Below, piece after piece: positions 1 through 64,000 of a DNA stretch of 64,000 nucleotides (positions are counted from its first letter, which is position 1; every line of letters begins with the position of its first letter). The stretch covers positions 3,471,501-3,535,500 of the forward strand of contig NC_009523.1 in NCBI RefSeq assembly GCF_000016665.1. The letters are read 5' to 3'. The DNA is from Roseiflexus sp. RS-1 (GTDB taxonomy: Bacteria > Chloroflexota > Chloroflexia > Chloroflexales > Roseiflexaceae). A program made the position numbers and the translations under genes. The notes below the pieces were generated by a model. It was not told the DNA's origin, made no database searches, and saw only the letters and a list, made by a program, of their open reading frames with translations.

Positions 1-110
1 GCGAAAGCCTGCACCACGGCGTGTGTCAGGCGCATCGTGCACCGCACGCCTCCCCTGCGTACTCACCGGAGCATACTTCCTCAGGTCACTGTCTCCAGCT
101 CTCAGTCTTC

Positions 111-201
111 AGTTCCCGGTTCCCGGTTCCCGGTTCCCGGTTCCTGGTTCCCGCTTCTCGGTTCTCGGCTCCCGGTTCTCGGTTCTCGGCTCCCGGTTCT
201 C
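111..201. repeat. Heptanucleotide tandem array, GGTTCYC type
   Basis: Thirteen consecutive 7-bp units of the form GGTTCCC / GGTTCTC / GGCTCCC. The rest of 1-490 shows no convincing gene; short ORFs there run through the array and read as low-complexity protein. The same heptamer recurs inverted at 17035-17132. Confidence 0.9.
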
Positions 202-530
202 AACAATAAGGTACTATCTCTCGCCGGGATAAAAGGCGCATTGAAATCCACATTGATGGACCGTATACTCAAGGCAGTTGTCGTCATATCCATCTTCCAG
301 ATTGCTGATAATGCTCCCTGCAACTATCTCTCACACACCAGGCATCCCGGCAATCAACAGCAGGCAGCGCCGCTTCTCTCATTGTCACGTCGTCCAACCG
401 CATTCTGGCAGTTCCACGCACCCCTGTCAGTTGCGCACCACCAATACACAAAGCAGCGAACCAGGCGCCCGACATCGCAGCGCGACACCGGTTGGCTCTG
501 ATTCGTTTCTTGCTGATGGGGAGAACCACG

Positions 531-2753
531 ATGATCGTCATCCGTCCACTGCTCATCATCTGCTTCGTCATTGCCAGCGCCATCAACATCGGCATCGCCG
601 CGCCAATCACCGTGATCACCGATCCGCCAGCGCCTGAGCCAACCCCGGACGCACCGGCAGATGACCCGCTCACGCCTGATAGCAGGCTGGACGTAGATGG
701 ACACACCCACAGTCGCCTTGACCTCATCGGCAGAAACGTGACGCTCGACCCGCACGAAGAACCGATCGTCAGCCCGCAGAGTCAGAGCGGCGGCTGGCAG
801 AACCTGGGAACAGGTCTGCAAGGATTGAACGGTTCCGTCTATGCCATTGCCGTGAGCGGCAGCGATGTCTACGTCGGCGGTCGGTTTACCAATGCGGGCG
901 GCGTGAACGGCGCGAATAACCTCGCCCGCTGGGATGGCAGTCAGTGGCATGCCGTCGGCGGAACGAACGCGATTACCGGCACGGTCTACGCGATTGCCGT
1001 CAGCGGCGGCGACGTGTACATCGGCGGCAATTTCACCAATGTCGGCGGGGTTGACGGCGCCGACTACCTCGTCCGCTGGGACGGTCGCCGGTGGCATGCG
1101 GTTGGCGCCCCAGGGGCGATCAACGGACCGGTCAACGCCATTGCCGTCAGCGGCGCGAATGTCTATGTCGGCGGCGATTTCACCAACGCCGGGGGCATGC
1201 CGGGCGCAAACTATGTCGCCCGCTGGAATGGTACACAGTGGAGCGGACTGCTCAGCGGCACGTTCGGGATCAGCAACACAGTCAACACCATCGCCATCAG
1301 CGGCACGCACGTCTACGTTGGCGGCGACTTCACCGACGCCGGGGGCGTGCCGGGCGCGGACTATGTCGCCCGCTGGAATGGTACGCAGTGGAGCGGACTG
1401 CTCAGCGGCACGTTCGGGATCAGCAGCACGGTCAACACTACGGTCAACACCATCGCTATCAGTGGCACGCATATCTACGTCGGCGGCGACTTCACCGACG
1501 CCGGGGGCGTCAGCGGCGCCGATTATGTTGCCTGCGCCATTCTAAGCGGTACAACCAGCGTCACGTGGACCGATCTCCTCGATAGCACATTCGGGATCAG
1601 CGGCACAGTCAACGCCATCGCCATTAGCGGCGGCAATCTCTACGTCGGCGGCGCGTTTACGGACGCTGGGGGCGCTAGCAGCGCCGACCGCATCGCCCGA
1701 TGGGATGGCAGTCGGTGGCACGCCATTGGCACAGGAGTTGACAACCATGTTCGTGCACTCGTCGTCCGTGGAACAGGCGTGTATGTTGGCGGAGACTTTC
1801 CCGGCGCCGGAGGCATGCCTGGCACAAACCATCTTGCACGCTGGGATGGCGCCCGGTGGCGCCCTGTTGGAGATGAGATCGTTATATCCTCTATCGCCGT
1901 CAGTGGAACAGATGTCTATGTCGGCGGCGCCTTCACCAGGATCGGCGGCGTCAGCGGCGCGAATAGCCTTGCCCGCTGGGACGGCAGCCAGTGGCACGCT
2001 GTCGGTCCGCCAGGGGCGATCACCGGCACAGTCTACGCCATTGCCGTCAGCGGCGGCAACGTCTACATTGGCGGTAACTTCACCAATGCCGGAGGTGTAC
2101 CAGGCGCAAACGCTATCGCTCGCTGGGACGGTAGTCAGTGGCACGCTGTCGGTCCACCAGGGGCGATCACCGGCACAGTCTACGCCATTGCCGTCAGCGG
2201 CGGCAACGTCTACATTGGCGGTAACTTCACCAATGCCGGAGGTGTACCAGGCGCAAACGCTATCGCTCGCTGGGACGGCAGTCAGTGGCACGCTGTCGGT
2301 CCACCAGGGGCGATCACCGGCACAGTCTACGCTATCGCTATCAGTGGCAACGACGTCTATGTCGGCGGTCGGTTCACCAATGCGGGTGGAGTTCCCGGCG
2401 CGAATAACCTTGCCCGCTGGGACGGCGCGCAGTGGCATGCGCTCGGCGATGGAAACCAGACCCTTAACAGCATCAGCACCATTGCCATCAGTGGCAATGA
2501 TGTCTATGTCGGCGGCAGTTTCTCCTCCATCGGAGGCGTATCCGATCTGGATTTCCTTGCCCGCTGGGACGGTACGCAGTGGCACGCCGTCGGCGGAACG
2601 AATGCAATCAATGACTCTGTCTACGCCATCGTCATCAGCGGCAACGATCTGTACGTCGGTGGCAACTTCATCAATGCAGGCGGGAATCCATATGCCGATT
2701 ATGTCGCGCGCCTGACCCAGTTCCGCGTGTACCTGCCGTTGACCGTCCGGTGA
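531..2753 (+). CDS. Secreted beta-repeat protein (about 49-residue DVYVGG repeats)
   Basis: A 740-residue exported protein. The N-terminus is a hydrophobic signal sequence followed by an acidic, proline-rich spacer; the rest is about a dozen repeats of roughly 49 residues with the pattern AIAVSG-xDVYVGG-xFTNAGG-V-GANxxARWDG-xQWHAVG. This is a Kelch/Rax2-like beta-propeller style repeat, so a surface adhesion or scaffold role is inferred; no catalytic motif is visible. The ATG at 531 has a GGGGAG ribosome site 8 bases upstream. A TTG at 492 would also work and would give the same MALIR beginning as its paralogue at 18946, so the start is uncertain. The protein ends in RVYLPLTVR, a tail shared with other secreted proteins in this window. 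Several DNA repeats are near-identical over 147 bp. Confidence 0.8.
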   Translation: MIVIRPLLIICFVIASAINIGIAAPITVITDPPAPEPTPDAPADDPLTPDSRLDVDGHTHSRLDLIGRNVTLDPHEEPIVSPQSQSGGWQNLGTGLQGLNGSVYAIAVSGSDVYVGGRFTNAGGVNGANNLARWDGSQWHAVGGTNAITGTVYAIAVSGGDVYIGGNFTNVGGVDGADYLVRWDGRRWHAVGAPGAINGPVNAIAVSGANVYVGGDFTNAGGMPGANYVARWNGTQWSGLLSGTFGISNTVNTIAISGTHVYVGGDFTDAGGVPGADYVARWNGTQWSGLLSGTFGISSTVNTTVNTIAISGTHIYVGGDFTDAGGVSGADYVACAILSGTTSVTWTDLLDSTFGISGTVNAIAISGGNLYVGGAFTDAGGASSADRIARWDGSRWHAIGTGVDNHVRALVVRGTGVYVGGDFPGAGGMPGTNHLARWDGARWRPVGDEIVISSIAVSGTDVYVGGAFTRIGGVSGANSLARWDGSQWHAVGPPGAITGTVYAIAVSGGNVYIGGNFTNAGGVPGANAIARWDGSQWHAVGPPGAITGTVYAIAVSGGNVYIGGNFTNAGGVPGANAIARWDGSQWHAVGPPGAITGTVYAIAISGNDVYVGGRFTNAGGVPGANNLARWDGAQWHALGDGNQTLNSISTIAISGNDVYVGGSFSSIGGVSDLDFLARWDGTQWHAVGGTNAINDSVYAIVISGNDLYVGGNFINAGGNPYADYVARLTQFRVYLPLTVR
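2004..2444 (+). repeat. 147-bp near-identical tandem duplications inside the repeat gene
   Basis: Units beginning GGTCCRCCAGGGGCGATCAC start at 2004, 2151 and 2298. The exact spacing of 147 bp is 49 codons. The first two units differ at only a few bases over most of their length, which indicates recent in-frame duplication. Confidence 0.85.
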
Positions 2754-2759
2754 GGCATA

Positions 2760-2794
2760 AGCGATAGCCGATAAGCGATAGCCGATAGCCGATA
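2760..2794. repeat. Heptanucleotide array, GCCGATA type
   Basis: Five 7-bp units (AGCGATA / GCCGATA) start a few bases after the stop codon of the repeat protein. The unit is the reverse complement of the GGCTATC-type heptamer seen at 4395-4560 and 27143-27184. Confidence 0.85.
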
Positions 2795-2815
2795 GACAAT
2801 GCAGCGACCGAAATG

Positions 2816-2910
2816 ATGGAGATTGAGCAATACATCCGGTATGCACCCTTGCCGTGGGGCTGATGGAGGTTGAGAAATAAATCCGCTATACGCCTCTTGC
2901 CGTCGGGCTA
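2816..2910 (+). repeat. Two left halves (L, L) of the 116-bp mobile repeat
   Basis: Two consecutive pieces of 47 and 48 bp (2816-2862 and 2863-2910) each begin ATGGAG-TTGAG and end in GGGCTG/GGGCTA. They correspond to the first 48 bp of intact 116-bp copies elsewhere (for example 24707-24822). The matching right halves lie beyond the IS630 element at 4167-4303. Confidence 0.85.
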
Positions 2911-2978
2911 ATGGACTTTGAATAAATATTCCGTTATACTAATATTCATCCGTGTCAAGCCTTTCTCAGGAGGTTGCG

Positions 2979-3254
2979 ATGCCGGCACGCCGGACCCTTC
3001 ACTTGTCCGTCGAGGAGCGGGAGGCCCTCGAAGACCTGCGCGATCACGCCCCCAAGCCCTATTTGCGCGAACGGGCGGCGGCATTACTGCTCATCGCGTC
3101 TGGCGTACCGCCTGCCGTCGTGGCCCGCGAACGCTTGCTGCGTCCGCGCCATCCGGAAACCGTCTATCTCTGGCTGAATCGCTGGGAAGCCGAGGGCATC
3201 GATAGCCTCCCCATCCGGGACGGACGCGGGCGCAAGCCCGCTTTTTCCCCCTGA
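2979..3254 (+). CDS. IS630 transposase, first frame (helix-turn-helix part)
   Basis: The N-terminal, DNA-binding part of an IS630-family transposase, about 91 residues from an ATG at 2979 with an AGGAGG ribosome site at 2969-2974. It shows the helix-turn-helix stretch typical of the family (YLRERAAALLLIASGVPP, then a winged part ending in GRGRKPAFSP). It stops at TGA 3252-3254 in the context CCC-TGA-C. The second frame is already open from 3241 and holds the catalytic domain, so this ORF alone is not a functional transposase. Confidence 0.8.
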   Translation: MPARRTLHLSVEEREALEDLRDHAPKPYLRERAAALLLIASGVPPAVVARERLLRPRHPETVYLWLNRWEAEGIDSLPIRDGRGRKPAFSP

Positions 3255-4143
3255 CCGCCATGACCCTGAGACGGCGGCTACTGAGGTAGAGCATCTGGTC
3301 CGCCGTGACCCGCGGCAGTGCGGGCTGACCCAGACGCGCTGGACCCTGGACGCCATCCGCAGCCAGTTGGCGTGGGGGCGCGACGCCTCGCTGAGCGGGA
3401 TCGCCCGTATTCTGGATCGGTTGGGCATCACCTGGCAGCGCGCCCGCAGTCATGTGCATAGCCCTGATCCCCACTATCAGGCCAAACTGCAGGAGATCGC
3501 AGACGTGGTGGAGGATGCCCGCGCGCACCCCAACCAGGTGGTGACCGTGTATCTGGATGAAGTCACGGTCACCCGGCAACCGACCCTGGCCAACGGGTAT
3601 GGGCGGGCGGGCGCCGATCAGGTGCGGGCGGAACGGAGTCTGGCGACCGATTGCGAACTGCGCATCGTGGGCAGTTTGGACGTTGTGACGGGCCAGGTGG
3701 TCACCCGGCGGGCGAAGACGATTGGCCTGGCGACGCTGGTGCGATTCTACCAGGATCTGCACGCTGCCTATCCTGAGGCTGAGCGCATCTATGTCATTCT
3801 GGATAATTGGCCGGTCCATTTTCATCCGGATGTCCTGGTGGCGCTTGAGCCGCAAACAACCCGCTGGGCGTTTTCCCGTCCTGGCAATTGGCCGGCCACC
3901 CCCAGTGTGCGGGCCGTGCGCCGGGCTGGAGATGTCCGCCTGCCCATCCAACTGATGCCGTTGCCGACGTATGCGTCGTGGTGTAACCCGATCGAGAAGC
4001 TGTGGCGGTGGATGCGTCAGGAGGTCACCCACCTGCATCGCTGGGCGACGGATCTCGATCAGTTGCGCAACCACCTGGATGCCTTCTTCGCGTCGTTTGC
4101 AACCGGCTCGTCAAAGCTTTTACAGTATGTCGGTCTCGGATAG
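3241..4143 (+). CDS. IS630 transposase, second frame (DDE catalytic domain)
   Basis: The frame +1 to the first ORF is open from 3241. It carries the DDE superfamily catalytic domain: first Asp in VYLDEVTV (codon at 3556), second in VILDNWPVHF (about 3802), and Glu in NPIEKLW (about 3991). A conventional ATG exists only at 3367. Full-length protein needs a +1 shift, most simply by tRNA-Pro slipping from CCC (3249-3251) to CCT (3250-3252) at the stop codon. All catalytic residues are kept, so this looks like programmed frameshifting rather than decay. An ordinary inactivating indel is the alternative. Confidence 0.8.
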   Translation, partial: LFPPDRHDPETAATEVEHLVRRDPRQCGLTQTRWTLDAIRSQLAWGRDASLSGIARILDRLGITWQRARSHVHSPDPHYQAKLQEIADVVEDARAHPNQVVTVYLDEVTVTRQPTLANGYGRAGADQVRAERSLATDCELRIVGSLDVVTGQVVTRRAKTIGLATLVRFYQDLHAAYPEAERIYVILDNWPVHFHPDVLVALEPQTTRWAFSRPGNWPATPSVRAVRRAGDVRLPIQLMPLPTYASWCNPIEKLWRWMRQEVTHLHRWATDLDQLRNHLDAFFASFATGSSKLLQYVGLG

Positions 4144-4166
4144 CGGATTATTTATTCAAAGACCAT

Positions 4167-4303
4167 AAGCCCTCGGCTAGGCAAGGCGAAGCCCGCCTGC
4201 GCGGGCTGTAGCGGATTATTTACTCAAAGACCATAAGCCCTCGGCTATGGAACGCAAAGCCCGCCTGCGCGGGCTCTACCGGATTATTTATTCAAAAGAC
4301 CAT
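4167..4303 (+). repeat. Two right halves (R, R) of the 116-bp mobile repeat
   Basis: Pieces of 68 and 69 bp (4167-4234 and 4235-4303), each beginning AAGCCCTCGGCT, carrying the GCCCGC-CTGC-GCGGGC hairpin and ending CAAAGACCAT. With 2816-2910 they form the outer shells of an L-L-[IS630]-R-R nest. Confidence 0.85.
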
Positions 4304-4394
4304 AATTTCGGTCTACACTCCACCGGCAGCGATGACCTCGCGCGACACGGCGGATAGGAACAATGGTCAATGTATGAGAACTGCTGTAGTTTCT

Positions 4395-4560
4395 ATCAGC
4401 TATCAGGCCATCAGCTATCGGCTATCAGGCCATCAGCTATCAGCTATCGACTATCAGCTATCAGGCTATCGGCTATCACACCACCAGCCAGCAGCCACCA
4501 GCCATGAGCTATCAGGCTATCGGCTATCAGCTATCAGCTATCAGGCTATCGCCTATCAGC
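4395..4560. repeat. Heptanucleotide array, GCTATCRG type
   Basis: A long run of 7-bp units (GCTATCA, GGCTATC, GACTATC, with some 8-bp units) that reaches the stop codon of the minus-strand kinase gene at 4556. Confidence 0.85.
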
Positions 4561-5590
4561 TATACTTGTGGTGTGCCCGCCAGAGCGCCACGATCTGATC
4601 CGGTGCCACTCCGTCGGTCGCACCGGAACGCATCGCCGCCGCAGCCGCCAGATTGCCCGCCTGTGCCGCTTCGTCCAGCGTCGCTCCGGCGCACAGCGCA
4701 ACTGCCACCGCTGCCAGCGCACTATCGTTCGCACCAACGGCATTGATCGGTCCGGTAACCGGAATCGCAGGGATATGGGTCATGCCGTCGTTATGGATCA
4801 CCAGCATCCCGCGCAGACCAAGCGTGACGATCACCGGCTTCCCGGTGCGGCGGTGCAACTGCCCGGCAGCCTGCCCGACCAGCGCCAGCGGCGGATGATC
4901 ACTGTCGCTGGCGTAGACGGCGCGCACACACTCACGCGCATTCGGTACGACTATCACGTTCCTGAACAGTCCGGTTCGCCAGCGCGAGTGTGCCAGAAAC
5001 CAGACATCTGGATAGCGAGCCGCCAGATCGGCGATTTCCAGCCGCAGCCGCAGCGTGACCACACCACATTCGTCGTCGGGTATGCGATCAACGACAATGA
5101 CTGCATGCACCTGCATCACCAGTGAGCGCAATCGCTCGATCAGCGCTGCCGTGGTGGACGGCGCCAGCGGCGAGCGCGAGCGGATGTCGAGCCGCTCCAG
5201 GTCATAGGACAGCGCTGTTGCGCTTTGATTGACTGGATGGATCGATGTTGCGGTATGTCGGTCGGCAGCAACAACCATCGCACGCTCATCGATACCCAAC
5301 GCACGCAGGCTGCGCCGCAGTTCATACCCGTCGCCGTCGTCGCCGATCACACCCAGCGTGATAACCGCCGATCCAAGCGCACGCAGCACAGCAGCAACGC
5401 GCCCCGCTGCGCCAGGATCAATCGTGACCGCAACTACCTGGTGCGCAGGCAGCCCGGTCTCTTCCGAACGCTCGATGCGCGCCGGATCGATCTGCAAACG
5501 TCGGTCGAGGACAAAATCACCAACAACTAAAACCCTCGTTTGCGCCCATCGAAGCACAATGTCCTGAAGCCTGTTTTCATCCATCATCAT
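4556..5590 (-). CDS. PfkB/RfaE-like carbohydrate kinase
   Basis: A 344-residue ribokinase-superfamily protein that resembles the kinase domain of RfaE/HldE (heptose-7-phosphate kinase). The N-terminus has the family opening VLVVGDFVLDR. A degenerate glycine motif DPGAAGRVAAVLRALG replaces the usual PGGAANVA. The C-terminal catalytic motif reads VGANDSALAA rather than GAGDxF; the catalytic Asp is kept, but Asn replaces the second Gly of the anion hole. It would phosphorylate a sugar with ATP in the cytoplasm; the substrate cannot be told. It is divergent from the small membrane protein at 5771. The stop codon abuts a heptamer array. Confidence 0.75.
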   Translation of the reverse strand: MMMDENRLQDIVLRWAQTRVLVVGDFVLDRRLQIDPARIERSEETGLPAHQVVAVTIDPGAAGRVAAVLRALGSAVITLGVIGDDGDGYELRRSLRALGIDERAMVVAADRHTATSIHPVNQSATALSYDLERLDIRSRSPLAPSTTAALIERLRSLVMQVHAVIVVDRIPDDECGVVTLRLRLEIADLAARYPDVWFLAHSRWRTGLFRNVIVVPNARECVRAVYASDSDHPPLALVGQAAGQLHRRTGKPVIVTLGLRGMLVIHNDGMTHIPAIPVTGPINAVGANDSALAAVAVALCAGATLDEAAQAGNLAAAAAMRSGATDGVAPDQIVALWRAHHKYS

Positions 5591-5697
5591 CGATGTACCG
5601 TGAGTTCAGTATTCATGGCGGGATGGTAGCACAGATTCATTCTGACGTATAGAGGTTAACAGGGTATGACTTTCGCCCAGAATGGGAATGATTACCC

Positions 5698-5726
5698 TTC
5701 CAACCGCTGCATCGATATGATACACT
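5698..5726 (+). promoter_or_regulatory. Sigma-70-like promoter for the small membrane protein
   Basis: TTCCAA at 5698-5703, a 17-bp spacer, and TACACT at 5721-5726. Transcription would start about 35-40 bases before the ATG at 5771. Confidence 0.5.
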
Positions 5727-5770
5727 TGTAAATAAAGCGAGATGATGCTTCTGGACCGAAAGGCGTGATT

Positions 5771-6106
5771 ATGCTGGCTCAGGCAATGCGGCTGCTTCGA
5801 ACCATCGTTGGTTGGATCTGTATCATCGGGGGCCTTCTTCTCTCGATTTCGCCGATACCTTTTGGCTTTCTTGTTGTTATTGCTGGCATCCTTCTGGTCG
5901 GCCCGCGCGATCGCGGGCTGCGCCGAATGCGCGCCTGGTGGAATCGCTCGATCCGTTCACTGGCGTCTTCGTCCATACCATTCGTGGCGGCGCTGGCGCA
6001 GCGCATTATTGCTTTTCAGACCTCAATTGAGCAACATATTCGCCAATGGATGGCGACGCGATCTCCATCGCACATAGCGCCACGCCGCGCATCTGCTGAG
6101 GAGTAA
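5771..6106 (+). CDS. Small PGPGW-like membrane protein
   Basis: A 111-residue protein with a hydrophobic hairpin: one segment around residues 10-25, then SPIPFG, then a second segment FLVVIAGILLVG followed by a positively charged PRDRGLRRMR. The layout (two membrane segments split by a Pro/Gly turn) resembles small putative transmembrane proteins of the PGPGW type. The remainder is a basic amphipathic tail. The ATG at 5771 is preferred over the GTG at 5765 because the GAAAGG ribosome site at 5758-5763 is spaced correctly only for the ATG. No specific function can be given. Confidence 0.6.
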   Translation: MLAQAMRLLRTIVGWICIIGGLLLSISPIPFGFLVVIAGILLVGPRDRGLRRMRAWWNRSIRSLASSSIPFVAALAQRIIAFQTSIEQHIRQWMATRSPSHIAPRRASAEE

Positions 6107-6112
6107 GCGATT

Positions 6113-6718
6113 TTAGCAGCTCCTGCGCCTGAGCCAGTACCACGCCGAGGGCCAGGTTGTGTCGCAGACATGGGTGATCCCATGTTCAACACGTTCGACT
6201 GAGAACGCAGGGAGAAAGAGGCGTTCTACCTCGCCTTTCGCAATCCAGCGCGACATCTCGCTCGATGTTCCATCGTTCAGGTGCGCAAACAACAGGTATA
6301 ACCCGCCAGGTCGCGTCAATCGTATCACTTCGCTGGCATACGCCTGAAGTTCCTCTCCGCTCATACCGTGCATACAACCGACATCGAGAACCAGATCATA
6401 CGCTTCGCTTAAGAAATGAAGGTTGGTGACCGGGGCGGTAAACAGGCGTACCCGATGAGCAACTCCTGCGCGACGGACTCGCTCTTCGGCGAGATCTATC
6501 GCTTCAGGCACGAAATCGACGCCATCCGCCTGCCATCCCCGCGCTGCCAGATAGACGCACGCGCGCGCTGTGCCGCATCCCAGGTCGAGCACGCGCCCTG
6601 GCGGAAGTTCCGCCGCCACAGCAATGACTTCGGGCGGCGGCAGCTCGTGGTCCCACGGAATGTCGCCATCACGGTATCGCTGTTGCAGACGTTGAAAGCG
6701 GGTCATTGGGTCGGTCAT
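6113..6718 (-). CDS. Class I SAM-dependent methyltransferase
   Basis: A 201-residue small-molecule methyltransferase. The SAM-binding motif I is VLDLGCGTARACVYLA (about residues 42-57), followed by motif II GVDFVPEAIDLAEER. The acidic motif-IV region is YDLVLDVGCMHGM, and LTRPGGLYLLFAH is the beta-5 region. The N-terminal PWDHELPPPEV resembles the tellurite/thiopurine (TehB/TPMT-like) subgroup. The substrate is unknown. It is convergent with the membrane protein (stop codons 6 bp apart) and divergent from the ECF sigma operon. Confidence 0.8.
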   Translation of the reverse strand: MTDPMTRFQRLQQRYRDGDIPWDHELPPPEVIAVAAELPPGRVLDLGCGTARACVYLAARGWQADGVDFVPEAIDLAEERVRRAGVAHRVRLFTAPVTNLHFLSEAYDLVLDVGCMHGMSGEELQAYASEVIRLTRPGGLYLLFAHLNDGTSSEMSRWIAKGEVERLFLPAFSVERVEHGITHVCDTTWPSAWYWLRRRSC

Positions 6719-6824
6719 GCGCTTAATCCCTTTCGCTCATTGCTGTTGTTCCCGCATCGGAGCAGCACACTGCTTCCCTGCTATAATAGTATGGAATATA
6801 TGTCACCGACTTTGCGTGCATTGT

Positions 6825-7430
6825 ATGAATGATGAGTCTGCTCTGATTGCCGGGTTGCGTCAACGCGATCCCCAGGCGTTTGCAACCTTTTTTGAACAGT
6901 ATGCCGATAGGATCTACCGTCTCGCGTATGGGATCGTCGGTAATGAGGCAGATGCCGAAGAGGCGTTGCAGTCCACATTCATCTCAGCTCTCGAAGCAAT
7001 TGACCGCTTCGAACAGCATGCGCGCCTGGGCACGTGGCTTTACCGCATTGCCTACAATCACGCCCTGATGATCCTGCGCCGCCGTCGCCCCGAAGAGTCG
7101 TTGCCCGATGAAGATGGTCCCCTTCCCATGCCATCGGCGCTGACGGACTGGAGTACGCTACCGGAGGATCGCCTGTTGAGCAGCGAGGCGCAAGAGATTC
7201 TGCGGAACGCCATCGCAGAACTGCCGATCACGCTGCGCGCAGCGTTCATATGCCGTGACATCGAAGGCTTCTCGACCGCCGAGTGTGCGCAGATCATTGG
7301 TGTGAGCGAAGGTGCGCTGAAGGTGCGCCTCCATCGCGCACGCCTGGCGCTCCGCGAACGGGTGAGTGAATACTTTGGCGAATGGGTGGCATCGCCATCC
7401 TCCCGTGGAGACCATGACCATGACGTGTGA
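6825..7430 (+). CDS. ECF (extracytoplasmic function) RNA polymerase sigma factor, first copy
   Basis: A 201-residue sigma-70 family factor. Region 2 (about residues 12-85) includes DPQAFATFFEQYADRIYRLA and the core-binding/-10 helix GTWLYRIAYNHALMILRR. Region 4 (about 135-190) holds the -35 helix-turn-helix GFSTAECAQIIGVSEGALKV-RLHRAR. There is no region 1.1 or 3, as in ECF factors. The ATG at 6825 was chosen because upstream codons are non-homologous; a TATAAT lies at 6782-6787. Its 3' end overlaps the anti-sigma gene by 17 bases, so the two are translationally coupled. Confidence 0.9.
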   Translation: MNDESALIAGLRQRDPQAFATFFEQYADRIYRLAYGIVGNEADAEEALQSTFISALEAIDRFEQHARLGTWLYRIAYNHALMILRRRRPEESLPDEDGPLPMPSALTDWSTLPEDRLLSSEAQEILRNAIAELPITLRAAFICRDIEGFSTAECAQIIGVSEGALKVRLHRARLALRERVSEYFGEWVASPSSRGDHDHDV

Positions 7431-7683
7431 AGAAGTGATCGCCCACCTGTCAAGTTACCTCGATCACGAGATGGATGCTGCGCTGGCTGCCGAGATGCAG
7501 GAACATATTGCACAGTGTCGCAACTGCCGCGTCGTGCTCGATACCACCCAACGCCTGATAGTGCTGCTCCACGACGAAGGACGACACATCATTCCGATGG
7601 GAGAGCGCAGTGCACTCTTTGATCGCCTGCAACAGGCGTTCCTCAACCGTCCGCCTGCATCCGACTCAAACACGACCGTGTAA
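7414..7683 (+). CDS. Zinc-finger anti-sigma factor, first copy
   Basis: An 89-residue protein with the ZAS (zinc anti-sigma) signature HIAQCRNCR, i.e. H-x3-C-x2-C, preceded by the helix CEEVIAHLSSYLDHEMD. It would bind and hold the upstream ECF factor. No membrane segment is visible, so it is cytoplasmic, probably responding to redox or zinc state. Start at ATG 7414 (GGAG four bases upstream) or at the second ATG 7420; both overlap the sigma stop. Confidence 0.85.
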   Translation: MTMTCEEVIAHLSSYLDHEMDAALAAEMQEHIAQCRNCRVVLDTTQRLIVLLHDEGRHIIPMGERSALFDRLQQAFLNRPPASDSNTTV

Positions 7684-7725
7684 CGCCCATTGCTGTGATT
7701 GCATCTGAACGATGAAAGCAATACC

Positions 7726-8328
7726 ATGCCCGGACTGACCATCGATCTGACGATCTACGACGATGAAGAAGCATTGCTTGCCGGGTTGCGCCGCCGTGAG
7801 CCTGATGCATGCGCCTGCCTGATCAAACGCTTTGCGCCGCTGGTCTATGCCCAGGCGCTGCGGTTGCTCGGCGACGCCGACGAAGCGGAAGGGGCGCTGC
7901 AACAGACATTTATCAAAGCGTGCGACAAACTCGATACGTATGAAGGACGCAGCGGATTGGGAAGCTGGCTCTACCGCATCGCAACCAACGAAGCGCTCAT
8001 GCTGCTGCGCCAGCGGTCGCCGCGCGTGGCTATCGATCATGTCGCCGATACGATCCAGGCGGACGAGATACCGCAACATCTAACGCCGTGGACGCTCGAC
8101 CCGGCAGCTGCAGCGCTGAACAGTGAACTGCGCGCTACCCTGGAACAGGCGCTGATGACGCTCCCCGAAACGCTGCGCATTGTCTTCGTTCTGCGGGACC
8201 TCCAGGGTTTGAGCACTGAAGAGACTGCGGCGATGCTCGGTCTGGGCGAAAGTGCGGTAAAAGTCCGTTTGCACCGCGCGCGGTTGCGTCTGCGGGAATT
8301 GCTTTCCACATATATGCAGGAACACTGA
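7726..8328 (+). CDS. ECF RNA polymerase sigma factor, second copy
   Basis: A 200-residue ECF sigma factor, paralogous to the one at 6825. Region 2 includes DACACLIKRFAPLVYAQALR and GSWLYRIATNEALMLLRQR. Region 4 contains GLSTEETAAMLGLGESAVKV-RLHRARLRLRELL. It follows the first anti-sigma gene by 42 bp, so it belongs to the same transcription unit. The ATG at 7726 is preferred over the upstream TTG at 7699, but the ribosome site is weak. Confidence 0.9.
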   Translation: MPGLTIDLTIYDDEEALLAGLRRREPDACACLIKRFAPLVYAQALRLLGDADEAEGALQQTFIKACDKLDTYEGRSGLGSWLYRIATNEALMLLRQRSPRVAIDHVADTIQADEIPQHLTPWTLDPAAAALNSELRATLEQALMTLPETLRIVFVLRDLQGLSTEETAAMLGLGESAVKVRLHRARLRLRELLSTYMQEH

Positions 8329-8360
8329 GCGCCAGCAACCCCGGCGCCTGGAGGTCTCCC

Positions 8361-8645
8361 ATGGACACTCCTCATCATCGGCACGACGATCTGGATCGTT
8401 GCCGCGCCATTCTGGCGCAACTGAACGACTATCTCGATGGCGAACTCGCCGAGTCGCTCTGCCGCGAACTGGAATACCACCTCGCCAGTTGCCCTGACTG
8501 TCGGACGGTGTATGATACCCTGAGTCGCACCATTCATATCTATCGCGCTTTGCGTGATGAACCGCTCGATCTACCGCCAGGGGTCGAAGCACGCTTGATG
8601 GCGCGTATCACGCTCACATTGCAGGAGAAAACCCATGATCCGTGA
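8361..8645 (+). CDS. Zinc-finger anti-sigma factor, second copy
   Basis: A 94-residue ZAS-type anti-sigma protein: CRAILAQLNDYLDGELAESL, then the H-x3-C-x2-C motif HLASCPDCR. It has no membrane segment. GGAGG lies at 8348-8352 before the ATG. Its stop overlaps the start of the next gene by 11 bases. Sigma, anti-sigma, sigma, anti-sigma in one operon indicates a duplicated regulatory module. Confidence 0.85.
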   Translation: MDTPHHRHDDLDRCRAILAQLNDYLDGELAESLCRELEYHLASCPDCRTVYDTLSRTIHIYRALRDEPLDLPPGVEARLMARITLTLQEKTHDP

Positions 8646-8937
8646 TATCGAATCATTCCGGGCGTCATTACAGGGGGATGCGCCGCCGCCCGATCTGAGC
8701 GGTGCGTTGAAGGCGCTCTGGTACGATGCGCGCGGCGACTGGAACGCCGCGCACCGCGCAGCGCAGGACGACGATAGTCTCGACGGCGCCTGGGTGCATG
8801 CCTATCTGCATCGCAAGGAAGGCGACCTCGCCAATGCTGGCTACTGGTATCGCCAGGCAGGCAGACCGGTCGCCTCCGGTTCGCTCGATGCCGAGTGGCT
8901 TCAGATTGCGCGCGTGTTGCTGCTCTCGGAGGAGTGA
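8635..8937 (+). CDS. Conserved protein of unknown function (HRKEGDLANAGYWY family)
   Basis: A 100-residue protein overlapping the end of the second anti-sigma gene (ATG at 8635). The central motif, ALWYDARGDWNAAHRAAQ then WVHAYLHRKEGDLANAGYWY, is recognisable from small conserved bacterial proteins; helical repeat character (TPR-like) is possible. Function unknown. Being last in the sigma/anti-sigma operon, it may be an output or accessory protein, which is an inference from position only. Confidence 0.65.
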   Translation: MIRDIESFRASLQGDAPPPDLSGALKALWYDARGDWNAAHRAAQDDDSLDGAWVHAYLHRKEGDLANAGYWYRQAGRPVASGSLDAEWLQIARVLLLSEE

Positions 8938-9261
8938 TCGGCAACTCCTCCCCTCTCGCCTCGCGCCGCCGCCCCCGCTGCCGGTCTGGGCGCAGCGCCG
9001 CTGCGCCCCTACGTTGCCCCTCGCCTCATCCCCTCGCGCCTCGCGCCTCTTGCCCCTCGCCTCATCCCCTCGCGCGTCGCCCCTCTCCCCGAACCCTTGA
9101 GGTTGGGCGGAGTCACCCGGCGCAGGCGCACATGTCCGATGCACCCCTACACGTTGTCGTCCGACGTTCAACGTGCAACGTTCAACCTTCAACCCCTCTC
9201 ACCTCTCGCCCCTCCCCCCTCGCGCCTCTCGCCTCGCCACCCCTCGCCTCGCGCCGCTAAC
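8938..9261. repeat. Low-complexity CCTCGC-rich intergenic DNA with heptamers
   Basis: No gene seen. The stretch is made of CCCTCGC/GCGCCTC-like units of about 7 bp, a GGGCGCAGCGCC-GCTGCGCCCC palindrome near 8988-9011, and a clean array GTTCAAC-GTGCAAC-GTTCAAC-CTTCAAC at 9166-9193. A closely similar composite (palindrome, then ACACGTTGTCGTCCGACGTT, then heptamers) recurs at 15545-15642. Confidence 0.75.
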
Positions 9262-10893
9262 CTAGAAATACCTGCTCAGATTCTCGAAAATCTGACCAAT
9301 ATCGCCGGTGTCGCCCTGCACCACGATGGTGCGCGAGAATGTCGCAATCTGCTCCAGCGCTGCAAGATCCGCATCCGATCCGTAAGCCACAGGGAAAATG
9401 CTGATGCCAGTCTCGTCGAATGCCAGCCGGACCTGGTCGAGTGTCGTGCGACTGGCATTGTCAAGTCCGTCTGAAAGTAGCACGATTGCGCGAATCCGTT
9501 CTTCATCAGGTGGCGGCAGGTCGTCGAAAACCTGTTTGCCAGTGATCAGGGCATCGTACAGTGCCGTTTTGCCGCGCGCGTTCAATTGCGCAATGGCGTC
9601 GTCGAGCGCAATGCGCGCCTCGCTCAACGGAGCAGGCGGCACAACAACACGTGCATCTGTCGAAAAGACGATCAACCCAACCCGATCTTCTGGAAGAATG
9701 CGGCTCAGGAAGGTTCCAAGCCCGGATTTTGCCGCCTCCAATTTTTCGCCCTCCATTGAACCGGAGACATCGACCACCAGCAGGATGTCGGCTCGTTTGC
9801 GGTTGATCGACCAGGCATTCTTGGCAGCAACGATCACTTCAGCTGGCGGTGTCGGCAACACGCTCTGCACCCCTTGCGGCTGAACGCCATACGCCAGACT
9901 GATCGGGTCTGCCAGCGGCACATCGACATTTGCCGGGCGGAAGCCGTAGCTCATCGCCAGTTGCTGGCTCTCGACCGATAGCAGAAAGTCGTAGAAGCGC
10001 TCTGCCGCCTGGCGCTCCTGCGGCGATGCGGTTGCCATGATGATGAACGGATTATCGTGCCAGAAGGTGCCTTCACGTGGATAGATCGCAACCAGCGGCG
10101 TCGGCGGGTTTTTGTTCTTGTTGAAGTCGATCAGGGTGATTTCTTCCATCGGAAACGCCGAGATGTATCCCATCCCGAATTTCCGCATATTTTCGCTGAA
10201 GACCAGCGTATTGTAGCCGTAGTGCTTGATCCCTTTGCCCAGTTTACGAATAAACTCCTGACTCTCCGGTCGCTGAATATCCGCCACCGTCAGGTCGCGT
10301 TGTTTGCCGGTTGCAGCGTAGAACTCCGCCAGCAACGTCGAGAGCGCCGTCGTGCTGATCTCCGGGTCGGTGTGTCCCCAACTGAAGCGCCCCCACTCCG
10401 GGTGACCATACGCCCCCCATCCGCGCGGATCCTCGATCAGCGTCAGCATGTCTGACCAGCCGATCGACTTCTCGGGCCAACCCATTGCCTCCGCCATTGG
10501 ACGCCACATCGAGATCACCACCGGCGTCAACACCAGGGGCTGGTTCGATACGGCAACATTCGGATTGCCACTCTCGTATTTCAACACTTCCAGCCAGGTT
10601 GAAGCGGACGGCGACCAGATGGTGGTTTTCAATTGTCCATTCCTGATCTCGGTACGCGCAGCGCCGCTCGATTTGTTGATCCCCTCGACCACGATCGGTT
10701 GCCCATCGACCTGCTCACGTGCACGGTTGAACGCAGCAATGCGATCCTTCAGCCACTCGTCTTTTTCAGGACTGTAGGTGATGGTGATGGTGATGGCGTT
10801 GGCTGGAACGCCACCTCCGTCCGTTGGATTGCCGCAGCCTGAAATGACCAATCCAGCAATGAGCAGGAGAAGCAGTGATATGTTGTTGCGCAT
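9262..10893 (-). CDS. Solute-binding-like lipoprotein fused to a VWA domain (first)
   Basis: A 543-residue lipoprotein with signal and lipobox LVISGC near residue 20. Residues about 30-330 look like a periplasmic-binding-protein fold (TIWSPSASTWLEV, TPVVISMWRPMAEAMGW, EGTFWHDNPFIIM, YGFRPANVDVPL). Residues about 360-540 are a von Willebrand A domain with a complete metal site: DVSGSM, the threonine of GKTALYDAL, and LLSDGLDN. It would act outside the membrane, tethered by lipid, as a metal-dependent protein-interaction module; the ligand is unknown. The ATG has AGGAG 7 bases upstream. It lies 22 bp after the Uma2 gene. Confidence 0.85.
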   Translation of the reverse strand: MRNNISLLLLLIAGLVISGCGNPTDGGGVPANAITITITYSPEKDEWLKDRIAAFNRAREQVDGQPIVVEGINKSSGAARTEIRNGQLKTTIWSPSASTWLEVLKYESGNPNVAVSNQPLVLTPVVISMWRPMAEAMGWPEKSIGWSDMLTLIEDPRGWGAYGHPEWGRFSWGHTDPEISTTALSTLLAEFYAATGKQRDLTVADIQRPESQEFIRKLGKGIKHYGYNTLVFSENMRKFGMGYISAFPMEEITLIDFNKNKNPPTPLVAIYPREGTFWHDNPFIIMATASPQERQAAERFYDFLLSVESQQLAMSYGFRPANVDVPLADPISLAYGVQPQGVQSVLPTPPAEVIVAAKNAWSINRKRADILLVVDVSGSMEGEKLEAAKSGLGTFLSRILPEDRVGLIVFSTDARVVVPPAPLSEARIALDDAIAQLNARGKTALYDALITGKQVFDDLPPPDEERIRAIVLLSDGLDNASRTTLDQVRLAFDETGISIFPVAYGSDADLAALEQIATFSRTIVVQGDTGDIGQIFENLSRYF

Positions 10894-10915
10894 AATGTAC
10901 TCCTGACGCAGATCC

Positions 10916-11854
10916 TCACCCGTCGGTCCCGTCGCGGCTGCGCAATCGCCGCAGTTCCGCTTCCAGGTCGCGCAACCGCGCCGCGAGCGCCGCGCGCTCC
11001 TCCGCCTCCCGATGCGCGCGTATTTCGGCTTCCCGGCGCGCGCGCGCTTCCGCTTCCCGCTGCGCGCGTTCCGCCTCGCGCTGCGCGTGTCCTTCGGCCT
11101 CCCGCCGCGCCTGCGCCTCCCGCTGCGCGCGTTCTGCCGCTTCCGCCGCCTGCCGCACTACCGTCGCATACTCGCCGAACGCCGCACCCCGCTCGTCGTA
11201 GCAGACCACGTGGTCGCCCTCCACCCCCAGCCACAGATTGGCGATGACCAGATGCACTCGCCGTGCGGCATCTGGCGCGTGCAGGCGGTACGCCCCCGCC
11301 TCCAACCGGTAGTCGAGCAGGCGTAGACGCCGCTTTCCCCCCCGTCGCCTGGCGTCGTCCACAATCACATACTGCGCCACCCCCGCCCGCGCATAATGGT
11401 CAACCTTGATCTCCAGATCGTTCGCGCGCGTCTCCGGCGAGGTGATTGCGATGATCAGCGCCGGACGCGCCCCCTCGACCGCCACGTCGAAGGTGCTCCA
11501 ATCCTGCCGCTCCGCCACGCCGGGGATGACCATCACATCCGGTCCGTGCGGACGCAGGTCGGGAATATCCCACGCGATGCGCACATCGCTGAGGACGATG
11601 GCGACGCCAGCGGACTCAAGGCGCGCGCGCAGCACGGCGGTCAGGTACATCCGGTCGGTCTCGTGGCGGTCGCTATGCACGATGAAGTCTCCGGTTTCAG
11701 GGTGCAGGACGTCCTCCAGCGTGAGCGGAACCTGTTCCAGGTTGTAGGGGTCGTCGGGGGTGGGGCGCGGCACGAGACGCCAGCCGTAGCGGAACGGATC
11801 GGTTTCGGGCGGCGTGTCCGGCGCCGGGGGGCGATGGGCGGTCGTCCGGGTCAT
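10916..11854 (-). CDS. Uma2 family protein (restriction-endonuclease-like fold) with coiled-coil tail
   Basis: A 312-residue DUF820/Uma2-type protein. The PD-(D/E)xK-like core is visible: PHGPDVMVIPG, then ALIIAITSPETRANDLEIKVDHYARAGVAQY-VIVDD, where Asp, the E-T pair and K form the presumed metal site. Residues about 235-305 are a charged Glu/Arg/Ala heptad-rich coiled coil (AEAERAQREAEAR type). Uma2 proteins are very abundant in cyanobacteria and Chloroflexota, and their function is unsettled. Start: AGGAGG is 8 bases before the ATG at 11854. The 22-bp spacing to the SBP-VWA gene suggests co-transcription, which may be incidental. Confidence 0.8.
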   Translation of the reverse strand: MTRTTAHRPPAPDTPPETDPFRYGWRLVPRPTPDDPYNLEQVPLTLEDVLHPETGDFIVHSDRHETDRMYLTAVLRARLESAGVAIVLSDVRIAWDIPDLRPHGPDVMVIPGVAERQDWSTFDVAVEGARPALIIAITSPETRANDLEIKVDHYARAGVAQYVIVDDARRRGGKRRLRLLDYRLEAGAYRLHAPDAARRVHLVIANLWLGVEGDHVVCYDERGAAFGEYATVVRQAAEAAERAQREAQARREAEGHAQREAERAQREAEARARREAEIRAHREAEERAALAARLRDLEAELRRLRSRDGTDG

Positions 11855-11939
11855 GAACCATGCCTCCTGGGAAGATGAGCGAGTTGCGCGAGTCTGGCGT
11901 TGCCGACCACTCTAGCGAAGCGCAGCATACGTGTTCACA

Positions 11940-12002
11940 TTCTCCTGGGAGCGAGGGCATCTTGCCCTCGTAGACGCGACGAGGGCGGAACACCCTCGCC
12001 TT
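11940..12002. repeat. CGAGGGCATCTTGCCCTCG hairpin repeat
   Basis: A palindromic repeat (CGAGGGC-ATCTT-GCCCTCG) followed by a diverged copy (CGAGGGCGGAACACCCTCG) upstream of the Uma2 gene. It is related in style to the GCGGGCAAGATCCCCGC units at 43680-43890. Confidence 0.65.
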
Positions 12003-12166
12003 ATGGAGATTGAGAATTTAATCCGGTATGCGCCTCTTGCCGTCGGGCTGATGGAGATTGAGAATTTAATCCGCTATACCGGACTAGCCGTCAGGCTGAA
12101 GCCCTCGGCCAGGCAAGGCGAAGCCCGCCTGCGCGGGCTATAGCGGAATAATTACTCAAAGACCAT
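12003..12166 (+). repeat. 116-bp mobile repeat with one extra left half
   Basis: A 48-bp left half (12003-12050) is followed directly by a full 116-bp copy (12051-12166) running from ATGGAGATTGAG to CAAAGACCAT. The core contains AAGCCCTCGGCC and the GCCCGC-CTGC-GCGGGC hairpin. No second right half follows, so this nest is incomplete. Confidence 0.85.
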
Positions 12167-12310
12167 CAGGCGCGTGTATTACCTCGGGTGTGAACAGTTA
12201 CGAATACCCTTCTATTGTACCACCTCTGGCGAGGGAACACGGGCAATGGAACGTGCAGGGGCGCGCCGGAACGCCTGCCCGGCTTCGCGCTGTGCGCCGT
12301 GCGCCTCATC

Positions 12311-13066
12311 CTACATCGCACCGCTCCGCGCCAGCGCAGTGTCGAGCACCGCCTGGAATGCGTCCATGTCGGATTTGAGATCTGCCAGGCGTCGCGCCAC
12401 CTGACTGGTCGTACTGTCGGCGCTGGCAGCATCGGCGGTGCGCAGCCGCACTGTTTCTGCCAGGACATTATCGAGGCTGGCGCTGATGTTCTGCAACTGT
12501 GCGCTAATGCGACCGATATAGGTGTCAAGGTCGCGCACATTCTGGATTTTTTCCAGTCGCGCCTGGCGCGTTTCTTCGAGTTGCGACCGGGTGTACGGGT
12601 CCTGTGTCGATTGCATTTGCCGGTCGATAGCGGCGACCTCCTGCTCAAGCTTGCGCCGGTCGACCGACGCCAGGTAGCGTTCGATGATCTGTCCCTTGTC
12701 CGCCAGGATGTACGCCTCTTCGACCAGTTCGCGCCCCTGTTCGGCGATCGGGAGCAGCAGGCGCGCCAGCGGACCGCCGGATTGGGCAGCGCTGCGGGTG
12801 ATCTCCTGGTGGGTGCGTTCAATAGCTTCGATCTGCGCGCGAAATGTGGGACTGGTGAGACGCGGACGCGGCGCTGGCGGCGGACGACGCGCGGCATCGA
12901 TCAGCACCGGGTCGCGCATGCCGAAGAAGACCATCAGGGCATACGCCAGCAGTCCGAGCGGGAACAACCAGTCTGCAATGGTCAACCCGGCAATGATTGC
13001 GACTACCAGCACGACGATCGCCAGCGGTTGGCGCGCCGCAAGGAGTGGAAGGGTCATAGAGTTCAT
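12311..13066 (-). CDS. Membrane/coiled-coil protein of unknown function
   Basis: A 251-residue protein. Two adjacent hydrophobic segments (about residues 14-32 and 34-49) form a membrane hairpin. They are followed by a proline-rich linker (RRPPPAPRPR) and about 180 residues of predicted helix/coiled coil containing KLEQEVAAIDRQMQ and RLADLKSDMDAFQAVL. There are no catalytic motifs. The architecture recalls XpaC/TelA-associated helical proteins, but I cannot confirm that. It lies between the two SBP-VWA genes on the same strand, so a shared envelope complex is a reasonable inference. ATG 13066 has GAGGG 7 bases upstream. Confidence 0.6.
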   Translation of the reverse strand: MNSMTLPLLAARQPLAIVVLVVAIIAGLTIADWLFPLGLLAYALMVFFGMRDPVLIDAARRPPPAPRPRLTSPTFRAQIEAIERTHQEITRSAAQSGGPLARLLLPIAEQGRELVEEAYILADKGQIIERYLASVDRRKLEQEVAAIDRQMQSTQDPYTRSQLEETRQARLEKIQNVRDLDTYIGRISAQLQNISASLDNVLAETVRLRTADAASADSTTSQVARRLADLKSDMDAFQAVLDTALARSGAM

Positions 13067-13101
13067 AGGTGCACCCTCAATACGTTGTGTCTGTGAGGCT
13101 G

Positions 13102-13403
13102 ATGAAGATCAAGAATATAAACCGGTATTCGTTCTTGCCGTGAGGCTGATGGAGATTGAGAACTTAATCCGATATACCGCACTAGCCGTGGGGCTGAAGC
13201 CCTCGGCTACCCAGGGCAAAGCCCGCCTGCGCGGGCTATACCGGAGTAATCGTTCAAAGACCATAAGCCCTCGGCTATCCAGGGCGAAGCCCGCCTGCGC
13301 GGGCGAGAGCGGATTATGTATTCAAAGACCATAAGCCCTCGGCTATCCAGGGCGAAACCCGCCTGCGCGGGCTAGAATGGCGGATTATTGCTTCAAAGAC
13401 CAT
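13102..13403 (+). repeat. Nested 116-bp mobile repeats (L, full, R, R)
   Basis: Left half 13102-13148, full copy 13149-13264 (116 bp), right half 13265-13332 (68 bp), right half 13333-13403 (71 bp). Each half-boundary falls at the GGGCTG|AAGCCC centre. The order fits successive insertion of copies into the middle of earlier copies. Confidence 0.85.
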
Positions 13404-13523
13404 CAGCCCTCCCTAAGCGCATGGAAAGCCCCTGCGGGGCTGGCGTGTCCGTCACCCTTCCCTCTGCCGAGGGGCGCCGGGTTGATCCAGCCCGCAGGGC
13501 TTGCCCGACCTCAGCCAGGGCTT
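13404..13523 (+). repeat. Second dispersed repeat family, copy A
   Basis: About 120 bp starting CAGCCCTCCCTAAGCGC, with an AGCCCCTGCGGGGCT hairpin and a GATCCAGCCCGCAGG segment, ending CAGCCAGGGCTT. The same sequence occurs in reverse orientation at 52565-52692. Both copies abut 116-bp repeats. Confidence 0.8.
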
Positions 13524-13639
13524 ATGGAGATTGAGAATATAATCCAGTATGCGCCTTTTGCCGTCGGGCTAAAGCCCTCGGCTATCCAGGGCGAAGCCCG
13601 CCTGCGCGGGCTATGGCGGATTATTTGTTCAAAGACCAT
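13524..13639 (+). repeat. Intact 116-bp mobile repeat
   Basis: A complete copy running from ATGGAGATTGAGAATATAAT to TGTTCAAAGACCAT. Its terminal 27 bp form an imperfect inverted repeat, and the centre reads GGGCTAAAGCCC. Confidence 0.85.
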
Positions 13640-13714
13640 CAGCCCGCCGGAGACGTACATCCCCACCCGTGCCGATCCATCGTATCCGCGTCGATCCGTG
13701 TTCTATTCACGGAG

Positions 13715-15400
13715 TCAGAAGAACGTTGCGATGTCCTGGTAAACACGTTCAATGCTGCCGCGTTCTCCCGGTTTGCCGACATAACTCTTCGCCCCGGTCG
13801 CTTCGGCGATTTCCTTCAGCAAGTTTACATCAGCATCGCCGCCGAACGCAACGGTGAAGACTTTGATACTGTATCCCTCCCGGTCCTGCCTGAGCAGATT
13901 GAGCACGTCTTGCGCATTACGCTGGCTCTTGTTGTCCAGCCCGTCGGTCAACACCACAACTGCGCGGATGCGTTGACCGGGCGGTGTGGCGCTCATTTCC
14001 TGGTACGCTTCGACGGTTGTATCGAGCAGACGCGTGCCGCCGCGCGGCGTGAGTCCCGCGATGCGATTAAGGATTTCGGCGCGCTTGGGACCGATGGGAG
14101 AGACTGGTGTGAGAACGGTTGCACTGTCACTGAAGATGGTCAACCCGAACCCGTCGTCGTCCTGCAACTGCTCGATGAAAATGCGCAGCGCTGTTTTTGC
14201 CTGTTCCAGGCGCGCTTCATCTGCCATGCTGCCGGACACATCCAGGACGGCCATCACATCGACCCGTTTTTTGTTTTCCACCCAGATGCTGCGAATGGCG
14301 GCCAGCACATCAGGGCGCGGCACATCGAGCAACGTCTGAGGTTGCTGCGGATCGACGCCGTTTTCCGCAACAATCGGCGCTCCTACCGGCACATCGGTGC
14401 TGGCGGGGCGAAAGCCGTAACTCAGCGCCCGTTCCTGCTGTGGGCGATCAAGCAGATAGCGCAGGAACACATCCGCCGCCTCGCGCTGTTCGGCGCTGAC
14501 CCAGGGCGCATTCAGCACAGCATACGGGTGATCGCTCCAGAAGGTGCCCTCCTTCGGGTAAATGGCGACAACCGGCTGCGAAACGGCGGGGTAGCGGTCG
14601 CGGTTGTAGGACTCGATCACCAGGTTCTCGTACAACACGGCGGCTGAGAGATACCCCGGTCCGCGGTTGAACATCTGGTCGGCGAAGAAACCGGTGCTTT
14701 CACCGTAGTGGATGATGCCGCTCTCAATATTCTGCATGAACTGGGCGACCTGGGGATTCTGCACATCGGCGACGGTCAATCCGCGCGTTTTGCCGGCTGC
14801 CGCATAACTGATGGCAATAATCGCTGCAACACCGCTGTTGGAGTAATCAGGGTGGGTGTGACCGAACTGGATCGGACCCCACTCCGGTCTGCCAAAGTCC
14901 GCCCAGGTTTTGCCGCTCGCCGACAGTTCGGCGAGGTCGCTCCAGCCAAGTGGTTTGTTGGGCCAGCCAAGCACTTCGGCCATCGGCTTCCACATAGCGA
15001 TGACAACCGGGCTGAGCACCAGGAGCGGCGCATTTTCATCGACCAGCGTGGCGCCGTTGTTCCGTTTGCCCCACTCATCGTTGGCGACCGGCAGCAGAAT
15101 CCGGCTCGCCGGACTCCAGATGGTCGGCTGAATCGTGCCGTTCAGAATCTGGTTCATCGAGTCGGTCGAACCCATTGGCGTCGCAGTGACGCGGATGGTG
15201 GCGCCGCTCGCAATTTTCTGACCGGCGGCGTTGAACTGCCCGACCGCCTCTTCCAACCAGGCGCGCTTCTCGCTGCCGTAGGCAATGCTGATCTCGATCG
15301 TATTTGCGCCCGGAGCGATACCAATCCCGTTTCCGCCGCACGCTGTCAGCGCCGGCGCCACCAGAACCAGGATCAGAAGCCATCGGAGTATGTGTGGCAT
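13715..15400 (-). CDS. Solute-binding-like lipoprotein fused to a VWA domain (second)
   Basis: A 561-residue paralogue of the protein at 9262. Lipobox APALTACG at about residues 14-21. The binding-protein-like region (about 30-360) includes TIWSPASRILLPV, SPVVIAMWKPMAEVLGW, EGTFWSDHPYAVLNAPW and YGFRPASTDVPVG. The VWA domain (about 380-560) keeps the metal site: DVSGSM, the threonine of GGTRLLDTTVEAY and LTDGLDN. Surface-exposed, lipid-anchored. AAGGAG is upstream of the ATG. It shares the EGTFWxDxPY and YGFRPA motifs with both neighbours, which shows descent from one ancestor. Confidence 0.85.
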   Translation of the reverse strand: MPHILRWLLILVLVAPALTACGGNGIGIAPGANTIEISIAYGSEKRAWLEEAVGQFNAAGQKIASGATIRVTATPMGSTDSMNQILNGTIQPTIWSPASRILLPVANDEWGKRNNGATLVDENAPLLVLSPVVIAMWKPMAEVLGWPNKPLGWSDLAELSASGKTWADFGRPEWGPIQFGHTHPDYSNSGVAAIIAISYAAAGKTRGLTVADVQNPQVAQFMQNIESGIIHYGESTGFFADQMFNRGPGYLSAAVLYENLVIESYNRDRYPAVSQPVVAIYPKEGTFWSDHPYAVLNAPWVSAEQREAADVFLRYLLDRPQQERALSYGFRPASTDVPVGAPIVAENGVDPQQPQTLLDVPRPDVLAAIRSIWVENKKRVDVMAVLDVSGSMADEARLEQAKTALRIFIEQLQDDDGFGLTIFSDSATVLTPVSPIGPKRAEILNRIAGLTPRGGTRLLDTTVEAYQEMSATPPGQRIRAVVVLTDGLDNKSQRNAQDVLNLLRQDREGYSIKVFTVAFGGDADVNLLKEIAEATGAKSYVGKPGERGSIERVYQDIATFF

Positions 15401-15544
15401 AGATCAACAACTCCTTATGTTAATCACTACACCTGGCAACTCGTTCGGGAAACGGATGACTGCACCCTCTGTAACCTTCTCACACGCAACGTTCACCCCT
15501 CGCCCCTTGCGCGCCGCCGCCCCCGCCATGGCCCCCGCTGCCGG

Positions 15545-15642
15545 TCCGGGCGCAGCGCCGCGGCGCCCCTACACGTTGTCGTCCGACGTTCAACCTTCAA
15601 CCTTACAACGTGCAACCTTCAACCTTCAACGTGCACCCTTCA
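15545..15642. repeat. GC palindrome plus CTTCAAC heptamers
   Basis: GGGCGCAGCGCCGCGGCGCCCC is followed by ACACGTTGTCGTCCGACGTT and heptamers GTTCAAC, CTTCAAC, GTGCAAC (15588-15642). It sits between the second SBP-VWA gene and the SBP gene; the rest of 15401-15545 shows nothing. Confidence 0.75.
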
Positions 15643-15648
15643 CATCGA

Positions 15649-16893
15649 TCACCGATTGATCTGTCGCCGCCAGAGATTGAGGATCGTGGTCACCACCTCG
15701 CCCGATGGCGTCTCTACGAGCGGCGGCGTGTCGACCTGCGCGCCATATGCGCTGTATTTGACGAAGGGATTGGACGGATCGTTGGTCAGCACCGGCACAT
15801 CGGGAATGGCCGGGCGGAACCCATACTGGCGAAAGGCGATCTCCTGGATAGGGGGTGACAACAGGAAATTACGGAATTGCTCCGCCGCCTGCCGCTGTTC
15901 CGGCGTCACCCACGGCGCATTCAGGATGGCATAGGGATGATCGCTGAACATGGTTGCCGGCGGATAGTAGATGCGGATGTCCCCCCAGCGGTTCTGGGCG
16001 GCGACAATATTCTCCAGCGCAAGGTTCTCGTAGACCAGCACCAGATCGTACTTGCTCGGACCGAACTGCACCATGCTGGTCATAAACGAACCGGTGCTGT
16101 CGCCGAATTCGAGCACCGCCATCTCGACATCGCGCATCCACTGCTGGAACTCAGGGGAGAGCACGTCGGCGTTCGTCAAACCCCGACTTTTACCATGGTA
16201 GCCATACGCCATGAGGATCAACGCCTGTGCGCCGCTGTTCGAGGTCAGCGGCGAGGTATGACCGAATTTGACGAACCCCCAGTTGCTGGCTTTCTGGTAC
16301 TCTGGCGAGCCGGGAGCGAAACCGCGCGCTCTGGCGACGCCGATCCATCCCTCACTATCGGTAAGCGCCGCGTGCAGGTTCTGCCAGAAGTTCTCCGGAC
16401 CCTGGGGCCAGAGCAACTGGGCGCGTTCCTGCCAGATCACCGCCACCAGCGGCGTTAATGCCAGCGGCGTCACCTGACCCGGATTTTCGGTGATGAACGA
16501 CGGCGCACCGCGATTGAGCGCCGCCCAGTCGGTGCGCGCCACCTCGACCCACATGCTGCTCGCCGGGCTGATCACCGTCGGTTGCCCGTCGCCGCCGAAC
16601 TCGCGCCGCGCGGCGCGCACGGCAAGTTCACGCGAACCGATGCCGCGCAGCACAATCTGGATCGGGCGGTTCCCCACACGCGGGTTGGTTGCCGCAAACC
16701 GCTGCGCGGCATCTTCAAACCACTGCCGTTTCTCGGTGCCATACCAGATCGTTACTACGACTGGGTCCTGCGCCGGGCCGATGGGGAGCGGGAAGGGCGC
16801 GTCGCCGACAGGACCGACGAATGCCGTGGCAAGAAGCGCCAGCAGGCAGATGAGGAGGTAGCCGATGCCGATTGCCCGCGTAACCGATTGCAT
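15649..16893 (-). CDS. Solute-binding-like membrane-anchored protein without VWA domain
   Basis: A 414-residue protein related to the binding-protein half of the two SBP-VWA proteins: VISPASSMWVEVARTDW, LTPLVAVIWQERAQ, FSDHPYAILNAPWVTPEQRQAAEQF and YGFRPAIPDVPV. It lacks the VWA domain and has no lipobox Cys; instead there is a single N-terminal hydrophobic segment (about residues 8-27), so it is secreted or membrane-anchored. It is probably first in the minus-strand cluster. AGAGG precedes the ATG at 16893. Function unknown. Confidence 0.8.
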   Translation of the reverse strand: MQSVTRAIGIGYLLICLLALLATAFVGPVGDAPFPLPIGPAQDPVVVTIWYGTEKRQWFEDAAQRFAATNPRVGNRPIQIVLRGIGSRELAVRAARREFGGDGQPTVISPASSMWVEVARTDWAALNRGAPSFITENPGQVTPLALTPLVAVIWQERAQLLWPQGPENFWQNLHAALTDSEGWIGVARARGFAPGSPEYQKASNWGFVKFGHTSPLTSNSGAQALILMAYGYHGKSRGLTNADVLSPEFQQWMRDVEMAVLEFGDSTGSFMTSMVQFGPSKYDLVLVYENLALENIVAAQNRWGDIRIYYPPATMFSDHPYAILNAPWVTPEQRQAAEQFRNFLLSPPIQEIAFRQYGFRPAIPDVPVLTNDPSNPFVKYSAYGAQVDTPPLVETPSGEVVTTILNLWRRQINR

Positions 16894-17034
16894 AATCTAC
16901 CTCTTACGAAGGAAGCCGCATCCTGGTTGCAGTCTAACCGATCTTGATTAAGTTGGTGTTATCGACTCGTTGACGATTTGGTTGCAGCACTGAATCTACG
17001 TGTCAATGCTCGTTGGGTTGCGGGATTAGGGACG

Positions 17035-17132
17035 TGAGAACCGAGAACCAAGAACCAGGAACCAAGAACCAGGAACCAGGAACCAAGAACCAGGAACCAG
17101 GAACCGAGAACCGGGAACCGAGAACCAAGAAT
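17035..17132. repeat. Heptanucleotide array, CAGGAAC/GAGAACC type
   Basis: Fourteen 7-bp units (CGAGAAC, CAAGAAC, CAGGAAC). This is the reverse complement of the GGTTCYC array at 111-201. Confidence 0.9.
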
Positions 17133-17140
17133 CCCATTGT

Positions 17141-17390
17141 TCAACGCGCAACGTGTAACGCGCAACGTGTAACGCGCAACGTGTAACGCGCAACGTGTAA
17201 CGCGCAACGTGTAACGCGCAACGTGTAACGCGCAACGTGTAACGCGCAACGTGTAACGCGCAACGTGTAACGCGCAACGCGTAACGCGCAACGTGTAACG
17301 TTCAACGTGTAACGCACAACGTGTAACGCACAACGTGTAACGCGCAACGTGTAACGTTCAACGTGTAACGTTCAACCTTCCCACCTTCAA
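17141..17390. repeat. Heptanucleotide array, GTAACGC-GCAACGT type
   Basis: About 35 units alternating GTAACGC and GCAACGT (a 14-bp superunit), ending in diverged units (TCAACGT, ACAACGT, CTTCAAC). It ends a few bases from the stop codon of the THUMP methyltransferase at 17397. Confidence 0.9.
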
Positions 17391-17396
17391 CAATGC

Positions 17397-18485
17397 CTAC
17401 ACCCGTTCCGCCACCACCACCACCGCCCGGCGCCCCAGGATGATCACCGGGTAGGTTTCGCGCCGCACGAGGCGGTTGTTCCGGCGCAGCGCGTCGCCTA
17501 ACGTGCGCACATCACCGCTCAGCGCAACAAAGCGGGCGCCGGGGCGCAGCACCCGTACCGCTTCGCGCAGAAATGCCGGGTAGAGGTCGCGGTTCTCTTC
17601 GACCGATCCCACCTGCGCGCCAAACGGCAGATTGACCGCCAGCGCCGTCACCGATCCGGCGTCGAGCGGCAACTGCCGCGCATCCCATTCGTGAATGGAG
17701 ATCGGTTGATAGCGCGACCCGATGTTTGCCCGCGCCGTGGCGACTGCGTCAGGATCGCTGTCGCCGCCGATCAAGGCGCGATAGCGCCCCAGGTGCGCCC
17801 GCTCGATCAGAATCGTGCCCGCACCGCACATCGGGTCGAGAAACACATCATCGTCACGCGGCGACGTGAGCCATGCCAGCGCAGCCGCAGCCGCCGGGCG
17901 CAGGGACGCGGGGAGATGTTCCACTTTGTAGGTGCGGTGGCGCATCCGCTCATCGCTCAGGCGCACCATCAGCAGCGCTTCGCCGGGCCATTGCGTCAGC
18001 CAGATTTCAATCCCGCCGTCGGCGCTGAGCCGCCAGCGATGATCCGGGCGCGCTGCGATCCCGCGTTCAACGGCGATCTGCGCATCGACGCGACGGTAGG
18101 GCGCGCGCCCGACCTGCCGCGCAACCACGCGGTAGTGGATCCGTCCTTCGCCGCCGCGCCGCGGATCGACCAGACGCACCAGGCGGATGGCGCGCTCGAT
18201 GCCGGGCGCCGTCGTCGCCAGATGCTCAAGCTGGCGCAACGCTGCGAATCCCGGCGCCAGATCGCGCGTCTCCGCTGCTGCCACAAAGATGTCCTCAACT
18301 GTCCGCAGCGTCAGCGGATCACGCGGATCACCGGTGTATGCGAACCGTACCATGCCGTTCTTATCGGCGACCGGGCGCACATCGAGGATGTGAGCGCCAT
18401 CGAGACGTTGTGCAATCTCGGTCGCAGCAATTGCCTCGAAGCCGGGTTGCGTTTGGGCGATGTAGATGTGACGGGTGGAGGGCAT
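17397..18485 (-). CDS. THUMP-domain RNA methyltransferase (TrmN/RlmL-like)
   Basis: A 362-residue putative RNA guanine/adenine N-methyltransferase. The N-terminal region (about 1-150) is THUMP/ferredoxin-like (YIAQTQPGFEAIAATEIAQR). The C-terminal class I methyltransferase has the SAM motif FLDPMCGAGTILIERAHLGR and, instead of NPPY, the catalytic-loop sequence VNLPFGAQVG, followed by REAVRVLRPGARFVALSGD. It would modify tRNA or rRNA. The ORF extends to 18623, but the upstream residues are low-complexity; the ATG at 18485 with AAAGG upstream matches the family start (alternative 18503). Confidence 0.85.
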   Translation of the reverse strand: MPSTRHIYIAQTQPGFEAIAATEIAQRLDGAHILDVRPVADKNGMVRFAYTGDPRDPLTLRTVEDIFVAAAETRDLAPGFAALRQLEHLATTAPGIERAIRLVRLVDPRRGGEGRIHYRVVARQVGRAPYRRVDAQIAVERGIAARPDHRWRLSADGGIEIWLTQWPGEALLMVRLSDERMRHRTYKVEHLPASLRPAAAAALAWLTSPRDDDVFLDPMCGAGTILIERAHLGRYRALIGGDSDPDAVATARANIGSRYQPISIHEWDARQLPLDAGSVTALAVNLPFGAQVGSVEENRDLYPAFLREAVRVLRPGARFVALSGDVRTLGDALRRNNRLVRRETYPVIILGRRAVVVVAERV

Positions 18486-18945
18486 AGCTGCGCCTTTCGC
18501 CATCGGGTCGGCGTTGATTGATGCAGCAGAGTATATCACGGACCCTGCGCCGCCGCGCCCACCCTGCGCCGCCGCCCTGCCGCACCCACCCCAAACCCTG
18601 CGCAGGGCGCAGCGTCGCCGCACCCCTCCTGCGGTTCATTGCACCGATCCCACGAGATAATGAGACAATAGTACTATTTTGTATCTCCCAATATTCCTAT
18701 TTTTGCATGGTACTAAAGTCCTATTGCCTTCGTTAAACGTGCACACTATCGTGGTTAATAGCGACTCGTATCTTCTAGTGCGATGCACACGTCCATGTTG
18801 ACGGTTCACTCTGATCCAATGCGTTTGGGGCATCTCTTCCTGCGCTTTGCCATCCGCTCCTTATTTCCCGCTCCCGGCAGCGGGCATCCACAGGGGAGAC
18901 ACAGTCGCCCTGCATTCGCGCTTCAGACACAGGAGGTCCAGACCA
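18486..18945. other. Intergenic region with an AT-rich island (18655-18780)
   Basis: 18540-18640 is CCGCCG-rich low-complexity DNA. From about 18655 to 18780 the composition becomes strongly AT-rich, with TAGTACTA, TTTTGTATCTCC, TATTTTTGCATGGTAC and TTAATAGC. This is unlike the surroundings and plausibly the promoter/operator zone for the repeat protein at 18946. I cannot fix a -35/-10 pair with confidence. Confidence 0.5.
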
Positions 18946-21471
18946 ATGGCGCTCATCCGCATCGCACGTATGCTCGCAGCGCTGCTGCTGGTCGCCGTCG
19001 CTGCACCAGCAGCGGGCGCAGTCGTCCACTCCGCTCCGGTAGCGGGTCCGCCCGCGCCGGTTGTCGCCGTAGCGCCGCCGGTCGCAGTGCACACGACAGG
19101 CGCCGTATCCGCACCCGTTGCGGCGACCGACAATGATGAGGACAACAACCCACAGACTATTCCGGCGGAAGACCTGCTCGCCCCGGACGGGACGCTACAT
19201 CTGGATGGGACGTTCAACGGCGCGGTGGACATCAATGGCTGGAATGTGACCCTCGACCCGGACAACGGCCCGATCTTTAGCCCGCAGGCGCTCACATACA
19301 CCTGGGAGAATCTGGGCACGGGGGTAGAAGGAGTGCTCAACGGGTCAGTCAACGCCATCGCCATCAGCGGCACGGACGTGTTCGTCGGCGGCAGCTTCAC
19401 CAACGCTGGCGGCGTGACCGGCGCGAGCTACCTCGCCCGCTGGGACGGCGTGCAGTGGCATGCCGTCGGTGGGGCGAATGCGATTAGCGGCGGTTTCTCC
19501 ACCATCGTCACCGCTATCGCCATCAGCGGCACGGATGTATATGTCGGCGGCGACTTCACCAACGCTGGCGGCGTGACCGGCGCGAACTACATTGCCCGCT
19601 GGGACGGCGCGCAGTGGCACGCCGTCGGCGGGGCAAACGCAATCAGCGCACCTGTCAACGCCATCGCCATCAGCGGCACGGACGTGTACGTCGGCGGTGA
19701 CTTCACCGACGCTGGCGGCAACTCTAATGCTGACCGAATCGCCCGCTGGGACGGCACGAACTGGAACGCGCTCGGCACTGGGATCAGTGGCTTTGGCGTC
19801 GTCACCACCATCGCCCTCAGCGGCACGGAGGTGTACGTCGGCGGCAACTTCACCGACGCTGGCGGCGTCAGCGGCGCGAACTACATTGCCCGCTGGGACG
19901 TCGCGAATAACACCTGGAACCAGGTCGGCGGAATGAGTGCGATCAATAACTTTGTCAATGCCATCGCTATCAGCGGCACGAACGTGTATGTGGGCGGCAA
20001 CTTTACTGGCGCAGGCGGCGTGACCGGCGCGGACTACATTGCCCGCTGGGACGGCACAACCTGGAGCGGGTTGCTCAGCGGCACCTTCGGCATCAACAGC
20101 CAGGTTAACACCATCGCCCTCAGCGGCACGGACGTTTACGTCGGCGGCCGGTTCACCAACGCTGGCGGTGTGCCCGGTGCGAACGCCATTGCCCGCTGGG
20201 ACGGCGCGCAATGGCACACCGTCGGCGGGGCGAATGCGATTCCCGGCTCTTCCTCCGCCGTCTACGCTATCGCCATCACCGGCACGGATGTCTACGTCGG
20301 CGGCTTCTTCACCAACGCGGGCGGGAACAACGCAAACGACTTCCTTACCCGCTGGACCGGTTCGTCATTCGTTCCGCCTGGCAGCAAAACCGCCAGACCG
20401 CTCAATGGGACTGTCTACACCGTTGCCGTCAGCGGCACGGACGTGTATGTCGGCGGTCGGTTCACCAACGCTGGCAATGTGCCCGGCGCAAACTACATTG
20501 CCCGCTGGGACGGCGCACAGTGGCACGCCGTCGGCGGGGCGAATGCGATCAACGGCGAGGTCTACACTATCGCCATCAGCGGCACGAACGTGTACGTCGG
20601 CGGCAGCTTCATCAGCGCCGGCGACATACCCGGATCGAGCTTTGTCGCCCGCTGGGACGGCATGCAGTGGAGCGGACTGCTCAGCGGGACAGTCGGACTC
20701 AATAGACCTGTCTACACCATCGCCATCAGCGGCACGGACGTGTATGTCGGCGGCGACTTCACCGCCGACGCTACGCTCGGCGCGTCCGGCGTGAACTACA
20801 TTGCCCGCTGGAACGGCACGAGCTGGAGCGGGCTGCTCAGCGGGACGGTCGGGCTCAATGGCTCCGTCTACACCATCGCCATCAGCGGCACGGACGTGTA
20901 TGCTGGCGGTAGATTCGCCAACGCGGGCGGCGTGCGCGGCGCCAACTACATTGCCCGCTGGAACAGTGCGAACAACACCTGGAATCGCATCGGCGGGGCG
21001 AATGCGATTAGCGGCGATTTCTACACCGCTGTTCGCGCTATCGTCCTCAGCGGAAGCGATGTCTACGTCGGTGGCAACTTCACCGACGCGGGCGGCGTGC
21101 GCGGCGCGAACAACATCGCCCGCTGGGACGGCACGAACTGGAACGCCGTCGGCGGGGCGAGTGCGATCAACGACAATGTTTATGCCGTTGCCATCAGTGG
21201 CGAGAACGTGTACGTCGGCGGCGACTTCACCAAAGCGGGCGGAAACAGTGCGGCCGACTACCTCGCCCGCTGGGACGGCGTACAGTGGACGGCGTTGGTC
21301 AGCGGCACGGCGGGAGTGTTCGGTCCGGTCTACGCGCTCGCCGTGCCGTCGAGCGATGACGTGTACGCCGGCGGCAACTTCCTCAACACCGGCAACAACC
21401 CGTTCGCCGATTACATCGCCCGCTATGCGCTTGCCACGAAGCGAGTGTATCTGCCGCTTATCGTGCGGTAG
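18946..21471 (+). CDS. Secreted beta-repeat protein, paralogue of 531-2753
   Basis: An 841-residue exported protein. Signal sequence MALIRIARMLAALLLVAVAA, an Ala/Pro/Val-rich spacer, then the motif LDGTFNGAVDINGWNVTLD shared with the first paralogue. About 14 repeats of roughly 49 residues follow, with the core NAIAISGTDVYVGGDFTNAGG and YIARWDGAQW. Beta-propeller-like surface protein; no catalytic residues seen. Start: AGGAGGT at 18931-18937, 8 bases before the ATG. It ends in RVYLPLIVR, the same tail type as its paralogue. Repeats differ more here than in the first paralogue, so the array is older. Confidence 0.8.
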   Translation: MALIRIARMLAALLLVAVAAPAAGAVVHSAPVAGPPAPVVAVAPPVAVHTTGAVSAPVAATDNDEDNNPQTIPAEDLLAPDGTLHLDGTFNGAVDINGWNVTLDPDNGPIFSPQALTYTWENLGTGVEGVLNGSVNAIAISGTDVFVGGSFTNAGGVTGASYLARWDGVQWHAVGGANAISGGFSTIVTAIAISGTDVYVGGDFTNAGGVTGANYIARWDGAQWHAVGGANAISAPVNAIAISGTDVYVGGDFTDAGGNSNADRIARWDGTNWNALGTGISGFGVVTTIALSGTEVYVGGNFTDAGGVSGANYIARWDVANNTWNQVGGMSAINNFVNAIAISGTNVYVGGNFTGAGGVTGADYIARWDGTTWSGLLSGTFGINSQVNTIALSGTDVYVGGRFTNAGGVPGANAIARWDGAQWHTVGGANAIPGSSSAVYAIAITGTDVYVGGFFTNAGGNNANDFLTRWTGSSFVPPGSKTARPLNGTVYTVAVSGTDVYVGGRFTNAGNVPGANYIARWDGAQWHAVGGANAINGEVYTIAISGTNVYVGGSFISAGDIPGSSFVARWDGMQWSGLLSGTVGLNRPVYTIAISGTDVYVGGDFTADATLGASGVNYIARWNGTSWSGLLSGTVGLNGSVYTIAISGTDVYAGGRFANAGGVRGANYIARWNSANNTWNRIGGANAISGDFYTAVRAIVLSGSDVYVGGNFTDAGGVRGANNIARWDGTNWNAVGGASAINDNVYAVAISGENVYVGGDFTKAGGNSAADYLARWDGVQWTALVSGTAGVFGPVYALAVPSSDDVYAGGNFLNTGNNPFADYIARYALATKRVYLPLIVR

Positions 21472-21479
21472 GCGCCGGT

Positions 21480-21715
21480 TTGCGGCATCGTGACGCCTTT
21501 CGGTCGCCCCCTCTCCCTGCACGGGATCAGGGGGCGGTTCGTTCCGGCGGGGTGCGCCACCGCACCCATCCCCCAACCGTCGCACCACGTAGGGGCGCAG
21601 CGGCGCGCCCATCCCCCAACCGTGGCGCCACCTGGGGGCGCAGCGGCGTGCCCATCCCCCAACCGTCGCGCTACCTGGGGGCGCAGCGGCGCTGCGCCCC
21701 TACGTGCGGCGAACC
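21480..21715. repeat. CCCATCCCCCAACCGT-GGGGGCGCAGCGGCG tandem repeat
   Basis: Three to four imperfect units of about 48 bp (between 21565 and 21705) made of CCCATCCCCCAACCGT and a GGGGGCGCAGCGGCG half-palindrome, ending in GGGCGCAGCGGCGCTGCGCCCC. No gene. Confidence 0.7.
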
Positions 21716-21758
21716 CGTGCTACAATGGGAACATGTGTGAATACAGGAGGCGCCCGTG

Positions 21759-24569
21759 ATGTTTCCGAACCCTGTTCCCATGGCACGCGCGCTGGCGCTG
21801 ATGACGCTGCTGCTGACCCTCCTGGCCGCCCCGGCGCTGGCGCAGTCGAACCCCACGATTATTGATGAAACCGGACAACTGGACACGGATGCGGTTCAGC
21901 GTGTCGCGCAACCGCTCATCGCGCGCGGTGCGCAGGTCGGTGTCTTCGTTGTACAGCGCGGCGGCGAGGATGATGCGCTGCGCAGGTATCAGCGCGCCGG
22001 TTTTGCCGACGGGAGCGCGATCAACGCCGATGCCATCCTTATCTATGTGTCGTTCGGTCCGAGCTACTCGGAGATTGCGTATGGCGACCGCTGGAATGCG
22101 GCGCTGCGCACGAACAATAATAGTGAAACCATTCGCCAGAACCGGCTGAACCCCGGTCTGGCGAGCGGCAATACCACCCGCGGCGTGGTTGATGCCCTCA
22201 CGGAGATCGAGCGTTCAATTGCTTCACCGCCCGTTCCCGCAGGCGGAACCACCGTCACCATCAACCCGGTCCCGATTGTGGTCGGGGTTATTTTTCTGGT
22301 GCTGCTGGCGATTGGCGGTCCAATGTTCTGGAGCAGCTTCCAGAAGCGGCGCGCGGCGGCAAAGGCGCTGGAAGCGGCGCGCACCGCTGCGGAAGAAGCG
22401 CGGCGATCCGCCAGTTCCGCGATTGTGGATGTCAGTCAGGCGCTGCGGAGTGCCCGGGAAAAAGCGCAGTTCGACAAAGTTTCCTACACTGAGTCGGATG
22501 TGCGTCAGCTTGCTGCAATGCAGGGCGACGTCGAGCAACAGGTTGCGCGTCTTCAGGAGCGGTTCTCAGAGATCGAGAAGCACCTGGCGCTGCGCCGGAC
22601 GCCAGCCCAGGCGGATTATGAGACAGTTGCGCAACAGTACCGCCAGCTGGAGCAGGAGATAACCGCCGCTCGCGAGCGACTTGCGCAGGTCGAAGCGCGT
22701 CGCGCCGAACTCGACCGGATTGCGCAGGCTGCGCCGGGTGAGGTGGACAAAGCAAAAAAAGCGCTGGCTGACGTTGCCGCGCAGTTCAGCGCGCTCAGCG
22801 CCGATCTCCAGTCCGAAGCGGCGCTCCGCACCGCCGGGTCGCTGGTCGAACGCGCTGAGCAATTGCTGGAGGAGCGTCGCGCCGCCGATGCAATCACGGC
22901 GGCTCAGGCAGCGTCAGCCACACTAACGTCGTTTGCCGATGTTGTTGCGCGTATGCGCGATATTTCCGATGGGATCGCAGCCGGACGAGCCGCAGCCGAA
23001 CGCGTCGCAGCGCAGGGTTTTCGCGTCGAAGCAGGCATGGCATCGTTCAACACTGCCGAAGGGTTGCTGCGTCAGGCGGCAGCGGCGCTGCCCGTCGTCG
23101 GACCGGAAGGGGTCGCCAGTCTGCTCGATCAGGCAGACAAAGCGCGTGAGATGGGCGTGCTTCGCGGCGGCGGGTTGCCGGCGCGCTACCGTGCCAACCT
23201 CGAACGGATCGAGAACGTCAAGGCTGCGGGAGAAGCGCTTGCGGCATTCATCGATGAAGGATGGCGCGTTTTCGACATCGTTGATGAGTTTGCCGAAAGT
23301 TCGTGGAGCGACATTCGCGGCAATGGCAGCGAAGCCGAGCGCGCCGCCGATGAGGCGCAGGAGTTGTGGGAACGGGCAGCCGAACGCAACTCGATGGAAC
23401 GGCAGGAATTCATTGAAGCCAGCGCGGATCTGGATGCAGCGGAAGAGCGGATCGCATACGCGCGCGCGCTCATCGAGGCGATCATCAAGCGCCTGAAAGA
23501 CCTGGAGGCCGCGCGTGACGCCGCGCGCGACGAAATTGCGGCTGCCGAGGCAGACATCATGCAGGGGCGCGCATTCATCGCCGCCAACGACCCCGATGTG
23601 GGCAAGGAACCCGAAAAACTCCTTGCACGCGCCGAGTCGGCACTGGCCCAGGCGCGCGCCGAAATCGGGCAGGAACGTCCCGACTGGTTGCAGATCATTC
23701 GCCTGGCGCACGAAGCCAATCATCTGGCGGATGAGGCGTTGCGTGGAGCACGCTCGGAAGTCGAGGCGATGAACCGGCTGCGTGAGCAACTCAAGCGGAT
23801 GCAACAGGTCGCCACCGCCGAAGTGCAAAAGATCGTTCAGTTTGTGAGCGTTCACCCGCGCGACATTCCGGTTGGTGCGAAGGATAAAATCAACGGGTTG
23901 CAGATCAATCTCCAGGCGGCCTATGCAGCGGCGCAAAGCGTCGATCAGAAAGAAGAGGAAGCGCGCGCAGCCGCATTGCGTGATGCCATTGAGCGGTATA
24001 CCGCGCTGGAACAGCAGGCTGCCAGCATTTATGAAGAGATCCGGAGCCATTTCCAGCGTCTCGAAGCCATGCGACAACGGGTGCGCGCCGAATCAGAGCG
24101 CGCGAAGGCGGCCATCAGCCGCGCTGAGCAACTGTCAGCACGGGCGGGGAGTCTGGTGAGCCGGGACGCTGCCGGATTTGCTCTGTTGCAGGAAGCGCGC
24201 ACCAGTTATAACCAGATCGGGCAGGTTTATAACGAGGCGGATATGCAGCGCGCACTGCGCTGGGCGCAGGAGGCGTATGAGAAAGCCGAGCGCGCGTCAC
24301 GAATCTTTGAGGAACAGATACGCGCTGCGTCGCAGCGCGATGATAGCCTCGGCGATTTCATCGGCGGCGTACTGGTCGGAACGCTCTTGAGCGATGGCCG
24401 GCCCCGTCGGAGCAGCTGGAGCGGCGGTAGTCGCGGCGGCGGCGGCTTTGGCGGCGGGCGCAGCGGCGGCGGGTTCGGCGGCGGCGGGCGCAGCGGCGGC
24501 GGGTTTGGCGGCGGCGGGCGCAGCGGCGGCGGCTTTGGCGGCGGCGGGCGCAGCGGCGGCGGGTGGTGA
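21759..24569 (+). CDS. TPM-domain membrane protein with long coiled coil and Gly-rich tail
   Basis: A 936-residue protein. Signal peptide ending APALAQS (about residue 27). A TPM (YgcG-like) domain follows at about 30-150, with AQVGVFVVQRG, AILIYVSFGPSYSEIAYGDRW and the end of the domain at LTEIERSIA. A transmembrane segment VPIVVGVIFLVLLAIGG lies at about 170-188. About 620 residues of Ala/Glu/Arg-rich coiled coil follow, and finally a Ser-Gly-Gly-Phe-rich tail ending in GGGW. TPM domains occur in envelope-quality and photosystem-repair proteins, but the function here is unknown. Start ATG at 21759, eight bases after AGGAGG (GTG 21756 possible). A mobile repeat begins immediately at its stop codon. 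Confidence 0.8.
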   Translation: MFPNPVPMARALALMTLLLTLLAAPALAQSNPTIIDETGQLDTDAVQRVAQPLIARGAQVGVFVVQRGGEDDALRRYQRAGFADGSAINADAILIYVSFGPSYSEIAYGDRWNAALRTNNNSETIRQNRLNPGLASGNTTRGVVDALTEIERSIASPPVPAGGTTVTINPVPIVVGVIFLVLLAIGGPMFWSSFQKRRAAAKALEAARTAAEEARRSASSAIVDVSQALRSAREKAQFDKVSYTESDVRQLAAMQGDVEQQVARLQERFSEIEKHLALRRTPAQADYETVAQQYRQLEQEITAARERLAQVEARRAELDRIAQAAPGEVDKAKKALADVAAQFSALSADLQSEAALRTAGSLVERAEQLLEERRAADAITAAQAASATLTSFADVVARMRDISDGIAAGRAAAERVAAQGFRVEAGMASFNTAEGLLRQAAAALPVVGPEGVASLLDQADKAREMGVLRGGGLPARYRANLERIENVKAAGEALAAFIDEGWRVFDIVDEFAESSWSDIRGNGSEAERAADEAQELWERAAERNSMERQEFIEASADLDAAEERIAYARALIEAIIKRLKDLEAARDAARDEIAAAEADIMQGRAFIAANDPDVGKEPEKLLARAESALAQARAEIGQERPDWLQIIRLAHEANHLADEALRGARSEVEAMNRLREQLKRMQQVATAEVQKIVQFVSVHPRDIPVGAKDKINGLQINLQAAYAAAQSVDQKEEEARAAALRDAIERYTALEQQAASIYEEIRSHFQRLEAMRQRVRAESERAKAAISRAEQLSARAGSLVSRDAAGFALLQEARTSYNQIGQVYNEADMQRALRWAQEAYEKAERASRIFEEQIRAASQRDDSLGDFIGGVLVGTLLSDGRPRRSSWSGGSRGGGGFGGGRSGGGFGGGGRSGGGFGGGGRSGGGFGGGGRSGGGW

Positions 24570-24935
24570 ATGAACATAGAAACCGGTATTCGTCCTCTCG
24601 CCGTGGGGCTGATGAAGGTTGAGCACTTAATCCGTATGCGCCTCGTGCCGTCGGGCTAATGGAGATTGAGAAATAAATCCGCTATACGCCTTGTGCCGTC
24701 GGGCTAATGGAGATTGAGAATATAATCCAGTATGCGCCTTTTGCCGTCGGGCTAAAGCCCTCGGCTATCCAGGGCGAAGCCCGCCTGCGCGGGCTAGAGC
24801 GGAATATTTCTTCAAAGACCATAAGCCCTCGGCTAGGCAAGGCGAAGCCCGCCTGCGCGGGCGAGAGCAGAATAATTCTCAAAGACCATAAGCCCTCGGC
24901 TGGTCAAGGCGAAGCCCGCCTGCGCGGGCTAAATC
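24570..24935 (+). repeat. Nested 116-bp mobile repeats (L, L, L, full, R, R)
   Basis: Left halves at 24570-24611, 24612-24658 and 24659-24706; full copy 24707-24822 (116 bp); right halves 24823-24889 and 24890-about 24935 (end lost). All left halves end at GGGCT-A/G and all right halves begin AAGCCC or AGCCC. This is the deepest nest in the window and starts at the TPM gene stop codon. Confidence 0.85.
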
Positions 24936-25003
24936 GATAGGCGGCGTCAGCGGCCGTCGCCCTGATAGCCAGGCCCTTCAGGCGACGGCGCGCCGTGGGG
25001 CTG

Positions 25004-25213
25004 ATGAAGGTTGAGCACTTAATCCGTATGCGCCTCGTGCCGTCGGGCTAATGAAGATTGAGAAATAAATCCGCTATACTGTGCTGGCCGTGGGGCTGAA
25101 GCCCTCGGCTATGGAATGCAAAGCCCGCCTGCGCGGGCGAGAGCGGAATAATTCCTCAAAGACCATAAGCCCTCGGCTAGGCAAGGCGAAGCCCGCCTGC
25201 GCAGGCGAGAGCG
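25004..25213 (+). repeat. Nested 116-bp mobile repeats (L, full, partial R)
   Basis: Left half 25004-25050, full copy 25051-25166 (116 bp), partial right half 25167-25213. A fragment of another left half (CCGTGGGGCTG) precedes it at about 24993. Confidence 0.85.
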
Positions 25214-25310
25214 GAGATACGTTGACCATCGTTCGCGTCTGCCGCACTGTACGCGGCGCCTGCTTCTGGTGGAGAGTTCAACCTTGCCCAATAGGTTCAA
25301 TGGATGACAC

Positions 25311-25350
25311 CCTCCTGCAGGCTCGCAGCCTGCGGGAGGATCATTTTTTC
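25311..25350 (+). terminator. Rho-independent terminator
   Basis: CCTCCTGCAGGCT (25311-25323), loop CGC, AGCCTGCGGGAGG (25327-25339): a 13-bp stem with one T-G wobble, followed by ATCATTTTTTC. No plus-strand gene lies closer than the TPM gene ending at 24569; the repeats in between may have pushed it away. The remainder of 25214-25497 shows no gene. Confidence 0.8.
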
Positions 25351-25497
25351 AACCTCCAGGAGAATCGCTAAAGTTCTTAAGACTCGTCAGCCAGCCGATA
25401 AAGAGGCAACCATCAACCAGGGCAGGCGGATGACGTCACGAGACAGGTGTGGAGCGGATGCGTCCCTGATTCAGGAGAAAGCGACGCCTGAGGTTGA

Positions 25498-25728
25498 TCA
25501 CCTTGCGACATGCTTATCAACCGGCATTTCCCAGGGCATCGTCACAGCAGTATGCCCATCGGCGCGGGGTGCACGCAAAACCAGACGTGGACCGTAGGGG
25601 ATAAACAGGCTGGCGGTATGCTCGGGGCAATCAGGCTCAGGACAGCGCAACCGGTCGTGTTCCTGCATCAGTGTGCTGCCACACGTTGGACAGTGGTAGG
25701 TGTGATTTGAGTTGTTGTTCCGCGACAT
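25498..25728 (-). CDS. Small zinc-ribbon protein
   Basis: A 76-residue protein with two CxxC-type knuckles, YHCPTCGS and RLRCPEPDCPEH, which form a zinc ribbon at about residues 11-37. The rest (SLFIPYGPRLVLRAPR) has no known motif. It may bind nucleic acid or serve as a metal-binding regulator; function unknown. The ATG at 25728 is preferred because CTGGAG lies upstream; the longer ORF to 25896 includes a hairpin leader. A perfect hairpin GCCCGCCT-GGAG-AGGCGGGC at 25761-25780 lies in its 5' leader. Confidence 0.65.
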   Translation of the reverse strand: MSRNNNSNHTYHCPTCGSTLMQEHDRLRCPEPDCPEHTASLFIPYGPRLVLRAPRADGHTAVTMPWEMPVDKHVAR

Positions 25729-25985
25729 GGGCGTTCTCCAGTTGTAGCATATAAGAAAGCGCCCGCCTGGAGAGGCGGGCGGCTGTTGCCCTGTGTGGCT
25801 TTCTTTGCCATATTCTTGATGCTGTATTTTAACATCGTGTGACGGTTTTGTAAAGTCAGTTATCCATCCTGCACCTGCCACGCTTGCTGCGTGCATGTTT
25901 TTATGGTAGCATACAGCGTTGCCCGGATCAGCATTAATGAGTGTTACATCCCGTTGCTGCGAGAACGAAAGAGACGAGTGTTCCT

Positions 25986-26576
25986 ATGACCGATACCGCA
26001 CGTCCCCCCCGTCCACGTTTTATTGGCGTCGATACCTACTGCGATCCGCATGGACGCTTTACATTCCGGTATCCCACCGACTGGCATCGTTTTGAACTTG
26101 ACCATGGTCTGGAAGGGGTTCTCTTCTCGCCTGAGCGCGAGGATCCGAAAACGTTCTTCTCGGCATGGGTTCGCCAGCTCGAAACGGAAGCAGTTGCTGA
26201 AGACCTGCCGCTGTTGCAGAAAGGCATCGCCGACGGGTTGGCGCAACTGCCGGAGTGCGTAATCGAGTCGAGTTCGGATGATACCTACGGCAATCTGATC
26301 AAGTTCGAGCGCATCTACACGTTCCGTGACGGCGACGACGTGCGCAAGCGCAAGGTCTGGATCATGTACGTCGCGCAGTGGCAGATCGTGCTGACCTATC
26401 AGGGGCGCACGCCGGAAGAGTGGGAGTACTGGCTGCCGATGGGCAACTATGCGTTTGCACTGTTCAGCATTCCACCCGAACTCTGGTTTGCGACCGACCG
26501 CGACCTGACGAAGAAAACAGGTCTGCCCGGAAAGGAAAAGGTCAGACGGGGACGCGCGAAGGACGGGGAAGGTTGA
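25986..26576 (+). CDS. Conserved protein, possible PsbP/Mog1-like fold
   Basis: A 196-residue soluble protein. Its opening FIGVDTYCDPHGRFTFRYPTDWHRF, then GVLFSPERED, is typical of the PsbP/Mog1/DcrB-like fold, in which a 'GF(S/T)F-YP-W' strand starts the domain. A long helix (LPLLQKGIADGLAQLPE) and strands (VWIMYVAQWQIVLTYQG) follow. The C-terminus is basic (GKEKVRRGRAKDGEG). There is no signal peptide. Function unknown. The stop codon lies in a heptamer-like stretch. The ATG at 25986 is chosen over the upstream in-frame start at 25941. Confidence 0.65.
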   Translation: MTDTARPPRPRFIGVDTYCDPHGRFTFRYPTDWHRFELDHGLEGVLFSPEREDPKTFFSAWVRQLETEAVAEDLPLLQKGIADGLAQLPECVIESSSDDTYGNLIKFERIYTFRDGDDVRKRKVWIMYVAQWQIVLTYQGRTPEEWEYWLPMGNYAFALFSIPPELWFATDRDLTKKTGLPGKEKVRRGRAKDGEG

Positions 26577-26633
26577 AAGGTTGAAAGGTTAAAGATGGTT
26601 GCAACGTTCAACCTTCAACCTTGAACGTTCAAG
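26571..26633. repeat. Heptamer array (GGTTGAAA / CTTCAACC type)
   Basis: GGTTGAAA units, then GTTCAAC, CTTCAAC and CTTGAAC. The array overlaps the stop of the preceding gene and runs up to the next start, and contains the two arms of a weak inverted repeat. Confidence 0.75.
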
Positions 26634-26634
26634 A

Positions 26635-27081
26635 GTGGGTGCGAACGTGGAGAAGACGTCCAACTCGCGACCCTCTGTACAACGTGTTCTGCCGCTTCTC
26701 GTCATCGGCGTGTGCCTTCTGAGTTGCACAGCGCTGGCACTCACAGCCGCGTTCCTTCGTCCGCGCAGTTTCACCACGTTCTCCGACGCAATTGGCTATG
26801 TGCTGGAACAACGCGGCATCCCTTATGAACGAGTGTTTATTGATCGCACCTGGCCCGATACTGTCAACGACATCACCTATGGCGCGAATTTGCTGATTGT
26901 GACTCCTGCGCAGGGAGAACTCGCCGGGAGACTGGACTGTCGCGGATGGAAGACGGATTGCTTCTTCACGGTGCGCGAATTGGGGATCTACCGCGAGGCG
27001 TTGCCTGAACTGACGCAGCAGCAGCGTTTGCCGTGGGTTGTCTGGATCGAGCAGACGCTTGGCATAACATTGTGGTCGTGA
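26635..27081 (+). CDS. Small membrane-anchored protein of unknown function (first of a pair)
   Basis: About 148 residues. One N-terminal membrane segment (VLPLLVIGVCLLSCTALALT) is followed by an extracytoplasmic domain with SDAIGYVLEQRGIPYERVFIDRTWPDTVN. Residues LDCRGWKTDCFF contain a Cys pair that could form a disulfide. It is paralogous to the next gene, which has the same LxQRGIxYERVxxDxxWPxxVN block. No family recognised. The start is uncertain: GTG at 26635 or 26647, both without a clear ribosome site; the ORF extends upstream through the heptamer array. Confidence 0.55.
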   Translation: MGANVEKTSNSRPSVQRVLPLLVIGVCLLSCTALALTAAFLRPRSFTTFSDAIGYVLEQRGIPYERVFIDRTWPDTVNDITYGANLLIVTPAQGELAGRLDCRGWKTDCFFTVRELGIYREALPELTQQQRLPWVVWIEQTLGITLWS

Positions 27082-27085
27082 AGAA

Positions 27086-27191
27086 GGTTGCAGGTTGAAC
27101 GTTGAACGGGGGCAGGTTGCAAGTTTCTGATCCCCAGTTCTCGGCTATCGGCTATCGGCTATCGGCTATCGGCTATCGGCTATCGGTTCTT
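27086..27191. repeat. Mixed heptamer array (TTGAACG, then AGTTCTC, GGCTATC x6, GGTTCTT)
   Basis: GTTGAAC-type units at 27092-27120 are followed by AGTTCTC (27136-27142), six GGCTATC units (27143-27184) and GGTTCTT (27185-27191), all in one register. This joins two heptamer types within one array. Confidence 0.85.
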
Positions 27192-27198
27192 GACATCC

Positions 27199-27777
27199 AT
27201 GCGCCGCTCCAGATCTGGTTTCATCCTGATCGCTGCATCGTCTGTCACGTGTGTGCTTGCGGCTGCGCTGCTGTTCGCCCTCCGCCCGCGCCCGATTACC
27301 AGCCATGCGGATGCCATCGCCACGATCCTGGATCAGCGCGGTATTGTCTACGAGCGCGTCACGACCGATCAGGTCTGGCCCGCGGCCGTCAACTATTACG
27401 CCTACGGTCCGTCGGTCTACCCGTACAGCGCGACGGTGAGCGTCAGATTGCCAGATGACACGATTGTGCCTGGAAGTCTCGAATGCGCTGATGATCGCCG
27501 CAGATGCCGGGTGACGATTGCGCGCTTTGGCATCGACCGCGAGCCGATCCCCGACATCAGCAGCGTGCGACCGCTTCCCTGGACGGAGTGGTTGCGGCAA
27601 GTGATCCAGATAGTGCGTTCATTCGGGTATGTGACGTTTGTATCAAACGTGCTCGAAAAGCATCCACAGGTTGCTTCGTTTCAGGTTGACCGGTTCAGTT
27701 TGACAGTCTTTCAAAACAACGATACAATACCTCTGAACACCGTGTACAGAATCTGGAAAGGAGGGATCATGGCATAG
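27199..27777 (+). CDS. Small membrane-anchored protein of unknown function (second of a pair)
   Basis: A 192-residue paralogue of the gene at 26635. N-terminal membrane segment GFILIAASSVTCVLAAALLF, then ADAIATILDQRGIVYERVTTDQVWPAAVN and a Cys pair in LECADDRRRCRV. It is longer at the C-terminus than its neighbour (VTFVSNVLEKHPQVASFQ and beyond). Function unknown. ATG 27199, or TTG 27190 just upstream; no strong ribosome site. The promoter of the peptide transporter operon lies inside its 3' end. Confidence 0.55.
   Translation: MRRSRSGFILIAASSVTCVLAAALLFALRPRPITSHADAIATILDQRGIVYERVTTDQVWPAAVNYYAYGPSVYPYSATVSVRLPDDTIVPGSLECADDRRRCRVTIARFGIDREPIPDISSVRPLPWTEWLRQVIQIVRSFGYVTFVSNVLEKHPQVASFQVDRFSLTVFQNNDTIPLNTVYRIWKGGIMA
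27700..27728 (+). promoter_or_regulatory. Strong sigma-70-like promoter for the peptide ABC operon
   Basis: TTGACA at 27700-27705, a 17-bp spacer, and TACAAT at 27723-27728. It lies inside the coding end of the preceding gene and gives a leader of about 165 bases before the GTG at 27900. Confidence 0.75.
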
Positions 27778-27899
27778 TTCCCTCGAATATACAGTATGTG
27801 CTCCGTCACGGTGAGCATTACTCTCAGATTCCCTTCTCTGACGACCGAATCGATCACTCAATGCATGAGTAACAGATGCCCTGCACAAGGAGGTACCAC

Positions 27900-30083
27900 G
27901 TGAGCAACGCACGGAAGCTCAACCGGCGCACATTCCTGCGCCTGTCAGCCGTCACGGCGGCCAGCGCCGCTATCGCAGCCTGTGGCGGCCAGCCTGCCGC
28001 ACCTCAACCGACCACTGCGCCTGCCGCGCCTCAACCGACCACTGCGCCCGCCGCGCCCGCTCCGACCACTCCTCCCGCAGCGACTGCCGTTCCTCCGGTG
28101 ACAACCAAGTTCAAAGAAGCGCCGATGCTGGCGAAACTGGTGCAGGAGGGCAAGTTGCCGCCGGTGGATGAGCGCCTGCCGAAGAACCCCTACACGCCGC
28201 CCCACTCCTGGCTTACCGTCGGCAAGTATGGCGGTGTGCTGAAGAAGACCTACAACAACAACTGGGGTATTACCGGTTTCATCCACGAGATGCAGTATGG
28301 CTCGTCGCCGCTGCGCTGGCTCAAGGATGGACTGGCGATCGGTCCCGGTTTTGTTGAAAGCTGGGAGTCGAATGCGGACGCGAGCAAGTGGACGTTCAAG
28401 ATCCGCGAGGGGATCAAGTGGAGCGATGGTCAGCCGTTCACCACAAAGGACATCATGTACTGGTGGGAGTATACGGTTGGCGGTAACGGCAAGGAGAAGG
28501 AGTTCCCCGCCGGCCTCAAGCCGATCAACGCCCCGCCGGATGAAGCGCGATCCGGCACCGGCACGCTGATGACCCTCAACGCACCGGATGACTATACCTT
28601 CGAGATGGTCTTCGATGCACCGGCGCCACTCACGGCGGACCGCCTGGCGATGTGGGTCAATATGTTCATCGGTCCGGCATGGGTGATGCCGCGCCACTAT
28701 ATGGAACAGTTCAACCCGGTGCTCAACCCCGATAAGTACAAGGACTGGGAAGAGCATCAGCGCAAGTTCAACCACAACAACCCCGACTGCCCGCGTCTGA
28801 CCGGCTGGAAACTGGATGTGTTCGAGGAAGGCGTCCGCGCTGTCTGGTCGCGCAACCCCTACTATTGGGCAGTCGATAAGGAAGGCAATCAGTTGCCGTA
28901 TATCGATCAGATCATTGTGACGGCGGTCAAGGACAAGGAGATCGAGAAACTGGCGTACACGGAGGGACGCGCCGACCACGCGCACTTCCACGGTCAGGGT
29001 CTGGCAGATGTCCAGTCGCTACGCGATGCCGAGTCCAAGAGCCAGCTCGAAGTTCGCTTCTGGGACTCTGGATCGGGCACCGGTTCGCTCTACTTCTTCA
29101 ACATGGACTTCAAAGACCCGAAGATGCGCGCGGTGTTCCGCGATCCGAAGTTCCGCCAGGCGCTGTCGCACGCCTACAACCGCGCCGATGTGCAGAAGGC
29201 GGTCTACTTCGGGCTTGGCGAGTTGACCACCGGCACCTTCAGCCCGAAGGCGATCGAGTACAACATCAACGATCAGGGCAAGCAGGTGTACGCTGCATGG
29301 CGCGATAGCTACGTCAAGTACGATCCGGCGCTGGCGGAGAAGATTCTGGATGAAGCAGGCTACAAGAAGGGTCCCGACGGCAAGCGCACCATGCCGGATG
29401 GCAGCCCGCTGCAGATCCAGGTGACCTATGGCGCCAACGCAACGCCTGGCGGCGAGCACCTGTCGAAGAACGAGCGTCTGGTGCGCGACTGGCAGGCGAT
29501 CGGCATTGATGCAGTGCTGACGCCCATTCCAGGTGAGGGCGCCGATGAGAAATGGCGCGCTGGTGAAATTCCGATGAAGACAGAGTGGGAAGTTGGCGAC
29601 GGCCCGAACCACCTGGTCTTCCCATCGTGGCTGGTGGCGGACGAGACCGAGCGCTGGGCGCCGCTGCACGGGCGCGGGTACACACTGCGCGGCACGGCGT
29701 CGGAGAAGGAAGAACTGGACAAGAATCCGTGGGATCGCAACCCGCCGCGTATCAATCCCACCGATCCGGATTATATGCCGGCGATTAAGAAACTCCACGA
29801 CCTGTTCGACAAGAGCAAGGTGGAACCGGATGCCATGAAGCGCCACCAGCTCGTGTGGGACATGATCAAGGTCCACATCGAGGAGGGGCCGTTCTTCACC
29901 GGAACGATCGCCAACCCGCCGCGCATTATCCTGGTCAAGAAGGGCCTGATGAACGTACCAACCCGCGATGACCTGTTGAAGGAAGGGTTGGGTGGCTTCG
30001 TCAACCCGTGGATCATCCCGTCGCCGGCGGTCTATGACCCGGAGACCTGGTACTGGGATAACCCCGACGCGCACCAGGCGTAG
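27900..30083 (+). CDS. ABC transporter substrate-binding lipoprotein, peptide family (family 5)
   Basis: A 727-residue binding protein of the DppA/OppA class. The N-terminus has a twin-arginine-like NRRTFLRLS followed by lipobox IAACGG (about residue 29), so it is an exported lipoprotein. A Pro/Ala/Thr linker (about 30-65) precedes the binding domain. Motifs include ESWESNADASKWTFKIREGIKWSDGQPFTTKD, the hallmark of family 5, and KFRQALSHAYNRADVQKAVYFGLG. It is longer than E. coli OppA (about 540), mainly from the linker and extra loops. Start GTG 27900 with AAGGAGGT five bases upstream. First gene of a five-gene operon. Confidence 0.9.
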   Translation: MSNARKLNRRTFLRLSAVTAASAAIAACGGQPAAPQPTTAPAAPQPTTAPAAPAPTTPPAATAVPPVTTKFKEAPMLAKLVQEGKLPPVDERLPKNPYTPPHSWLTVGKYGGVLKKTYNNNWGITGFIHEMQYGSSPLRWLKDGLAIGPGFVESWESNADASKWTFKIREGIKWSDGQPFTTKDIMYWWEYTVGGNGKEKEFPAGLKPINAPPDEARSGTGTLMTLNAPDDYTFEMVFDAPAPLTADRLAMWVNMFIGPAWVMPRHYMEQFNPVLNPDKYKDWEEHQRKFNHNNPDCPRLTGWKLDVFEEGVRAVWSRNPYYWAVDKEGNQLPYIDQIIVTAVKDKEIEKLAYTEGRADHAHFHGQGLADVQSLRDAESKSQLEVRFWDSGSGTGSLYFFNMDFKDPKMRAVFRDPKFRQALSHAYNRADVQKAVYFGLGELTTGTFSPKAIEYNINDQGKQVYAAWRDSYVKYDPALAEKILDEAGYKKGPDGKRTMPDGSPLQIQVTYGANATPGGEHLSKNERLVRDWQAIGIDAVLTPIPGEGADEKWRAGEIPMKTEWEVGDGPNHLVFPSWLVADETERWAPLHGRGYTLRGTASEKEELDKNPWDRNPPRINPTDPDYMPAIKKLHDLFDKSKVEPDAMKRHQLVWDMIKVHIEEGPFFTGTIANPPRIILVKKGLMNVPTRDDLLKEGLGGFVNPWIIPSPAVYDPETWYWDNPDAHQA

Positions 30084-30219
30084 TTCGCATTTGAACCTCA
30101 CCCCTGGCGCTGACGCGCCTCCCCCTCTCCGTAACGGAGAGGGGGATTGAGGGGGTAAGGTACAAATCCGCAAATCAGCACCCGGTACGCAGTACTGAAT
30201 CGAGAGCAGCGAGGCAAAG
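30084..30219. repeat. Intergenic CCCCTCTCC-GTAAC-GGAGAGGGG hairpin
   Basis: A hairpin CCCCCTCTCCG-TAA-CGGAGAGGGGG lies around 30121-30146 between the binding-protein and permease genes, flanked by CCTCACCCC and GGGGGTAAGG. This is a common repeat style in such genomes. It could reduce read-through and so raise the binding-protein to permease ratio. Confidence 0.55.
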
Positions 30220-31203
30220 ATGATCAACTTCATTGCCCGGCGCCTGGTCAACATGTTTTTTCTGTTGATCGTAATTTCCTTTGTTGGGTTCTGGATCATT
30301 CAACTTCCCCCCGGATCGATCCTCGATGTGCAGATCCAGCGCCTGCGGATGCAGGGGGGAAACCTGCCCGAATCGATGATTCAGGCATTGCGTGACCGCT
30401 ATGGCGTTGATGATCCGTTCTATGTTCAATACTGGAAGTGGATTTCGCGGTCGTTACAGGGGGATTTCGGCACCTCGTTCGAGACGGATCAGAAAGTTGC
30501 AGAGCGCATCTATAATCGGTTGGGCTTTTCTGTGATGTTGTCGGTGATCGCGCTCATTTTCACCTGGGTGGTTTCCATTCCAATCGGCGTGTATTCGGCA
30601 ACACATCGCTATACCTGGCCCGATTACATCATCACCTTCATTCAGTTTTTGGGTCTTTCGATTCCCGGTTTCCTGCTGGCGCTGATCTTGCTGATCACTG
30701 CGTCGCGTTTGTGGGATCAGCCGATTGGCGGTCTCTTCTCACCGCAGTATGCCGACGCGCCCTGGAGCATCGCCAAAGTGCTGGATTTTCTGCGCCACGT
30801 CTGGATCGCTATCGTCGTGCTGGCAATCGGCACTACTGCCGGTCTGACTCGTGTGATGCGCGCAAACCTGCTCGACGTGCTGAATATGCAGTACATTCAG
30901 ACGGCGCGCGCGAAGGGGTTGAAAGAATCGACGGTGATCTGGAAGCACGCGGTGCGCAATGCTATTCACCCGCTGGTGATGGCGCTCGGAACGCTGTTGC
31001 CGGCTCTGGTCGTTGGTGAAACGCTGATTGCCATCATCCTGAGTCTGCCGACGATCGGTCCGCTCTACCTGGATGCGCTGCGCTCGCAGGATATGTACCT
31101 GGCGGGAACCATCCTTGTGATGCTTTCAGCGTTGCTGCTGATCGGGAATCTGCTCGCCGATCTGCTGCTCGCCTGGGTGGATCCGCGTGTGCGTCTCGAA
31201 TAG
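30220..31203 (+). CDS. ABC transporter permease, DppB/OppB type
   Basis: A 327-residue inner-membrane permease with about six membrane segments. The N-terminal MINFIARRLVNMFFLLIVIS and the short motif IQLPPGSILD are typical of DppB. The EAA-like coupling loop reads IQTARAKGLKESTVIWKHAVRNAIHPLV, including the conserved ARAKGL. It pairs with the next gene to form the channel. The operon continues after 61 bases containing a heptamer array. Confidence 0.9.
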   Translation: MINFIARRLVNMFFLLIVISFVGFWIIQLPPGSILDVQIQRLRMQGGNLPESMIQALRDRYGVDDPFYVQYWKWISRSLQGDFGTSFETDQKVAERIYNRLGFSVMLSVIALIFTWVVSIPIGVYSATHRYTWPDYIITFIQFLGLSIPGFLLALILLITASRLWDQPIGGLFSPQYADAPWSIAKVLDFLRHVWIAIVVLAIGTTAGLTRVMRANLLDVLNMQYIQTARAKGLKESTVIWKHAVRNAIHPLVMALGTLLPALVVGETLIAIILSLPTIGPLYLDALRSQDMYLAGTILVMLSALLLIGNLLADLLLAWVDPRVRLE

Positions 31204-31213
31204 ACGATGGGAG

Positions 31214-31247
31214 CGTTGAACGTTGAACGTTGAACGTTGAACGTTGT
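31214..31247. repeat. Heptamer array CGTTGAA x4
   Basis: Four perfect CGTTGAA units and a partial unit lie between two operon genes, immediately upstream of the DppC-type gene start. Confidence 0.85.
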
Positions 31248-31264
31248 TAGTAAGGATTAGCGCT

Positions 31265-32392
31265 ATGGCAACGACTGCAAGTGAACTGCCTAAAGTCGCC
31301 AAAGGCAAGAAGCAGGAAGATGTCGGCCAGATTCCGCAGTGGAAGTTGATGGTGCGGCGCTTCAGCCAGAGCAAATTGTCGGTCGGTGCGCTGATTGTGC
31401 TGGGTGTGATGTATACGATTATGATCTTCTCGGATTTTCTGGCGCCCTACCCGCACGATGTGCTCGACTCGAACAATGCGTTCGCTCCCCCGACGCAGAT
31501 TGTCTGGGGTCCTGAGGGACCGGGCATCTATGGGTTGAAACAGGAACTGGATATGGAACGGTTCCAGTGGATATACACGCCTGATCCGAGTGTGATCTAC
31601 CCTATCCGTTTCTTCGTTCAGGGTCATGAGTACTATTTCCTGGGATTGTTCCCGTCACGCCTGCATCTGTTCGGCGTTGAAGCGCCGCCCGACGCCAATG
31701 CGCGCGTGTTTCTGTGGGGCGCCGATAAAGAAGGGCGCGACCTCTTCTCGCGGGTGTTGAAAGGATCACAGATTTCGTTGACCCTTGGGTTCTTTGGTGT
31801 GTTTCTGTTCGTCTTGATTGGGTCGATTGTCGGTACTGCCTCCGGGTACTTTGGCGGTGCGCTCGATAACCTGATCCAGCGGTTGATCGAGTTGATCCGC
31901 TCCTTCCCCGACCTGCCGCTCTATATGGCGCTGGCGGCGGCATTGCCGCTCAATGTGCCGATCACCGTGCGCTACTTCCTGATCACGGTGATCATCGCAC
32001 TCGTCGGCTGGACTGGTCTGGCGCGTGAAGTGCGCGGCAAGGTGCTGGCGTTTCGCAGCGCAGACTATACCGCCGCCGCGATTGCGGCAGGCGCATCGCA
32101 CTGGCACGTCATTACGCGGCACCTCATGCCCAATGCCATGAGCCATATCGTGGTCGTCGGCATGCTCTCCATTCCTGGCGCCATTGGTCTGGAGACGGCG
32201 TTGAGCTTCCTGGGGCTCGGCATTCTGCCGCCAGCGGTCAGTTGGGGCATCCTCCTGCGCGATGCGCAGAGCGTCCAGGCGGTTGTGACCTACCCCTGGC
32301 TGTTGATACCGGTTATTCTGCTGATCATCACGGTGATGAGTTTCAACCTGCTCGGCGATGGCGTGCGCGATGCAGTCGATCCATACGCATAA
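31265..32392 (+). CDS. ABC transporter permease, DppC/OppC type
   Basis: A 375-residue permease, longer than the usual 290-300. About 90 extra residues sit between membrane segments 1 and 2 (PTQIVWGPEGPGIYGL to RLHLFGVEAPP), an extracytoplasmic loop known from some family members. The C-terminal core includes GADKEGRDLFSRVLKGSQISL, typical of DppC, and the coupling loop AAAIAAGASHWHVITRHLMPNAM. ATG 31265 is preferred; the frame opens at 31244. Confidence 0.9.
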   Translation: MATTASELPKVAKGKKQEDVGQIPQWKLMVRRFSQSKLSVGALIVLGVMYTIMIFSDFLAPYPHDVLDSNNAFAPPTQIVWGPEGPGIYGLKQELDMERFQWIYTPDPSVIYPIRFFVQGHEYYFLGLFPSRLHLFGVEAPPDANARVFLWGADKEGRDLFSRVLKGSQISLTLGFFGVFLFVLIGSIVGTASGYFGGALDNLIQRLIELIRSFPDLPLYMALAAALPLNVPITVRYFLITVIIALVGWTGLAREVRGKVLAFRSADYTAAAIAAGASHWHVITRHLMPNAMSHIVVVGMLSIPGAIGLETALSFLGLGILPPAVSWGILLRDAQSVQAVVTYPWLLIPVILLIITVMSFNLLGDGVRDAVDPYA

Positions 32393-32404
32393 GGAGATCT
32401 TCAT

Positions 32405-33451
32405 ATGACGAATGCAGCAGCGACGGGAACAGAGCACACCGACATTCAGATCGTCAGTGAAGACGATGTAGTGCGGGTTGAGGATCTGCGTCTCAGTTTC
32501 TACACCTCGCTGGGGGTCGTGCGGGCGCTCAATGGGGTGTCGTTCAATATCCCACGCGGAAAAGTGCTCGGCGTCGTCGGCGAGTCAGGGTGTGGCAAGA
32601 GCCAGACGGGTCTTGCGATTATGCAGTTGTCGTTTGGACGTATTGAAGGGGGACGCATCCTGTTCCGCGAGTTCAACACTAGCGAAGTGATCGATATCAC
32701 CAAACTTGAGAAGAATGGTCCTGAAATGCGCCGCATTCGCGGCAACCATATCTCGATGATCTTTCAGGAGCCGATGACGTCGCTCAACCCGTGTTACACA
32801 GTCGGTCATCAGATCGAGGAAGCGATCCTGCTTCATCAGACGCAGGATAAAGCTGAGGCGCGCCGTCGCACGATTGATATTCTGCGCAAGGTCGGTATGC
32901 CGAACCCGGAGCGCATCGCCGATAGTTATCCGCACCAGTTGTCGGGCGGTATGCGTCAGCGCGCAATGATTGCGATGGCGCTCTCCTGCACGCCAACCCT
33001 GCTGATCGCCGATGAGCCGACGACGGCGCTCGATGTGACGACCGAAGCGCAGATTCTCGACCTGATGCGCGATCTGCAGCACGAGATCGGGACCTCGATC
33101 ATGTTCATCACCCATAATATGGGTGTGGTGGCGCAGATGTGCGATGAGGTCGCTGTGATGTATCTCGGTCGCATCATCGAGCGCGCGGCTGTCGATGATA
33201 TGTTCTACGATCCGAAGCATCCCTACACGATCTCGCTGCTGCGTTCGATTCCGCGTCTCGGTATTGCCCGCGGTCAGAAACTCGAATCGATCAAGGGGTC
33301 TGTGCCCGATCCGTATTCGACCGTGCCCGGTTGCCCGTTCCATCCGCGTTGCCCGGCAGCCATCCCCGGTCTGTGTGATACCGTGATGCCGGAAGAGATC
33401 TTCGTCGCCGGATCGCAGACGCATACGGTTCGCTGTCACCTGTATACGTAG
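32405..33451 (+). CDS. ABC transporter ATP-binding protein, DppD/OppD type
   Basis: A 348-residue ATPase. Walker [12 protein letters not shown] (about residue 60), Q-loop [14 protein letters not shown], signature [15 protein letters not shown], Walker [13 protein letters not shown], switch His in ITHNMG. The C-terminal oligopeptide domain carries clustered cysteines [16 protein letters not shown], as found in DppD-type subunits. It acts with the next gene as a heterodimer. 12 bases after the permease. Confidence 0.92.
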
Positions 33452-33460
33452 AGGAGCGCT

Positions 33461-34567
33461 ATGGATACCGCAAAGAAAAATGGCAAATCAGACGAGATAT
33501 TGCTCGAAGTCCGGGGTCTGAAGAAGCACTTCCCGATCCACAGCGGTTTCCTGCGGCGCGTGTCCGGGTATGTTAAAGCCGTTGATGGGATCGATTTCTA
33601 TATCAAGAAGGGCGAAACGCTCGGTCTTGTCGGTGAATCGGGGTGTGGCAAGAGTACGACCGGTCGCACGATCCTGCGTCTCCTCGATCCGACGGCGGGT
33701 GAGATCATTTTTGATGATCCGAATATCGGGAAGGTGGACCTGGCGAAACTGAGTCGCGCGCAACTTAAGCGGGTGCGCCCGAATATGCAGATTATTTTCC
33801 AGGACCCTTTCTCGTCGCTGAATCCGCGCCTGACGGTTGGGCAGATTGTCGGCGAGCCGCTTGAAATCCAGAAGGTGGCATCCGGGCAGGCGCTCAGGGA
33901 TAGGGTAGCTGAGTTGCTTCAAGAGGTCGGTATTCGCCCGGAGAATATGACGCGCTATCCGCACGCTTTCTCCGGCGGTCAGCGTCAGCGTATCGGCATT
34001 GCACGCGCTCTGGCGCTCAATCCGAAACTGATCGTCTGCGATGAACCGGTCTCGGCGCTCGATGTGTCGATCCAAGCGCAGGTGCTCAATCTGCTAGAAG
34101 ATTTGCAGGAGAAGTATGATCTGACCTATCTCTTCGTCGCTCACGATTTGAGCGTGGTTGAGCATATTTCGGATCGCGTGGCGGTGATGTACGTCGGTTA
34201 TATCGTCGAGATGGCGAGCACTGAAGATCTCTACTACCATCCCAAACATCCGTACACCGAGGCGCTGCTGGCCGCCATTCCGAAACCCGATCCACGCAAG
34301 CGGACACGACCGATCAAACTTCCGGGCGATGTGCCCAGTCCGGCAAATCCTCCGTCAGGGTGCTACTTCCATCCACGCTGTCGGTACGCTGAGGATATCT
34401 GCAAGGTCGAACGACCGCCGTTGCGCGACATTGGCGGTGAGCACTGGGTTGCGTGCCACTTCGCCGAGCAGTTGCAGTTGCAGGGTGTCACGCGCCTGAA
34501 CGAAATCCCGTTGATCGAGCTTCCCAAACGCCAGCCGCCGGTTCCGGCCGCGTCGCCTGCGTCGTAA
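33461..34567 (+). CDS. ABC transporter ATP-binding protein, DppF/OppF type
   Basis: A 368-residue ATPase. Walker [15 protein letters not shown]-loop [16 protein letters not shown], signature [15 protein letters not shown], Walker [13 protein letters not shown], switch [10 protein letters not shown]. The C-terminal domain has [15 protein letters not shown]. Last gene of the peptide transporter operon, nine bases after the DppD-type gene. Confidence 0.92.
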
Positions 34568-34621
34568 CATTGTCGGGTACAATGACAACAAAACGCTTTG
34601 TTCGACAGGAAGACAAACGCT

Positions 34622-35035
34622 ATGGCGCACATCGAACTCACCTGGATCCCCGATCGGACATTCCTCGGCGTGGACAGCACCAATCACAGTATTGTCCTTT
34701 CGCCCGGCGGCGGCGTAGGGGTCAAACCCTCGGAGACCCTGTTGATCGCACTGGCTTCGTGTTCGGCGGTCGATCTGGTGGAAATTCTGAAGAAACAGCG
34801 GACGACGCCCCATCGACTGATCATTACTGTCGATGGCGAGCAGGACGCCGATCCGCCGTGGCGGTACCGCCGGATCGCTCTCTGTTACCGGGTAGTTGCC
34901 ACGGGGGCGACGCTCGAAAAGGTGCAACGCGCAGTCGATCTGGCGCTCAACAGATACTGTTCAGTGCGCTCCTCGCTGCACCCGGAGATCGATGTCACCT
35001 TCGCGGTTGAACTGAACCAGCCGGATCAGGAGTGA
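34622..35035 (+). CDS. OsmC family protein
   Basis: A 137-residue OsmC/Ohr-fold protein. Family features: an N-terminal beta strand IELTWIPDRTFLG, then GVGVKPSETLLIALASCSAVDLVEILKKQR with the conserved Cys at the head of the central helix, and a C-terminal part with YCSVRSSLHPEIDVTFAVEL, whose Cys is in the position of the second redox Cys. Such proteins reduce organic peroxides or act on small thiol-reactive molecules. ATG 34622. Convergent with the fucosidase. Confidence 0.85.
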   Translation: MAHIELTWIPDRTFLGVDSTNHSIVLSPGGGVGVKPSETLLIALASCSAVDLVEILKKQRTTPHRLIITVDGEQDADPPWRYRRIALCYRVVATGATLEKVQRAVDLALNRYCSVRSSLHPEIDVTFAVELNQPDQE

Positions 35036-35112
35036 CGGCGAACGACCACCGCTGTGACGCTTGCAGAGCGAAAACCCTGAAACCTCTGCGTTCTCAGCGG
35101 TGCAACACTACT

Positions 35113-36528
35113 TCACGCGGCGCCGCCAGCGATTTTGATCGTGTGCGCAGGCGCGTCGGCGAGCGGCGATGGCAGCGTGACCGTCAGCCCGCTGTCGTGT
35201 TGCACCGCAGCGATGTCGCCATAGCCGAACAGGGTAACGCTCGCTCCGGCAGGGATAGTGAGACCGGTGAGCGTCACCTGTGGTTGCTGCGGTGTGTCGA
35301 GCAGTATCGCGTACAGGTCTGATCCTTTGCGCGTGAAACGCATCCCGATACCGCCATCGGTTGTTCCTTCGGCGCGCGTCCAGGGACGTGAGCCGTAGAT
35401 CGCCTCGCCGTTGACTGCCAGCCACGCGCCAAGCGCTTCGAGGCGCTCCGCCTGTTCGGTCGGAATGGTTCCATCGCCCATCGGACCGACGTTGATCAGC
35501 AGGTTGCCATTCTTGCTGACGATATCGACGAAGGAGCGCACCAGTTCGGCGGGCGAGAGCATATCGTCAACGGTTTCATTGCGATTGTAACCGAACGAAT
35601 ACCCCAAACCGCGGCACGACTCCCATTTTTCGGCTTTGATGTCGGGGAAGACGGCATACTCTGGCGTGCGGAAATCGAAGTGCGGCGGAGCAGGCAGCAT
35701 CCCCTGCGCGATCGCCTGCATGATCGCCGCCGGGTCAGGCGGACCGTCGCCAACCGGCGCCTGGGTGAAACGATCATTGATCACGCCTTCAGGAACAGTG
35801 TTGTAGTAATAACTGAACAGTTCGGGCAGATTCGCAGCCGCCGGATACCCGATGTCATTCCACAACACGCTCGGCTGGTAGCGGTCAATCAACTCCTTCC
35901 AGTGAGCGTTCGCATACTCAACATACTCGGGTTGCTGCGGCACGCCCATGAACAGATCGATAATATCGGCGATCACCCGATCATTGAAGGTCCAGTCGAG
36001 TCCGCCAGAATAGTAGAGACCCATGCGCAGCCCCGCATCACGCACGGCGCCGGTGAGGTCGCCGACCAGATCGCGAGAGGCGTGGTACCCTTCGCGGAAC
36101 GGATTGGGACGGGCGCTGGGCCAGAGCAGAAAGCCATCGTGGTGCTTGGTGGTGAGAACGACATACTGCGCACCGGCGCGCCTGAACAGATCTGCCCACC
36201 GTGATGGATCCCAGGACGACGTGTCGCGGTTGAAGGTCTCGGCAAAACGCTCATACGGAAAGTCGGCGCCAAAGTGCTGTGCATGGTACGATGCTGTCGG
36301 ACTGCCCGGAATGCGCAGCGAGTTCATGTACCACTCGGCGTAAGGGTTGCGTGCAAACCATCCCTGCCACCCCTCTCTTGCCACCACCTCGTGGAGCGGT
36401 CCGGTCGTCGGCGCCCATCCGGGTACGGAATAGAGACCCCAGTGAATGAAAATCCCCAATTTGGCGTCGTGGAACCAGTCGGGAACGACGTGAGCACGGA
36501 CAGACTCGAGGGTTGGTTCGTACGTCAT
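35113..36528 (-). CDS. Alpha-L-fucosidase, GH29
   Basis: A 471-residue glycoside hydrolase family 29 enzyme that releases alpha-linked L-fucose. Motifs: GIFIHWGLYSVPGWAP near the N-terminus, AQYVVLTTKHHDGFLLWPS (His-His substrate pocket), and VLWNDIGYP with the Asp at the expected nucleophile position. GNLLINVGPMGDGTIP ends the catalytic barrel, and a short beta domain follows. No signal peptide, so it probably acts in the cytoplasm on imported fucosides. ATG 36528 with AAGGA upstream; the ORF extends to 36636 without support. Downstream of fuconate dehydratase on the same strand. Confidence 0.92.
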   Translation of the reverse strand: MTYEPTLESVRAHVVPDWFHDAKLGIFIHWGLYSVPGWAPTTGPLHEVVAREGWQGWFARNPYAEWYMNSLRIPGSPTASYHAQHFGADFPYERFAETFNRDTSSWDPSRWADLFRRAGAQYVVLTTKHHDGFLLWPSARPNPFREGYHASRDLVGDLTGAVRDAGLRMGLYYSGGLDWTFNDRVIADIIDLFMGVPQQPEYVEYANAHWKELIDRYQPSVLWNDIGYPAAANLPELFSYYYNTVPEGVINDRFTQAPVGDGPPDPAAIMQAIAQGMLPAPPHFDFRTPEYAVFPDIKAEKWESCRGLGYSFGYNRNETVDDMLSPAELVRSFVDIVSKNGNLLINVGPMGDGTIPTEQAERLEALGAWLAVNGEAIYGSRPWTRAEGTTDGGIGMRFTRKGSDLYAILLDTPQQPQVTLTGLTIPAGASVTLFGYGDIAAVQHDSGLTVTLPSPLADAPAHTIKIAGGAA

Positions 36529-36625
36529 TGCTGTTCCTTTCTCTGAGTTGGAGGTTCGATATGCCGTTACGGGAAAGCTCCGACATCGGGCGACCACGAG
36601 GAGCGCTCCGCTGCCCCCGCAACCT

Positions 36626-37945
36626 TCAACGTGCAACGTGCAACCGCCACGCCGGACCGTGCGGATATTCGTACATCGCCAGTGATTCGGGCTTCATCTC
36701 GATGCTATACCCCGGCTTTTGCGGCGGCATGTAACGGGCATTGCGAATGACGACCGGATCGAGAAAATGTTCGTGCAGGTGATCGACATACTCAATCACA
36801 CGATTCTCCAGCGACCCGGAGACGCAGATATAATCCCAGATCGACAGATGTTGCACATATTCGCACAACCCGACGCCGCCAGCGTGCGGGCAGACCGGCA
36901 CGCCGAATTTCGCCGCCATCAGGATGACTGCCAGCACCTCGTTCACCCCACCAAGGCGGCAGGCGTCGATCTGACAGAAACTGATGGCGTTTGCCTGCAA
37001 CAGTTGCTTGAAGATAATGCGGTTCTGCACGTGCTCGCCGGTGGCGACGCCGACCGGCGCGACTGCGCGGGCGATCGCCGCGTGACCAAGGATGTCGTCA
37101 GGGCTGGTTGGCTCTTCGATCCACCAGAAGTCGAATTCAGCGAGGTCGTGCATCCAGGCAATCGCCTGCGGCACATCCCAGACCTGGTTGGCGTCCGCCA
37201 TCAGTTTGCGATCAGGTCCGATAATCTCGCGGATCAGGCGGGCGCGGCGGCGATCGGCGTCGAGATCGCGCCCGACCTTCATTTTGATATGCTGAAAGCC
37301 AGCGTTGATCGCTTCCTGGCACAACCGACGAACCTTATCGTCGGAGTAGCCGATCCATCCGGCAGACGTGGTATAGGCAGGAAATCCCTGCGCCAGCATC
37401 TCCGACTCGCGTTCGGCGCGTGTCGCTTCCTGACGGCGCAGCAGATCGCGCGCCTCGTCGGGTGTCAGAGCGTCGGAAATGTAGCGGAAGTCGATGCAGC
37501 GTACCAGTTCGTCCGGCGACATATCGGATAACAACTTCCAGAGCGGCTTCTGCTCGACCTTCGCCCACAGGTCCCAGACGGCATTGACCACTGCGGCGGT
37601 CGCCAGATGGATGACTCCCTTCTCCGGACCGATCCAGCGCAACTGGCTATCACCGGTAATCATATGCCAGAAGGCGCCCATGTCGGCGGTGATCGACTCA
37701 AGGGAACGGTTCAACACCATGGGGAACAAGGCGTGGCAGGCAGCGACACACAACTCATTGCCGCGCCCAATGGTGAAGGTCAGCCCGTGCCCGGTCAGAC
37801 CCGGAACATTGGTGTGCAGCAGAACATATGCCGCCGAGTAGTCGGGATCGGGGTTCATCGCGTCCGAACCATCGAGGGTGCGGGAGGTGGGAAACCGAAT
37901 GTCGCGCGCTTCGGCGCCGATAATGGTGATCGCCATACGCCCCAT
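36626..37945 (-). CDS. L-fuconate dehydratase (enolase superfamily)
   Basis: A 439-residue enzyme, the usual length of L-fuconate dehydratase. Superfamily motifs: KMKVGRD (Lys base), LMADANQVWD, WWIEEPTSPDD and ATGEHVQNR (metal ligands Asp, Glu, Glu), and CPHAGGVGLCEYVQH with the catalytic His. It dehydrates L-fuconate to 2-keto-3-deoxy-L-fuconate in the non-phosphorylating fucose pathway. The gene is 97 bases upstream of the fucosidase on the same strand. Start at 37945 (GGAAAAGG upstream) or 37936. The upstream promoter is at 37979-38007. Confidence 0.92.
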   Translation of the reverse strand: MGRMAITIIGAEARDIRFPTSRTLDGSDAMNPDPDYSAAYVLLHTNVPGLTGHGLTFTIGRGNELCVAACHALFPMVLNRSLESITADMGAFWHMITGDSQLRWIGPEKGVIHLATAAVVNAVWDLWAKVEQKPLWKLLSDMSPDELVRCIDFRYISDALTPDEARDLLRRQEATRAERESEMLAQGFPAYTTSAGWIGYSDDKVRRLCQEAINAGFQHIKMKVGRDLDADRRRARLIREIIGPDRKLMADANQVWDVPQAIAWMHDLAEFDFWWIEEPTSPDDILGHAAIARAVAPVGVATGEHVQNRIIFKQLLQANAISFCQIDACRLGGVNEVLAVILMAAKFGVPVCPHAGGVGLCEYVQHLSIWDYICVSGSLENRVIEYVDHLHEHFLDPVVIRNARYMPPQKPGYSIEMKPESLAMYEYPHGPAWRLHVAR

Positions 37946-37978
37946 CGCCTTTTCCAATAAAATATATACGACAGGCGT

Positions 37979-38007
37979 AGTGTACGATGGTGTCTCTTCA
38001 GTGTCAA
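37979..38007 (-). promoter_or_regulatory. Promoter for the fuconate dehydratase-fucosidase genes
   Basis: On the minus strand: TTGACA (38007-38002), 17 bp, TACACT (37984-37979). TAGTGTACGA at 37978-37987 overlaps the -10 and is a candidate GntR/FadR-type half-operator; that part is inference. Confidence 0.65.
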
Positions 38008-38070
38008 GTCTTACCTGGTGCGACGCGGCAGAATGGGAATAAGCATCCATAGTTATCTTTGAATGGGGTC

Positions 38071-38098
38071 TTGACAGAGCCAGCGAAAGCAATATAAA
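38071..38098 (+). promoter_or_regulatory. Promoter for the GntR regulator
   Basis: TTGACA at 38071-38076, a 16-bp spacer, and TATAAA at 38093-38098. The start codon is about 205 bases downstream, leaving a long leader that holds an inverted repeat. Confidence 0.65.
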
Positions 38099-38128
38099 AT
38101 ATCAAAGTCCAACTGCAAAAAGGATATT

Positions 38129-38250
38129 TCACCGCAGAGACGCGGCGTCCACAGAGAAAGTCTATTGTCTGGCTCAGACGTATGCTTCGCCGCGCATCGA
38201 ACCACGTTTTGTTTTTGGCGTTCTCTGTGCGCTCAGCGTCTCAGCGGTGC
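38129..38250. repeat. Dispersed CACCGCAGAGACGC inverted repeat
   Basis: The left arm (38129-38158) contains CACCGCAGAGACGC and CACAGAGAA; the right arm (38221-38250) is its imperfect reverse complement, TTCTCTGTG and GCGTCTCAGCGGTG. A partial relative lies next to the IS110 element at 62938-62984, and a fragment at 35085-35104. Confidence 0.75.
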
Positions 38251-38302
38251 ATGGTTGCAGTGAAGTCATTATCACCTTCCAGATTATTGTGTTCAACGTA
38301 TC

Positions 38303-39010
38303 ATGACCGATCTGCCACAACGCACCATGACCGAACAGGTTATGGCGCGCCTGCGTGATATGATCCTGAGCGGCGAACTGGCGCCGGGGTCGCGTCTCGA
38401 TCAGAACGACCTGGCGCGACGTTTCGGCGTCAGCCTGGTGCCGCTGCGCGAGGCGCTGGCGCGCCTGCAATCGAGCGGGCTGGTGCGCATCGTGCCGCAT
38501 CGCGGCGTCTTTGTTGAGTCGTTGTCGGTTGAAGAACTGCTCGATATCTACCAGGTGCGCGAGGCGCTTGAAGACCTTGCGTCCCGTCTCGCCGCGCCGC
38601 GCCTGAGCGCCGCCGATCTGGCAACCCTTGATCGATTGAAGATTGAGATGGAACAGACCGCAAAGATAGACGATTTCGAAGCCTTTCTCGATCTGCACCG
38701 CGACTTTCACTTCACTATCTACCGCGCCGCCGGGCGACGGCATTTACTCCAGTTGCTCACGCAACTCTGGGATTTGAGCGCGCGCTACCGGCGGTTTCAG
38801 TTGTACGCCTTCCCGGAGCGGATGCACACTTCCCTCTTCGAAATCCAGGCGATCCTCGAGGCATGTCACCGACGCGACCCCGATGCGCTGGCGTTGCTGG
38901 TGCGCTACAAAGTGCATCAGACGGTCGTCAGTCTGCTCGATATCATACAGCGTGAACCAACACCAACAGTTGCGTCGATGGCCAACGGTAAACATGTCGA
39001 TGAACGATAA
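38303..39010 (+). CDS. GntR family regulator with FCD ligand domain
   Basis: A 235-residue transcription factor. The N-terminal winged helix (about 5-70) includes MARLRDMILSGELAPGSRL, DLARRFGVSLVPLREALARL and GLVRIVPHRGVFV. The C-terminal FCD domain (about 75-215) carries the metal/ligand-site residues in DLHRDFHFTIYRAAGR and ILEACHRRD. Divergent from the fuconate dehydratase gene, so control of fucose catabolism by fuconate or a related acid is the likely role. Confidence 0.88.
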   Translation: MTDLPQRTMTEQVMARLRDMILSGELAPGSRLDQNDLARRFGVSLVPLREALARLQSSGLVRIVPHRGVFVESLSVEELLDIYQVREALEDLASRLAAPRLSAADLATLDRLKIEMEQTAKIDDFEAFLDLHRDFHFTIYRAAGRRHLLQLLTQLWDLSARYRRFQLYAFPERMHTSLFEIQAILEACHRRDPDALALLVRYKVHQTVVSLLDIIQREPTPTVASMANGKHVDER

Positions 39011-39062
39011 GCGATCTTCATTGCCCCAGAGGATGTGGAGTGTATGAGCGGGGATACGTGAT

Positions 39063-39392
39063 ATGCGCCTCTTTGCGCGACAACGCCCAATGATCGCGGC
39101 GTCGCTCGTCGCTCTTGCGCTGGTTGTTGTGTACGGATGCACCGTGGTTCTGTTTGACGTCCGTCGTGAGGCTATCACACCGCCACAGTTTGCGCTCGAT
39201 ATGGGTCTGATTCAGGTGCTGGGGCGTCGCTCGACGGTTCCGGAGTGTTCGTATGCGACATCGTGCCTGCTCGACCCGTCTGGGCGCGATCCCGCCGTCT
39301 ACACCGTCTGGTTGATCCTGCGTTCTTCTCATTCTGACACGCCTCCCCAGGTGATCCGACTGACGAGTGTGCCTGTTGGCGATGGCACGTAA
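39063..39392 (+). CDS. Small signal/anchor-containing protein of unknown function
   Basis: 109 residues. N-terminal hydrophobic segment AASLVALALVVVYGC ends in a Cys, but the lipobox is poor (VYGC). The exported remainder has a possible disulfide pair (VPECSYATSCLLD) and no recognised fold. It follows the GntR gene by 52 bases on the same strand. ATG 39063 with GGGGA upstream. It has the same style as the small proteins at 26635 and 27199, though clear homology is not visible. Confidence 0.5.
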   Translation: MRLFARQRPMIAASLVALALVVVYGCTVVLFDVRREAITPPQFALDMGLIQVLGRRSTVPECSYATSCLLDPSGRDPAVYTVWLILRSSHSDTPPQVIRLTSVPVGDGT

Positions 39393-39400
39393 ACTTTTTC

Positions 39401-39429
39401 TTGACAATCGATTCGGAAAATTATAAGAT
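39401..39429 (+). promoter_or_regulatory. Promoter upstream of the sugar ABC operon
   Basis: TTGACA at 39401-39406, 17 bp, TAAGAT at 39424-39429. The leader to the start at 39811 would be about 375 bases. It contains two copies of a GCTGTGTCAT-C/T-GC motif (near 39461 and 39521) and AT-rich TTATAAAAG near 39618, which could be a second promoter. No gene in 39393-39810. Confidence 0.65.
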
Positions 39430-39810
39430 ACATGTGTCTTCTCCGTCTCCCGATGCACCTCGCTGTGTCATCGCGCAGGTCCTGATCGCCGGATGGCTCA
39501 ACTAATATCTCGAAGCGCCCTGCTGTGTCATTGCAACGGTCAACCGGTTGTAAGCAGGGGAATAAAGGGTCGATGTTCATGCTCACCTTTATGACCGCCC
39601 ATCCTGCGCCTCACTGAATTATAAAAGTGTGTGCAGAAAAGAAAGGAGAATCTTATCGTTCGACACAGATCGGTCTTCCAGTGACGGTCGAGTGTACAGA
39701 TACCCCTCACAGGCAGTGCGACTGCGCCAATACGACATAATGGCGGTGGCAACCATCACGATCAGGCAAGACTATCGAGATATACGCTGGCAACAATGGA
39801 GGAGCACGTT

Positions 39811-41277
39811 ATGGCAACCCATCACGAGGAAGAACTCGCGCATGAGTTGAAACAACGCGGTTTGAGTCGACGGGAAATCTTGCAGATCGGCGCGCGTCTT
39901 GGTTTGAGTGGCGCGGCAATCGCAACAGTGCTGGCAGCATGCGGGCAGGCGCCGCAGCAACCCGGAACGGGCGCTGCGCCGACCATTCCGCCAGCAACTG
40001 AACCGACGCCAGCATCCCTCTATGATCCGGAGGAAGGCAACAGCGGATGGCCCACCAACGCCGTCTCCGATCCGACAGAGCGTGTGGAGATCAGCGTCGC
40101 TCATGCATGGGACGCAGTCTTCTTCGAGCGCCAGAAGCAGTTCGATGCCCTTTTCATGCAGCGTCATCCGAACATCGTCGTGAAAGCGGAAAATACGCCG
40201 TTTGGCGAGTATCGACAGAAGTATGTCGCGCAGGCTGCTGGCAACGCCCTGCCCGATATCATGTACTGTCAGTTCTCCTGGGCGCAGGAGTTCATCAAGA
40301 ATGGTCTGTTCCGCCCGCTCGACGACTACATCGCCAGAGAGAAGGACTTCAACCTCCAGGACTTCACGCCGCAATCTCTCGTCTCCTACCAGCGCGACGG
40401 CAAACTGTGGGGCATCCCATACGATGAGGGTCCTGCCAATCTGTACTACAACAAGGATATCTTCGATGCCGCTGGCATCCCGTATCCCGATGAAACGTGG
40501 GACCTTGAGAAATTGAAGGAAGTTGCACTGAAACTGACCCAGGGCGAAGGACCGAACAAGATTTTCGGTTTGGGTGAACTTCCAACCCTCGGTGACTCGC
40601 TGGTTGCGCCGCCATACCTGATGCCGTTCGGCGCCCAATACCTGCGCGAGCCGAAGGAGGACGAGTGTCTGATCAATAAACCGGAAGCGGTCGCAGCGCT
40701 CGAATGGTGGCAGGAGTTGCGCGATAAGGGCGCCGTGCCCAGTCCGGCGGATCTGCAGAACGTCGCCTGGCCCGCCTTCCAGTTCGGCAAGATCGCCATG
40801 ACCTTGCAGGGTTCGTGGGCGACCCCGCCGATCCGGGCCGGCGCAAAGTTCAACTGGGACATCGCCATGTGGCCCCGTGGTCCGAAGGCGCATGTCACCT
40901 TCTCCGCCGGCAGCGCCTACATGATCACCCGCGACAGCAAGAACCCCGACGCGGCATGGATCTACCTGAACGAGTATCTCTCAACCGCCGGACAATCGTA
41001 TATGTGGGGGATTACCGGTCGCGGCAGCCCGGCGCGCCTCTCGGCGTGGCCCTCGTACCTCAACTCGAAGTTCGCCCCTCCTGGCGCAAAATATGTCGAA
41101 CAGGCGATGCGCACGATTGCCAGCCACGACATCATCGATCAACCGACCGGTCCGCAGGTGACGCAGGCGGCAGGACCGATCTGGGACCTGGTGGTGGCCG
41201 GTCAGTTGAGCGTGAAAGAAGCCTGTGACCAGGTGTTTGCCGCCGTTGATCCGATCATTGCCGTCAACCGGGCGTAA
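39811..41277 (+). CDS. ABC sugar transporter substrate-binding lipoprotein (family 1)
   Basis: A 488-residue binding protein. The N-terminus has SRREILQIGARLGLSGAAI, then lipobox VLAACG (about residue 44). The binding domain contains VVKAENTPFGEYRQKYVAQA, PDIMYCQFSWAQEFIKNG, LWGIPYDEGPANLYYNKDIFD (family-1 hallmark) and GKIAMTLQGSWA. It delivers a sugar to the two permeases that follow. ATG 39811 with GGAGGA upstream, rather than ATG 39796. Neighbourhood with fucosidase and fuconate dehydratase suggests a fucoside or fucose-containing oligosaccharide. Confidence 0.9.
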   Translation: MATHHEEELAHELKQRGLSRREILQIGARLGLSGAAIATVLAACGQAPQQPGTGAAPTIPPATEPTPASLYDPEEGNSGWPTNAVSDPTERVEISVAHAWDAVFFERQKQFDALFMQRHPNIVVKAENTPFGEYRQKYVAQAAGNALPDIMYCQFSWAQEFIKNGLFRPLDDYIAREKDFNLQDFTPQSLVSYQRDGKLWGIPYDEGPANLYYNKDIFDAAGIPYPDETWDLEKLKEVALKLTQGEGPNKIFGLGELPTLGDSLVAPPYLMPFGAQYLREPKEDECLINKPEAVAALEWWQELRDKGAVPSPADLQNVAWPAFQFGKIAMTLQGSWATPPIRAGAKFNWDIAMWPRGPKAHVTFSAGSAYMITRDSKNPDAAWIYLNEYLSTAGQSYMWGITGRGSPARLSAWPSYLNSKFAPPGAKYVEQAMRTIASHDIIDQPTGPQVTQAAGPIWDLVVAGQLSVKEACDQVFAAVDPIIAVNRA

Positions 41278-41347
41278 TGGATGTCAACGAGTCTGGGGGG
41301 GGGCGCCGCTCCTCCAGACTCCAACATTGTCTGCGAAGGGACTGTGT

Positions 41348-42295
41348 ATGGCTGTGCAAGAGAGCGTCGGGCGCGCCGCGGCAAAACCGATGGGGAAGCC
41401 CAAACTGGGGAAACTGGCGCGACGCGAAGAGCGTGAATTCTATCTCTTCATTTCGCTCTGGATCATCGGGTTCATCGCGTTCGATGCCGGACCGATTCTG
41501 GCATCGTTTGCCATCAGTTTCACGAACTGGTCGATGATGACGCCGCCCAACTGGACGGGGTTGCAGAACTATCAGCGTCTCATCGCCGATCCGCTCTTCT
41601 ACACCGCGATGTGGAATTCGCTCTACTTCGGAGTTGGCAGCGTCGGGTTGGGGCTGATCGTCTCATTTCTGCTGGCGTTGTTGCTGAACCAGAAGGTGTT
41701 GGGCATTTCGGTCTTTCGCACCATTTTCTACCTGCCATCGGTGGTGAGCGGTATTGCCGTCGCAATCCTGTGGATCATGATCCTGCACCAGGATTTTGGT
41801 CTGATCAATACCGTGCTTTCCTGGTTCGGCATTAAGGGTCCGGGATGGCTGATGCAACCGCAATGGGCGAAGCCAGCGCTGATCCTGATGAGTCTGTGGG
41901 GCGCCGGCGGCTCAATGGTGATCTATCTCGCCGGGTTACAGAGTGTGCCACAGCATCTGTATGAGGCGGCCTCCATCGATGGCGCGGGACCGTGGATGAA
42001 GTTCTGGCATGTGACCGTCCCAATGATGTCGCCAGTCATTTTCTACAACCTGATCGTTGGCTTCATTGCATCGCTTCAGGGATTCGTGCTGGTGTTGATC
42101 ATGACGAATGGCGGACCGGCGAATGCGACGTTGATGTTCGGATTGTACATCTATCGGGTGGCGTTCCAGTTCTTCCAGATGGGGTATGCATCGGCGCTGG
42201 CGTGGATTCTGCTGGTGGTAATCATGGCGATCACCGCGCTCCAGTTCCTGGGCGCGAAGTACTGGGTGTTCTACGAGGGCGAGGCTGCGCGCTAA
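41348..42295 (+). CDS. ABC sugar transporter permease, MalF-like
   Basis: A 315-residue permease with six membrane segments. It starts with a basic cytoplasmic head and FYLFISLWIIGFIAFDAGP, then SFTNWSMMTPPNWTGLQNYQRL, typical of sugar permeases. The coupling loop reads YEAASIDGAGPWMKFWHVTVPMMSPV. ATG 41348; the frame is open from 41225 but overlaps the previous gene. 71 bases from the binding protein. Confidence 0.9.
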   Translation: MAVQESVGRAAAKPMGKPKLGKLARREEREFYLFISLWIIGFIAFDAGPILASFAISFTNWSMMTPPNWTGLQNYQRLIADPLFYTAMWNSLYFGVGSVGLGLIVSFLLALLLNQKVLGISVFRTIFYLPSVVSGIAVAILWIMILHQDFGLINTVLSWFGIKGPGWLMQPQWAKPALILMSLWGAGGSMVIYLAGLQSVPQHLYEAASIDGAGPWMKFWHVTVPMMSPVIFYNLIVGFIASLQGFVLVLIMTNGGPANATLMFGLYIYRVAFQFFQMGYASALAWILLVVIMAITALQFLGAKYWVFYEGEAAR

Positions 42296-42318
42296 GCGTG
42301 TGGCGGAAGAGGTGATCA

Positions 42319-43218
42319 ATGGATGCCGATCTGCAACAGACGACGATAGTCAGTGTGCGAACGCAGAGCGGACCGCTGTTCGGCATGCGTAATCAGCGGC
42401 TCGCACAGCGGGTGATAGTCTATGCATTGCTCCTGGCGTTATCGGTGGTATTTATTCTGCCGTTTCTGTGGATGGTCTCAACATCGCTGAAGCAGAGCGA
42501 AGATGTGTTTACCTACCCGCCCAGTTTTTTTCCGACGACGTTTCTCTGGCAGAACTATCCGCGCGGCTGGACTATTCTTCCTTTCAATACCTTCCTGATC
42601 AATTCGCTGATTGTCACCTCCGCGAATGTGATCGGCAACCTGATTTCCTGTTCCCTGGTGGCATTCGGGTTTGCGCGACTGCGCGCCCGCGGGCGGGGCA
42701 TTCTGTTCCTGGCGTTGCTGGCGACCCTCATGATCCCGCGTGAGGTGACGATCGTGCCGCGCTTCCTGTTGTTCAGCCAGATGGGGTTGGTGAACACCCT
42801 CTGGCCCCTGATCCTTCCTGCATGGTTCGGGTATGCGTTCTTCATCTTTCTGCTGCGACAGTTCTTTATGACGATCCCGACCGAACTCGATGATGCAGCG
42901 CGTATCGATGGCGCATCATCGCTGCGCATCTTCTTCGAGATCATTCTGCCGCTCTCCAAACCGGCGCTGGCGACTGTGGCAATTTTTGCGTTCATCGGGA
43001 ACTGGAGCAACCTGCTCGATCCGCTGATCTACATTCGTTCGCAGGACCTGTACACCCTTGCACTTGGACTGAACCTGTTCCGCGGGCAGAACTTCACCCA
43101 GTTCAACCTGCTGATGGCGGTGTCGATCATTACGCTGATCCCGGTTCTCACTGTCTTCTTCCTGTCACAACGCCTCTTCGTCCAGGGTGTCACCCTGACC
43201 GGCATGGGGGGACGATAG
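42319..43218 (+). CDS. ABC sugar transporter permease, MalG-like
   Basis: A 299-residue permease. Features: LPFLWMVSTSLKQSEDVFTYPPSFFP near the N-terminus and the coupling loop LDDAARIDGASSLRIFFEIILPLSKPALAT. It forms the channel with the MalF-like protein. No ATPase follows; such importers in many bacteria share a MsmK/UgpC-type ATPase encoded elsewhere. Confidence 0.9.
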   Translation: MDADLQQTTIVSVRTQSGPLFGMRNQRLAQRVIVYALLLALSVVFILPFLWMVSTSLKQSEDVFTYPPSFFPTTFLWQNYPRGWTILPFNTFLINSLIVTSANVIGNLISCSLVAFGFARLRARGRGILFLALLATLMIPREVTIVPRFLLFSQMGLVNTLWPLILPAWFGYAFFIFLLRQFFMTIPTELDDAARIDGASSLRIFFEIILPLSKPALATVAIFAFIGNWSNLLDPLIYIRSQDLYTLALGLNLFRGQNFTQFNLLMAVSIITLIPVLTVFFLSQRLFVQGVTLTGMGGR

Positions 43219-43254
43219 GGCGCTCAGGGGCAGCGGCGTGCCGGTGTCCGTTTG

Positions 43255-43580
43255 CCCCTCATCCCCCCAACCCCCTTCTCCCACACGGGGAGAAGGGGGA
43301 GTTGGGGCGTCCTGATGCGCCTTTGCCCCCTCTTCCCCCCAACCCCCTTCTCCCACACGGGGAGAAGGGGGAGTTGGGGCGTCCTGATGCGCCTTTGCCC
43401 CCTCTTCCCCCCAACCCCCTTCTCCCACACGGGGAGAAGGGGGAGTTGGGGCGTCCTGATGCGCTTTGCCCCCTTCTCCCACAAAGGGGCGAAGGGGGAG
43501 TTGGGGCGTCCTGATGCCCTTTGCCCCCTTCTCCCACAAAGGGGCGAAGGGGGAGTTGGGGCGTTCTGATGCCCAAAACG
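43255..43580. repeat. Five-unit CCCCCTTCTCCC/GGGGAGAAGGGGG hairpin array
   Basis: Five units of about 52-72 bp, each with CCCCCTTCTCCC-ACA(C/A)-GGGG(A/C)GAAGGGGGAGTTGGGGCG and TCCTGATGC. Each unit is a strong hairpin. The first three are nearly identical; the last two use the ACAAAGGGGCGAAGG variant. No gene; it begins 37 bases after the MalG-like gene. Confidence 0.85.
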
Positions 43581-43659
43581 AGAGAAGAAACGCAGGGGAT
43601 TCTCGAAAAACCTGCCACTGTAAGCAACCCTCTTCCCCCACAGAAGGAGAAGCAGATGG

Positions 43660-43893
43660 ATGGTATCGCTGCTTGCACGCGCGACGCTCATGCACCCTGT
43701 GGGCAAGATCCCTGCGCACCCTGCACGTGAGATGCCCACACACCTGCGGGCAAGATCCCCGCGCACCCTGCGGACGGGACGCCCGCGCCCCCTGCGGGCA
43801 AGATGCCCGCGCTCCCTGCGGACGGGACGCCCGCGCCCCCTGCGGGCAAGATCCCCGCGCACCCTGCGGGTGAGACGCCCGCGCATCCAGGAT
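43660..43893. repeat. 24-bp GCGGGCAAGATCCCCGCGCACCCT tandem array
   Basis: About eight imperfect units alternating GCGGGCAAGAT-CC/GC-CCGCG and GCGGACGGGACGCCCGCG, each a short hairpin. It fills the space before the minus-strand ParB-like gene. No gene. Confidence 0.8.
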
Positions 43894-43900
43894 ATGTGAA

Positions 43901-44968
43901 TCACCCCTCCTCGAAAACCCAGTTCTGCTGACGCGCGATCTCGCGCAACGCGCGCGACAGCGCCTCGAGTTGCTTCAGCAGCAGCCCGACTTTCATCGGC
44001 GCATCCTGATCCTTGCGCACCCACTTGATCAGATCGCCCTCGGCATGCGCACGGAACAGGCGGTCGGTTTCATCGAGCATCTGGTCGAGTGAACGAATGC
44101 GGAAGACGCGCGCTTTGTTCTTTGGCTGATTCTCAATCGTCTCTTCCTCGATGCCGGGAGCGTCCAGATCCACATCCGACGTTTCCTCATCCCACAGATC
44201 GGCGTCGTGCTCATCGTCGGGCAGCGTACCGACTGCGGCGCCCTTGAGCAACGAACCGTCAGACGACGGACGGGGAACAACCGGCGCGCCAGCCGTGAGA
44301 TCGATCCCCTGTTGGAGCGCGTGCAGCGCATCATCGAGCGAGAGATTGGGGTTGGCAGCGAAAAAACTCGCCAGACGACTGATCTCGGCTGCCGACATGC
44401 CTTCTTCAACCGCAGCGCGCGCCAGTTCGATCTGCGTGCGTTCATTCGGCACACGTCGCAGATGTTGCGCCTGGGTGACGTTCAGTTCGCCTTTCCGCAG
44501 ATACTCCTGAATTTCGAGCGGCAGGTCGAGCAGACCCAGGTAGCGCCGCACCGTGCGGGGTGAGAGACCAACCATGCGTGCAGTGGCTTCATCGAGCGCG
44601 TTCTCTTCGCTGATGCCGCGATCGAGCGCGATCTGTTCGCGCAATTTCTGAAATGCGCGCGCCTGCTCGAGGTCATTCAGGTCGCGGCGCTGAAGATTTT
44701 CGGTCAACTGGCGCAGGAATACCCGCGGATCATCGGGATCGAGCAGCACGCATGGCACCCGTTCCAGCCCCAGTTTCAGCGCAGCAAGCCGCCGTCGATT
44801 GCCATACACCACCCGGTAGCGGCTACGCCCGAGATCGACAACGCCGAGCGGTTGCAGCAAGCCATACTCGGCAATCGTCGCCGCCAGCCCATCAATATCG
44901 CCAGGGTCCTCGCGAACGCCCTGCGGATCCGGCTCCAGCGCTCGCGGATCGATCCAGAGAAGTTGCAT
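43901..44968 (-). CDS. ParB/Spo0J-like DNA-binding protein
   Basis: A 355-residue ParB-family protein. The N-terminal ParB/sulfiredoxin-like domain (about 5-95) shows the phosphate-contact motif YRVVYGNRRRLAALKLG and ENLQRRDLNDLEQARAF. The helix-turn-helix follows at about 105-190 (GLSPRTVRRYLGLLDLP). The middle is acidic and low-complexity, and the C-terminal helix may dimerise. No parA is adjacent, so it may be a plasmid-type or regulatory ParB rather than the chromosomal partition protein. ATG 44968 with GGAGG upstream. Confidence 0.85.
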   Translation of the reverse strand: MQLLWIDPRALEPDPQGVREDPGDIDGLAATIAEYGLLQPLGVVDLGRSRYRVVYGNRRRLAALKLGLERVPCVLLDPDDPRVFLRQLTENLQRRDLNDLEQARAFQKLREQIALDRGISEENALDEATARMVGLSPRTVRRYLGLLDLPLEIQEYLRKGELNVTQAQHLRRVPNERTQIELARAAVEEGMSAAEISRLASFFAANPNLSLDDALHALQQGIDLTAGAPVVPRPSSDGSLLKGAAVGTLPDDEHDADLWDEETSDVDLDAPGIEEETIENQPKNKARVFRIRSLDQMLDETDRLFRAHAEGDLIKWVRKDQDAPMKVGLLLKQLEALSRALREIARQQNWVFEEG

Positions 44969-45051
44969 GCATCCTCCAACAGCACAGCATATCTGCACAG
45001 GTGTTCGGGGTGAGTATATCAGAAGTTGCAAAGGACGACAAGATTCGGTGC

Positions 45052-45057
45052 TATAAT
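45052..45057 (+). promoter_or_regulatory. -10 element TATAAT upstream of the FHA-bchD pair
   Basis: A perfect TATAAT about 70 bases before the ATG at 45128. A TTGCAA at 45026-45031 is 20 bp away, which is too far for a standard -35, so only the -10 is claimed. Confidence 0.45.
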
Positions 45058-45127
45058 CGCAACAGCGCGCTCCCGCACAACGTCTTTCTCAGTAAAGAAC
45101 GTTGATGCAGGACGAGGGAGGACTCCA

Positions 45128-45871
45128 ATGACCACGCGACAGGCGCTGGCGCAGGAGATCGCCGATGCGCAACGGACGATCAGTGCATTGACCGAGGAGA
45201 TCGCTGCGACCCGCAGTTACATCGCTGCCAATGAGCAGGCGCTCCAGAATCAACCCTCATCGTTGCGCGCAATCACCGAAGAGGGGCTGGCGAAAGCGCG
45301 CGCCAGCCTGGCGCGCAAAGAGGCGGAACTTCAGATTGCGCAGCAAACGCTGGCGAATGCGCAGCGCACGCTGGCGAAGGTTGAGGAGATTGGGCGCAAA
45401 CAGGAGGAGATCCGCAAACTCGAGCAGGATCAGGCGACGATTAATGCCCTGCTCGAACGTGCCCGCAGTGAACTCGCGCGCCTCGAAACCGAACTTCTGA
45501 CGATGACCGGTCCGGTTTCCGTGCCGCCGTTTGCGCTGGTGCTGAACGATGGGCGAACCGTGGCGCTGCCGACCGATCGCGCCGAGATGCTGATCGGGTG
45601 TCAGGACCCGGCGGATCATATCTTCCCCGATATCGATCTGTCACCCTTCGATGCGCGATCCAGCGGTGTCAGCCGGCGGCATGCGCTGCTGCGCTATGCC
45701 AGCGGTCAGTGGACGATCACCGACCTGGGCAGCGCCAATGGAACGTTCGTGAACGATGCGGCGCTCACGCCACAGACGCCGGTTGCGCTGCCTGATGGCG
45801 CAGTTGTGCGTTTGGGCGCATTTGTTGTAACCTTCCGCTCGAGGGCGCAGAGTAAGACGGTGCGTTTGTAA
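45128..45871 (+). CDS. Coiled-coil FHA-domain protein
   Basis: A 247-residue protein. Residues 1-130 form an Ala/Glu/Arg-rich coiled coil (QEIADAQRTISALTEEIAA, EELRK-type heptads). Residues about 145-240 form an FHA phosphothreonine-binding domain: the GVSRRHALLRY motif (GxSRxH) and DLGSANGTFVND (NGT/S-N) are complete. It would bind a phosphorylated partner. The stop codon overlaps the bchD start (TAATG), so the two are translationally coupled. ATG 45128 with GGAGG six bases upstream. Confidence 0.88.
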   Translation: MTTRQALAQEIADAQRTISALTEEIAATRSYIAANEQALQNQPSSLRAITEEGLAKARASLARKEAELQIAQQTLANAQRTLAKVEEIGRKQEEIRKLEQDQATINALLERARSELARLETELLTMTGPVSVPPFALVLNDGRTVALPTDRAEMLIGCQDPADHIFPDIDLSPFDARSSGVSRRHALLRYASGQWTITDLGSANGTFVNDAALTPQTPVALPDGAVVRLGAFVVTFRSRAQSKTVRL

Positions 45872-47703
45872 TGGCGACACTTCCCCTGCCTGCACTGGTT
45901 GGTCTGGAACTTGCGCAACAGGCGTTGCTGCTGCTGGCAGTCGAGCCGCGCCTGCGGGGGATGGCAGTGGGTGCGCCTGCAGGCGCAGGGAAGAGCAGCC
46001 TGGCGCGTGGCATGCGTGATCTGCTTTGCTCTGATGACCGGTCGGTTCCATTTGTGGAATTGCCGCTCGGCATCGACGAAGCCGGTCTGCTGGGGGGACT
46101 GGATATCGAAGCGACGCTGCGCGTCGGGCGGCGGGTCGCACGGGCAGGGGCGCTGGCGCGCGCCGATGGCGGCATCCTCTATGCCGATCAGGTCAATCTG
46201 CTGCCTGATGCGATCATCAATCCGCTGATCGCCGCAATCGATACGGGCGAAGTGCGTCTGGAGCGCGAGGGTCTCAGCATCCGGTCTCCCGCGCGTTTCG
46301 TCTTTATCGGATCCTACGATCCGGCTGAGGGTCTGCCACGTCGCCATCTGCTCGACCGGCTCGGTCTGCTGCTGGTGTTGCCGCGCACGATGAACGAGCA
46401 GGCGCGCGCCGAAATTGTGCGGCGCAACATGAGTCGCGCACCCGCGCAGGCTTCTGATGCGTACACCGATGAACTCGATCTGTTGCGCGGGCTGGTGCTG
46501 GCGGCGCGTGAGCAACTGCCGCAGGTGCAGATCGCAGACGAGCAGATCGAACAGTTGCTGGCGATGGCAACGCTCTGTGGCGTTGAAGGGCATCGCGCCG
46601 ATACGTTTGCCGTCTATGCCGCCTGTGCCACAGCCGCGCTTGGTCTGCGCGACCGGGTCGAGCAGGAAGACCTGGAGCTGGCAGTTCGGTTGGTGATTCT
46701 ACCGCGCGCGACCCGTCTTCCCCCTCCGCCGGATCAACCGCCCGATCAGGCGCCGCCTCCGCCTCCCCCCGATGCCGAAAACGACACGTCTGACGCACCG
46801 CCTGAACCGCCCTCGGACGAAGAGTTGACCATTCCGCCCGAACAGGTGCTCAGTGCGCTGGCTGCCGAATTGCCGGTGGAACTGGAGCAACTGCCGTTCC
46901 GCGCGTTGCGGCGCGGCAAGACCGGTTCGCGTGGAACGGTTGCAGGGAAGCGCGGACGGCATATTCGGAGCATCCCCGGAGATCCGCGACGCGGCAGGAT
47001 CGATGTATCCGCCACCCTGCGAGTTGCTGCGCCATTCCAGCCGCTCCGTCGTTCGCAGGCTGGCGCGGATGCTCAATCATCGCGGGTGTTGCTGCGCGCC
47101 GATGATCTGCGGATCAAACAGTACCGGAGCAAGGCTGGCGCGCTGTTCCTTTTCGCGGTGGACGCCAGCGGCAGTATGGCGTTGCACCGCATGCGTCAGG
47201 CGAAAGGCGCAGTTCACGCCCTGCTTCAGAAGGCGTATGTCCACCGTGATCGGGTGGCGTTGCTGGCATTTCGCGGGCAAAGCGCCGAACTCCTCCTGCC
47301 GCCGTCGCAGAGTGTCGAGCTTGCGCGACGCGCACTCGATCTGCTTCCGACCGGCGGCGGCACACCGCTGGCAGCCGCGCTGCTGGCAGCCATCGACGTG
47401 GCGCAACAGGCGCGCGCGCGCGGCATTATGCAAACGGTGCTGGTGTTGTTGACCGATGGGCGAGCGAACGTTGGATTGCGCGCCGGGCGCGATCAGGTTG
47501 CCGAAGAGTTGCAAACACTCGGTCGTGCGGTGGTAGCATCCGGTATTCAGACAATTGTGGTTGATACGCAGCGAACATACCTGAGCCGGGGCGAGGCGCG
47601 CAAACTCGCCGAATGGCTCGCCGGAGAGTATGTGTACCTCCCCAATGCACAGGGCGATCAGATCGCCGCGCTGGCGGTCGAGCGTGTGGATCGGAGGCTC
47701 TGA
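45871..47703 (+). CDS. bchD: Magnesium chelatase BchD-type subunit
   Basis: A 610-residue protein with the three-part layout of the Mg-chelatase D subunit. An AAA+ module (about 1-280) has the near-canonical P-loop [10 protein letters not shown] and a Walker-B-like [13 protein letters not shown] Pro/Asp/Glu-rich linker (about 285-330) follows. A VWA/integrin-I domain (about 420-610) has metal site [17 protein letters not shown] and LTDGRANVG. With BchI and BchH it inserts Mg into protoporphyrin IX for bacteriochlorophyll synthesis. No bchI or bchH is next to it. A related AAA-VWA chelatase-like protein of other function is the main alternative. Confidence 0.8.
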
Positions 47704-47783
47704 CTATCGTAGTGAGCAGTTCGACGCATTGCTGTCCACGCTGTATCCTTGCTTCAACTGTTACAAATCTGGAGTGCAACGTG

Positions 47784-48522
47784 ATGCTCAATCCGGTCAA
47801 AGTTTCCAATACTTCGTCTGAAAAACAGAACGTGCTTCTCAGCGAGATAGATCGCCTCAACGAGCAGTTGTCTCTGCGATTCAAAAGTAAATTCGTTGTT
47901 CAACCTTCCCTCTCGCGCCTTCTCGTCAGTTTTCAGGCTAACAAGACGAGACCTGTCTATCGCTGCTATTATGACCTCTCCGCCCTACTGTAACCGTTAC
48001 GATTACACGCGCACGTATGCCCTGGAGCTGGCCCTGCCCGGCATCGATAAGCAAGGGCTGCTGCGCCTCCGCCAGGAGATGCTCAGTTGTACCGTGGAAA
48101 ATCGCACCAAAGATTTGCTAAGCATTAATCCACGATGGACGACGGCGCTGGCTGCTGCTGATGAGCAGAAACTGTTACAGTCCATTCTGACCTACCTGGA
48201 AGACCAAAAAGCGCGAAAGGCCTTGAATAACAATGGCATCCCCAGAATGGTCAGGGGCTATTTTTATGAGATGGCGTGTGTGATCGCGGAGTGTGCGCGC
48301 GTGCTTAAGCCCGGCGCCCGGTTGTTTATGGTGAATGACAATGTGCGATACGCTGGCGCAAGTATTTCAGTCGATGTGATTCTGTCTGATATTGCCGAAA
48401 CATTGGGTTTTTCTGTCGAACATATTCTTGTCTTGCCTGATGGCAAAGGCAATAGCAGCCAACAGATGGGGGAGCATGGACGGGAGTCTTTGCGAAAATG
48501 CGTTTATGTCTGGCGAAAATGA
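47784..48522 (+). pseudogene. Broken DNA methyltransferase of a type II restriction-modification system
   Basis: The N-terminal part (47784-47966) reads [20 protein letters not shown] to [11 protein letters not shown] and then runs out of frame to a stop at 47991-47993. In the next frame, from about 47970 to 48522, the catalytic block [20 protein letters not shown] and the rest to VYVWRK follow. In intact relatives a long segment including the SAM-binding motif separates 'YR' from the TSPPY block. Here it has been deleted with a frame change, so no active enzyme can be made. GTG 47781 or ATG 47784 would be the old start. Codon use is less GC-rich than the neighbours. Confidence 0.75.
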
Positions 48523-48770
48523 TGATCCCCTCGCCTCCTTTACAAGAGCCATCTGAGTTCCAGTGATGACCTTGTTACAACTTATGAAGCCACACGTGCA
48601 GGCTTTGTTGCACTTGCGCTTGAAAAGAATCGTCGTGCTACGCCTTACGTTGCCGAAGCCAGGGCATTACAGGCAGCCGTATCAAAAGCCAGAACTCCTG
48701 CTGATTTGCTGACCATCGAGGGCATAGAGTCAGGCCTGCTCACGTGCAACCTTCCAACCTTAAAACCTTA
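48506..48770 (+). pseudogene. Truncated, frameshifted restriction endonuclease remnant
   Basis: The start ATG at 48506 overlaps the end of the methyltransferase relic and reads [16 protein letters not shown] to a stop at 48554-48556. In the neighbouring frame, from about 48541, comes [19 protein letters not shown], then [15 protein letters not shown] and [13 protein letters not shown], resembling the N-terminal part of type II restriction endonucleases that are paired with this methyltransferase type. The gene is then cut at the AAACCTT heptamer array. It has at least one frameshift and has lost the C-terminal portion. Confidence 0.65.
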
Positions 48771-48788
48771 AACCTTAAACCTTAAACC
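48747..48788. repeat. Heptamer array AAACCTT type at the end of the endonuclease relic
   Basis: Units CAACCTT, CCAACCTT, AAAACCTT, AAACCTT, AAACCTT. The array lies exactly at the truncation point of the restriction relic and touches the stop codon of the hydrolase at 48782. Confidence 0.85.
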
Positions 48789-50791
48789 ATCACCCCCATC
48801 CACGCCAGCGTCGCCGTACATCCAATCGCTGCCAGGGTCAGAAACGTGTAATACACACGCCCCGCAATCGACCACCATCCGCGCGCCCAGGAGAGCGCTG
48901 CGCAGACGATGACCACAACCGTGAGCGCAGGAAGCGTCCAGATCGTTGCCAGCATCGTGAGTGAACGCGGCCATCCGTAGAACAGAGTCGCATCGTTGGC
49001 GAGCGCCATCTGCACAAATGTCACCAGAACCGTGGCAACGAACGTCGCTCCCGTCACTCCCGCCAGCACAATCAGCCAGCGCGCAAGTGTCGCGCCTGCC
49101 GAAGGCCTGGGCGCTTCGCCGCCGGTGATCAGGCGGAATACCCAGCCCAGGGGCCAGATCAGCCACGCCGAAAGAAGCGTCAGCAGCGCGGCGAGAAACG
49201 CGCCAAACGGCATCAGACCGCTCGCATCGAAAGTTGCCAGCGCGAATGCCACCGGCGTGAATATCACCGTCGCCGGTGAAATGAAGCGCAGTCCTGTGCT
49301 TTCGGCAAGACAGGAAGCATCCGGTTGCTGCGACGGATTATCGAGAAACGACGCCAGGATCGTGTCGGCGCAGGCGCTCGAACCAACCGCCGCATGCCCG
49401 GTGTCGGGGAATGTATACACATATGCCCGACTCAGGGTGCGCGCAACCACATCACCGAACGCTGGCGGCGTGATCGGATCGAACCGCCCCGACAGAACCA
49501 GTGTTGGCACATCGCTGACCACCGGTTCATCAACAAACGGTTCGAGCGGTTCGACCTGCCAGACAGCGCAGCGTTCCAGGTACCCTTCGAGACTGCGTCG
49601 CGCGTCGAGCGCAATAAAGGGGCGCACCCCCTCCAGCGGCGCGTCCTCCGGCGTGAAATCGGCATCCTCGGCGCAGATCACCGAGTAGTGCATTCCCAGG
49701 CTGAAGGTGCGGTCAAACACGATCAGCGGCAACACCTGCCCCAGCACCCGAAAATCGTTGCGCGTCGCGTCATCGATGATCCGTGGAACCGCCGGGATGA
49801 AACCCGACGAGTACATGATCTGGAAGAGAACACTGGCGAAACTGTCGCCATCAAGCACTGCGTTGTACGTTTTGCCAGTTTCGTTATCGGTGATCGGCAC
49901 ACGCGCCGGTTCGCGGTTGAGCCGTTCGATGACTGTCACCAGTGATTGTTCCAGGTTCGGGTAGGCGCTGCGACATCCGGGATCAGCCGCGCATGCGCCA
50001 AACAGTTCGGTGTAGACGCGATCCTGTGAGCGGGGAGTCTCGGTCAGGTAATTGACGCTGGCTGGCACAACCGCATCGAGCACGACGCTCCGCAGAATGC
50101 CAGGGTGATCGCGCATGACATGCTGCGCCAGCAGTGTGCCGTAAGAGACGCCGTACAGGTTGATCTGCTCATACCCCAGAGCGCGTGCCAGTGCAGCAAC
50201 ATCGGCGGCGTTCTCGACACTGTTGAAGGCGGAAACATCGATCCGCTCACGCTCCAGGCGGCGACGACAGGCTGTGACCGCTTCCAGCGACAATCGATCC
50301 GCCTCTTCGTAGGTCAACCGTTGTTCGATGGTGCGTTCAACCAGTTCCCACTGTTCCTCGCAGACCAGTGAAGGTTCGGAATAGAGTGCGCCGCGCTGAT
50401 CGAACAGCACAATATCGCGGTCAAGCAGATCACGCAGACGGTTGCCGGGGGCGAAGAGAGTCCGGGTGTACGTGTCGATCGTCGAGCCACCCGGACCGCC
50501 CTGCAACATCACCAGCGGATCGGGTTTGCGATTGGCGGCGCGTGATTTGATAATCGCCACCGCAAGCCGGATAACGGGACCGTCAGGACGTTCGTGGCGC
50601 TCTGGAACCTGCAACCAGCCGCACTCCAGATCGCGTCCTTCCACCGCGCCGGACGGCAGCTTGAACATACAGGCATCGGGTTGAAACGTCCCAGTCGGAG
50701 TGGCTGACTGGACAGGAGATGCGATGAATGACACCATCAGCATCAGGATGATCACGAGCAGCATCGCGCTGCGCTGGCGAATGATAATCAA
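48782..50791 (-). CDS. Membrane-anchored alpha/beta hydrolase (TAP/proline iminopeptidase-like)
   Basis: About 669 residues. An N-terminal signal-type segment (MLLVIILMLMVSFIASPVQS) precedes the hydrolase domain (about 40-500): oxyanion-loop LVMLQGGPGG, DIVLFDQRGALYSEPSL, nucleophile elbow LYGVSYGTLLAQH (Ser), acid LSGRFDPITPP (Asp), and His in FPDTGHAAVG. The Cys-rich cap fits a secreted tripeptidyl-aminopeptidase-like enzyme. The C-terminus adds about four membrane segments, which is unusual for this family and would hold the enzyme on the outer face of the membrane. Start uncertain: TTG 50791 (GGAAGGGG upstream), ATG 50764, or ATG 50848 within a palindrome. Confidence 0.8.
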   Translation of the reverse strand: MIIIRQRSAMLLVIILMLMVSFIASPVQSATPTGTFQPDACMFKLPSGAVEGRDLECGWLQVPERHERPDGPVIRLAVAIIKSRAANRKPDPLVMLQGGPGGSTIDTYTRTLFAPGNRLRDLLDRDIVLFDQRGALYSEPSLVCEEQWELVERTIEQRLTYEEADRLSLEAVTACRRRLERERIDVSAFNSVENAADVAALARALGYEQINLYGVSYGTLLAQHVMRDHPGILRSVVLDAVVPASVNYLTETPRSQDRVYTELFGACAADPGCRSAYPNLEQSLVTVIERLNREPARVPITDNETGKTYNAVLDGDSFASVLFQIMYSSGFIPAVPRIIDDATRNDFRVLGQVLPLIVFDRTFSLGMHYSVICAEDADFTPEDAPLEGVRPFIALDARRSLEGYLERCAVWQVEPLEPFVDEPVVSDVPTLVLSGRFDPITPPAFGDVVARTLSRAYVYTFPDTGHAAVGSSACADTILASFLDNPSQQPDASCLAESTGLRFISPATVIFTPVAFALATFDASGLMPFGAFLAALLTLLSAWLIWPLGWVFRLITGGEAPRPSAGATLARWLIVLAGVTGATFVATVLVTFVQMALANDATLFYGWPRSLTMLATIWTLPALTVVVIVCAALSWARGWWSIAGRVYYTFLTLAAIGCTATLAWMGVMV

Positions 50792-50829
50792 AACGAAGAC
50801 CCCTTCCGGTATCAAAAAATTATGCGACA

Positions 50830-50850
50830 ATATGTATGATACATACATAT
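50830..50850. promoter_or_regulatory. Perfect palindrome ATATGTAT-GATAC-ATACATAT, likely operator
   Basis: Two perfect 8-bp arms around a 5-bp spacer in the AT-rich interval between the divergent hydrolase and subtilisin genes. The shape is typical of a dimeric repressor site. No regulator is encoded next to it. Confidence 0.6.
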
Positions 50851-50928
50851 TGCAACAAACAATGCTCTTCCTGCGTTGATACTATGGTACCAGCATTTTG
50901 AACCGCACAAGCACACGAGTATTCTGAC

Positions 50929-52290
50929 ATGCTCAACGTAGCCTTTCACCGTCGCCACACATCCGCCTTCCTGCTGTTTCTCCTGCTGATTGCCTCGCTG
51001 ATGCTCCCCGTTGCGGCGGGTCGTGCGGAGTCAGGGAATAGTGTGCGGGTCATCGTCGTCCTGCGCGCGCCTGCGGCGGCAGACGGGGATGGTCTGATGG
51101 CGCCGGATGCAATTGCGCAGGTGCAGGAACAATTTGCGCCAGCCGCCATCGCCGCAGGCGCGCGCGAGATCGCCCGCCTGGACACACTGCCGGTCATGAT
51201 TGTGGAAGCGCCACGGGGTGCGCTCAACCGCCTGGCAAATCACCCGCTGGTGGCGAATGTCGCCGAAGACGCGCTGGCGGCGCCTCACCTGTCTGGCAGC
51301 GTCCCGCTGACCCATGCCGATCAGGCGCAACAGGCAGCGAATGGCGCCGGCGTAGCAATTGCTATCGTCGATACTGGCGTCGATGCTGCGCATCCATTCC
51401 TGGGCGGGCGGGTGATCGCAGAAGCATGCTTCTCGACAAACAATTCCGCCCAGGGAGCGACATCGCTCTGTCCCGGCGGCGGATCCCAGGCGTTCGGTCC
51501 CGGCGCTGCCGCACCCTGTTCGCTGTCGAACTGCGACCATGGGACGCATGTCGCCGGTATCGCTGCTGGAGACGGCGGCATCGCGCCGGGCGCGTCGATC
51601 ATTGCAGTCCAGGTATTCTCAAAGATTGCCAGTTGCTCGGCGTTCTCATTGCCGTCGCCATGTGCACTCAGTTACGTTTCCGATCAGTTACGCGCGTTCG
51701 ACTGGCTGGCATCAACCGCCTTCACGCCGCCGCTGGCAGTCGTTAATCTGAGTCTGGGCGTAGGAACGTTCACCAGCGTCACGGCGTGCGATGCAAGCCC
51801 AATCGGCGCAGCAATGTTCCCCGCGATTGCAACGCTGCGCAGCCAGGGCGTGACGACGGTCGCTTCATCGGGCAACAGTGGCGCGACCAATGCGCTCAGC
51901 CTGCCGGGGTGCCTGTCGAATGTTGTCAGCGTTGGCGCAACGACAAAGACGAACCCGGAGCAGGTTGCGTCGTTCTCCAACAGCGCATCGTTCCTGACGC
52001 TACTGGCGCCGGGGGTTGGAATCGTTTCATCAACAACAGGCGGGGGATTTGCGATGAAATCGGGGACCTCGATGGCGGCGCCGCATGTGGCAGGGGCGCT
52101 CGCACTGTTGCGTAGTGCGCGACCCGGATACCCTTCGGATGCCTATGTCACAGCGCTGGTCAACACCGGAACACCGATCCTCGATACGCGCAACGGTGTG
52201 ATCAAGCCACGCATCGATGTTGCGGCTGCGCTCGGTGCGTTGACCCCCATGCAGGAGCGCGCCTTCTTGCCGATGGTTGCGCGCCCGTAA
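50929..52290 (+). CDS. Secreted subtilisin-like serine protease (S8)
   Basis: A 453-residue protease. Signal peptide (LLFLLLIASLMLPVAAGRA); an inhibitor-like propeptide (about 30-115, VRVIVVLRAPA to NVAEDALA); then the catalytic domain with the triad Asp in AIVDTGVDAAHPF (about 147), His in HGTHVAGIAAG (about 204) and Ser in SGTSMAAPHVAGALALL (about 379). Oxyanion Asn probably in ASSGNSGATN. It ends in RAFLPMVARP, a variant of the tail seen on the repeat proteins. Divergent from the hydrolase. Confidence 0.92.
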   Translation: MLNVAFHRRHTSAFLLFLLLIASLMLPVAAGRAESGNSVRVIVVLRAPAAADGDGLMAPDAIAQVQEQFAPAAIAAGAREIARLDTLPVMIVEAPRGALNRLANHPLVANVAEDALAAPHLSGSVPLTHADQAQQAANGAGVAIAIVDTGVDAAHPFLGGRVIAEACFSTNNSAQGATSLCPGGGSQAFGPGAAAPCSLSNCDHGTHVAGIAAGDGGIAPGASIIAVQVFSKIASCSAFSLPSPCALSYVSDQLRAFDWLASTAFTPPLAVVNLSLGVGTFTSVTACDASPIGAAMFPAIATLRSQGVTTVASSGNSGATNALSLPGCLSNVVSVGATTKTNPEQVASFSNSASFLTLLAPGVGIVSSTTGGGFAMKSGTSMAAPHVAGALALLRSARPGYPSDAYVTALVNTGTPILDTRNGVIKPRIDVAAALGALTPMQERAFLPMVARP

Positions 52291-52425
52291 GCGGCGGTAG
52301 ACCGAAATTCATTTCGGTCGCCGCGTGGGGAGTGCGATTCCGGGGAGTGTTCAACCTTGTCCAAACAGGTTCAACCTTTGTGAGAACTGCTCTAAATCCG
52401 CTCTACCGAACGAGCCGTCGGGCTC

Positions 52426-52564
52426 ATGGAGATTGAGTGCGCCTCAGCAGGCTGAATTGAGAAATAAATCCGCTATCCCGCACTAGCCGTGGGGCTAAAG
52501 CCCTCGGCTAGGCAAGGCAAAGCCCGCCTGCGCGGGCTATACCGGATTATTTCTTTAAAGACCA
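52426..52564 (+). repeat. 116-bp-family mobile repeat with a small internal insertion
   Basis: Runs from ATGGAGATTGAG to TTAAAGACCAT over 139 bp. About 23 bp are duplicated or inserted near the left end (GTGCGCCTCAGCAGGCTGAATTGAG), so the first ATTGAG is followed by a second one. The core and hairpin are intact. Confidence 0.75.
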
Positions 52565-52692
52565 TAAGCCCTGGCTGAGGTCGGACAAGACCTGCGGGCT
52601 GGATCAACCTGGCGACCCCTCGGCATAAAGAAGGATGATTGGACGCGCCAGCCCCGCAGGGGCTTCCACGCGCTCAGGGAGGGCTTTAGCCC
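52565..52692 (-). repeat. Second dispersed repeat family, copy B (inverted)
   Basis: Reverse complement of the family seen at 13404-13523: CAGCCAGGGCTT, GATCCAGCCCGCAGG, AGCCCCTGCGGGGCT and GAGGGCTTTAGCCC are all recognisable. Between 52693 and 52935 no gene or clear repeat is seen. Confidence 0.8.
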
Positions 52693-52935
52693 GCACGCGA
52701 GCGGAGTCACGCCTGACGACGGACGATGTCGGATGTCTTCTCTCACCGACCGACATGCATGCTGGTCGCCGCGCGGGGAGTGCGATAGTAACTGCGCTCG
52801 TCCAGGGAGGTTCCACCTCTATGAGAACTGCTATAATTTTCAATCTTCTATACCTCTTCCTGCCGCAGCAGGCGGTAAGCATCCGAGTCGAAAACATAGC
52901 CGGTGAAAAACTGGAGACCAGGTCCCGATAAACCA

Positions 52936-52967
52936 CAGGAGCGATGCAGCATACTGCATCGCTCCTG
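52936..52967 (-). terminator. Perfect 14-bp hairpin terminator for the ExeM-type gene
   Basis: CAGGAGCGATGCAG, loop CATA, CTGCATCGCTCCTG: a 14-bp perfect stem about 70 bases past the stop codon of the minus-strand nuclease. On that strand it is followed by TGGTTTATCG, a poor T tract, so termination may need help. Confidence 0.65.
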
Positions 52968-53035
52968 AAATACTGCGGGTCATGGTTGTCACGGGGAAGG
53001 GGACGCGCCCCTTTCCCGCGATCCCTGATGCTCAC

Positions 53036-56000
53036 CTACCGATTGCCGCCGCCGAAGTCGTCGAGAAGCGCATTGTTCGCCTGGTGATAGAACAGACCGA
53101 TGCGACCGCCGCGGTTGACGTACAGGTTGCCGACAACTGTGGTTGTATCGGCAACACCGATCAGTGTGCAGTTGACATAGACGCGAACCGAGCCGTCAGC
53201 CAGCGCGCGCGCGCCAAGCACGTCACCGTTGGTGAGGGTCACGTTCGTAAAGACACGCACCGTGCGCCATCCCCATCCGGGCTGAAGCGCCTCAACAACG
53301 ATCTGGCGATTCACGGCATCGTAGGAGACCAGAATGGCGCCCTGCGTTGCGTTTGTGCCGCGCCCCTTCAGCAGCAGCGTGTGGTGTGCGCTGTTGGGGT
53401 CAATCGCGGTCAACGTGACGAAGGCTTCTTGATCTGTGCCAAACTGGGTTTTCCACAGCACGGCGCCACCCTGCTCGACATCGACCCGGTTACCGGCGAT
53501 GCGATACTGGTCGAGTTGCGTCGCGCCGGTCCAGTTACGTCCCAGCCGTCCATTCGCGCGGTTGAAGGTGTCGAGGATGCCGGTCGCCGGGAAGGTCGTG
53601 ACCTTCACCGTGATCGATTTCACTTCTTCAACAGCGCCCCACTCGTCGGTTGAGAAGAACTCAACCAGGTTCGCGCCTTCGCTTGTGATTGCGAAAGGCG
53701 TTGTATACGTCTGCCACGGACCGCCGTTCACACGGTACTGCGTCGTCGCCGGTTCATCGGTCGTCAGCGTGATCGTCGCGCTGCCGAAGAAGCAGTCTGC
53801 CGGGCAGAGCGGCGTGGTCGGTCCGCTGACGCTCGCGGTTGTCACCGGCGGAATGGCGATGCCGTTGAGCAGGATGCGTCCACTCGTTTCGGTTTGCCCG
53901 TCGGTGGCGCTGAGAGTCATCGTCACTGGACCGGCATAGTTGAGCGCCGGGGTGAACGTCAGATTCGCCAGCGCTGCATTCACAGCGGCAGGTGCGCCGC
54001 TGATCGTGGTTGCGTTGAGCGTTCCTGCAGTCGCCGGATCAACCGTCAGCGTCACCGTCACCGGCGCCGAGTCTGGATCGATGACAAATGGGTCGTACAA
54101 CGCCAGCGGCGTCTCTTCGGTGTACGTCTGGGTGAAGAGCAGATCGCCGAGTGGTACGCGCGCCACAGTCAGGTCATTGCTGACTTCGTTGGCTGCCAGA
54201 ACATACAGCGCGCTGTTGCGTTCGAACAGTTTGACCCCTTCAGGGTTCGTGCCGGCTGGCAACAGCAGGAAGACGTTCGGCGCAGCGGGGTTGGTCACAT
54301 CAACCAGCGCCACCGACCGGGCGCGTTCCAGCCCAACGGCGACAATCGCCCGTCCGCCGAACACCTTCGCGTCCAGCACCTCCGGCTCGGAACCGCCACG
54401 GTCGCTGCGGCTGTCCGGGTACAGACCATAGCGCGCCGCAAGTTCGTCGATCTGGTTGCCAGTGTCACCAACCAGCATGCCAGTAGTGGCATCGAAGACG
54501 CTGACCGTGCGACCGCCGCGCACCCGTCCGCTGATCGCACCCGGTGGAATATCGTCGCGCGTATCGCCTTCATCAGCCGTCACGAAGTAGCCATTGCCGC
54601 CGATCTCAATGTATGCGATGCCATCCGGCTCGCGGAACAGGCTCAACAACCGCGTGGGGTTGAAGCCACCGCCGTTGACCGTATCGAACACGTGGGTCGT
54701 CTTCCCCAGCCCGAAGAACGTCAGGCTGTTGTCCGCCAGGTTAAGGCGTGCCACGCCGTTGTTCTCCTGAAGCGAGACATAGGCGTACTGGCTGTCTGCC
54801 GAGAAGACGACCGATTCCGGCTCCAGGGTCGCAGGCGTGTTGTCGATGAGCAGTCGGGCAATATCGTCGGTGCGGTTGGTCATGAAACCAGGCGTACTCG
54901 CCTGTGAAGGCAGCGAGATCTGCGTCAAGCTCAGCGTGGTCGAGGTATCCGGGTCAAAACTGCTCAGATCGACCACCGTCAGCGACCCTGGTCCGCCGTT
55001 GTCACCGACGGCGAAACCCTCTGCCTCGTTCGCAATCACAGCATACTGCCCGTTCGGCGAAATAGCGACCGAGTCGGGCTGAATACCCGTGCTCGCGCTG
55101 GCGATCAACGTGCCGTCGAGACGATAGGCATAGACCGTCCCATTCACAGGCGCTGCTGCCGGCGCCGCCGAACCGGCAACCGCCAGGAAGTAGTCCTGTG
55201 TCGGGTGAATGGCAACCGAGTTCAACCCGGTCAATCCGGTAATGGTCGTCAGGACGCGGATGTTGAACAGGTCGGTAGTGTCGAGCACATACACGATGCC
55301 AGCGTCAGCATTGCTCAACACTGCGCGGTTCCCGCGAATGTCAATGATTTCGGCGCCGGTGATGCCCTGGCTCGCTCCGAAAGTTGCCACTGCCGAGATT
55401 GCAATTGGGTCGTTCAGGTTCAATCCGACCAGGATCGGATCATGGTCTGAGGTGCGATACTGGTCTGGCGCAAACAGGCTCGTCTGCTGCCCCACGCTCT
55501 TGAAGTTCAGATTGTAGTCGAGCACATTCGGCTCATCGGCGTTGATGTGGTACTCGCTCACCCCACTGACCTTCGCCAGCGCCGGAGGCGATGCCAGGGC
55601 GTAGTCGAGATACCCCCACTGACCGTTGAACACGTAAGAATAGGCGCTCTCGCCGACGAAGGTGCGCGCCAGGTCGGTGTACCCCGCTGCACGGAGGACG
55701 TCAATTGGATCTTCCTGGGCATAGGAGTTGAGGTCGCCTATGATCAGAATGTCCGGGTCGCCTGTGCCGGTCGGGTCGGTCGCCAGCCAGGTAACCAACT
55801 CCTGCGCAGCGTTGCGTCGCACGATGTTGCAGTTGCCCGATCCATCGCCAGCGTCCGGGACATCGCACGGGCTTCCCTTCGACTTGAGGTGATTGACAAC
55901 AACAGTCACATCCTCGCCGCTGGCGCGGTGGCGGAAAGTCTGCGCCAGCGCGGGGCGGTTGCGCGGCGCCGAGTCGCCGCCGTTGACGAACGCAACCGTG

Positions 56001-57961
56001 TTGAGCACTGCCGTCTGTCCTACCGGCGTCACCACGGCGGGCTTGTAGATCAGCGCCACCTTGATCGCGTCCGTGCCGAGGGCATTCACCTGTCCGGTTG
56101 CAGCATCGACGTCGATGAAAGCGTAGGTTCCCGGCGCTGTGGCGGCATTCAGCCGATTCACGAGTTCGGCGAGCGCGCTGTTGGGTCCGTACCCATCGTT
56201 CTCAACCTCGATCAGTCCAAGCACCTCTGCATCCAGACGCAGGATTGCCTGGATCAGTTTGGCGTTCTGGCGCTCGAATTCGGTTGCGTTCTCCGCACCG
56301 CGACAACCGGTCGTAGCGCCGCCGACACCCAGCGTACAGCCGGTGAAGGTGTTGAAGTAGTTCAGCACGTTGAACGCTGCCACCTGCATATCGCCGCCGA
56401 CATTGACCGGCAGATCGGGGCGCGGGTTGGCGGCGACAAAGTTGGGCACGCCGCCGCCAAGCGCATTGACCGGACGCACCCGGTAGGCATTGCCGCTGGC
56501 AGGGTTGCCCGCCCAGGTGTAGGTCATCACGCCGACCAGTCCCGTCACCGTGTCGCCGCCCCGCAGAGTGTTGCTGGCGCTCAGCGGATTGCCGCCGCGT
56601 CCGAAACGGATCGGATCGGGGTTCTGGTTGTTCAACTCATCATCGACAATGATCCGGTTGAGATTGTTGGCATCCTGCAATGCCAGCGCCGCCGGTCCCG
56701 GCGCCACAACGTCGGTCGGCTGGCGCAGGCGCCCGCCCGAACTCAGCACAACCTGCCCGAAGCGCCCCAACTGGAAATGTTCGGTGACGTAGAGCGTTTG
56801 CGGGAAGCGTACCAGCATGCCCTCATAGCGCTCCAGATAGGTCGCGTCCGGGAAGGGCATGGAAACATCGACCGGAGCAACCGTCGCGGTGGTTCCACAG
56901 AACTCGATGGCGGTCACATTCCCGATCTGGGTCTGATCCTGGAACTCGGTCGCCGTGCCGGTCACCTGAACGACCTGACCGAGGCTGACGGAGTCGTTGT
57001 TGCTGTTGAAAACGAAGATGCCCTCGGACGTGAGCGGATCGGCATCGACCTGGGCAATCTCCTGAATGTAGAAACCGCGCAGATTCGGCGTCGCACCTTC
57101 ATAGTCGCCGACGACCACGCCCTGAATGGTGACGACCGTGCCGCTGAGCGGGGTCGTGGCGCCGTTCCCCTGCACCTGGTTGATCGGCGTATCCGGTGCG
57201 CTACAGGCAACCGGAACCGGGGTCGGTTCTGGTGTTGGCGAGGGGGTGGGGGTGGCGCTGCTGATCGGCTCGCCGCGCACGGTGACCATATCGAAGCGCA
57301 GGGTGCCGCTGGCGCCGTAGCTGCTTCCCGGATTGGACGGCGCGTAGACGCTACTGCTGGCGGCAAACGCTGCCACCACGCGGAACACGACGTTCGGATT
57401 ATTGTTCAGCGCCGGGATGCTGCTGAAGTCGAACGAGCGATTGTTGAACCACGCATCGCCCGCGGTCGCCACAAAGGTGGTAGCTTCGCTAAACGTCGCG
57501 CCGCCATCGGTCGAATAGAGCAGCGCGACGGTGTTGGCGGCGGTATTACTATGACGCAGGTCGAAACTGAAGAGAATGTTCTGATACCCGACCGTGCTGA
57601 CGGCGAACTGGACGCCGCGCTGGCGATCCTGAGTTCCCTGCGGCGCATAGGTGGTTGTATTCCACGCCGAGTCATCGCCGGTGGCGGGGTCGGTGCTGCC
57701 GCCGCTCGCATCGCCGCTGGCGAATGTCGCAGTTGTGCCGCCGACGAGGGAAGCGATTCCGCTGCCGATCGCCGGATCGGTCGTGCCAGTATTTGTGTTG
57801 TTGTCAGGCGTCGGGGAATTGAATGTCCACTGGGTGATGATCGTGGTGGTTGCGGTCGCCGGTTGCGCGATTCCGAGCATGCCAGCGAAGAGCAACGCCA
57901 GCATTGCCGCTGCAATGACCAGGCGCTGCGCCGCAACCGGGCGGCGATTGGGATGAACCAT
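53036..57961 (-). CDS. Giant ExeM/NucH-type extracellular endonuclease
   Basis: A 1641-residue secreted protein. Signal peptide (about 8-35, ending in PATA), a beta-sandwich domain (WTFNSPTPDNNTNTG onward), then an OB-like region. The exonuclease-endonuclease-phosphatase domain (about 520-850) is clear: AFNVLNYFNTF, VLGLIEVENDG, IIGDLNSYAQEDP, SDHDPILVGL. It is followed by a beta-propeller 'choice-of-anchor I' region (AISPNGQYAVIANEAEG, LEPESVVFSADSQYAYVSLQ), a cadherin-like segment and a C-terminal beta-rich module (TTQYRVNGGPWQTY). It degrades extracellular DNA/RNA, probably for phosphate or biofilm turnover. ATG 57961 with AAGGAG upstream; the ORF runs to 58084 but that extension includes structured leader DNA. 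Confidence 0.9.
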   Translation of the reverse strand: MVHPNRRPVAAQRLVIAAAMLALLFAGMLGIAQPATATTTIITQWTFNSPTPDNNTNTGTTDPAIGSGIASLVGGTTATFASGDASGGSTDPATGDDSAWNTTTYAPQGTQDRQRGVQFAVSTVGYQNILFSFDLRHSNTAANTVALLYSTDGGATFSEATTFVATAGDAWFNNRSFDFSSIPALNNNPNVVFRVVAAFAASSSVYAPSNPGSSYGASGTLRFDMVTVRGEPISSATPTPSPTPEPTPVPVACSAPDTPINQVQGNGATTPLSGTVVTIQGVVVGDYEGATPNLRGFYIQEIAQVDADPLTSEGIFVFNSNNDSVSLGQVVQVTGTATEFQDQTQIGNVTAIEFCGTTATVAPVDVSMPFPDATYLERYEGMLVRFPQTLYVTEHFQLGRFGQVVLSSGGRLRQPTDVVAPGPAALALQDANNLNRIIVDDELNNQNPDPIRFGRGGNPLSASNTLRGGDTVTGLVGVMTYTWAGNPASGNAYRVRPVNALGGGVPNFVAANPRPDLPVNVGGDMQVAAFNVLNYFNTFTGCTLGVGGATTGCRGAENATEFERQNAKLIQAILRLDAEVLGLIEVENDGYGPNSALAELVNRLNAATAPGTYAFIDVDAATGQVNALGTDAIKVALIYKPAVVTPVGQTAVLNTVAFVNGGDSAPRNRPALAQTFRHRASGEDVTVVVNHLKSKGSPCDVPDAGDGSGNCNIVRRNAAQELVTWLATDPTGTGDPDILIIGDLNSYAQEDPIDVLRAAGYTDLARTFVGESAYSYVFNGQWGYLDYALASPPALAKVSGVSEYHINADEPNVLDYNLNFKSVGQQTSLFAPDQYRTSDHDPILVGLNLNDPIAISAVATFGASQGITGAEIIDIRGNRAVLSNADAGIVYVLDTTDLFNIRVLTTITGLTGLNSVAIHPTQDYFLAVAGSAAPAAAPVNGTVYAYRLDGTLIASASTGIQPDSVAISPNGQYAVIANEAEGFAVGDNGGPGSLTVVDLSSFDPDTSTTLSLTQISLPSQASTPGFMTNRTDDIARLLIDNTPATLEPESVVFSADSQYAYVSLQENNGVARLNLADNSLTFFGLGKTTHVFDTVNGGGFNPTRLLSLFREPDGIAYIEIGGNGYFVTADEGDTRDDIPPGAISGRVRGGRTVSVFDATTGMLVGDTGNQIDELAARYGLYPDSRSDRGGSEPEVLDAKVFGGRAIVAVGLERARSVALVDVTNPAAPNVFLLLPAGTNPEGVKLFERNSALYVLAANEVSNDLTVARVPLGDLLFTQTYTEETPLALYDPFVIDPDSAPVTVTLTVDPATAGTLNATTISGAPAAVNAALANLTFTPALNYAGPVTMTLSATDGQTETSGRILLNGIAIPPVTTASVSGPTTPLCPADCFFGSATITLTTDEPATTQYRVNGGPWQTYTTPFAITSEGANLVEFFSTDEWGAVEEVKSITVKVTTFPATGILDTFNRANGRLGRNWTGATQLDQYRIAGNRVDVEQGGAVLWKTQFGTDQEAFVTLTAIDPNSAHHTLLLKGRGTNATQGAILVSYDAVNRQIVVEALQPGWGWRTVRVFTNVTLTNGDVLGARALADGSVRVYVNCTLIGVADTTTVVGNLYVNRGGRIGLFYHQANNALLDDFGGGNR

Positions 57962-58027
57962 GCACGTGCTCCTTCCAGACACTCTTCTCACATCAGGGAT
58001 CACCGGTCGTAACGTGTCCTTCACTGG

Positions 58028-58114
58028 ATGCCGGGAATCAGGCAACGCGCCGGTTGGGGATCTCCTGCGGCAGGCGCCGTACAAACCGGCGCGTTATGCC
58101 TCAGACCCCGGCAT
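58028..58114 (-). promoter_or_regulatory. Large structured leader (87-nt stem-loop) upstream of the nuclease gene
   Basis: On the minus strand ATGCCGGG (outer arm) pairs with CCCGGCAT; AGGC pairs with GCCT; and the inner 12-bp arm AACGCGCCGGTT (58095-58084) pairs with AACCGGCGCGTT (58055-58044). A 28-nt apical loop remains. It ends 66 bases before the ATG. It matches no riboswitch class I can name. Confidence 0.55.
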
Positions 58115-58293
58115 TCTGTCGGGCGACACCAATCGCGAATCGTTGCTTTGCAACGACCCTTCTCGTTTTCTTCACTCGCCTGATCCTCAAACTGGCTCGA
58201 CGCGATTATACTCACAGTGCGGTTAAGAAAGAAGCCTGAAATTGTTAAGCACCACGGATAACATGATTACAGTGTTTTCATCCGCGTATTTCC

Positions 58294-58323
58294 TTGACAC
58301 TGCCCGCTCCTGGGTGCTATGCT
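58294..58323 (+). promoter_or_regulatory. Promoter for the large subtilisin-like protease
   Basis: TTGACA at 58294-58299, an 18-bp spacer, TATGCT at 58318-58323; start codon at 58365. The divergent nuclease gene has a TATAAT on the minus strand (58210-58205) without a convincing -35. Otherwise 57962-58364 holds only the structured leader. Confidence 0.6.
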
Positions 58324-58364
58324 GATACCTGTGGTCAAAGCGGAGCTCGTGTCAGGATCGTCGC

Positions 58365-61364
58365 ATGTCGGCTCGCGCTGCTGTTTCGCGCCTCCTCATT
58401 ATTGTCCTGGTTCTCCTTTCTTCGTGTGTGGGTGATTCTGGCAGAATCGCTGTGCATGCATCAGGAGTTCTTGCCGCTTCTCCTGAGTCAATCGGTGAAA
58501 CGCTGGCGTCGGGTCAGCAGGTCACGCGACCGCTGGTTATCACGAATACCGGGACAACCCCGATCACCGCCTTGCTGTACGAAGCGTATGCGCAACCATC
58601 GCTGGCAATGGCGCATGCCTGGGGTCCTGCCAGCGTACCATTGCCACAGCAGGAACAATCGCTCGACCCGCGCCTGGCAACGCAACTGGACGAACCCTCC
58701 GAGCGTGGTGCGTTCATTGTCTATTTGCACGACCAGGCAGACCTGAGCGCGGCGTATGGCATAACCGACTGGGGGGAACGCGGGTGGTTCGTTTACCGCA
58801 CGCTGGTCGAACACGCGGAGCGCACCCAGCGTGCTCTGCGCGCTGAACTGTCGGCGCGCGGTCTGGCATACCGACCATTCTGGATTGTCAATGCGGTCTA
58901 TGTCGAAGGAACGCTCACCGATGCGCAGGCGCTGGAACGACGCGCCGACGTTGCGCTGGTTCGCACCGATGCGCGTGTGGCGGTTGCGCCGCAGGTGTCG
59001 GCGCCAGCGAGTCTCGATGAGCGTTGCAGTTCGGACGGTAATCCGGTGTGCTGGAATATCCGGGCGATTGGCGCCGACCGGGTCTGGAATGAGTTTGGCA
59101 TCACCGGTCAGGGAGTCACCGTTGCGTCAATCGACACCGGCGTGTTGGGGATCCATCCGGCGCTGCGCGACCGGTATCGCGGCGCGCTTGGCGGCGGAAT
59201 GTACGATCACAACTACAACTGGTACGATCCGCAGGGTGTGTTTCCGATGCCGGTCGATCAGAACGGGCACGGCACCCACACCACCGGCACGATCGTCGGC
59301 AGTCGACCGGGCGGTGAGCGGTTCGGCGTTGCGCCGGGCGCACGGTGGATTGCTGCGCAGGGGTGCGATGGGTCATTCTGTAGCGAAAGCGATCTGTTTG
59401 CCGCCGCGCAGTGGATCCTGGCGCCGACCGATCTCAACGACCGCAATCCGCGACCGGACCTTCGCCCGATGATTGTCAACAACTCATGGGCAGGCGGCAG
59501 CAACGACCCATGGTATGCCGGCTATACCGCCGCCTGGCGCGCAGCGGGCATCTTTCCGGTCTTCGCGGCGGGCAACGGCGTCGGCGCCTGCCGCACAATT
59601 GCGTCTCCAGGCGATTATGCCGATGTGGTGGCAGTCGGCGCCACCAATCGCAGCGGTTCGATTGCATCATTCAGTCTGCGCGGTCCTGCCGCCGATGGGC
59701 GGATGAAGCCGGACTTCGTCGCTCCCGGTGATGGCGGCATTTACTCTGCATCGCTCAATGACGGGTACACAACACTGCGCGGCACATCAATGGCGACTCC
59801 GCATGTCGCCGGGGTGGCTGCGCTGCTTTACGCTGCCAATCCGGCGCTGATCGGCGATTACGACGCAACCTATGCCATCCTGCGCGACACGGCGCGGCGG
59901 CGAGATGATCCGCAGTGTGGCGTCGTAGCAGGGGGCGGGAACAATGTCTACGGGTGGGGGTTGATCGACGCACACGCGGCTGTTGCCCGCGCGCGCGTTG
60001 ATGTTCCCTGGTTGCGCCTCCCGACGACGACCCTGAACCTTGATCCCGGTCAAAGCGCATCCGTCAACGTGACCCTCGACGCCAGCGGTGTTGCAACACC
60101 CGGAATCTACACGGCGCGCATCCAGATCTATGCCGGTGATCTGACCCTTCCGCCGGTAACAGTGACGGTCACAATGGTCGTGACCGGTGCTGGCGGTACA
60201 CTGGTGACCGGCATTGTGCGTGATGCAGAGACCGGTACGCCGCTTGCGGCAACAGTCCGCACTGAGAACGGCGCGAGCACAACGACTGCGGCTGACGGAA
60301 CATTCGCACTGGTGCTGACCACGGGTGTCCATACCCTGACCGCTTCCGCTCGCTCGTATGCACCCCGGCAACGCACGATCACCGTGCCGACCGACGGATC
60401 GGTCGATTTTGGGTTGCTGCTCGATGCGCCGCAGGTTGCATTATCGACCGATTACGTGACAGCCACACTCGATTTCAACACCAGTGTCACGCGCACGGTA
60501 ACGATCACGAACACCGGCACACGTCCATTGACGTTCGAAGCGAAGGTCGGGTATGCGCCATTCGGCATCTATCGCAGTGACGAGCCGGGGGGACCGGTGT
60601 ACCGGTGGATCGACCTGCCACCTGATGCACCAACCCTGGAACTGACGAACACAACCCGGATCGATGGCGTGCCATTGGGACTGACATTCCCGCTCTATAC
60701 CTACACGGTTACCGAGACCTCCATCACGTCGGATGGGACGCTGATGTTTGACTGGCCCTATCCGTACACCGGTCTGCTGGAGCGTTGTCTGCCGGCGACT
60801 GAAGCATTCTTCAACCTGCTTGCGCCATTCCGCACCGACCTTGACCCGTCGCGCGGCGGAATTGTGCGTTATGGAACGGTCAACAACGGCACAACGTTTG
60901 TGGTCAGTTTCGAGGATGTACCGACCGCCGCAGGTCCGCCGGATCACACCTTCACGTTCCAGACGTTGCTTCACCAGGATGGCCGGATTGTCTACCAGTA
61001 CCGCGATCTGGGAGCGTTGCCGGAGCGTCTCAGTGTTGGGATTCAGAAAAGCCTGAACCAGGTGCAACGGATCGGTTGCGGCGCCGATACGCCGATCGCT
61101 CCGGGACTGGCCATCGAGTTCAGACCACAGTTCCGTCCGGAGGGTTGGGTGATCGTGAACCCGGAGAAAGGGTCGCTTGAACCGGGCGCCAGCACAAACC
61201 TGACGTTCACCTACTTCTGGCAGGCGCCGCCGCAGGGGAACCATCTCCGCACAACCATTGTCATCTCCAGCAGCGATCCGCGTCGCCGCACAGCAACGAT
61301 TATGACTGAGGCTGCGATGCGTCCGGCGCCGCATGTGGTATGGCTGGGCATCGTGGCGCGGTAA
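58365..61364 (+). CDS. Large secreted subtilisin-like protease with C-terminal binding domains
   Basis: A 999-residue S8 protease. N-terminal signal (LLIIVLVLLSSCVG, with possible lipobox LSSC). A propeptide-like region precedes the catalytic domain: Asp in VASIDTGVLGIHP (about 256), His in NGHGTHTTGTIVG (about 301), Asn in IVNNSWAGG, Ser in RGTSMATPHVAGVAALLY (about 473). After about 600 come beta-sandwich domains: a carboxypeptidase-regulatory-like module (TGIVRDAETGTPLAATVRT) and an immunoglobulin-like one with FSLY-type strands. The C-terminus is PHVVWLGIVAR, a weak version of the common tail. Acts outside the cell. Confidence 0.9.
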   Translation: MSARAAVSRLLIIVLVLLSSCVGDSGRIAVHASGVLAASPESIGETLASGQQVTRPLVITNTGTTPITALLYEAYAQPSLAMAHAWGPASVPLPQQEQSLDPRLATQLDEPSERGAFIVYLHDQADLSAAYGITDWGERGWFVYRTLVEHAERTQRALRAELSARGLAYRPFWIVNAVYVEGTLTDAQALERRADVALVRTDARVAVAPQVSAPASLDERCSSDGNPVCWNIRAIGADRVWNEFGITGQGVTVASIDTGVLGIHPALRDRYRGALGGGMYDHNYNWYDPQGVFPMPVDQNGHGTHTTGTIVGSRPGGERFGVAPGARWIAAQGCDGSFCSESDLFAAAQWILAPTDLNDRNPRPDLRPMIVNNSWAGGSNDPWYAGYTAAWRAAGIFPVFAAGNGVGACRTIASPGDYADVVAVGATNRSGSIASFSLRGPAADGRMKPDFVAPGDGGIYSASLNDGYTTLRGTSMATPHVAGVAALLYAANPALIGDYDATYAILRDTARRRDDPQCGVVAGGGNNVYGWGLIDAHAAVARARVDVPWLRLPTTTLNLDPGQSASVNVTLDASGVATPGIYTARIQIYAGDLTLPPVTVTVTMVVTGAGGTLVTGIVRDAETGTPLAATVRTENGASTTTAADGTFALVLTTGVHTLTASARSYAPRQRTITVPTDGSVDFGLLLDAPQVALSTDYVTATLDFNTSVTRTVTITNTGTRPLTFEAKVGYAPFGIYRSDEPGGPVYRWIDLPPDAPTLELTNTTRIDGVPLGLTFPLYTYTVTETSITSDGTLMFDWPYPYTGLLERCLPATEAFFNLLAPFRTDLDPSRGGIVRYGTVNNGTTFVVSFEDVPTAAGPPDHTFTFQTLLHQDGRIVYQYRDLGALPERLSVGIQKSLNQVQRIGCGADTPIAPGLAIEFRPQFRPEGWVIVNPEKGSLEPGASTNLTFTYFWQAPPQGNHLRTTIVISSSDPRRRTATIMTEAAMRPAPHVVWLGIVAR

Positions 61365-61507
61365 TCGTGCGCCAATTCAGCAATTCCAACAAAGCTGGAC
61401 ATAGCGGGCATCAGTGCGTCCGGCGTTGAACCCAGGCGGCATAGCAATCCTCATGACCTCAACGAGACGTATGGTATAATGATGTCGCACGTTGTGTTTG
61501 TTCGCCA

Positions 61508-61948
61508 ATGTCTCCTCTCCATCCATTCACAGTTCATCTTCCGATCGGTCTGCTGATCGGGAATGCCATCATGACGGCGCTCTACCTCTGGCGTGGCGAT
61601 CGTTCGCTGGAAACAGCGGCATATCATTGCCTGTGGCTGGGATGGCTGCTCTTGTTACCTGCTGTTGTCACCGGAACGATCGATGCCGCGCGACAGGTGT
61701 TCGATCCGCTGCGCCCCAGGGACGACGCGCTGGTCTGGGTTAATGCGCACGCACTGACGGGAGTGGCAATAATGGTCGTATACTGGCAGGCATGGCAGGC
61801 GCGACGACGGAACCCGGCAATCCTGGACGATGCCGGAGCGCGGCGCAGCTACCTGGCGCTGCTGACGCTGGGGGCAATGCTGGTTGTGCTGACCGGATGG
61901 CTGGGAGGGCAGCTGGTCTATTCGCTGCGCCTGGGAATAGAAATGTAA
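61508..61948 (+). CDS. DUF2231-type membrane protein
   Basis: A 146-residue protein with four membrane segments. It starts with the family signature LHPFTVHLPIGLLIGN and shows LPAVVTGTIDAARQVFD and AHALTGVAIMVVYW, whose His residues could bind haem or a metal. The family is often found with cytochrome or thiosulfate genes; function unknown. Followed after 23 bases by plsC on the same strand. Confidence 0.85.
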   Translation: MSPLHPFTVHLPIGLLIGNAIMTALYLWRGDRSLETAAYHCLWLGWLLLLPAVVTGTIDAARQVFDPLRPRDDALVWVNAHALTGVAIMVVYWQAWQARRRNPAILDDAGARRSYLALLTLGAMLVVLTGWLGGQLVYSLRLGIEM

Positions 61949-61971
61949 GCAGAGACGTAAAGGAGAGCGCT

Positions 61972-62646
61972 GTGCTCGATCTGTTCTTCTACCTGTTGCT
62001 CTGGATACCGCTCAATCTGTTACGGCTCGTGTGGGCCAACTGGAAGATCGAGGGTCGTGAGCATCTGCCGCCGCGCCCGCAGGGCATGATACTGGCAGTC
62101 AATCACCTGCACTGGAGCGATATTCTGGTCGTTGGCGCCTCCCTCCCCCTCTCCCATCGTCCCTGGTGGGTCGCAAAGGTCGAATTGTTCAACAACCCGG
62201 TTGCGGCATGGTGGTTCCGCACGATGCACGTCATCCCGATCAAACGTGGCAAGCGCGATCTGGCGGCGCTCGAAGCGGCGGAGGAAGCGCTCAAGCGGGG
62301 CGCAGTGCTGATCATGTTCCCCGAAGGGCATCGCAGCGACACCGGGCAGTTGCAGCAAGGGCGCGGCGGCGCAGTGCGCCTGGCGATCCGCGCCCAATGC
62401 CCGATCGTGCCGGTTGCGATCTGGGGCACCGAGGCGGGCATCGGCGCAATCCTGCGGCGGCGTCCAATTCGGGTGCGGTTTGGCAAACCATATCATCCGC
62501 CTGTCGAAGGCGACAAAATCCCCTTCGATCGCATGAACGACCTGACCGATGACATGATGCTGCGGATCGCAGCGATGATGCCGGAGCGATACTGGGGCTA
62601 CTACCGCGAACGGATGCTGGCAGAGACAGCGGAAAAATCGTCATGA
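61972..62646 (+). CDS. plsC: 1-acyl-sn-glycerol-3-phosphate acyltransferase (PlsC-like)
   Basis: A 224-residue acyltransferase of the phospholipid pathway: it transfers an acyl chain to lysophosphatidate at the membrane. Motif I is NHLHWSD (H-x4-D), motif III FPEGHRSDTGQLQQGRGGA, motif IV PIVPVAIWG. One N-terminal hydrophobic helix. GTG start at 61972 with AAGGAG seven bases upstream; the longer ORF from 61792 overlaps the previous gene and is not used. Confidence 0.88.
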   Translation: MLDLFFYLLLWIPLNLLRLVWANWKIEGREHLPPRPQGMILAVNHLHWSDILVVGASLPLSHRPWWVAKVELFNNPVAAWWFRTMHVIPIKRGKRDLAALEAAEEALKRGAVLIMFPEGHRSDTGQLQQGRGGAVRLAIRAQCPIVPVAIWGTEAGIGAILRRRPIRVRFGKPYHPPVEGDKIPFDRMNDLTDDMMLRIAAMMPERYWGYYRERMLAETAEKSS

Positions 62647-62670
62647 CCCCTGCCGTGTCTCCCTCCCGCA

Positions 62671-62695
62671 GCGCCACCCTGCGGGAGGGTGGCGC
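62671..62695. terminator. Perfect hairpin between convergent genes
   Basis: GCGCCACCCT, loop GCGGG, AGGGTGGCGC: a 10-bp perfect stem between plsC and the minus-strand small gene. A competing stem CTCCCGCAG/CTGCGGGAG overlaps it. Without a T tract it is a probable but not classical bidirectional terminator. Confidence 0.6.
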
Positions 62696-62839
62696 TTACG
62701 CCTCCGCTTTCTCCTCTGGACCCAGGATCAGATCGGCGATATAGACCGCGAGACGCGCTGCCAGGGTGGTCAGCAGCAGACTGAGCAACCCGACCAGCAG
62801 ACGGCGTTTCATCTCATCGTCGAACAGACTTGTGTTCAT
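62696..62839 (-). CDS. Small membrane protein
   Basis: 47 residues: a charged head (SLFDDEMKRR), one membrane segment (LLVGLLSLLLTTLAARLAVYI) and a short acidic tail (GPEEKAEA). GAAGGAG lies upstream of the ATG at 62839, at a rather long spacing of 11. Function unknown. Confidence 0.55.
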   Translation of the reverse strand: MNTSLFDDEMKRRLLVGLLSLLLTTLAARLAVYIADLILGPEEKAEA

Positions 62840-62937
62840 AGGTATGGCATCTCCTTCTGTGTTCGTTGCCCAATGCAGTATATCACACTCAAATGGTGCG
62901 CGCATTTGTATTCACAACTTCACTGCACAAACGCACC

Positions 62938-62984
62938 GCAGAGATGACGGGAATGCAGAGTCTTTCTTCAATCCCTCTCTGCGT
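62938..62984. repeat. CACCGCAGAG dispersed palindrome interrupted by IS110
   Basis: Left arm CACCGCAGAGATGACGGGAA, then the beginning of the right arm CTCTCTGCGTCCT. The right arm stops where the IS110 leader begins. Compare the full palindrome at 38129-38250. Confidence 0.6.
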
Positions 62985-62989
62985 CCTAG

Positions 62990-63156
62990 TATAATCTAAC
63001 GGGACACGGTATACCGTTCTGCGCCAGGTTCACGAGATCGCCGCGGAGTGTTGGGTAGCCGTGTCCTTCAACGCGACCAAGCCGAACAGTTATCTGGGCC
63101 CTCAAACCCGCATATGCTAGCAAGGCTGGCGCCGTTTTCCTCAGGAGGTTCTGTGT
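62990..63156 (+). ncRNA. Candidate IS110 bridge RNA in the left end
   Basis: TATAAT at 62990-62995 is followed by a non-coding stretch that can fold: GGACACGG at 63002-63009 pairs perfectly with CCGTGTCC at 63059-63066, closing a loop of about 49 nt. CGGTATACCG at 63008-63017 is a small palindrome. IS110-group elements are known to transcribe a target- and donor-specifying bridge RNA from this position. Whether this one is functional, and its exact ends, are inference. Confidence 0.5.
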
Positions 63157-64000
63157 ATGGCTTCCCGTGAGTCGCTCTTTATCGGCATTGATGTCTCCAA
63201 ACAGACGCTGGATGTGGCGTTTGGCGCCGACCCGCACGCGCCACGCGAGACGATACCGTCTACCGACGAAGGTGTCCAGCTCCTGGTCACGCGACTCCAG
63301 CGCCTGCAGCCGACCCTGATTGTGCTGGAGGCGACCGGCGGGCTGGAGCGCATGGTGTTCGCCCAACTGCTCCAGGCTGGCGTGCCGACGGCGCGGGTGC
63401 AGCCACGCCGCGTGCGCGCCCTGGCGCACGCGGAAGGACGCCAGGCGAAGACCGACCGCCTGGATGCCCGGTTGCTCGCCCGCTTTGCCGAACGGGTGCG
63501 CCCGCCGCACCACCAAGCGACGGACGAGCAGCGCGCATCCTTGCGCGACCTGCTGGTCCGGCGGGAGCAGGTGATTCAGATGCGGACGGCTGAGATCAAT
63601 CGGTTGACGGCTGCCGCGCCGAACCTCCGCCCGGGCATCCAGCAGCATATTGATTGGCTGGATCAGGAGATCCGTGCGCTTGAGCAGGAACGCGACAACG
63701 AGGCGGAGCGCACCGACGAGGTGCGCCGGAAACGGGAGCTGCGCGACAGCGTGCCCGGCATCGGCGCGATCACCGCACTGAACCTGCTGCTCCGCCTGCC
63801 CGAACTGGGGACCATCAATCGCAAGGAAGCGGCGGCCGTTGTGGGCGTTGCGCCGTATGCCAATCAGAGCGGCGCACAGCACAAACCCCGGCATATCTCC
63901 GGCGGCAGGAGGGATGTGCGCAGCGTGTTGTACATGGCGACCCTGGCGGCCACGCGGCGCCGTCTGGTCAGGCGCGCCTTCGATCAGCGCCTGTGTCAAG
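63157..64000 (+). CDS. IS110 family transposase (partial at window end)
   Basis: 281 codons are visible with no stop. The N-terminal RuvC-like DEDD domain begins FIGIDVSKQTLDVAFG (first Asp) and includes LIVLEATGG (Glu) and KTDRLDARLLARFAERV (the Asp pair). A helical middle follows, then the C-terminal Transposase-20 domain with DSVPGIGAITALNLLLRLPE, VGVAPYANQSG and RHISGGRRDVRSVLYMA. Its serine nucleophile region is included. ATG 63157 with AGGAGG eight bases upstream. It would be a recombinase working with a bridge RNA. Confidence 0.9.
   Translation, partial: MASRESLFIGIDVSKQTLDVAFGADPHAPRETIPSTDEGVQLLVTRLQRLQPTLIVLEATGGLERMVFAQLLQAGVPTARVQPRRVRALAHAEGRQAKTDRLDARLLARFAERVRPPHHQATDEQRASLRDLLVRREQVIQMRTAEINRLTAAAPNLRPGIQQHIDWLDQEIRALEQERDNEAERTDEVRRKRELRDSVPGIGAITALNLLLRLPELGTINRKEAAAVVGVAPYANQSGAQHKPRHISGGRRDVRSVLYMATLAATRRRLVRRAFDQRLCQ

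Follow-up and report, generated by a model that had tools for sequence, protein, structure and literature searches.

Gene content of the locus

The region analysed (the window, 64,000 nt of the genome of the photosynthetic bacterium Roseiflexus sp. RS-1) contains a set of five genes located at positions 16893-9262 on the minus strand. In their order on that strand, these encode a substrate-binding protein (SBP), a fusion of such a protein with a VWA domain (SBP-VWA, or SV; here SV2), a coiled-coil protein with two transmembrane segments (CC), a Uma2-family protein and a second SBP-VWA fusion (SV1); upstream of the set lies a methyltransferase gene. The first product, SBP (P0003, 414 aa; 15649-16893), is a membrane-anchored solute-binding-like protein with a Pfam match to SBP_bac_11 (E 5.3e-17) and an N-terminal hydrophobic anchor in which no lipobox Cys was read by eye. 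SV2 (P0002, 561 aa; 13715-15400) and its paralogue SV1 (P0001, 543 aa; 9262-10893) are lipoprotein-like, the two having lipobox-like ISGC and LTAC sequences, also read by eye. In SV2, Pfam recognises SBP_bac_11 (E 6.3e-16) and VWA (E 6.3e-18), the two domains occupying ca. 15301-14318 and ca. 14260-13718, respectively; those of SV1 (E 1.6e-13 and 7.7e-16) occupy ca. 10788-9937 and ca. 9789-9286.

When aligned with SV2, SV1 and SBP are 40% and 39% identical, respectively. The original prediction had described three paralogues sharing two motifs, which holds for the SBP_bac_11 domain and YGFRPA, found in all three, but not for EGTFW, which occurs as EGTFWSDHPY in SV2 and EGTFWHDNPF in SV1 and is missing from the 414-aa protein, where only ATMFSDHPY is found. 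That two of them are fused to a complete MIDAS-type VWA domain was borne out, the DxSxS, T and D residues being all present in both SV proteins (D387, S389, S391, T456 and D486 in SV2, ca. 14242-13943). The membrane/coiled-coil protein also predicted corresponds to CC (P0004, 251 aa; 12311-13066), with two hydrophobic helices at ca. 13027-12917 and long helices forming a coiled-coil region at ca. 12850-12323. Likewise in line with that prediction, no ABC permease or ATPase was matched by Pfam in the five genes or in the upstream methyltransferase gene.

Only four genes had been counted before, and the fifth, a Uma2-family gene (P0005, 312 aa; 10916-11854; Pfam E 3.2e-13) whose product has a repetitive C-terminus, lies inside the same span. 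Among 30 relative loci it has a match only in that of a Roseiflexus sister, and it is a lineage-specific insertion outside the core of the module. Its product matches the PADLOC candidate PDC-S03 (E 6.8e-10); none of the PADLOC anti-phage defence families matches P0001-P0004. SV2 and CC are separated by 648 bp versus 15 bp in another Roseiflexus relative, and a 68-bp tandem repeat present in 2.6 copies (13197-13376) contributes to the wider gap. A promoter and terminator scan of positions 9000-17400 was uninformative, with 0 promoter-like sites (2.6 in shuffles) and 6 terminator-like sites (6.3 in shuffles).

Structure and conservation of the encoded proteins

The AlphaFold2 model of SV2 (mean pLDDT 94.1, pTM 0.89) was submitted to a fold search in which each half found PDB matches. 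At Z 28.0, the SBP half matches SBPs of ABC importers for thiamin (2qry) and for sulfate (1sbp); it also matches 6lkg, described as a "two-component system protein" (Z 25.4, 269 residues, 2.9 Å). For the VWA half, the similar structures are inter-alpha-inhibitor heavy chains (Z 25.6 and 25.4), and its sequence profile matches, among others, collagen VI, TRAP, integrins and pilus tips; because TFIIH, cobalt/magnesium chelatase and calcium-channel subunits also occur in the match lists, the VWA fold is uninformative on adhesion. In the SV alignment, the cleft motifs of the SBP domain are near-invariant (E258, G285, R331 and P97 in 85/85 proteins), the MIDAS is complete in 81/85, and the mean column entropy is 1.73 bits for the SBP domain versus 2.07 bits for VWA, indicating that the SBP half is the more conserved.

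In a phylogenetic tree drawn without one spurious row, L047_SV_1 (branch 9.67), SV proteins fall on one side of a branch with a support of 87, with SV1 in a separate SV clade. The Roseiflexus SBP falls among the SBP partners found in other genomes, as do the SBP domains of kinases (see below), which lie outside the SV side in a split that is only moderately supported.

The model of CC (mean pLDDT 89.6) displays two short N-terminal hydrophobic helices followed by long helices, and the coiled-coil region is probably cytoplasmic since positively charged residues follow helix 2. No PDB match was obtained for this model at E<=0.001; several BAR domains occur among the weak top rows of the search and were left uninterpreted. 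A PspA-like nature of CC was ruled out (hhalign probability 1.6), and no TelA or XpaC Pfam match was found at E<=0.1.

Conservation of the module and of its neighbourhood

The SBP, SV and CC genes are kept together in other Chloroflexota, where they form a conserved neighbourhood, no oddity of Roseiflexus, as the original prediction had thought worth checking. Relatives of the module also occur in Verrucomicrobiota, Acidobacteriota, Planctomycetota, Pseudomonadota and Actinomycetota. Gene order was classed in the best 80 of 497 relatives, 76 of these named loci being readable and the other four having no full SV reading frame. The order SBP, SV, CC is found in 29/76, and SBP and SV are adjacent in most others. 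A kinase-SBP gene precedes SV in nine of the 76, and an SV-SBP pair is followed by a CC-like transmembrane protein in ten, by PspA in five and by an AAA+ ATPase in five. Seven of 30 relative loci have SBP and CC with no adjoining SV, and three have CC with neither, two of these being on short contigs.

CC is present in 38/60 relatives and in 28/301 genomes of the phylum; a strong SV match (E<1e-40) occurs in 48 of these genomes, including every one of the 28. Within the order, it occurs in 24/24 genomes with SV versus 0/5 without. CC is not universal, since Ktedonobacteria with a kinase have none. Profile comparison indicates homology between the CC found in Chloroflexota and the transmembrane protein of PspA/AAA+ loci (probability 93.7, E 1.9e-7, against 4.2 and 0.6 for reversed profiles and at most 2.6 for 20 column shuffles).

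The cytoplasmic partner differs between lineages. In some loci of the Verrucomicrobiota/Acidobacteriota type, the module adjoins PspA and an AAA+ ATPase (Pfam PspA_IM30, E 6e-10 and 7.7e-13; AAA, E 2e-22 to 9.3e-25), all five cases of each being outside Chloroflexota in the gene-order sample; a single Chloroflexota locus, L103, was seen to have PspA next to SV genes. In Ktedonobacteria, SBP is the outer domain of a transmembrane Ser/Thr kinase, of which two examples combine a Zn ribbon, Pkinase (E 1.5e-42 and 1.9e-43) and SBP_bac_11 (E 4.3e-11 and 8.1e-11). TelA adjoins two more distant plasmid SV copies (Variovorax and Sphaerotilus), and one locus, L104, has an OmpA-SBP gene next to SV. Of 100 flanking genes chosen, 99 were scanned for domain families, the one omitted being itself an SBP (L140:10661), and the 25 commonest of 127 families, a selection that may hide singletons, were considered; further families include SPFH/Band 7 and GPP34.

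No PspA, AAA+, kinase or TelA gene was matched by Pfam in the Roseiflexus cluster. The genome has a single PspA, ca. 1.75 Mb from the cluster, no match to TelA or XpaC, and only generic AAA matches (<=58.9 bits) to the Verrucomicrobia-type ATPase.

Similarity to known systems

The SV architecture already has a name in NCBI, "Substrate-binding and VWA domain-containing protein", carried by four plasmid matches (H3, H6, H7 and H8) that have the same domain order and length but are only 24-34% identical to SV. This name conveys no function and does not extend to the three-part module or its cytoplasmic partners. The original prediction knew of no described function for the set, and a search of open-licence PMC papers returned none on the module or on "substrate-binding and VWA".

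TelA and XpaC are known neighbours of SBP-VWA genes, and the comparative genomics of Ter and TelA was reportedly addressed by Anantharaman et al. in 2012. In the Variovorax and Sphaerotilus plasmids, an SV-like gene is an immediate or near neighbour of TelA, preceded by an SBP-like gene and followed by a two-TM-like one. These SV are, however, only 24-27% identical, and no TelA/XpaC family protein is part of the Roseiflexus cluster.

Operons combining PspA, AAA+ and PBPB-OmpA, for which solute-linked membrane remodelling was proposed, are presented in the main text of Ravi et al. 2024 (PMC11237479), in which "von Willebrand" does not occur. As presented there, they share a PspA-type coiled coil, an AAA+ ATPase and a periplasmic-binding-type domain with relatives of the module, but carry an ABC ATPase, a permease and an OmpA domain where the module has SBP-VWA and no transporter. 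The Roseiflexus cluster, unlike these operons, has neither PspA nor AAA+ and shares with such ESCRT-III-like systems the membrane coiled-coil partner.

HptASR of Staphylococcus aureus offers another parallel, with an SBP-fold sensor that has no transporter of its own beside a membrane kinase; in PMC8774646, HptA is described as a secreted G6P-binding protein that passes a signal to the kinase. The match of the SBP half to 6lkg (Z 25.4) adds a structural precedent for an SBP acting as a sensor. That system differs in having a histidine kinase, not a Ser/Thr kinase or CC, and no VWA domain. An SBP coupled to a membrane kinase occurs in the Ktedonobacterial relatives, not in the Roseiflexus cluster. 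Finally, the calcium-channel alpha-2/delta subunit joins an extracellular MIDAS VWA to a small-molecule-binding module, a likeness also seen in the VWA profile matches, but its ligand-binding fold is another one (Cache) and its partner a eukaryotic channel.

Proposed function

With an even chance in our estimate, the module is not a transporter but an extracytoplasmic sensor, anchored by lipid and linked to signalling or to maintenance of the envelope. The lack of an adjoining transporter in most loci, together with membrane-repair neighbours or a kinase fusion in distant relatives, suggests that it probably senses external conditions. The "surface sensing or adhesion" first envisaged thus gained support on the side of sensing, through the SBP-Ser/Thr kinase fusion and the PspA/AAA+ neighbours, and none that is specific on the side of adhesion.

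The SBP and SBP-VWA lipoproteins would be attached to the cytoplasmic membrane from the outside, where the SBP clamshell may close around a small solute or a stress compound. Through its bound metal ion, the MIDAS of VWA would grip an acidic residue of a partner, possibly the other SBP or a membrane complex, depending on conformation, and CC would convey this state across the membrane and scaffold a cytoplasmic response. Judging from gene order in relatives, the response may involve PspA/IM30 and AAA+ (membrane maintenance or remodelling), the SBP-fused Ser/Thr kinase or TelA. For Roseiflexus, such a partner in the cytoplasm would be encoded outside the cluster, the single genomic PspA being a candidate only.

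A broader reading, which we hold a little short of even, is that of a widespread sensor cassette acting as a solute-triggered membrane-maintenance switch. It would comprise a paired SBP and SBP-VWA derived from an old duplication, with two roughly parallel trees, the two-TM CC as transducer, a metal-gated VWA/MIDAS latch between ligand-bound SBP and a membrane complex, and interchangeable outputs (PspA with AAA+ ATPase, TelA or Ser/Thr kinase). If so, a common clamshell uptake fold and an integrin-like metal site would have been reused, across many bacterial phyla, as the outer end of envelope-stress or kinase signalling, giving a function to proteins so far named by domains alone and, to membrane systems of the PspA and TelA types, a candidate signal input. 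Ligand sensing would be open to direct test in the natural SBP-kinase fusion.

Alternatively, SBP and SV may bind lipid, peptidoglycan or protein instead of a small solute, CC and PspA/TelA-type proteins repairing or remodelling the membrane constitutively with no sensing step. The PspA, AAA+, TelA, SPFH/Band 7 and GPP34 neighbours, related to membrane maintenance or toxic-compound resistance, agree with this, as does the OmpA-SBP gene of L104 when compared with the PBPB-OmpA operons in the main text of PMC11237479; the near-invariant canonical cleft motifs and the kinase fusion favour a ligand and a signal, making such a machine rather unlikely.

It is also unlikely that the SBPs feed an ABC permease whose gene lies away from the locus, with VWA merely docking or stabilising. 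Their fold is that of ordinary importer SBPs, an ABC gene occurs somewhere in 19/76 readable loci (best 80 of 497 relatives), and a full Pst-like set lies upstream in L138 and L152. Permease and ATPase are nevertheless rarely encoded alongside: in the same sample, only two loci have an ABC gene on the same strand at a distance of up to 1.5 kb (259 bp in L121 and 785 bp in L138), and ABC_tran was matched in 2/99 flanking genes. The original prediction, which had opposed uptake unless a permease or ATPase consistently accompanied orthologues, is upheld by these counts. Moreover, an SBP-kinase fusion makes no sense for solute delivery, and two VWA-tailed SBP copies with a coiled-coil membrane protein are not the layout of an importer.

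Rather than being part of a sensor, VWA could bind extracellular matrix, another cell or a substratum, with SBP as stalk or second site. The complete MIDAS, the lipoprotein-like anchoring, the resemblance to inter-alpha-inhibitor heavy chains and the collagen VI, TRAP, integrin and pilus-tip matches would suit an adhesin, but TFIIH, chelatase and calcium-channel matches do not single one out. Adhesion is very improbable given that the SBP half, unneeded by an adhesin, is the more conserved, that the conserved partners are cytoplasmic or transmembrane proteins, that the module is spread widely over free-living phyla and that the 25 commonest of 127 flanking families include none related to adhesion or pili. 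Least credible of all is a chaperone that assembles an exported enzyme or inserts its metal, as known for MoxR/VWA pairs, since neither MoxR nor a recurring exported enzyme is among those 25 families. The NCBIfam hits of VWA that would favour it, to chelatase and to Bat proteins, are partial and far below cutoff.

Organization of the cluster in Roseiflexus sp. RS-1

The window (G000:C1:3471501-3535500) lies on a single contig of 5,801,598 bases. The cluster is encoded on the minus strand and comprises, in order of transcription, a substrate-binding protein (SBP, P0003; 16893-15649), a fusion of SBP and VWA domains (SV2, P0002; 15400-13715), a two-TM coiled-coil protein (CC, P0004; 13066-12311), a Uma2-family protein (P0005; 11854-10916) with a repetitive, Arg/Glu/Ala-rich C-terminus and a second fusion (SV1, P0001; 10893-9262). 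Pfam SBP_bac_11 was detected in P0003 and in both fusions, and VWA in the two fusions, in agreement with the original prediction of three SBP-like paralogues, two with VWA. Most intergenic gaps around the cluster are filled with short tandem repeats (8997-9260, 12003-12099, 13197-13376, 15586-15642 and 17037-17370), including 2.6 copies of 68 bp at 13197-13376 and 16.3 copies of 14 bp at 17143-17370. Such repeats occur in the SBP-SV2 (248 bp) and SV2-CC (648 bp) gaps. Since SV2 and CC are separated by just 15 bp in the relative L040 and Uma2 is matched in only one of 30 relative loci (L039), Uma2 and the repeats were inserted later into an older set.

The Uma2 gene (10916-11854) also displays a weak match to the PADLOC candidate PDC-S03. 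Just downstream of the cluster, on the opposite strand, two ECF-type sigma factors and a putative zf-HC2 anti-sigma protein occur in a row (6717-8328) and may serve as a pair of regulators for it. On the other side, 18847-21471 encodes an 874-aa protein with many near-identical repeats (VNAIAISGTDVYVGGSFT...).

Conservation in Chloroflexota

In a sample covering the Roseiflexus genus, family and order, CC is present in 38 of 60 relatives. Neighbourhoods of CC were counted in 30 relative loci (31 entries with the window), and conservation in other Chloroflexota was borne out, with SBP, SV and CC occurring together in 18. In seven others, SBP and CC occur but SV is missing from the stretch read, several of these genomes carrying SV elsewhere (e.g. 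G053:C50, G049:C14 and G033:C107). SV and CC are found in two more loci, both on short contigs, and CC by itself in three, of which two are on 6-7 kb contigs. Across the phylum, CC was found in 28 of 301 genomes drawn and SV (E<1e-40) in 48, including all 28 with CC, the two draws being taken as the same genomes because handles agree in the rows listed. Within the order, CC occurs in 24/24 genomes with SV and in 0/5 without. Co-occurrence counts of this kind are inflated by kinship among the sampled genomes.

Other neighbours were observed in Chloroflexota L103 (8420-14000), where two SV genes, the first with a degenerate MIDAS, precede a 426-aa PspA-type protein, and in a few Anaerolineae, where genes of the membrane-linked GPP34 (Golgi phosphoprotein 3) family adjoin SBP-SV-CC (L138:6071-6721, L152:10416-11042, L150 and L139). 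In L107, L108 and L114, the neighbourhood contains another binding fold besides that of the SBPs, as a Peripla_BP_6 (Leu-binding type) gene comes after the SBP-SV-CC-like set.

Gene orders across phyla

A 7-row profile searched against 84,980 species genomes gave 546 matches, of which 497 were confirmed and the best 80 used; the nearest named relatives among these are Roseiflexus MAGs (L118, 90% identity). A full SV frame was found in 76 of these 80 loci, in which downstream reading gave the orders SBP>SV>CC (29), SV>SBP (10), SBP>SV (9), kinase-SBP>SV (9), SV>SBP>CC-like (4) and other arrangements (15). In 5 of the 76, PspA is encoded downstream of SBP, at a distance of 13-38 bp; a CC-like TM coiled-coil protein is found downstream in 10 and a same-strand AAA+ ATPase in 5 (L179, L180, L181, L183 and L193). 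These loci belong to Verrucomicrobiota, Acidobacteriota, Planctomycetota and Pseudomonadota, and Pfam identified PspA_IM30 in two neighbouring proteins and AAA in three.

CC is absent from all nine kinase loci. Pfam detected Pkinase with SBP_bac_11 in one protein of these loci and in one from another genome; L196 is a fragment at a contig end and, in Thermogemmatispora tikiterensis (L155), the kinase part, intact in relatives, is broken into several frames, leaving only the end with SBP. A tree was built from 91 SBP domains, one of its rows being spurious (L047_SV_1). SV rows occupy one side of a branch whose support is 87 as drawn, short of the 95 marked by a star, and 30 in the group table owing to the spurious row. 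Kinase-SBP rows group together (support 96) and are placed alongside the SBP partners rather than within SV; the outer domain of the kinase therefore probably corresponds to the SBP partner and not to SV. The SV and SBP halves of the tree show similar groups (Ktedonobacteria, Anaerolineae and Verrucomicrobia-type).

Lack of a consistently adjacent transporter

The original prediction had described the set as lacking a transporter, and none was consistently found beside orthologues. Profiles seeded from L138 and L152, both with a Pst-like set upstream, detected an ABC ATPase or permease gene in 19 of the 76 loci from the best 80 of 497 and, on the same strand within 1.5 kb, in two (L121 and L138); these counts derive from few seeds, genes taken as longest frames and many short contigs. 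When 99 flanking same-strand genes were scanned independently with Pfam, the families detected included PspA (5), GPP34 (4), ABC_tran (2), Band 7 (2) and histidine-kinase domains (2). On a Thiodictyon plasmid, a Pst transporter is located ca. 5.5 kb upstream with other genes in between.

Relationship of CC to proteins of PspA/AAA+ loci

Comparison of the CC profile (23 rows) with that of the CC-like proteins (10 rows) gave a probability of 93.7 (E 1.9e-7) over 157 columns including the hydrophobic region, versus 4.2 for the reversed target, 0.6 for the reversed query and at most 2.6 for 20 column shuffles. One L185 protein is matched by both profiles. By profile similarity, the Chloroflexota set is thus tied through CC, modelled as entirely helical (mean pLDDT 89.6), to the PspA/AAA+ loci. 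Plasmids of Miltoncostaea (E 3.2e-24) and Streptomyces (E 2.3e-11) likewise encode a CC-like protein after SV, these E-values being from a small database and the Streptomyces protein scoring weakly in single-sequence hhalign (18.1); the neighbour on the Thiodictyon plasmid does not resemble CC.

Predicted structure of SV2

The P0002 model (mean pLDDT 94.1, pTM 0.89) resembles type-II SBPs of the PDB at residues 33-379 (thiamin 2qry and sulfate 1sbp, both Z 28.0; AfuA, Z 25.6; 6lkg, a 'two-component system protein', Z 25.4) and VWA domains at residues 378-559 (ITIH4, Z 25.6). No chain among the fold matches listed covered both halves, and a sequence search against the PDB gave solely VWA relatives among the matches listed (60 of 81). 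In 85 aligned SV proteins, conservation is higher in the SBP half than in the VWA half; P97, E258, G285 and R331 are invariant (85/85) and S78, H181, T182, S187, Y281 and E284 nearly so. Judging from what is typical of the family, these positions would lie in the cleft-forming loops of such folds.

A putative ligand sensor

The most economical reading is that the module is a putative ligand sensor, because the equivalent of P0003 has become a kinase's outer domain in one class and, in other genomes, the pair adjoins cytoplasmic membrane-maintenance proteins; the VWA domain would act as a MIDAS latch. HptA provides a precedent for an SBP serving as dedicated sensor for a membrane kinase (PMC8774646). 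Ravi et al. 2024 (PMC11237479) propose a coupling of membrane remodelling to solutes through PspA, AAA+ and a PBPB-OmpA protein, and L104, where an OmpA-SBP gene adjoins SV, is a possible bridge to those systems. Among the weakest points of the sensor reading are that no cytoplasmic partner is encoded in the Roseiflexus cluster itself and that the number of loci with PspA or AAA+ is modest (5 of 76, from the best 80 of 497). The SV architecture already bears an NCBI product name; no paper on the module was found among the open-licence PMC papers searched.

Distant cousins on plasmids and in Deinococcus

TelA was found in two of eight plasmid regions examined, the Nonomuraea region bearing no annotation. 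In these two, from Variovorax and Sphaerotilus, it adjoins an SV-like gene (24-27% identity); a divergent SBP precedes and a small two-TM-like gene follows. In Deinococcus taeanensis, SV is flanked by these same two partners but TelA is missing. The three downstream proteins are mutually homologous (E 3.5e-36 to 5e-19), sequence comparison detecting no homology to CC, and that of Variovorax weakly matches the CC-like profile (E 1.8e-4).

Follow-up and report, generated by a model that had tools for sequence, protein, structure and literature searches.

IS630/Tc1-mariner transposition has been described as mechanistically uniform, with TA as the target and a 2-bp duplication as its trace (PMC2170065). 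Spy transposons, which are DDE elements, leave no target duplication and prefer the self-complementary AAATTT (PMC4482050). Among bacterial insertion sequences (IS), IS1397, ISKpn1 and ISRm22 target REP palindromes (PMC1525189), and IS1111 is found in QMITE2 (PMC10969869). Bacterial MITEs such as Chunjie are short, non-autonomous, mostly intergenic elements with terminal inverted repeats; the 2024 review that covers them makes no mention of MITE nesting (PMC10969869). A literature search for Roseiflexus MITEs, nested bacterial MITEs and zero-duplication IS630 elements, in which subscription journals are poorly covered, returned nothing matching. Nests of this kind occur in Roseiflexus sp. RS-1, whose genome is one contig of 5,801,598 bp, and are described here from a window of 64,000 nucleotides (the whole stretch of DNA analysed) and from the rest of the genome. 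Beneath the nests lies a broader result, an IS630-like clade with blunt insertion at palindrome centres, of which nested MITE shells are the outcome.

The first-pass annotation of the window had reported a 116-bp repeat nested in itself at 24570-24935, each copy being split at its own centre by the next, with the same pattern at 13102-13403, 25004-25213 and 2816-4303. Two profile models made from this genome, a 48-bp left half (L) and a 68-bp right half (R), were used for an nhmmer parse of the window. This recovered every nest that had been named as well as the repeat length, 116 bp being the sum of the two halves, and gave the following features:

2816-4303, plus strand: MITE nest L L [IS 2911-4166] R R (profile parse)
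12003-12166, plus strand: MITE nest L L / R (profile parse; not in the first-pass annotation)
13102-13403, plus strand: MITE nest L L / R R R (profile parse)
13524-13639, plus strand: single MITE within an independent palindrome, CAGGGCTT / CAGCCCG (profile parse; newly reported)
24565-24936, plus strand: MITE nest L(eroded) L L L / R R R(truncated) (nhmmer parse; direct repeats)
24565-24611, 24612-24658, 24659-24706 and 24707-24754, plus strand: left halves of the preceding nest, the first eroded
24755-24822, 24823-24889 and 24890-24936, plus strand: right halves of the same nest, the last truncated
25004-25216, plus strand: MITE nest L L / R R(truncated) (profile parse)
52456-52565, plus strand: MITE copy L R (profile parse; newly reported)

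The nest at 24565-24936, which the profile-HMM parse reads as L-L-L-(full)-R-R, has its innermost L and R contiguous and its outermost pieces eroded, and its half scores drop outward on either side (from the centre, 48, 53, 38 and 21 bits for L; 79, 64 and 41 bits for R). All halves break at a single base, left halves ending in GGGCT-N and right halves starting with A-AGCCC. Counts of the 13-nt right-end motif place the MITE nests beyond chance, with 16 in the window vs 1.3 expected and 545 genome-wide vs 168 for the reversed control pattern; tandem spacings of 68 bp (right half) and 48 bp (left half) recur across the genome. Two neighbouring nests contain identical left halves (24612-24658 and 25004-25050) with the same left flank (CGCCGTGGGGCTG), which suggests recombination or duplication between nests. 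Simple repeats of 'ctatcagctatcag' at 4390-4480 adjoin the nest that contains the IS. A PADLOC search gave no match.

The IS in the first of these nests supplies the candidate transposase:

2911-4166, plus strand: IS630-family IS with ends ATGGACTTTG...CAAAGACCAT, at the exact MITE centre with zero target duplication
2979-3254, plus strand: transposase ORF A, HTH domains (domain search)
3178-4143, plus strand: transposase ORF B open frame, DDE_3 domain, IS630 model (domain search)

This resident IS630 (DDE_3) element is 1255 bp long, and its BLAST core (2912-4166) is one base shorter at the left end than the element as delimited above. Scores of 123.7 bits against NCBIfam transpos_IS630 (cut-off 100) and 68.5 bits against Pfam DDE_3 (cut-off 28.6) place the transposase, as far as sequence models assign it, in the IS630/DDE_3 family. 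Its coding sequence is split over two frames that overlap at a TTTTTCCCCC run, directly 5' of the ORF A stop; the position of this run suggests a frameshift product, and a programmed frameshift likely joins ORF A to ORF B. In the IS630 family the second D of the catalytic site is followed by the E after about 34 residues. In the transposase described here this spacing is 63, and in eight relatives it is 59; an extra segment is predicted around residues 183-217. By structure comparison the closest matches of the predicted catalytic core are Mos1 and Sleeping Beauty, at a Z of about 13, and a PDB sequence search with the transposase found no significant relative. The right ends of the MITE consensus and the IS are identical at 27/27 nt and the left ends at 18/27; these shared ends make a MITE, that is, a non-autonomous derivative, of the resident IS the best reading of the 116-bp repeat. 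The two also have their target mode in common, each entering a dyad between its two central bases, and all 12 full-length IS copies listed (91-100% identical) sit at the exact MITE centre, nine in the same orientation and three reversed.

Genome-wide, 120 stretches around matches were analysed, corresponding to 120 of 128 clusters of matches; as each search covers the first 100 places, all copy and chain counts are lower bounds. At least 257 MITE chains were parsed in these stretches, at least 90 of them being nests with more than one shell, L^m [IS] R^n, and several hundred repeat ends in the genome are explained by the IS/MITE system. At genome 3002595-3004216 (L150), near-identical MITE blocks stand in tandem with a period of 278 bp, a higher-order duplication of a nest.

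The junctions reveal how the copies entered. Intact MITE centres, GGGCT-NN-AGCCC, carry GA (125), AA (21) or CA (2); nested left junctions, GGGCT-NN-TGG, carry GA (77), AA (23) or CA (11); and nested right junctions, CCA-NN-AGCCC, carry TA (83) or TC (11). A dinucleotide duplication is never found at nested junctions, and a C, rare in intact centres, is present at about 10% of junctions. An occupied site reads GGGCT-N on the left and M-AGCCC on the right with the element ATGG...CCAT between, N and M being the two central bases, neither of them duplicated. Models with duplication of TA or of GA were both rejected, the former by the junction statistics and the latter because right junctions are never GA. 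A second target family has the same geometry, and one of its empty copies lies in the window:

52300-52319, unstranded: empty copy of the second target dyad ACCGAAAT-NN-ATTTCGGTC (pattern listing)

At least about 67 empty copies of this dyad are present in the genome. Their central spacing is 2 in every copy listed, mostly GA/TC or AA/TT; occupied copies retain one central base per side, with N,M pairs similar to those of empty copies. Orthologous empty sites in sister genomes for the insertions at 982916, 814440, 1933543, 1462258 and 2403789 have no duplicated junction base; the ortholog pairs 3064459 and 4536890, with junction differences of 8 nt and 1 nt, respectively, count against this. 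By these comparisons, insertion splits the central dinucleotide of a palindrome (T-N/N-A) without target duplication, and the TA insertion with 2-bp TA duplication by which IS630 elements are recognized is missing from junctions, empty dyads and orthologous empty sites alike. This lack of any target duplication is the most unusual feature of the system and did not figure in the first-pass annotation, which was right that the repeat carries its own insertion site; the site is however not self-specific, palindrome centres in general being used.

What these targets have in common is their symmetry. Among 105 outermost insertions, complementarity between the two flanks is found in 75-90% of cases at positions 1-5 and in 16% at the central pair. 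The pattern persists in the 37 distinct non-self targets left after exclusion of self-targets and duplicates, their complementarity at positions 2-5 exceeding all 2000 permutations despite variable base identity. Target arms that vary in sequence yet covary point to dyad symmetry itself as the target. The commonest arms are the G+C-rich GGGCT, and the central pair mostly lies between a T and an A, so that a single strand would fold as a stem with a TNNA loop whose apex is the insertion point; strong hairpins are predicted by folding at target sites. Since the MITE has a palindrome of this type at its centre (CTAGCCGTGGGGCT-GA-AGCCCTCGGCTAG), it nests in itself. A second repeat family (TATAGCAGTTCTC...GAGAACTGCTATA), with central dyad GACCGAAAT-NN-ATTTCGGTC, is seen at 52300-52319 of the window and at L232:660-990; it inserts into the MITE left half, so that the two families nest mutually.

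Orientation at independent palindromes is random (27:22), whereas MITE-in-MITE nests among the parsed chains are co-oriented 65:1 (Fisher p=4e-9), which also exceeds the 9:3 of IS in MITE (p=0.01). The 65:1 bias is not predicted by a symmetric target; counter-selection of reversed nests, in which long inverted repeats would arise, is plausible. The only reversed MITE-in-MITE nest among the chains parsed, L R' L' R R, is at L169:1360-1660 (genome 3851049-3851348).

Inward growth in concentric shells had been proposed from the window alone, with younger inner copies as its test, and is borne out by the score gradient on both sides of the nests and by a sister nest that shares outer but not inner shells. 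HMM scores were used for the age test because indels ruled out comparing outer left halves pairwise by identity at each position. Inner halves are nearer the family consensus than next-outer halves, with the inner score higher in 84/100 left comparisons (84:16, p=3e-12) and in 71/95 right ones (71:24, p=1e-6). The second left half and its matching right half have diverged in step (rho 0.49, p=0.002), more so than crossed pairs (0.21-0.27). Neither younger outer halves nor differing break bases, the two observations named beforehand as refuting the nest reading, were seen genome-wide. The nest at genome 3639239 has an ortholog in the sister-species genome G001, which matches it in two outer left shells (at 97% and 88% identity) and, at 93%, in the outermost right half; G001 lacks the inner shells, which may reflect their later arrival in RS-1 or, as this is a comparison of two genomes, a loss in G001. 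Elsewhere, L224 and genome 4102471-4103115 are about 97-99.8% identical between species, other orthologous loci being at roughly 85-95%, which suggests transfer or contamination.

Very probably, then, an IS630-type transposase inserts MITE and IS copies at palindrome centres without duplication, and the nests grow inward as a consequence. Sequence comparison documents nests, one break point, zero duplication, random orientation at independent palindromes, covarying arms, younger inner shells and the same mode in relatives. In the mechanism proposed, the transposase of the resident IS would mobilise the MITE, and each copy goes in at the precise centre of a dyad, separating its two middle bases (T-N/N-A) with no duplication. 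Symmetry would be read as an extruded hairpin or cruciform with both loop tips cut, making the insertion blunt by geometry. MITE and IS copies would repeatedly enter the MITE's own central palindrome, and the locus would expand inward as L^n R^n. Among multi-shell nests, an exact balance of L and R is not significantly commoner than expected (38 observed vs 34 by permutation); later recombination of the tandem halves with one another, the presumed source of uneven counts, would fit this.

Related IS, with transposases 33-58% identical, occur in Chloroflexota, Nostoc, Cyanosarcina, Komarekiella, Saprospirales and others. The Nostoc relative sits between the complementary arms AGTCCACT-G/A-AGTGGACT and the Saprospirales relative between TTGCCCCT-A/A-AGGGGCAA. 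With element boundaries set partly by eye, at least four of six arm pairs were found in 12/13 relatives examined; in the thirteenth (L056) arms are present and the centre is ambiguous. One or two IS copies per relative genome make this about a dozen independent cases. Relatives also sit within palindromes, so the target mode is a property of the clade and not of this genome alone, and the spacing of the last two catalytic positions is 59-63 residues across it. Transposase searches of plasmids and of viral contigs found none, and a search of 200 genomes of the phylum added one genome. The wider proposal, to which slightly less than an even chance is given, is that this IS630-like clade of Chloroflexota, Cyanobacteria and other phyla reads DNA shape, cutting cruciform tips at the loop apex and inserting bluntly into palindromes with arms of about five bases or more, its own included.

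Could the transposase instead recognize double-stranded half-sites, specific sequences in a symmetric array cut with zero stagger and no hairpin? The usual T and A beside the central pair and the predominance of GGGCT arms would suit such recognition, which is nevertheless unlikely, though a serious contender, given arms that differ widely yet remain complementary beyond all permutations, and that differ again in relatives. Recombination or tandem duplication of half repeats, in place of repeated insertion, is improbable. It would account for unbalanced counts such as L R R R R, for the non-significant excess of balanced ones and for the identical outer left half in two window nests; whole-unit tandem duplication, however, gives LRLR and not LLRR, and IS copies at the same point, solo copies in unrelated palindromes, the inner-younger gradient on both sides and the ortholog with fewer inner shells all argue for insertion.

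Insertion sites fall within long open frames (at least 600 nt) in 31% of cases vs 80% for nearby controls, a scarcity that suits extragenic palindromes; protection of genes by nesting, as the first-pass annotation had supposed, gained no separate support, and palindromes between genes suffice. The same avoidance of long open frames, with the strong hairpins, is what retention of the arrays for a hairpin function (termination, RNA stability, nucleoid binding) would lead one to expect; it is quite improbable that they are more than transposon scars in this sense, as outer shells erode and shell number differs in the sister species. Least credible is an ordinary IS630/Tc1-type MITE that duplicates TA and strongly prefers the sequence of its own centre, with later mutations behind the odd flank bases. 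The family assignment, the TA duplication of known IS630-family elements (PMC2170065) and right junctions that are mostly CCA-TA speak for it, but it is already contradicted: TA is found at 0/111 readable nested left junctions, near-identical IS copies in both orientations share one non-TA left base, and empty dyads and ortholog sites are without duplication.

If blunt dyad-centre insertion by an IS630-family clade is true, it breaks the TA-duplication rule, and the clade's insertions could report the extrusion of hairpins by palindromes in vivo. Each nest is also an insertion stack of known order, which makes the history of its locus directly readable. Chunjie resembles the Roseiflexus MITE as a short non-autonomous element with terminal inverted repeats, mostly between genes, and differs in having direct repeats (PMC10969869). 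The REP-targeting ISs (IS1397, ISKpn1, ISRm22; IS1111 in QMITE2) likewise use extragenic palindromes, but belong to other IS families and are directed to particular repeat families, whereas the Roseiflexus system uses varied dyads, its own included. Spy, of the eukaryotic PHIS superfamily, shares zero target duplication and a self-complementary site (PMC4482050); it is unlike in being eukaryotic and probably of another superfamily, Pfam and NCBIfam placing the Roseiflexus transposase in DDE_3/IS630, and in its fixed AAATTT motif where any palindrome serves here, and the passages on Spy consulted describe no self-nesting (PMC4482050). Closest are the IS630 family and Tc1-mariner (ISY100, IS630, Mos1), alike in DDE_3 domain, HTH domains, terminal inverted repeats and an IS of ~1.25 kb, with Mos1 and Sleeping Beauty the nearest predicted folds; from these the Roseiflexus IS is set apart by the absence of TA duplication, by dyad-centre insertion and by the 59-63 residues that separate the second D from the E in its clade.
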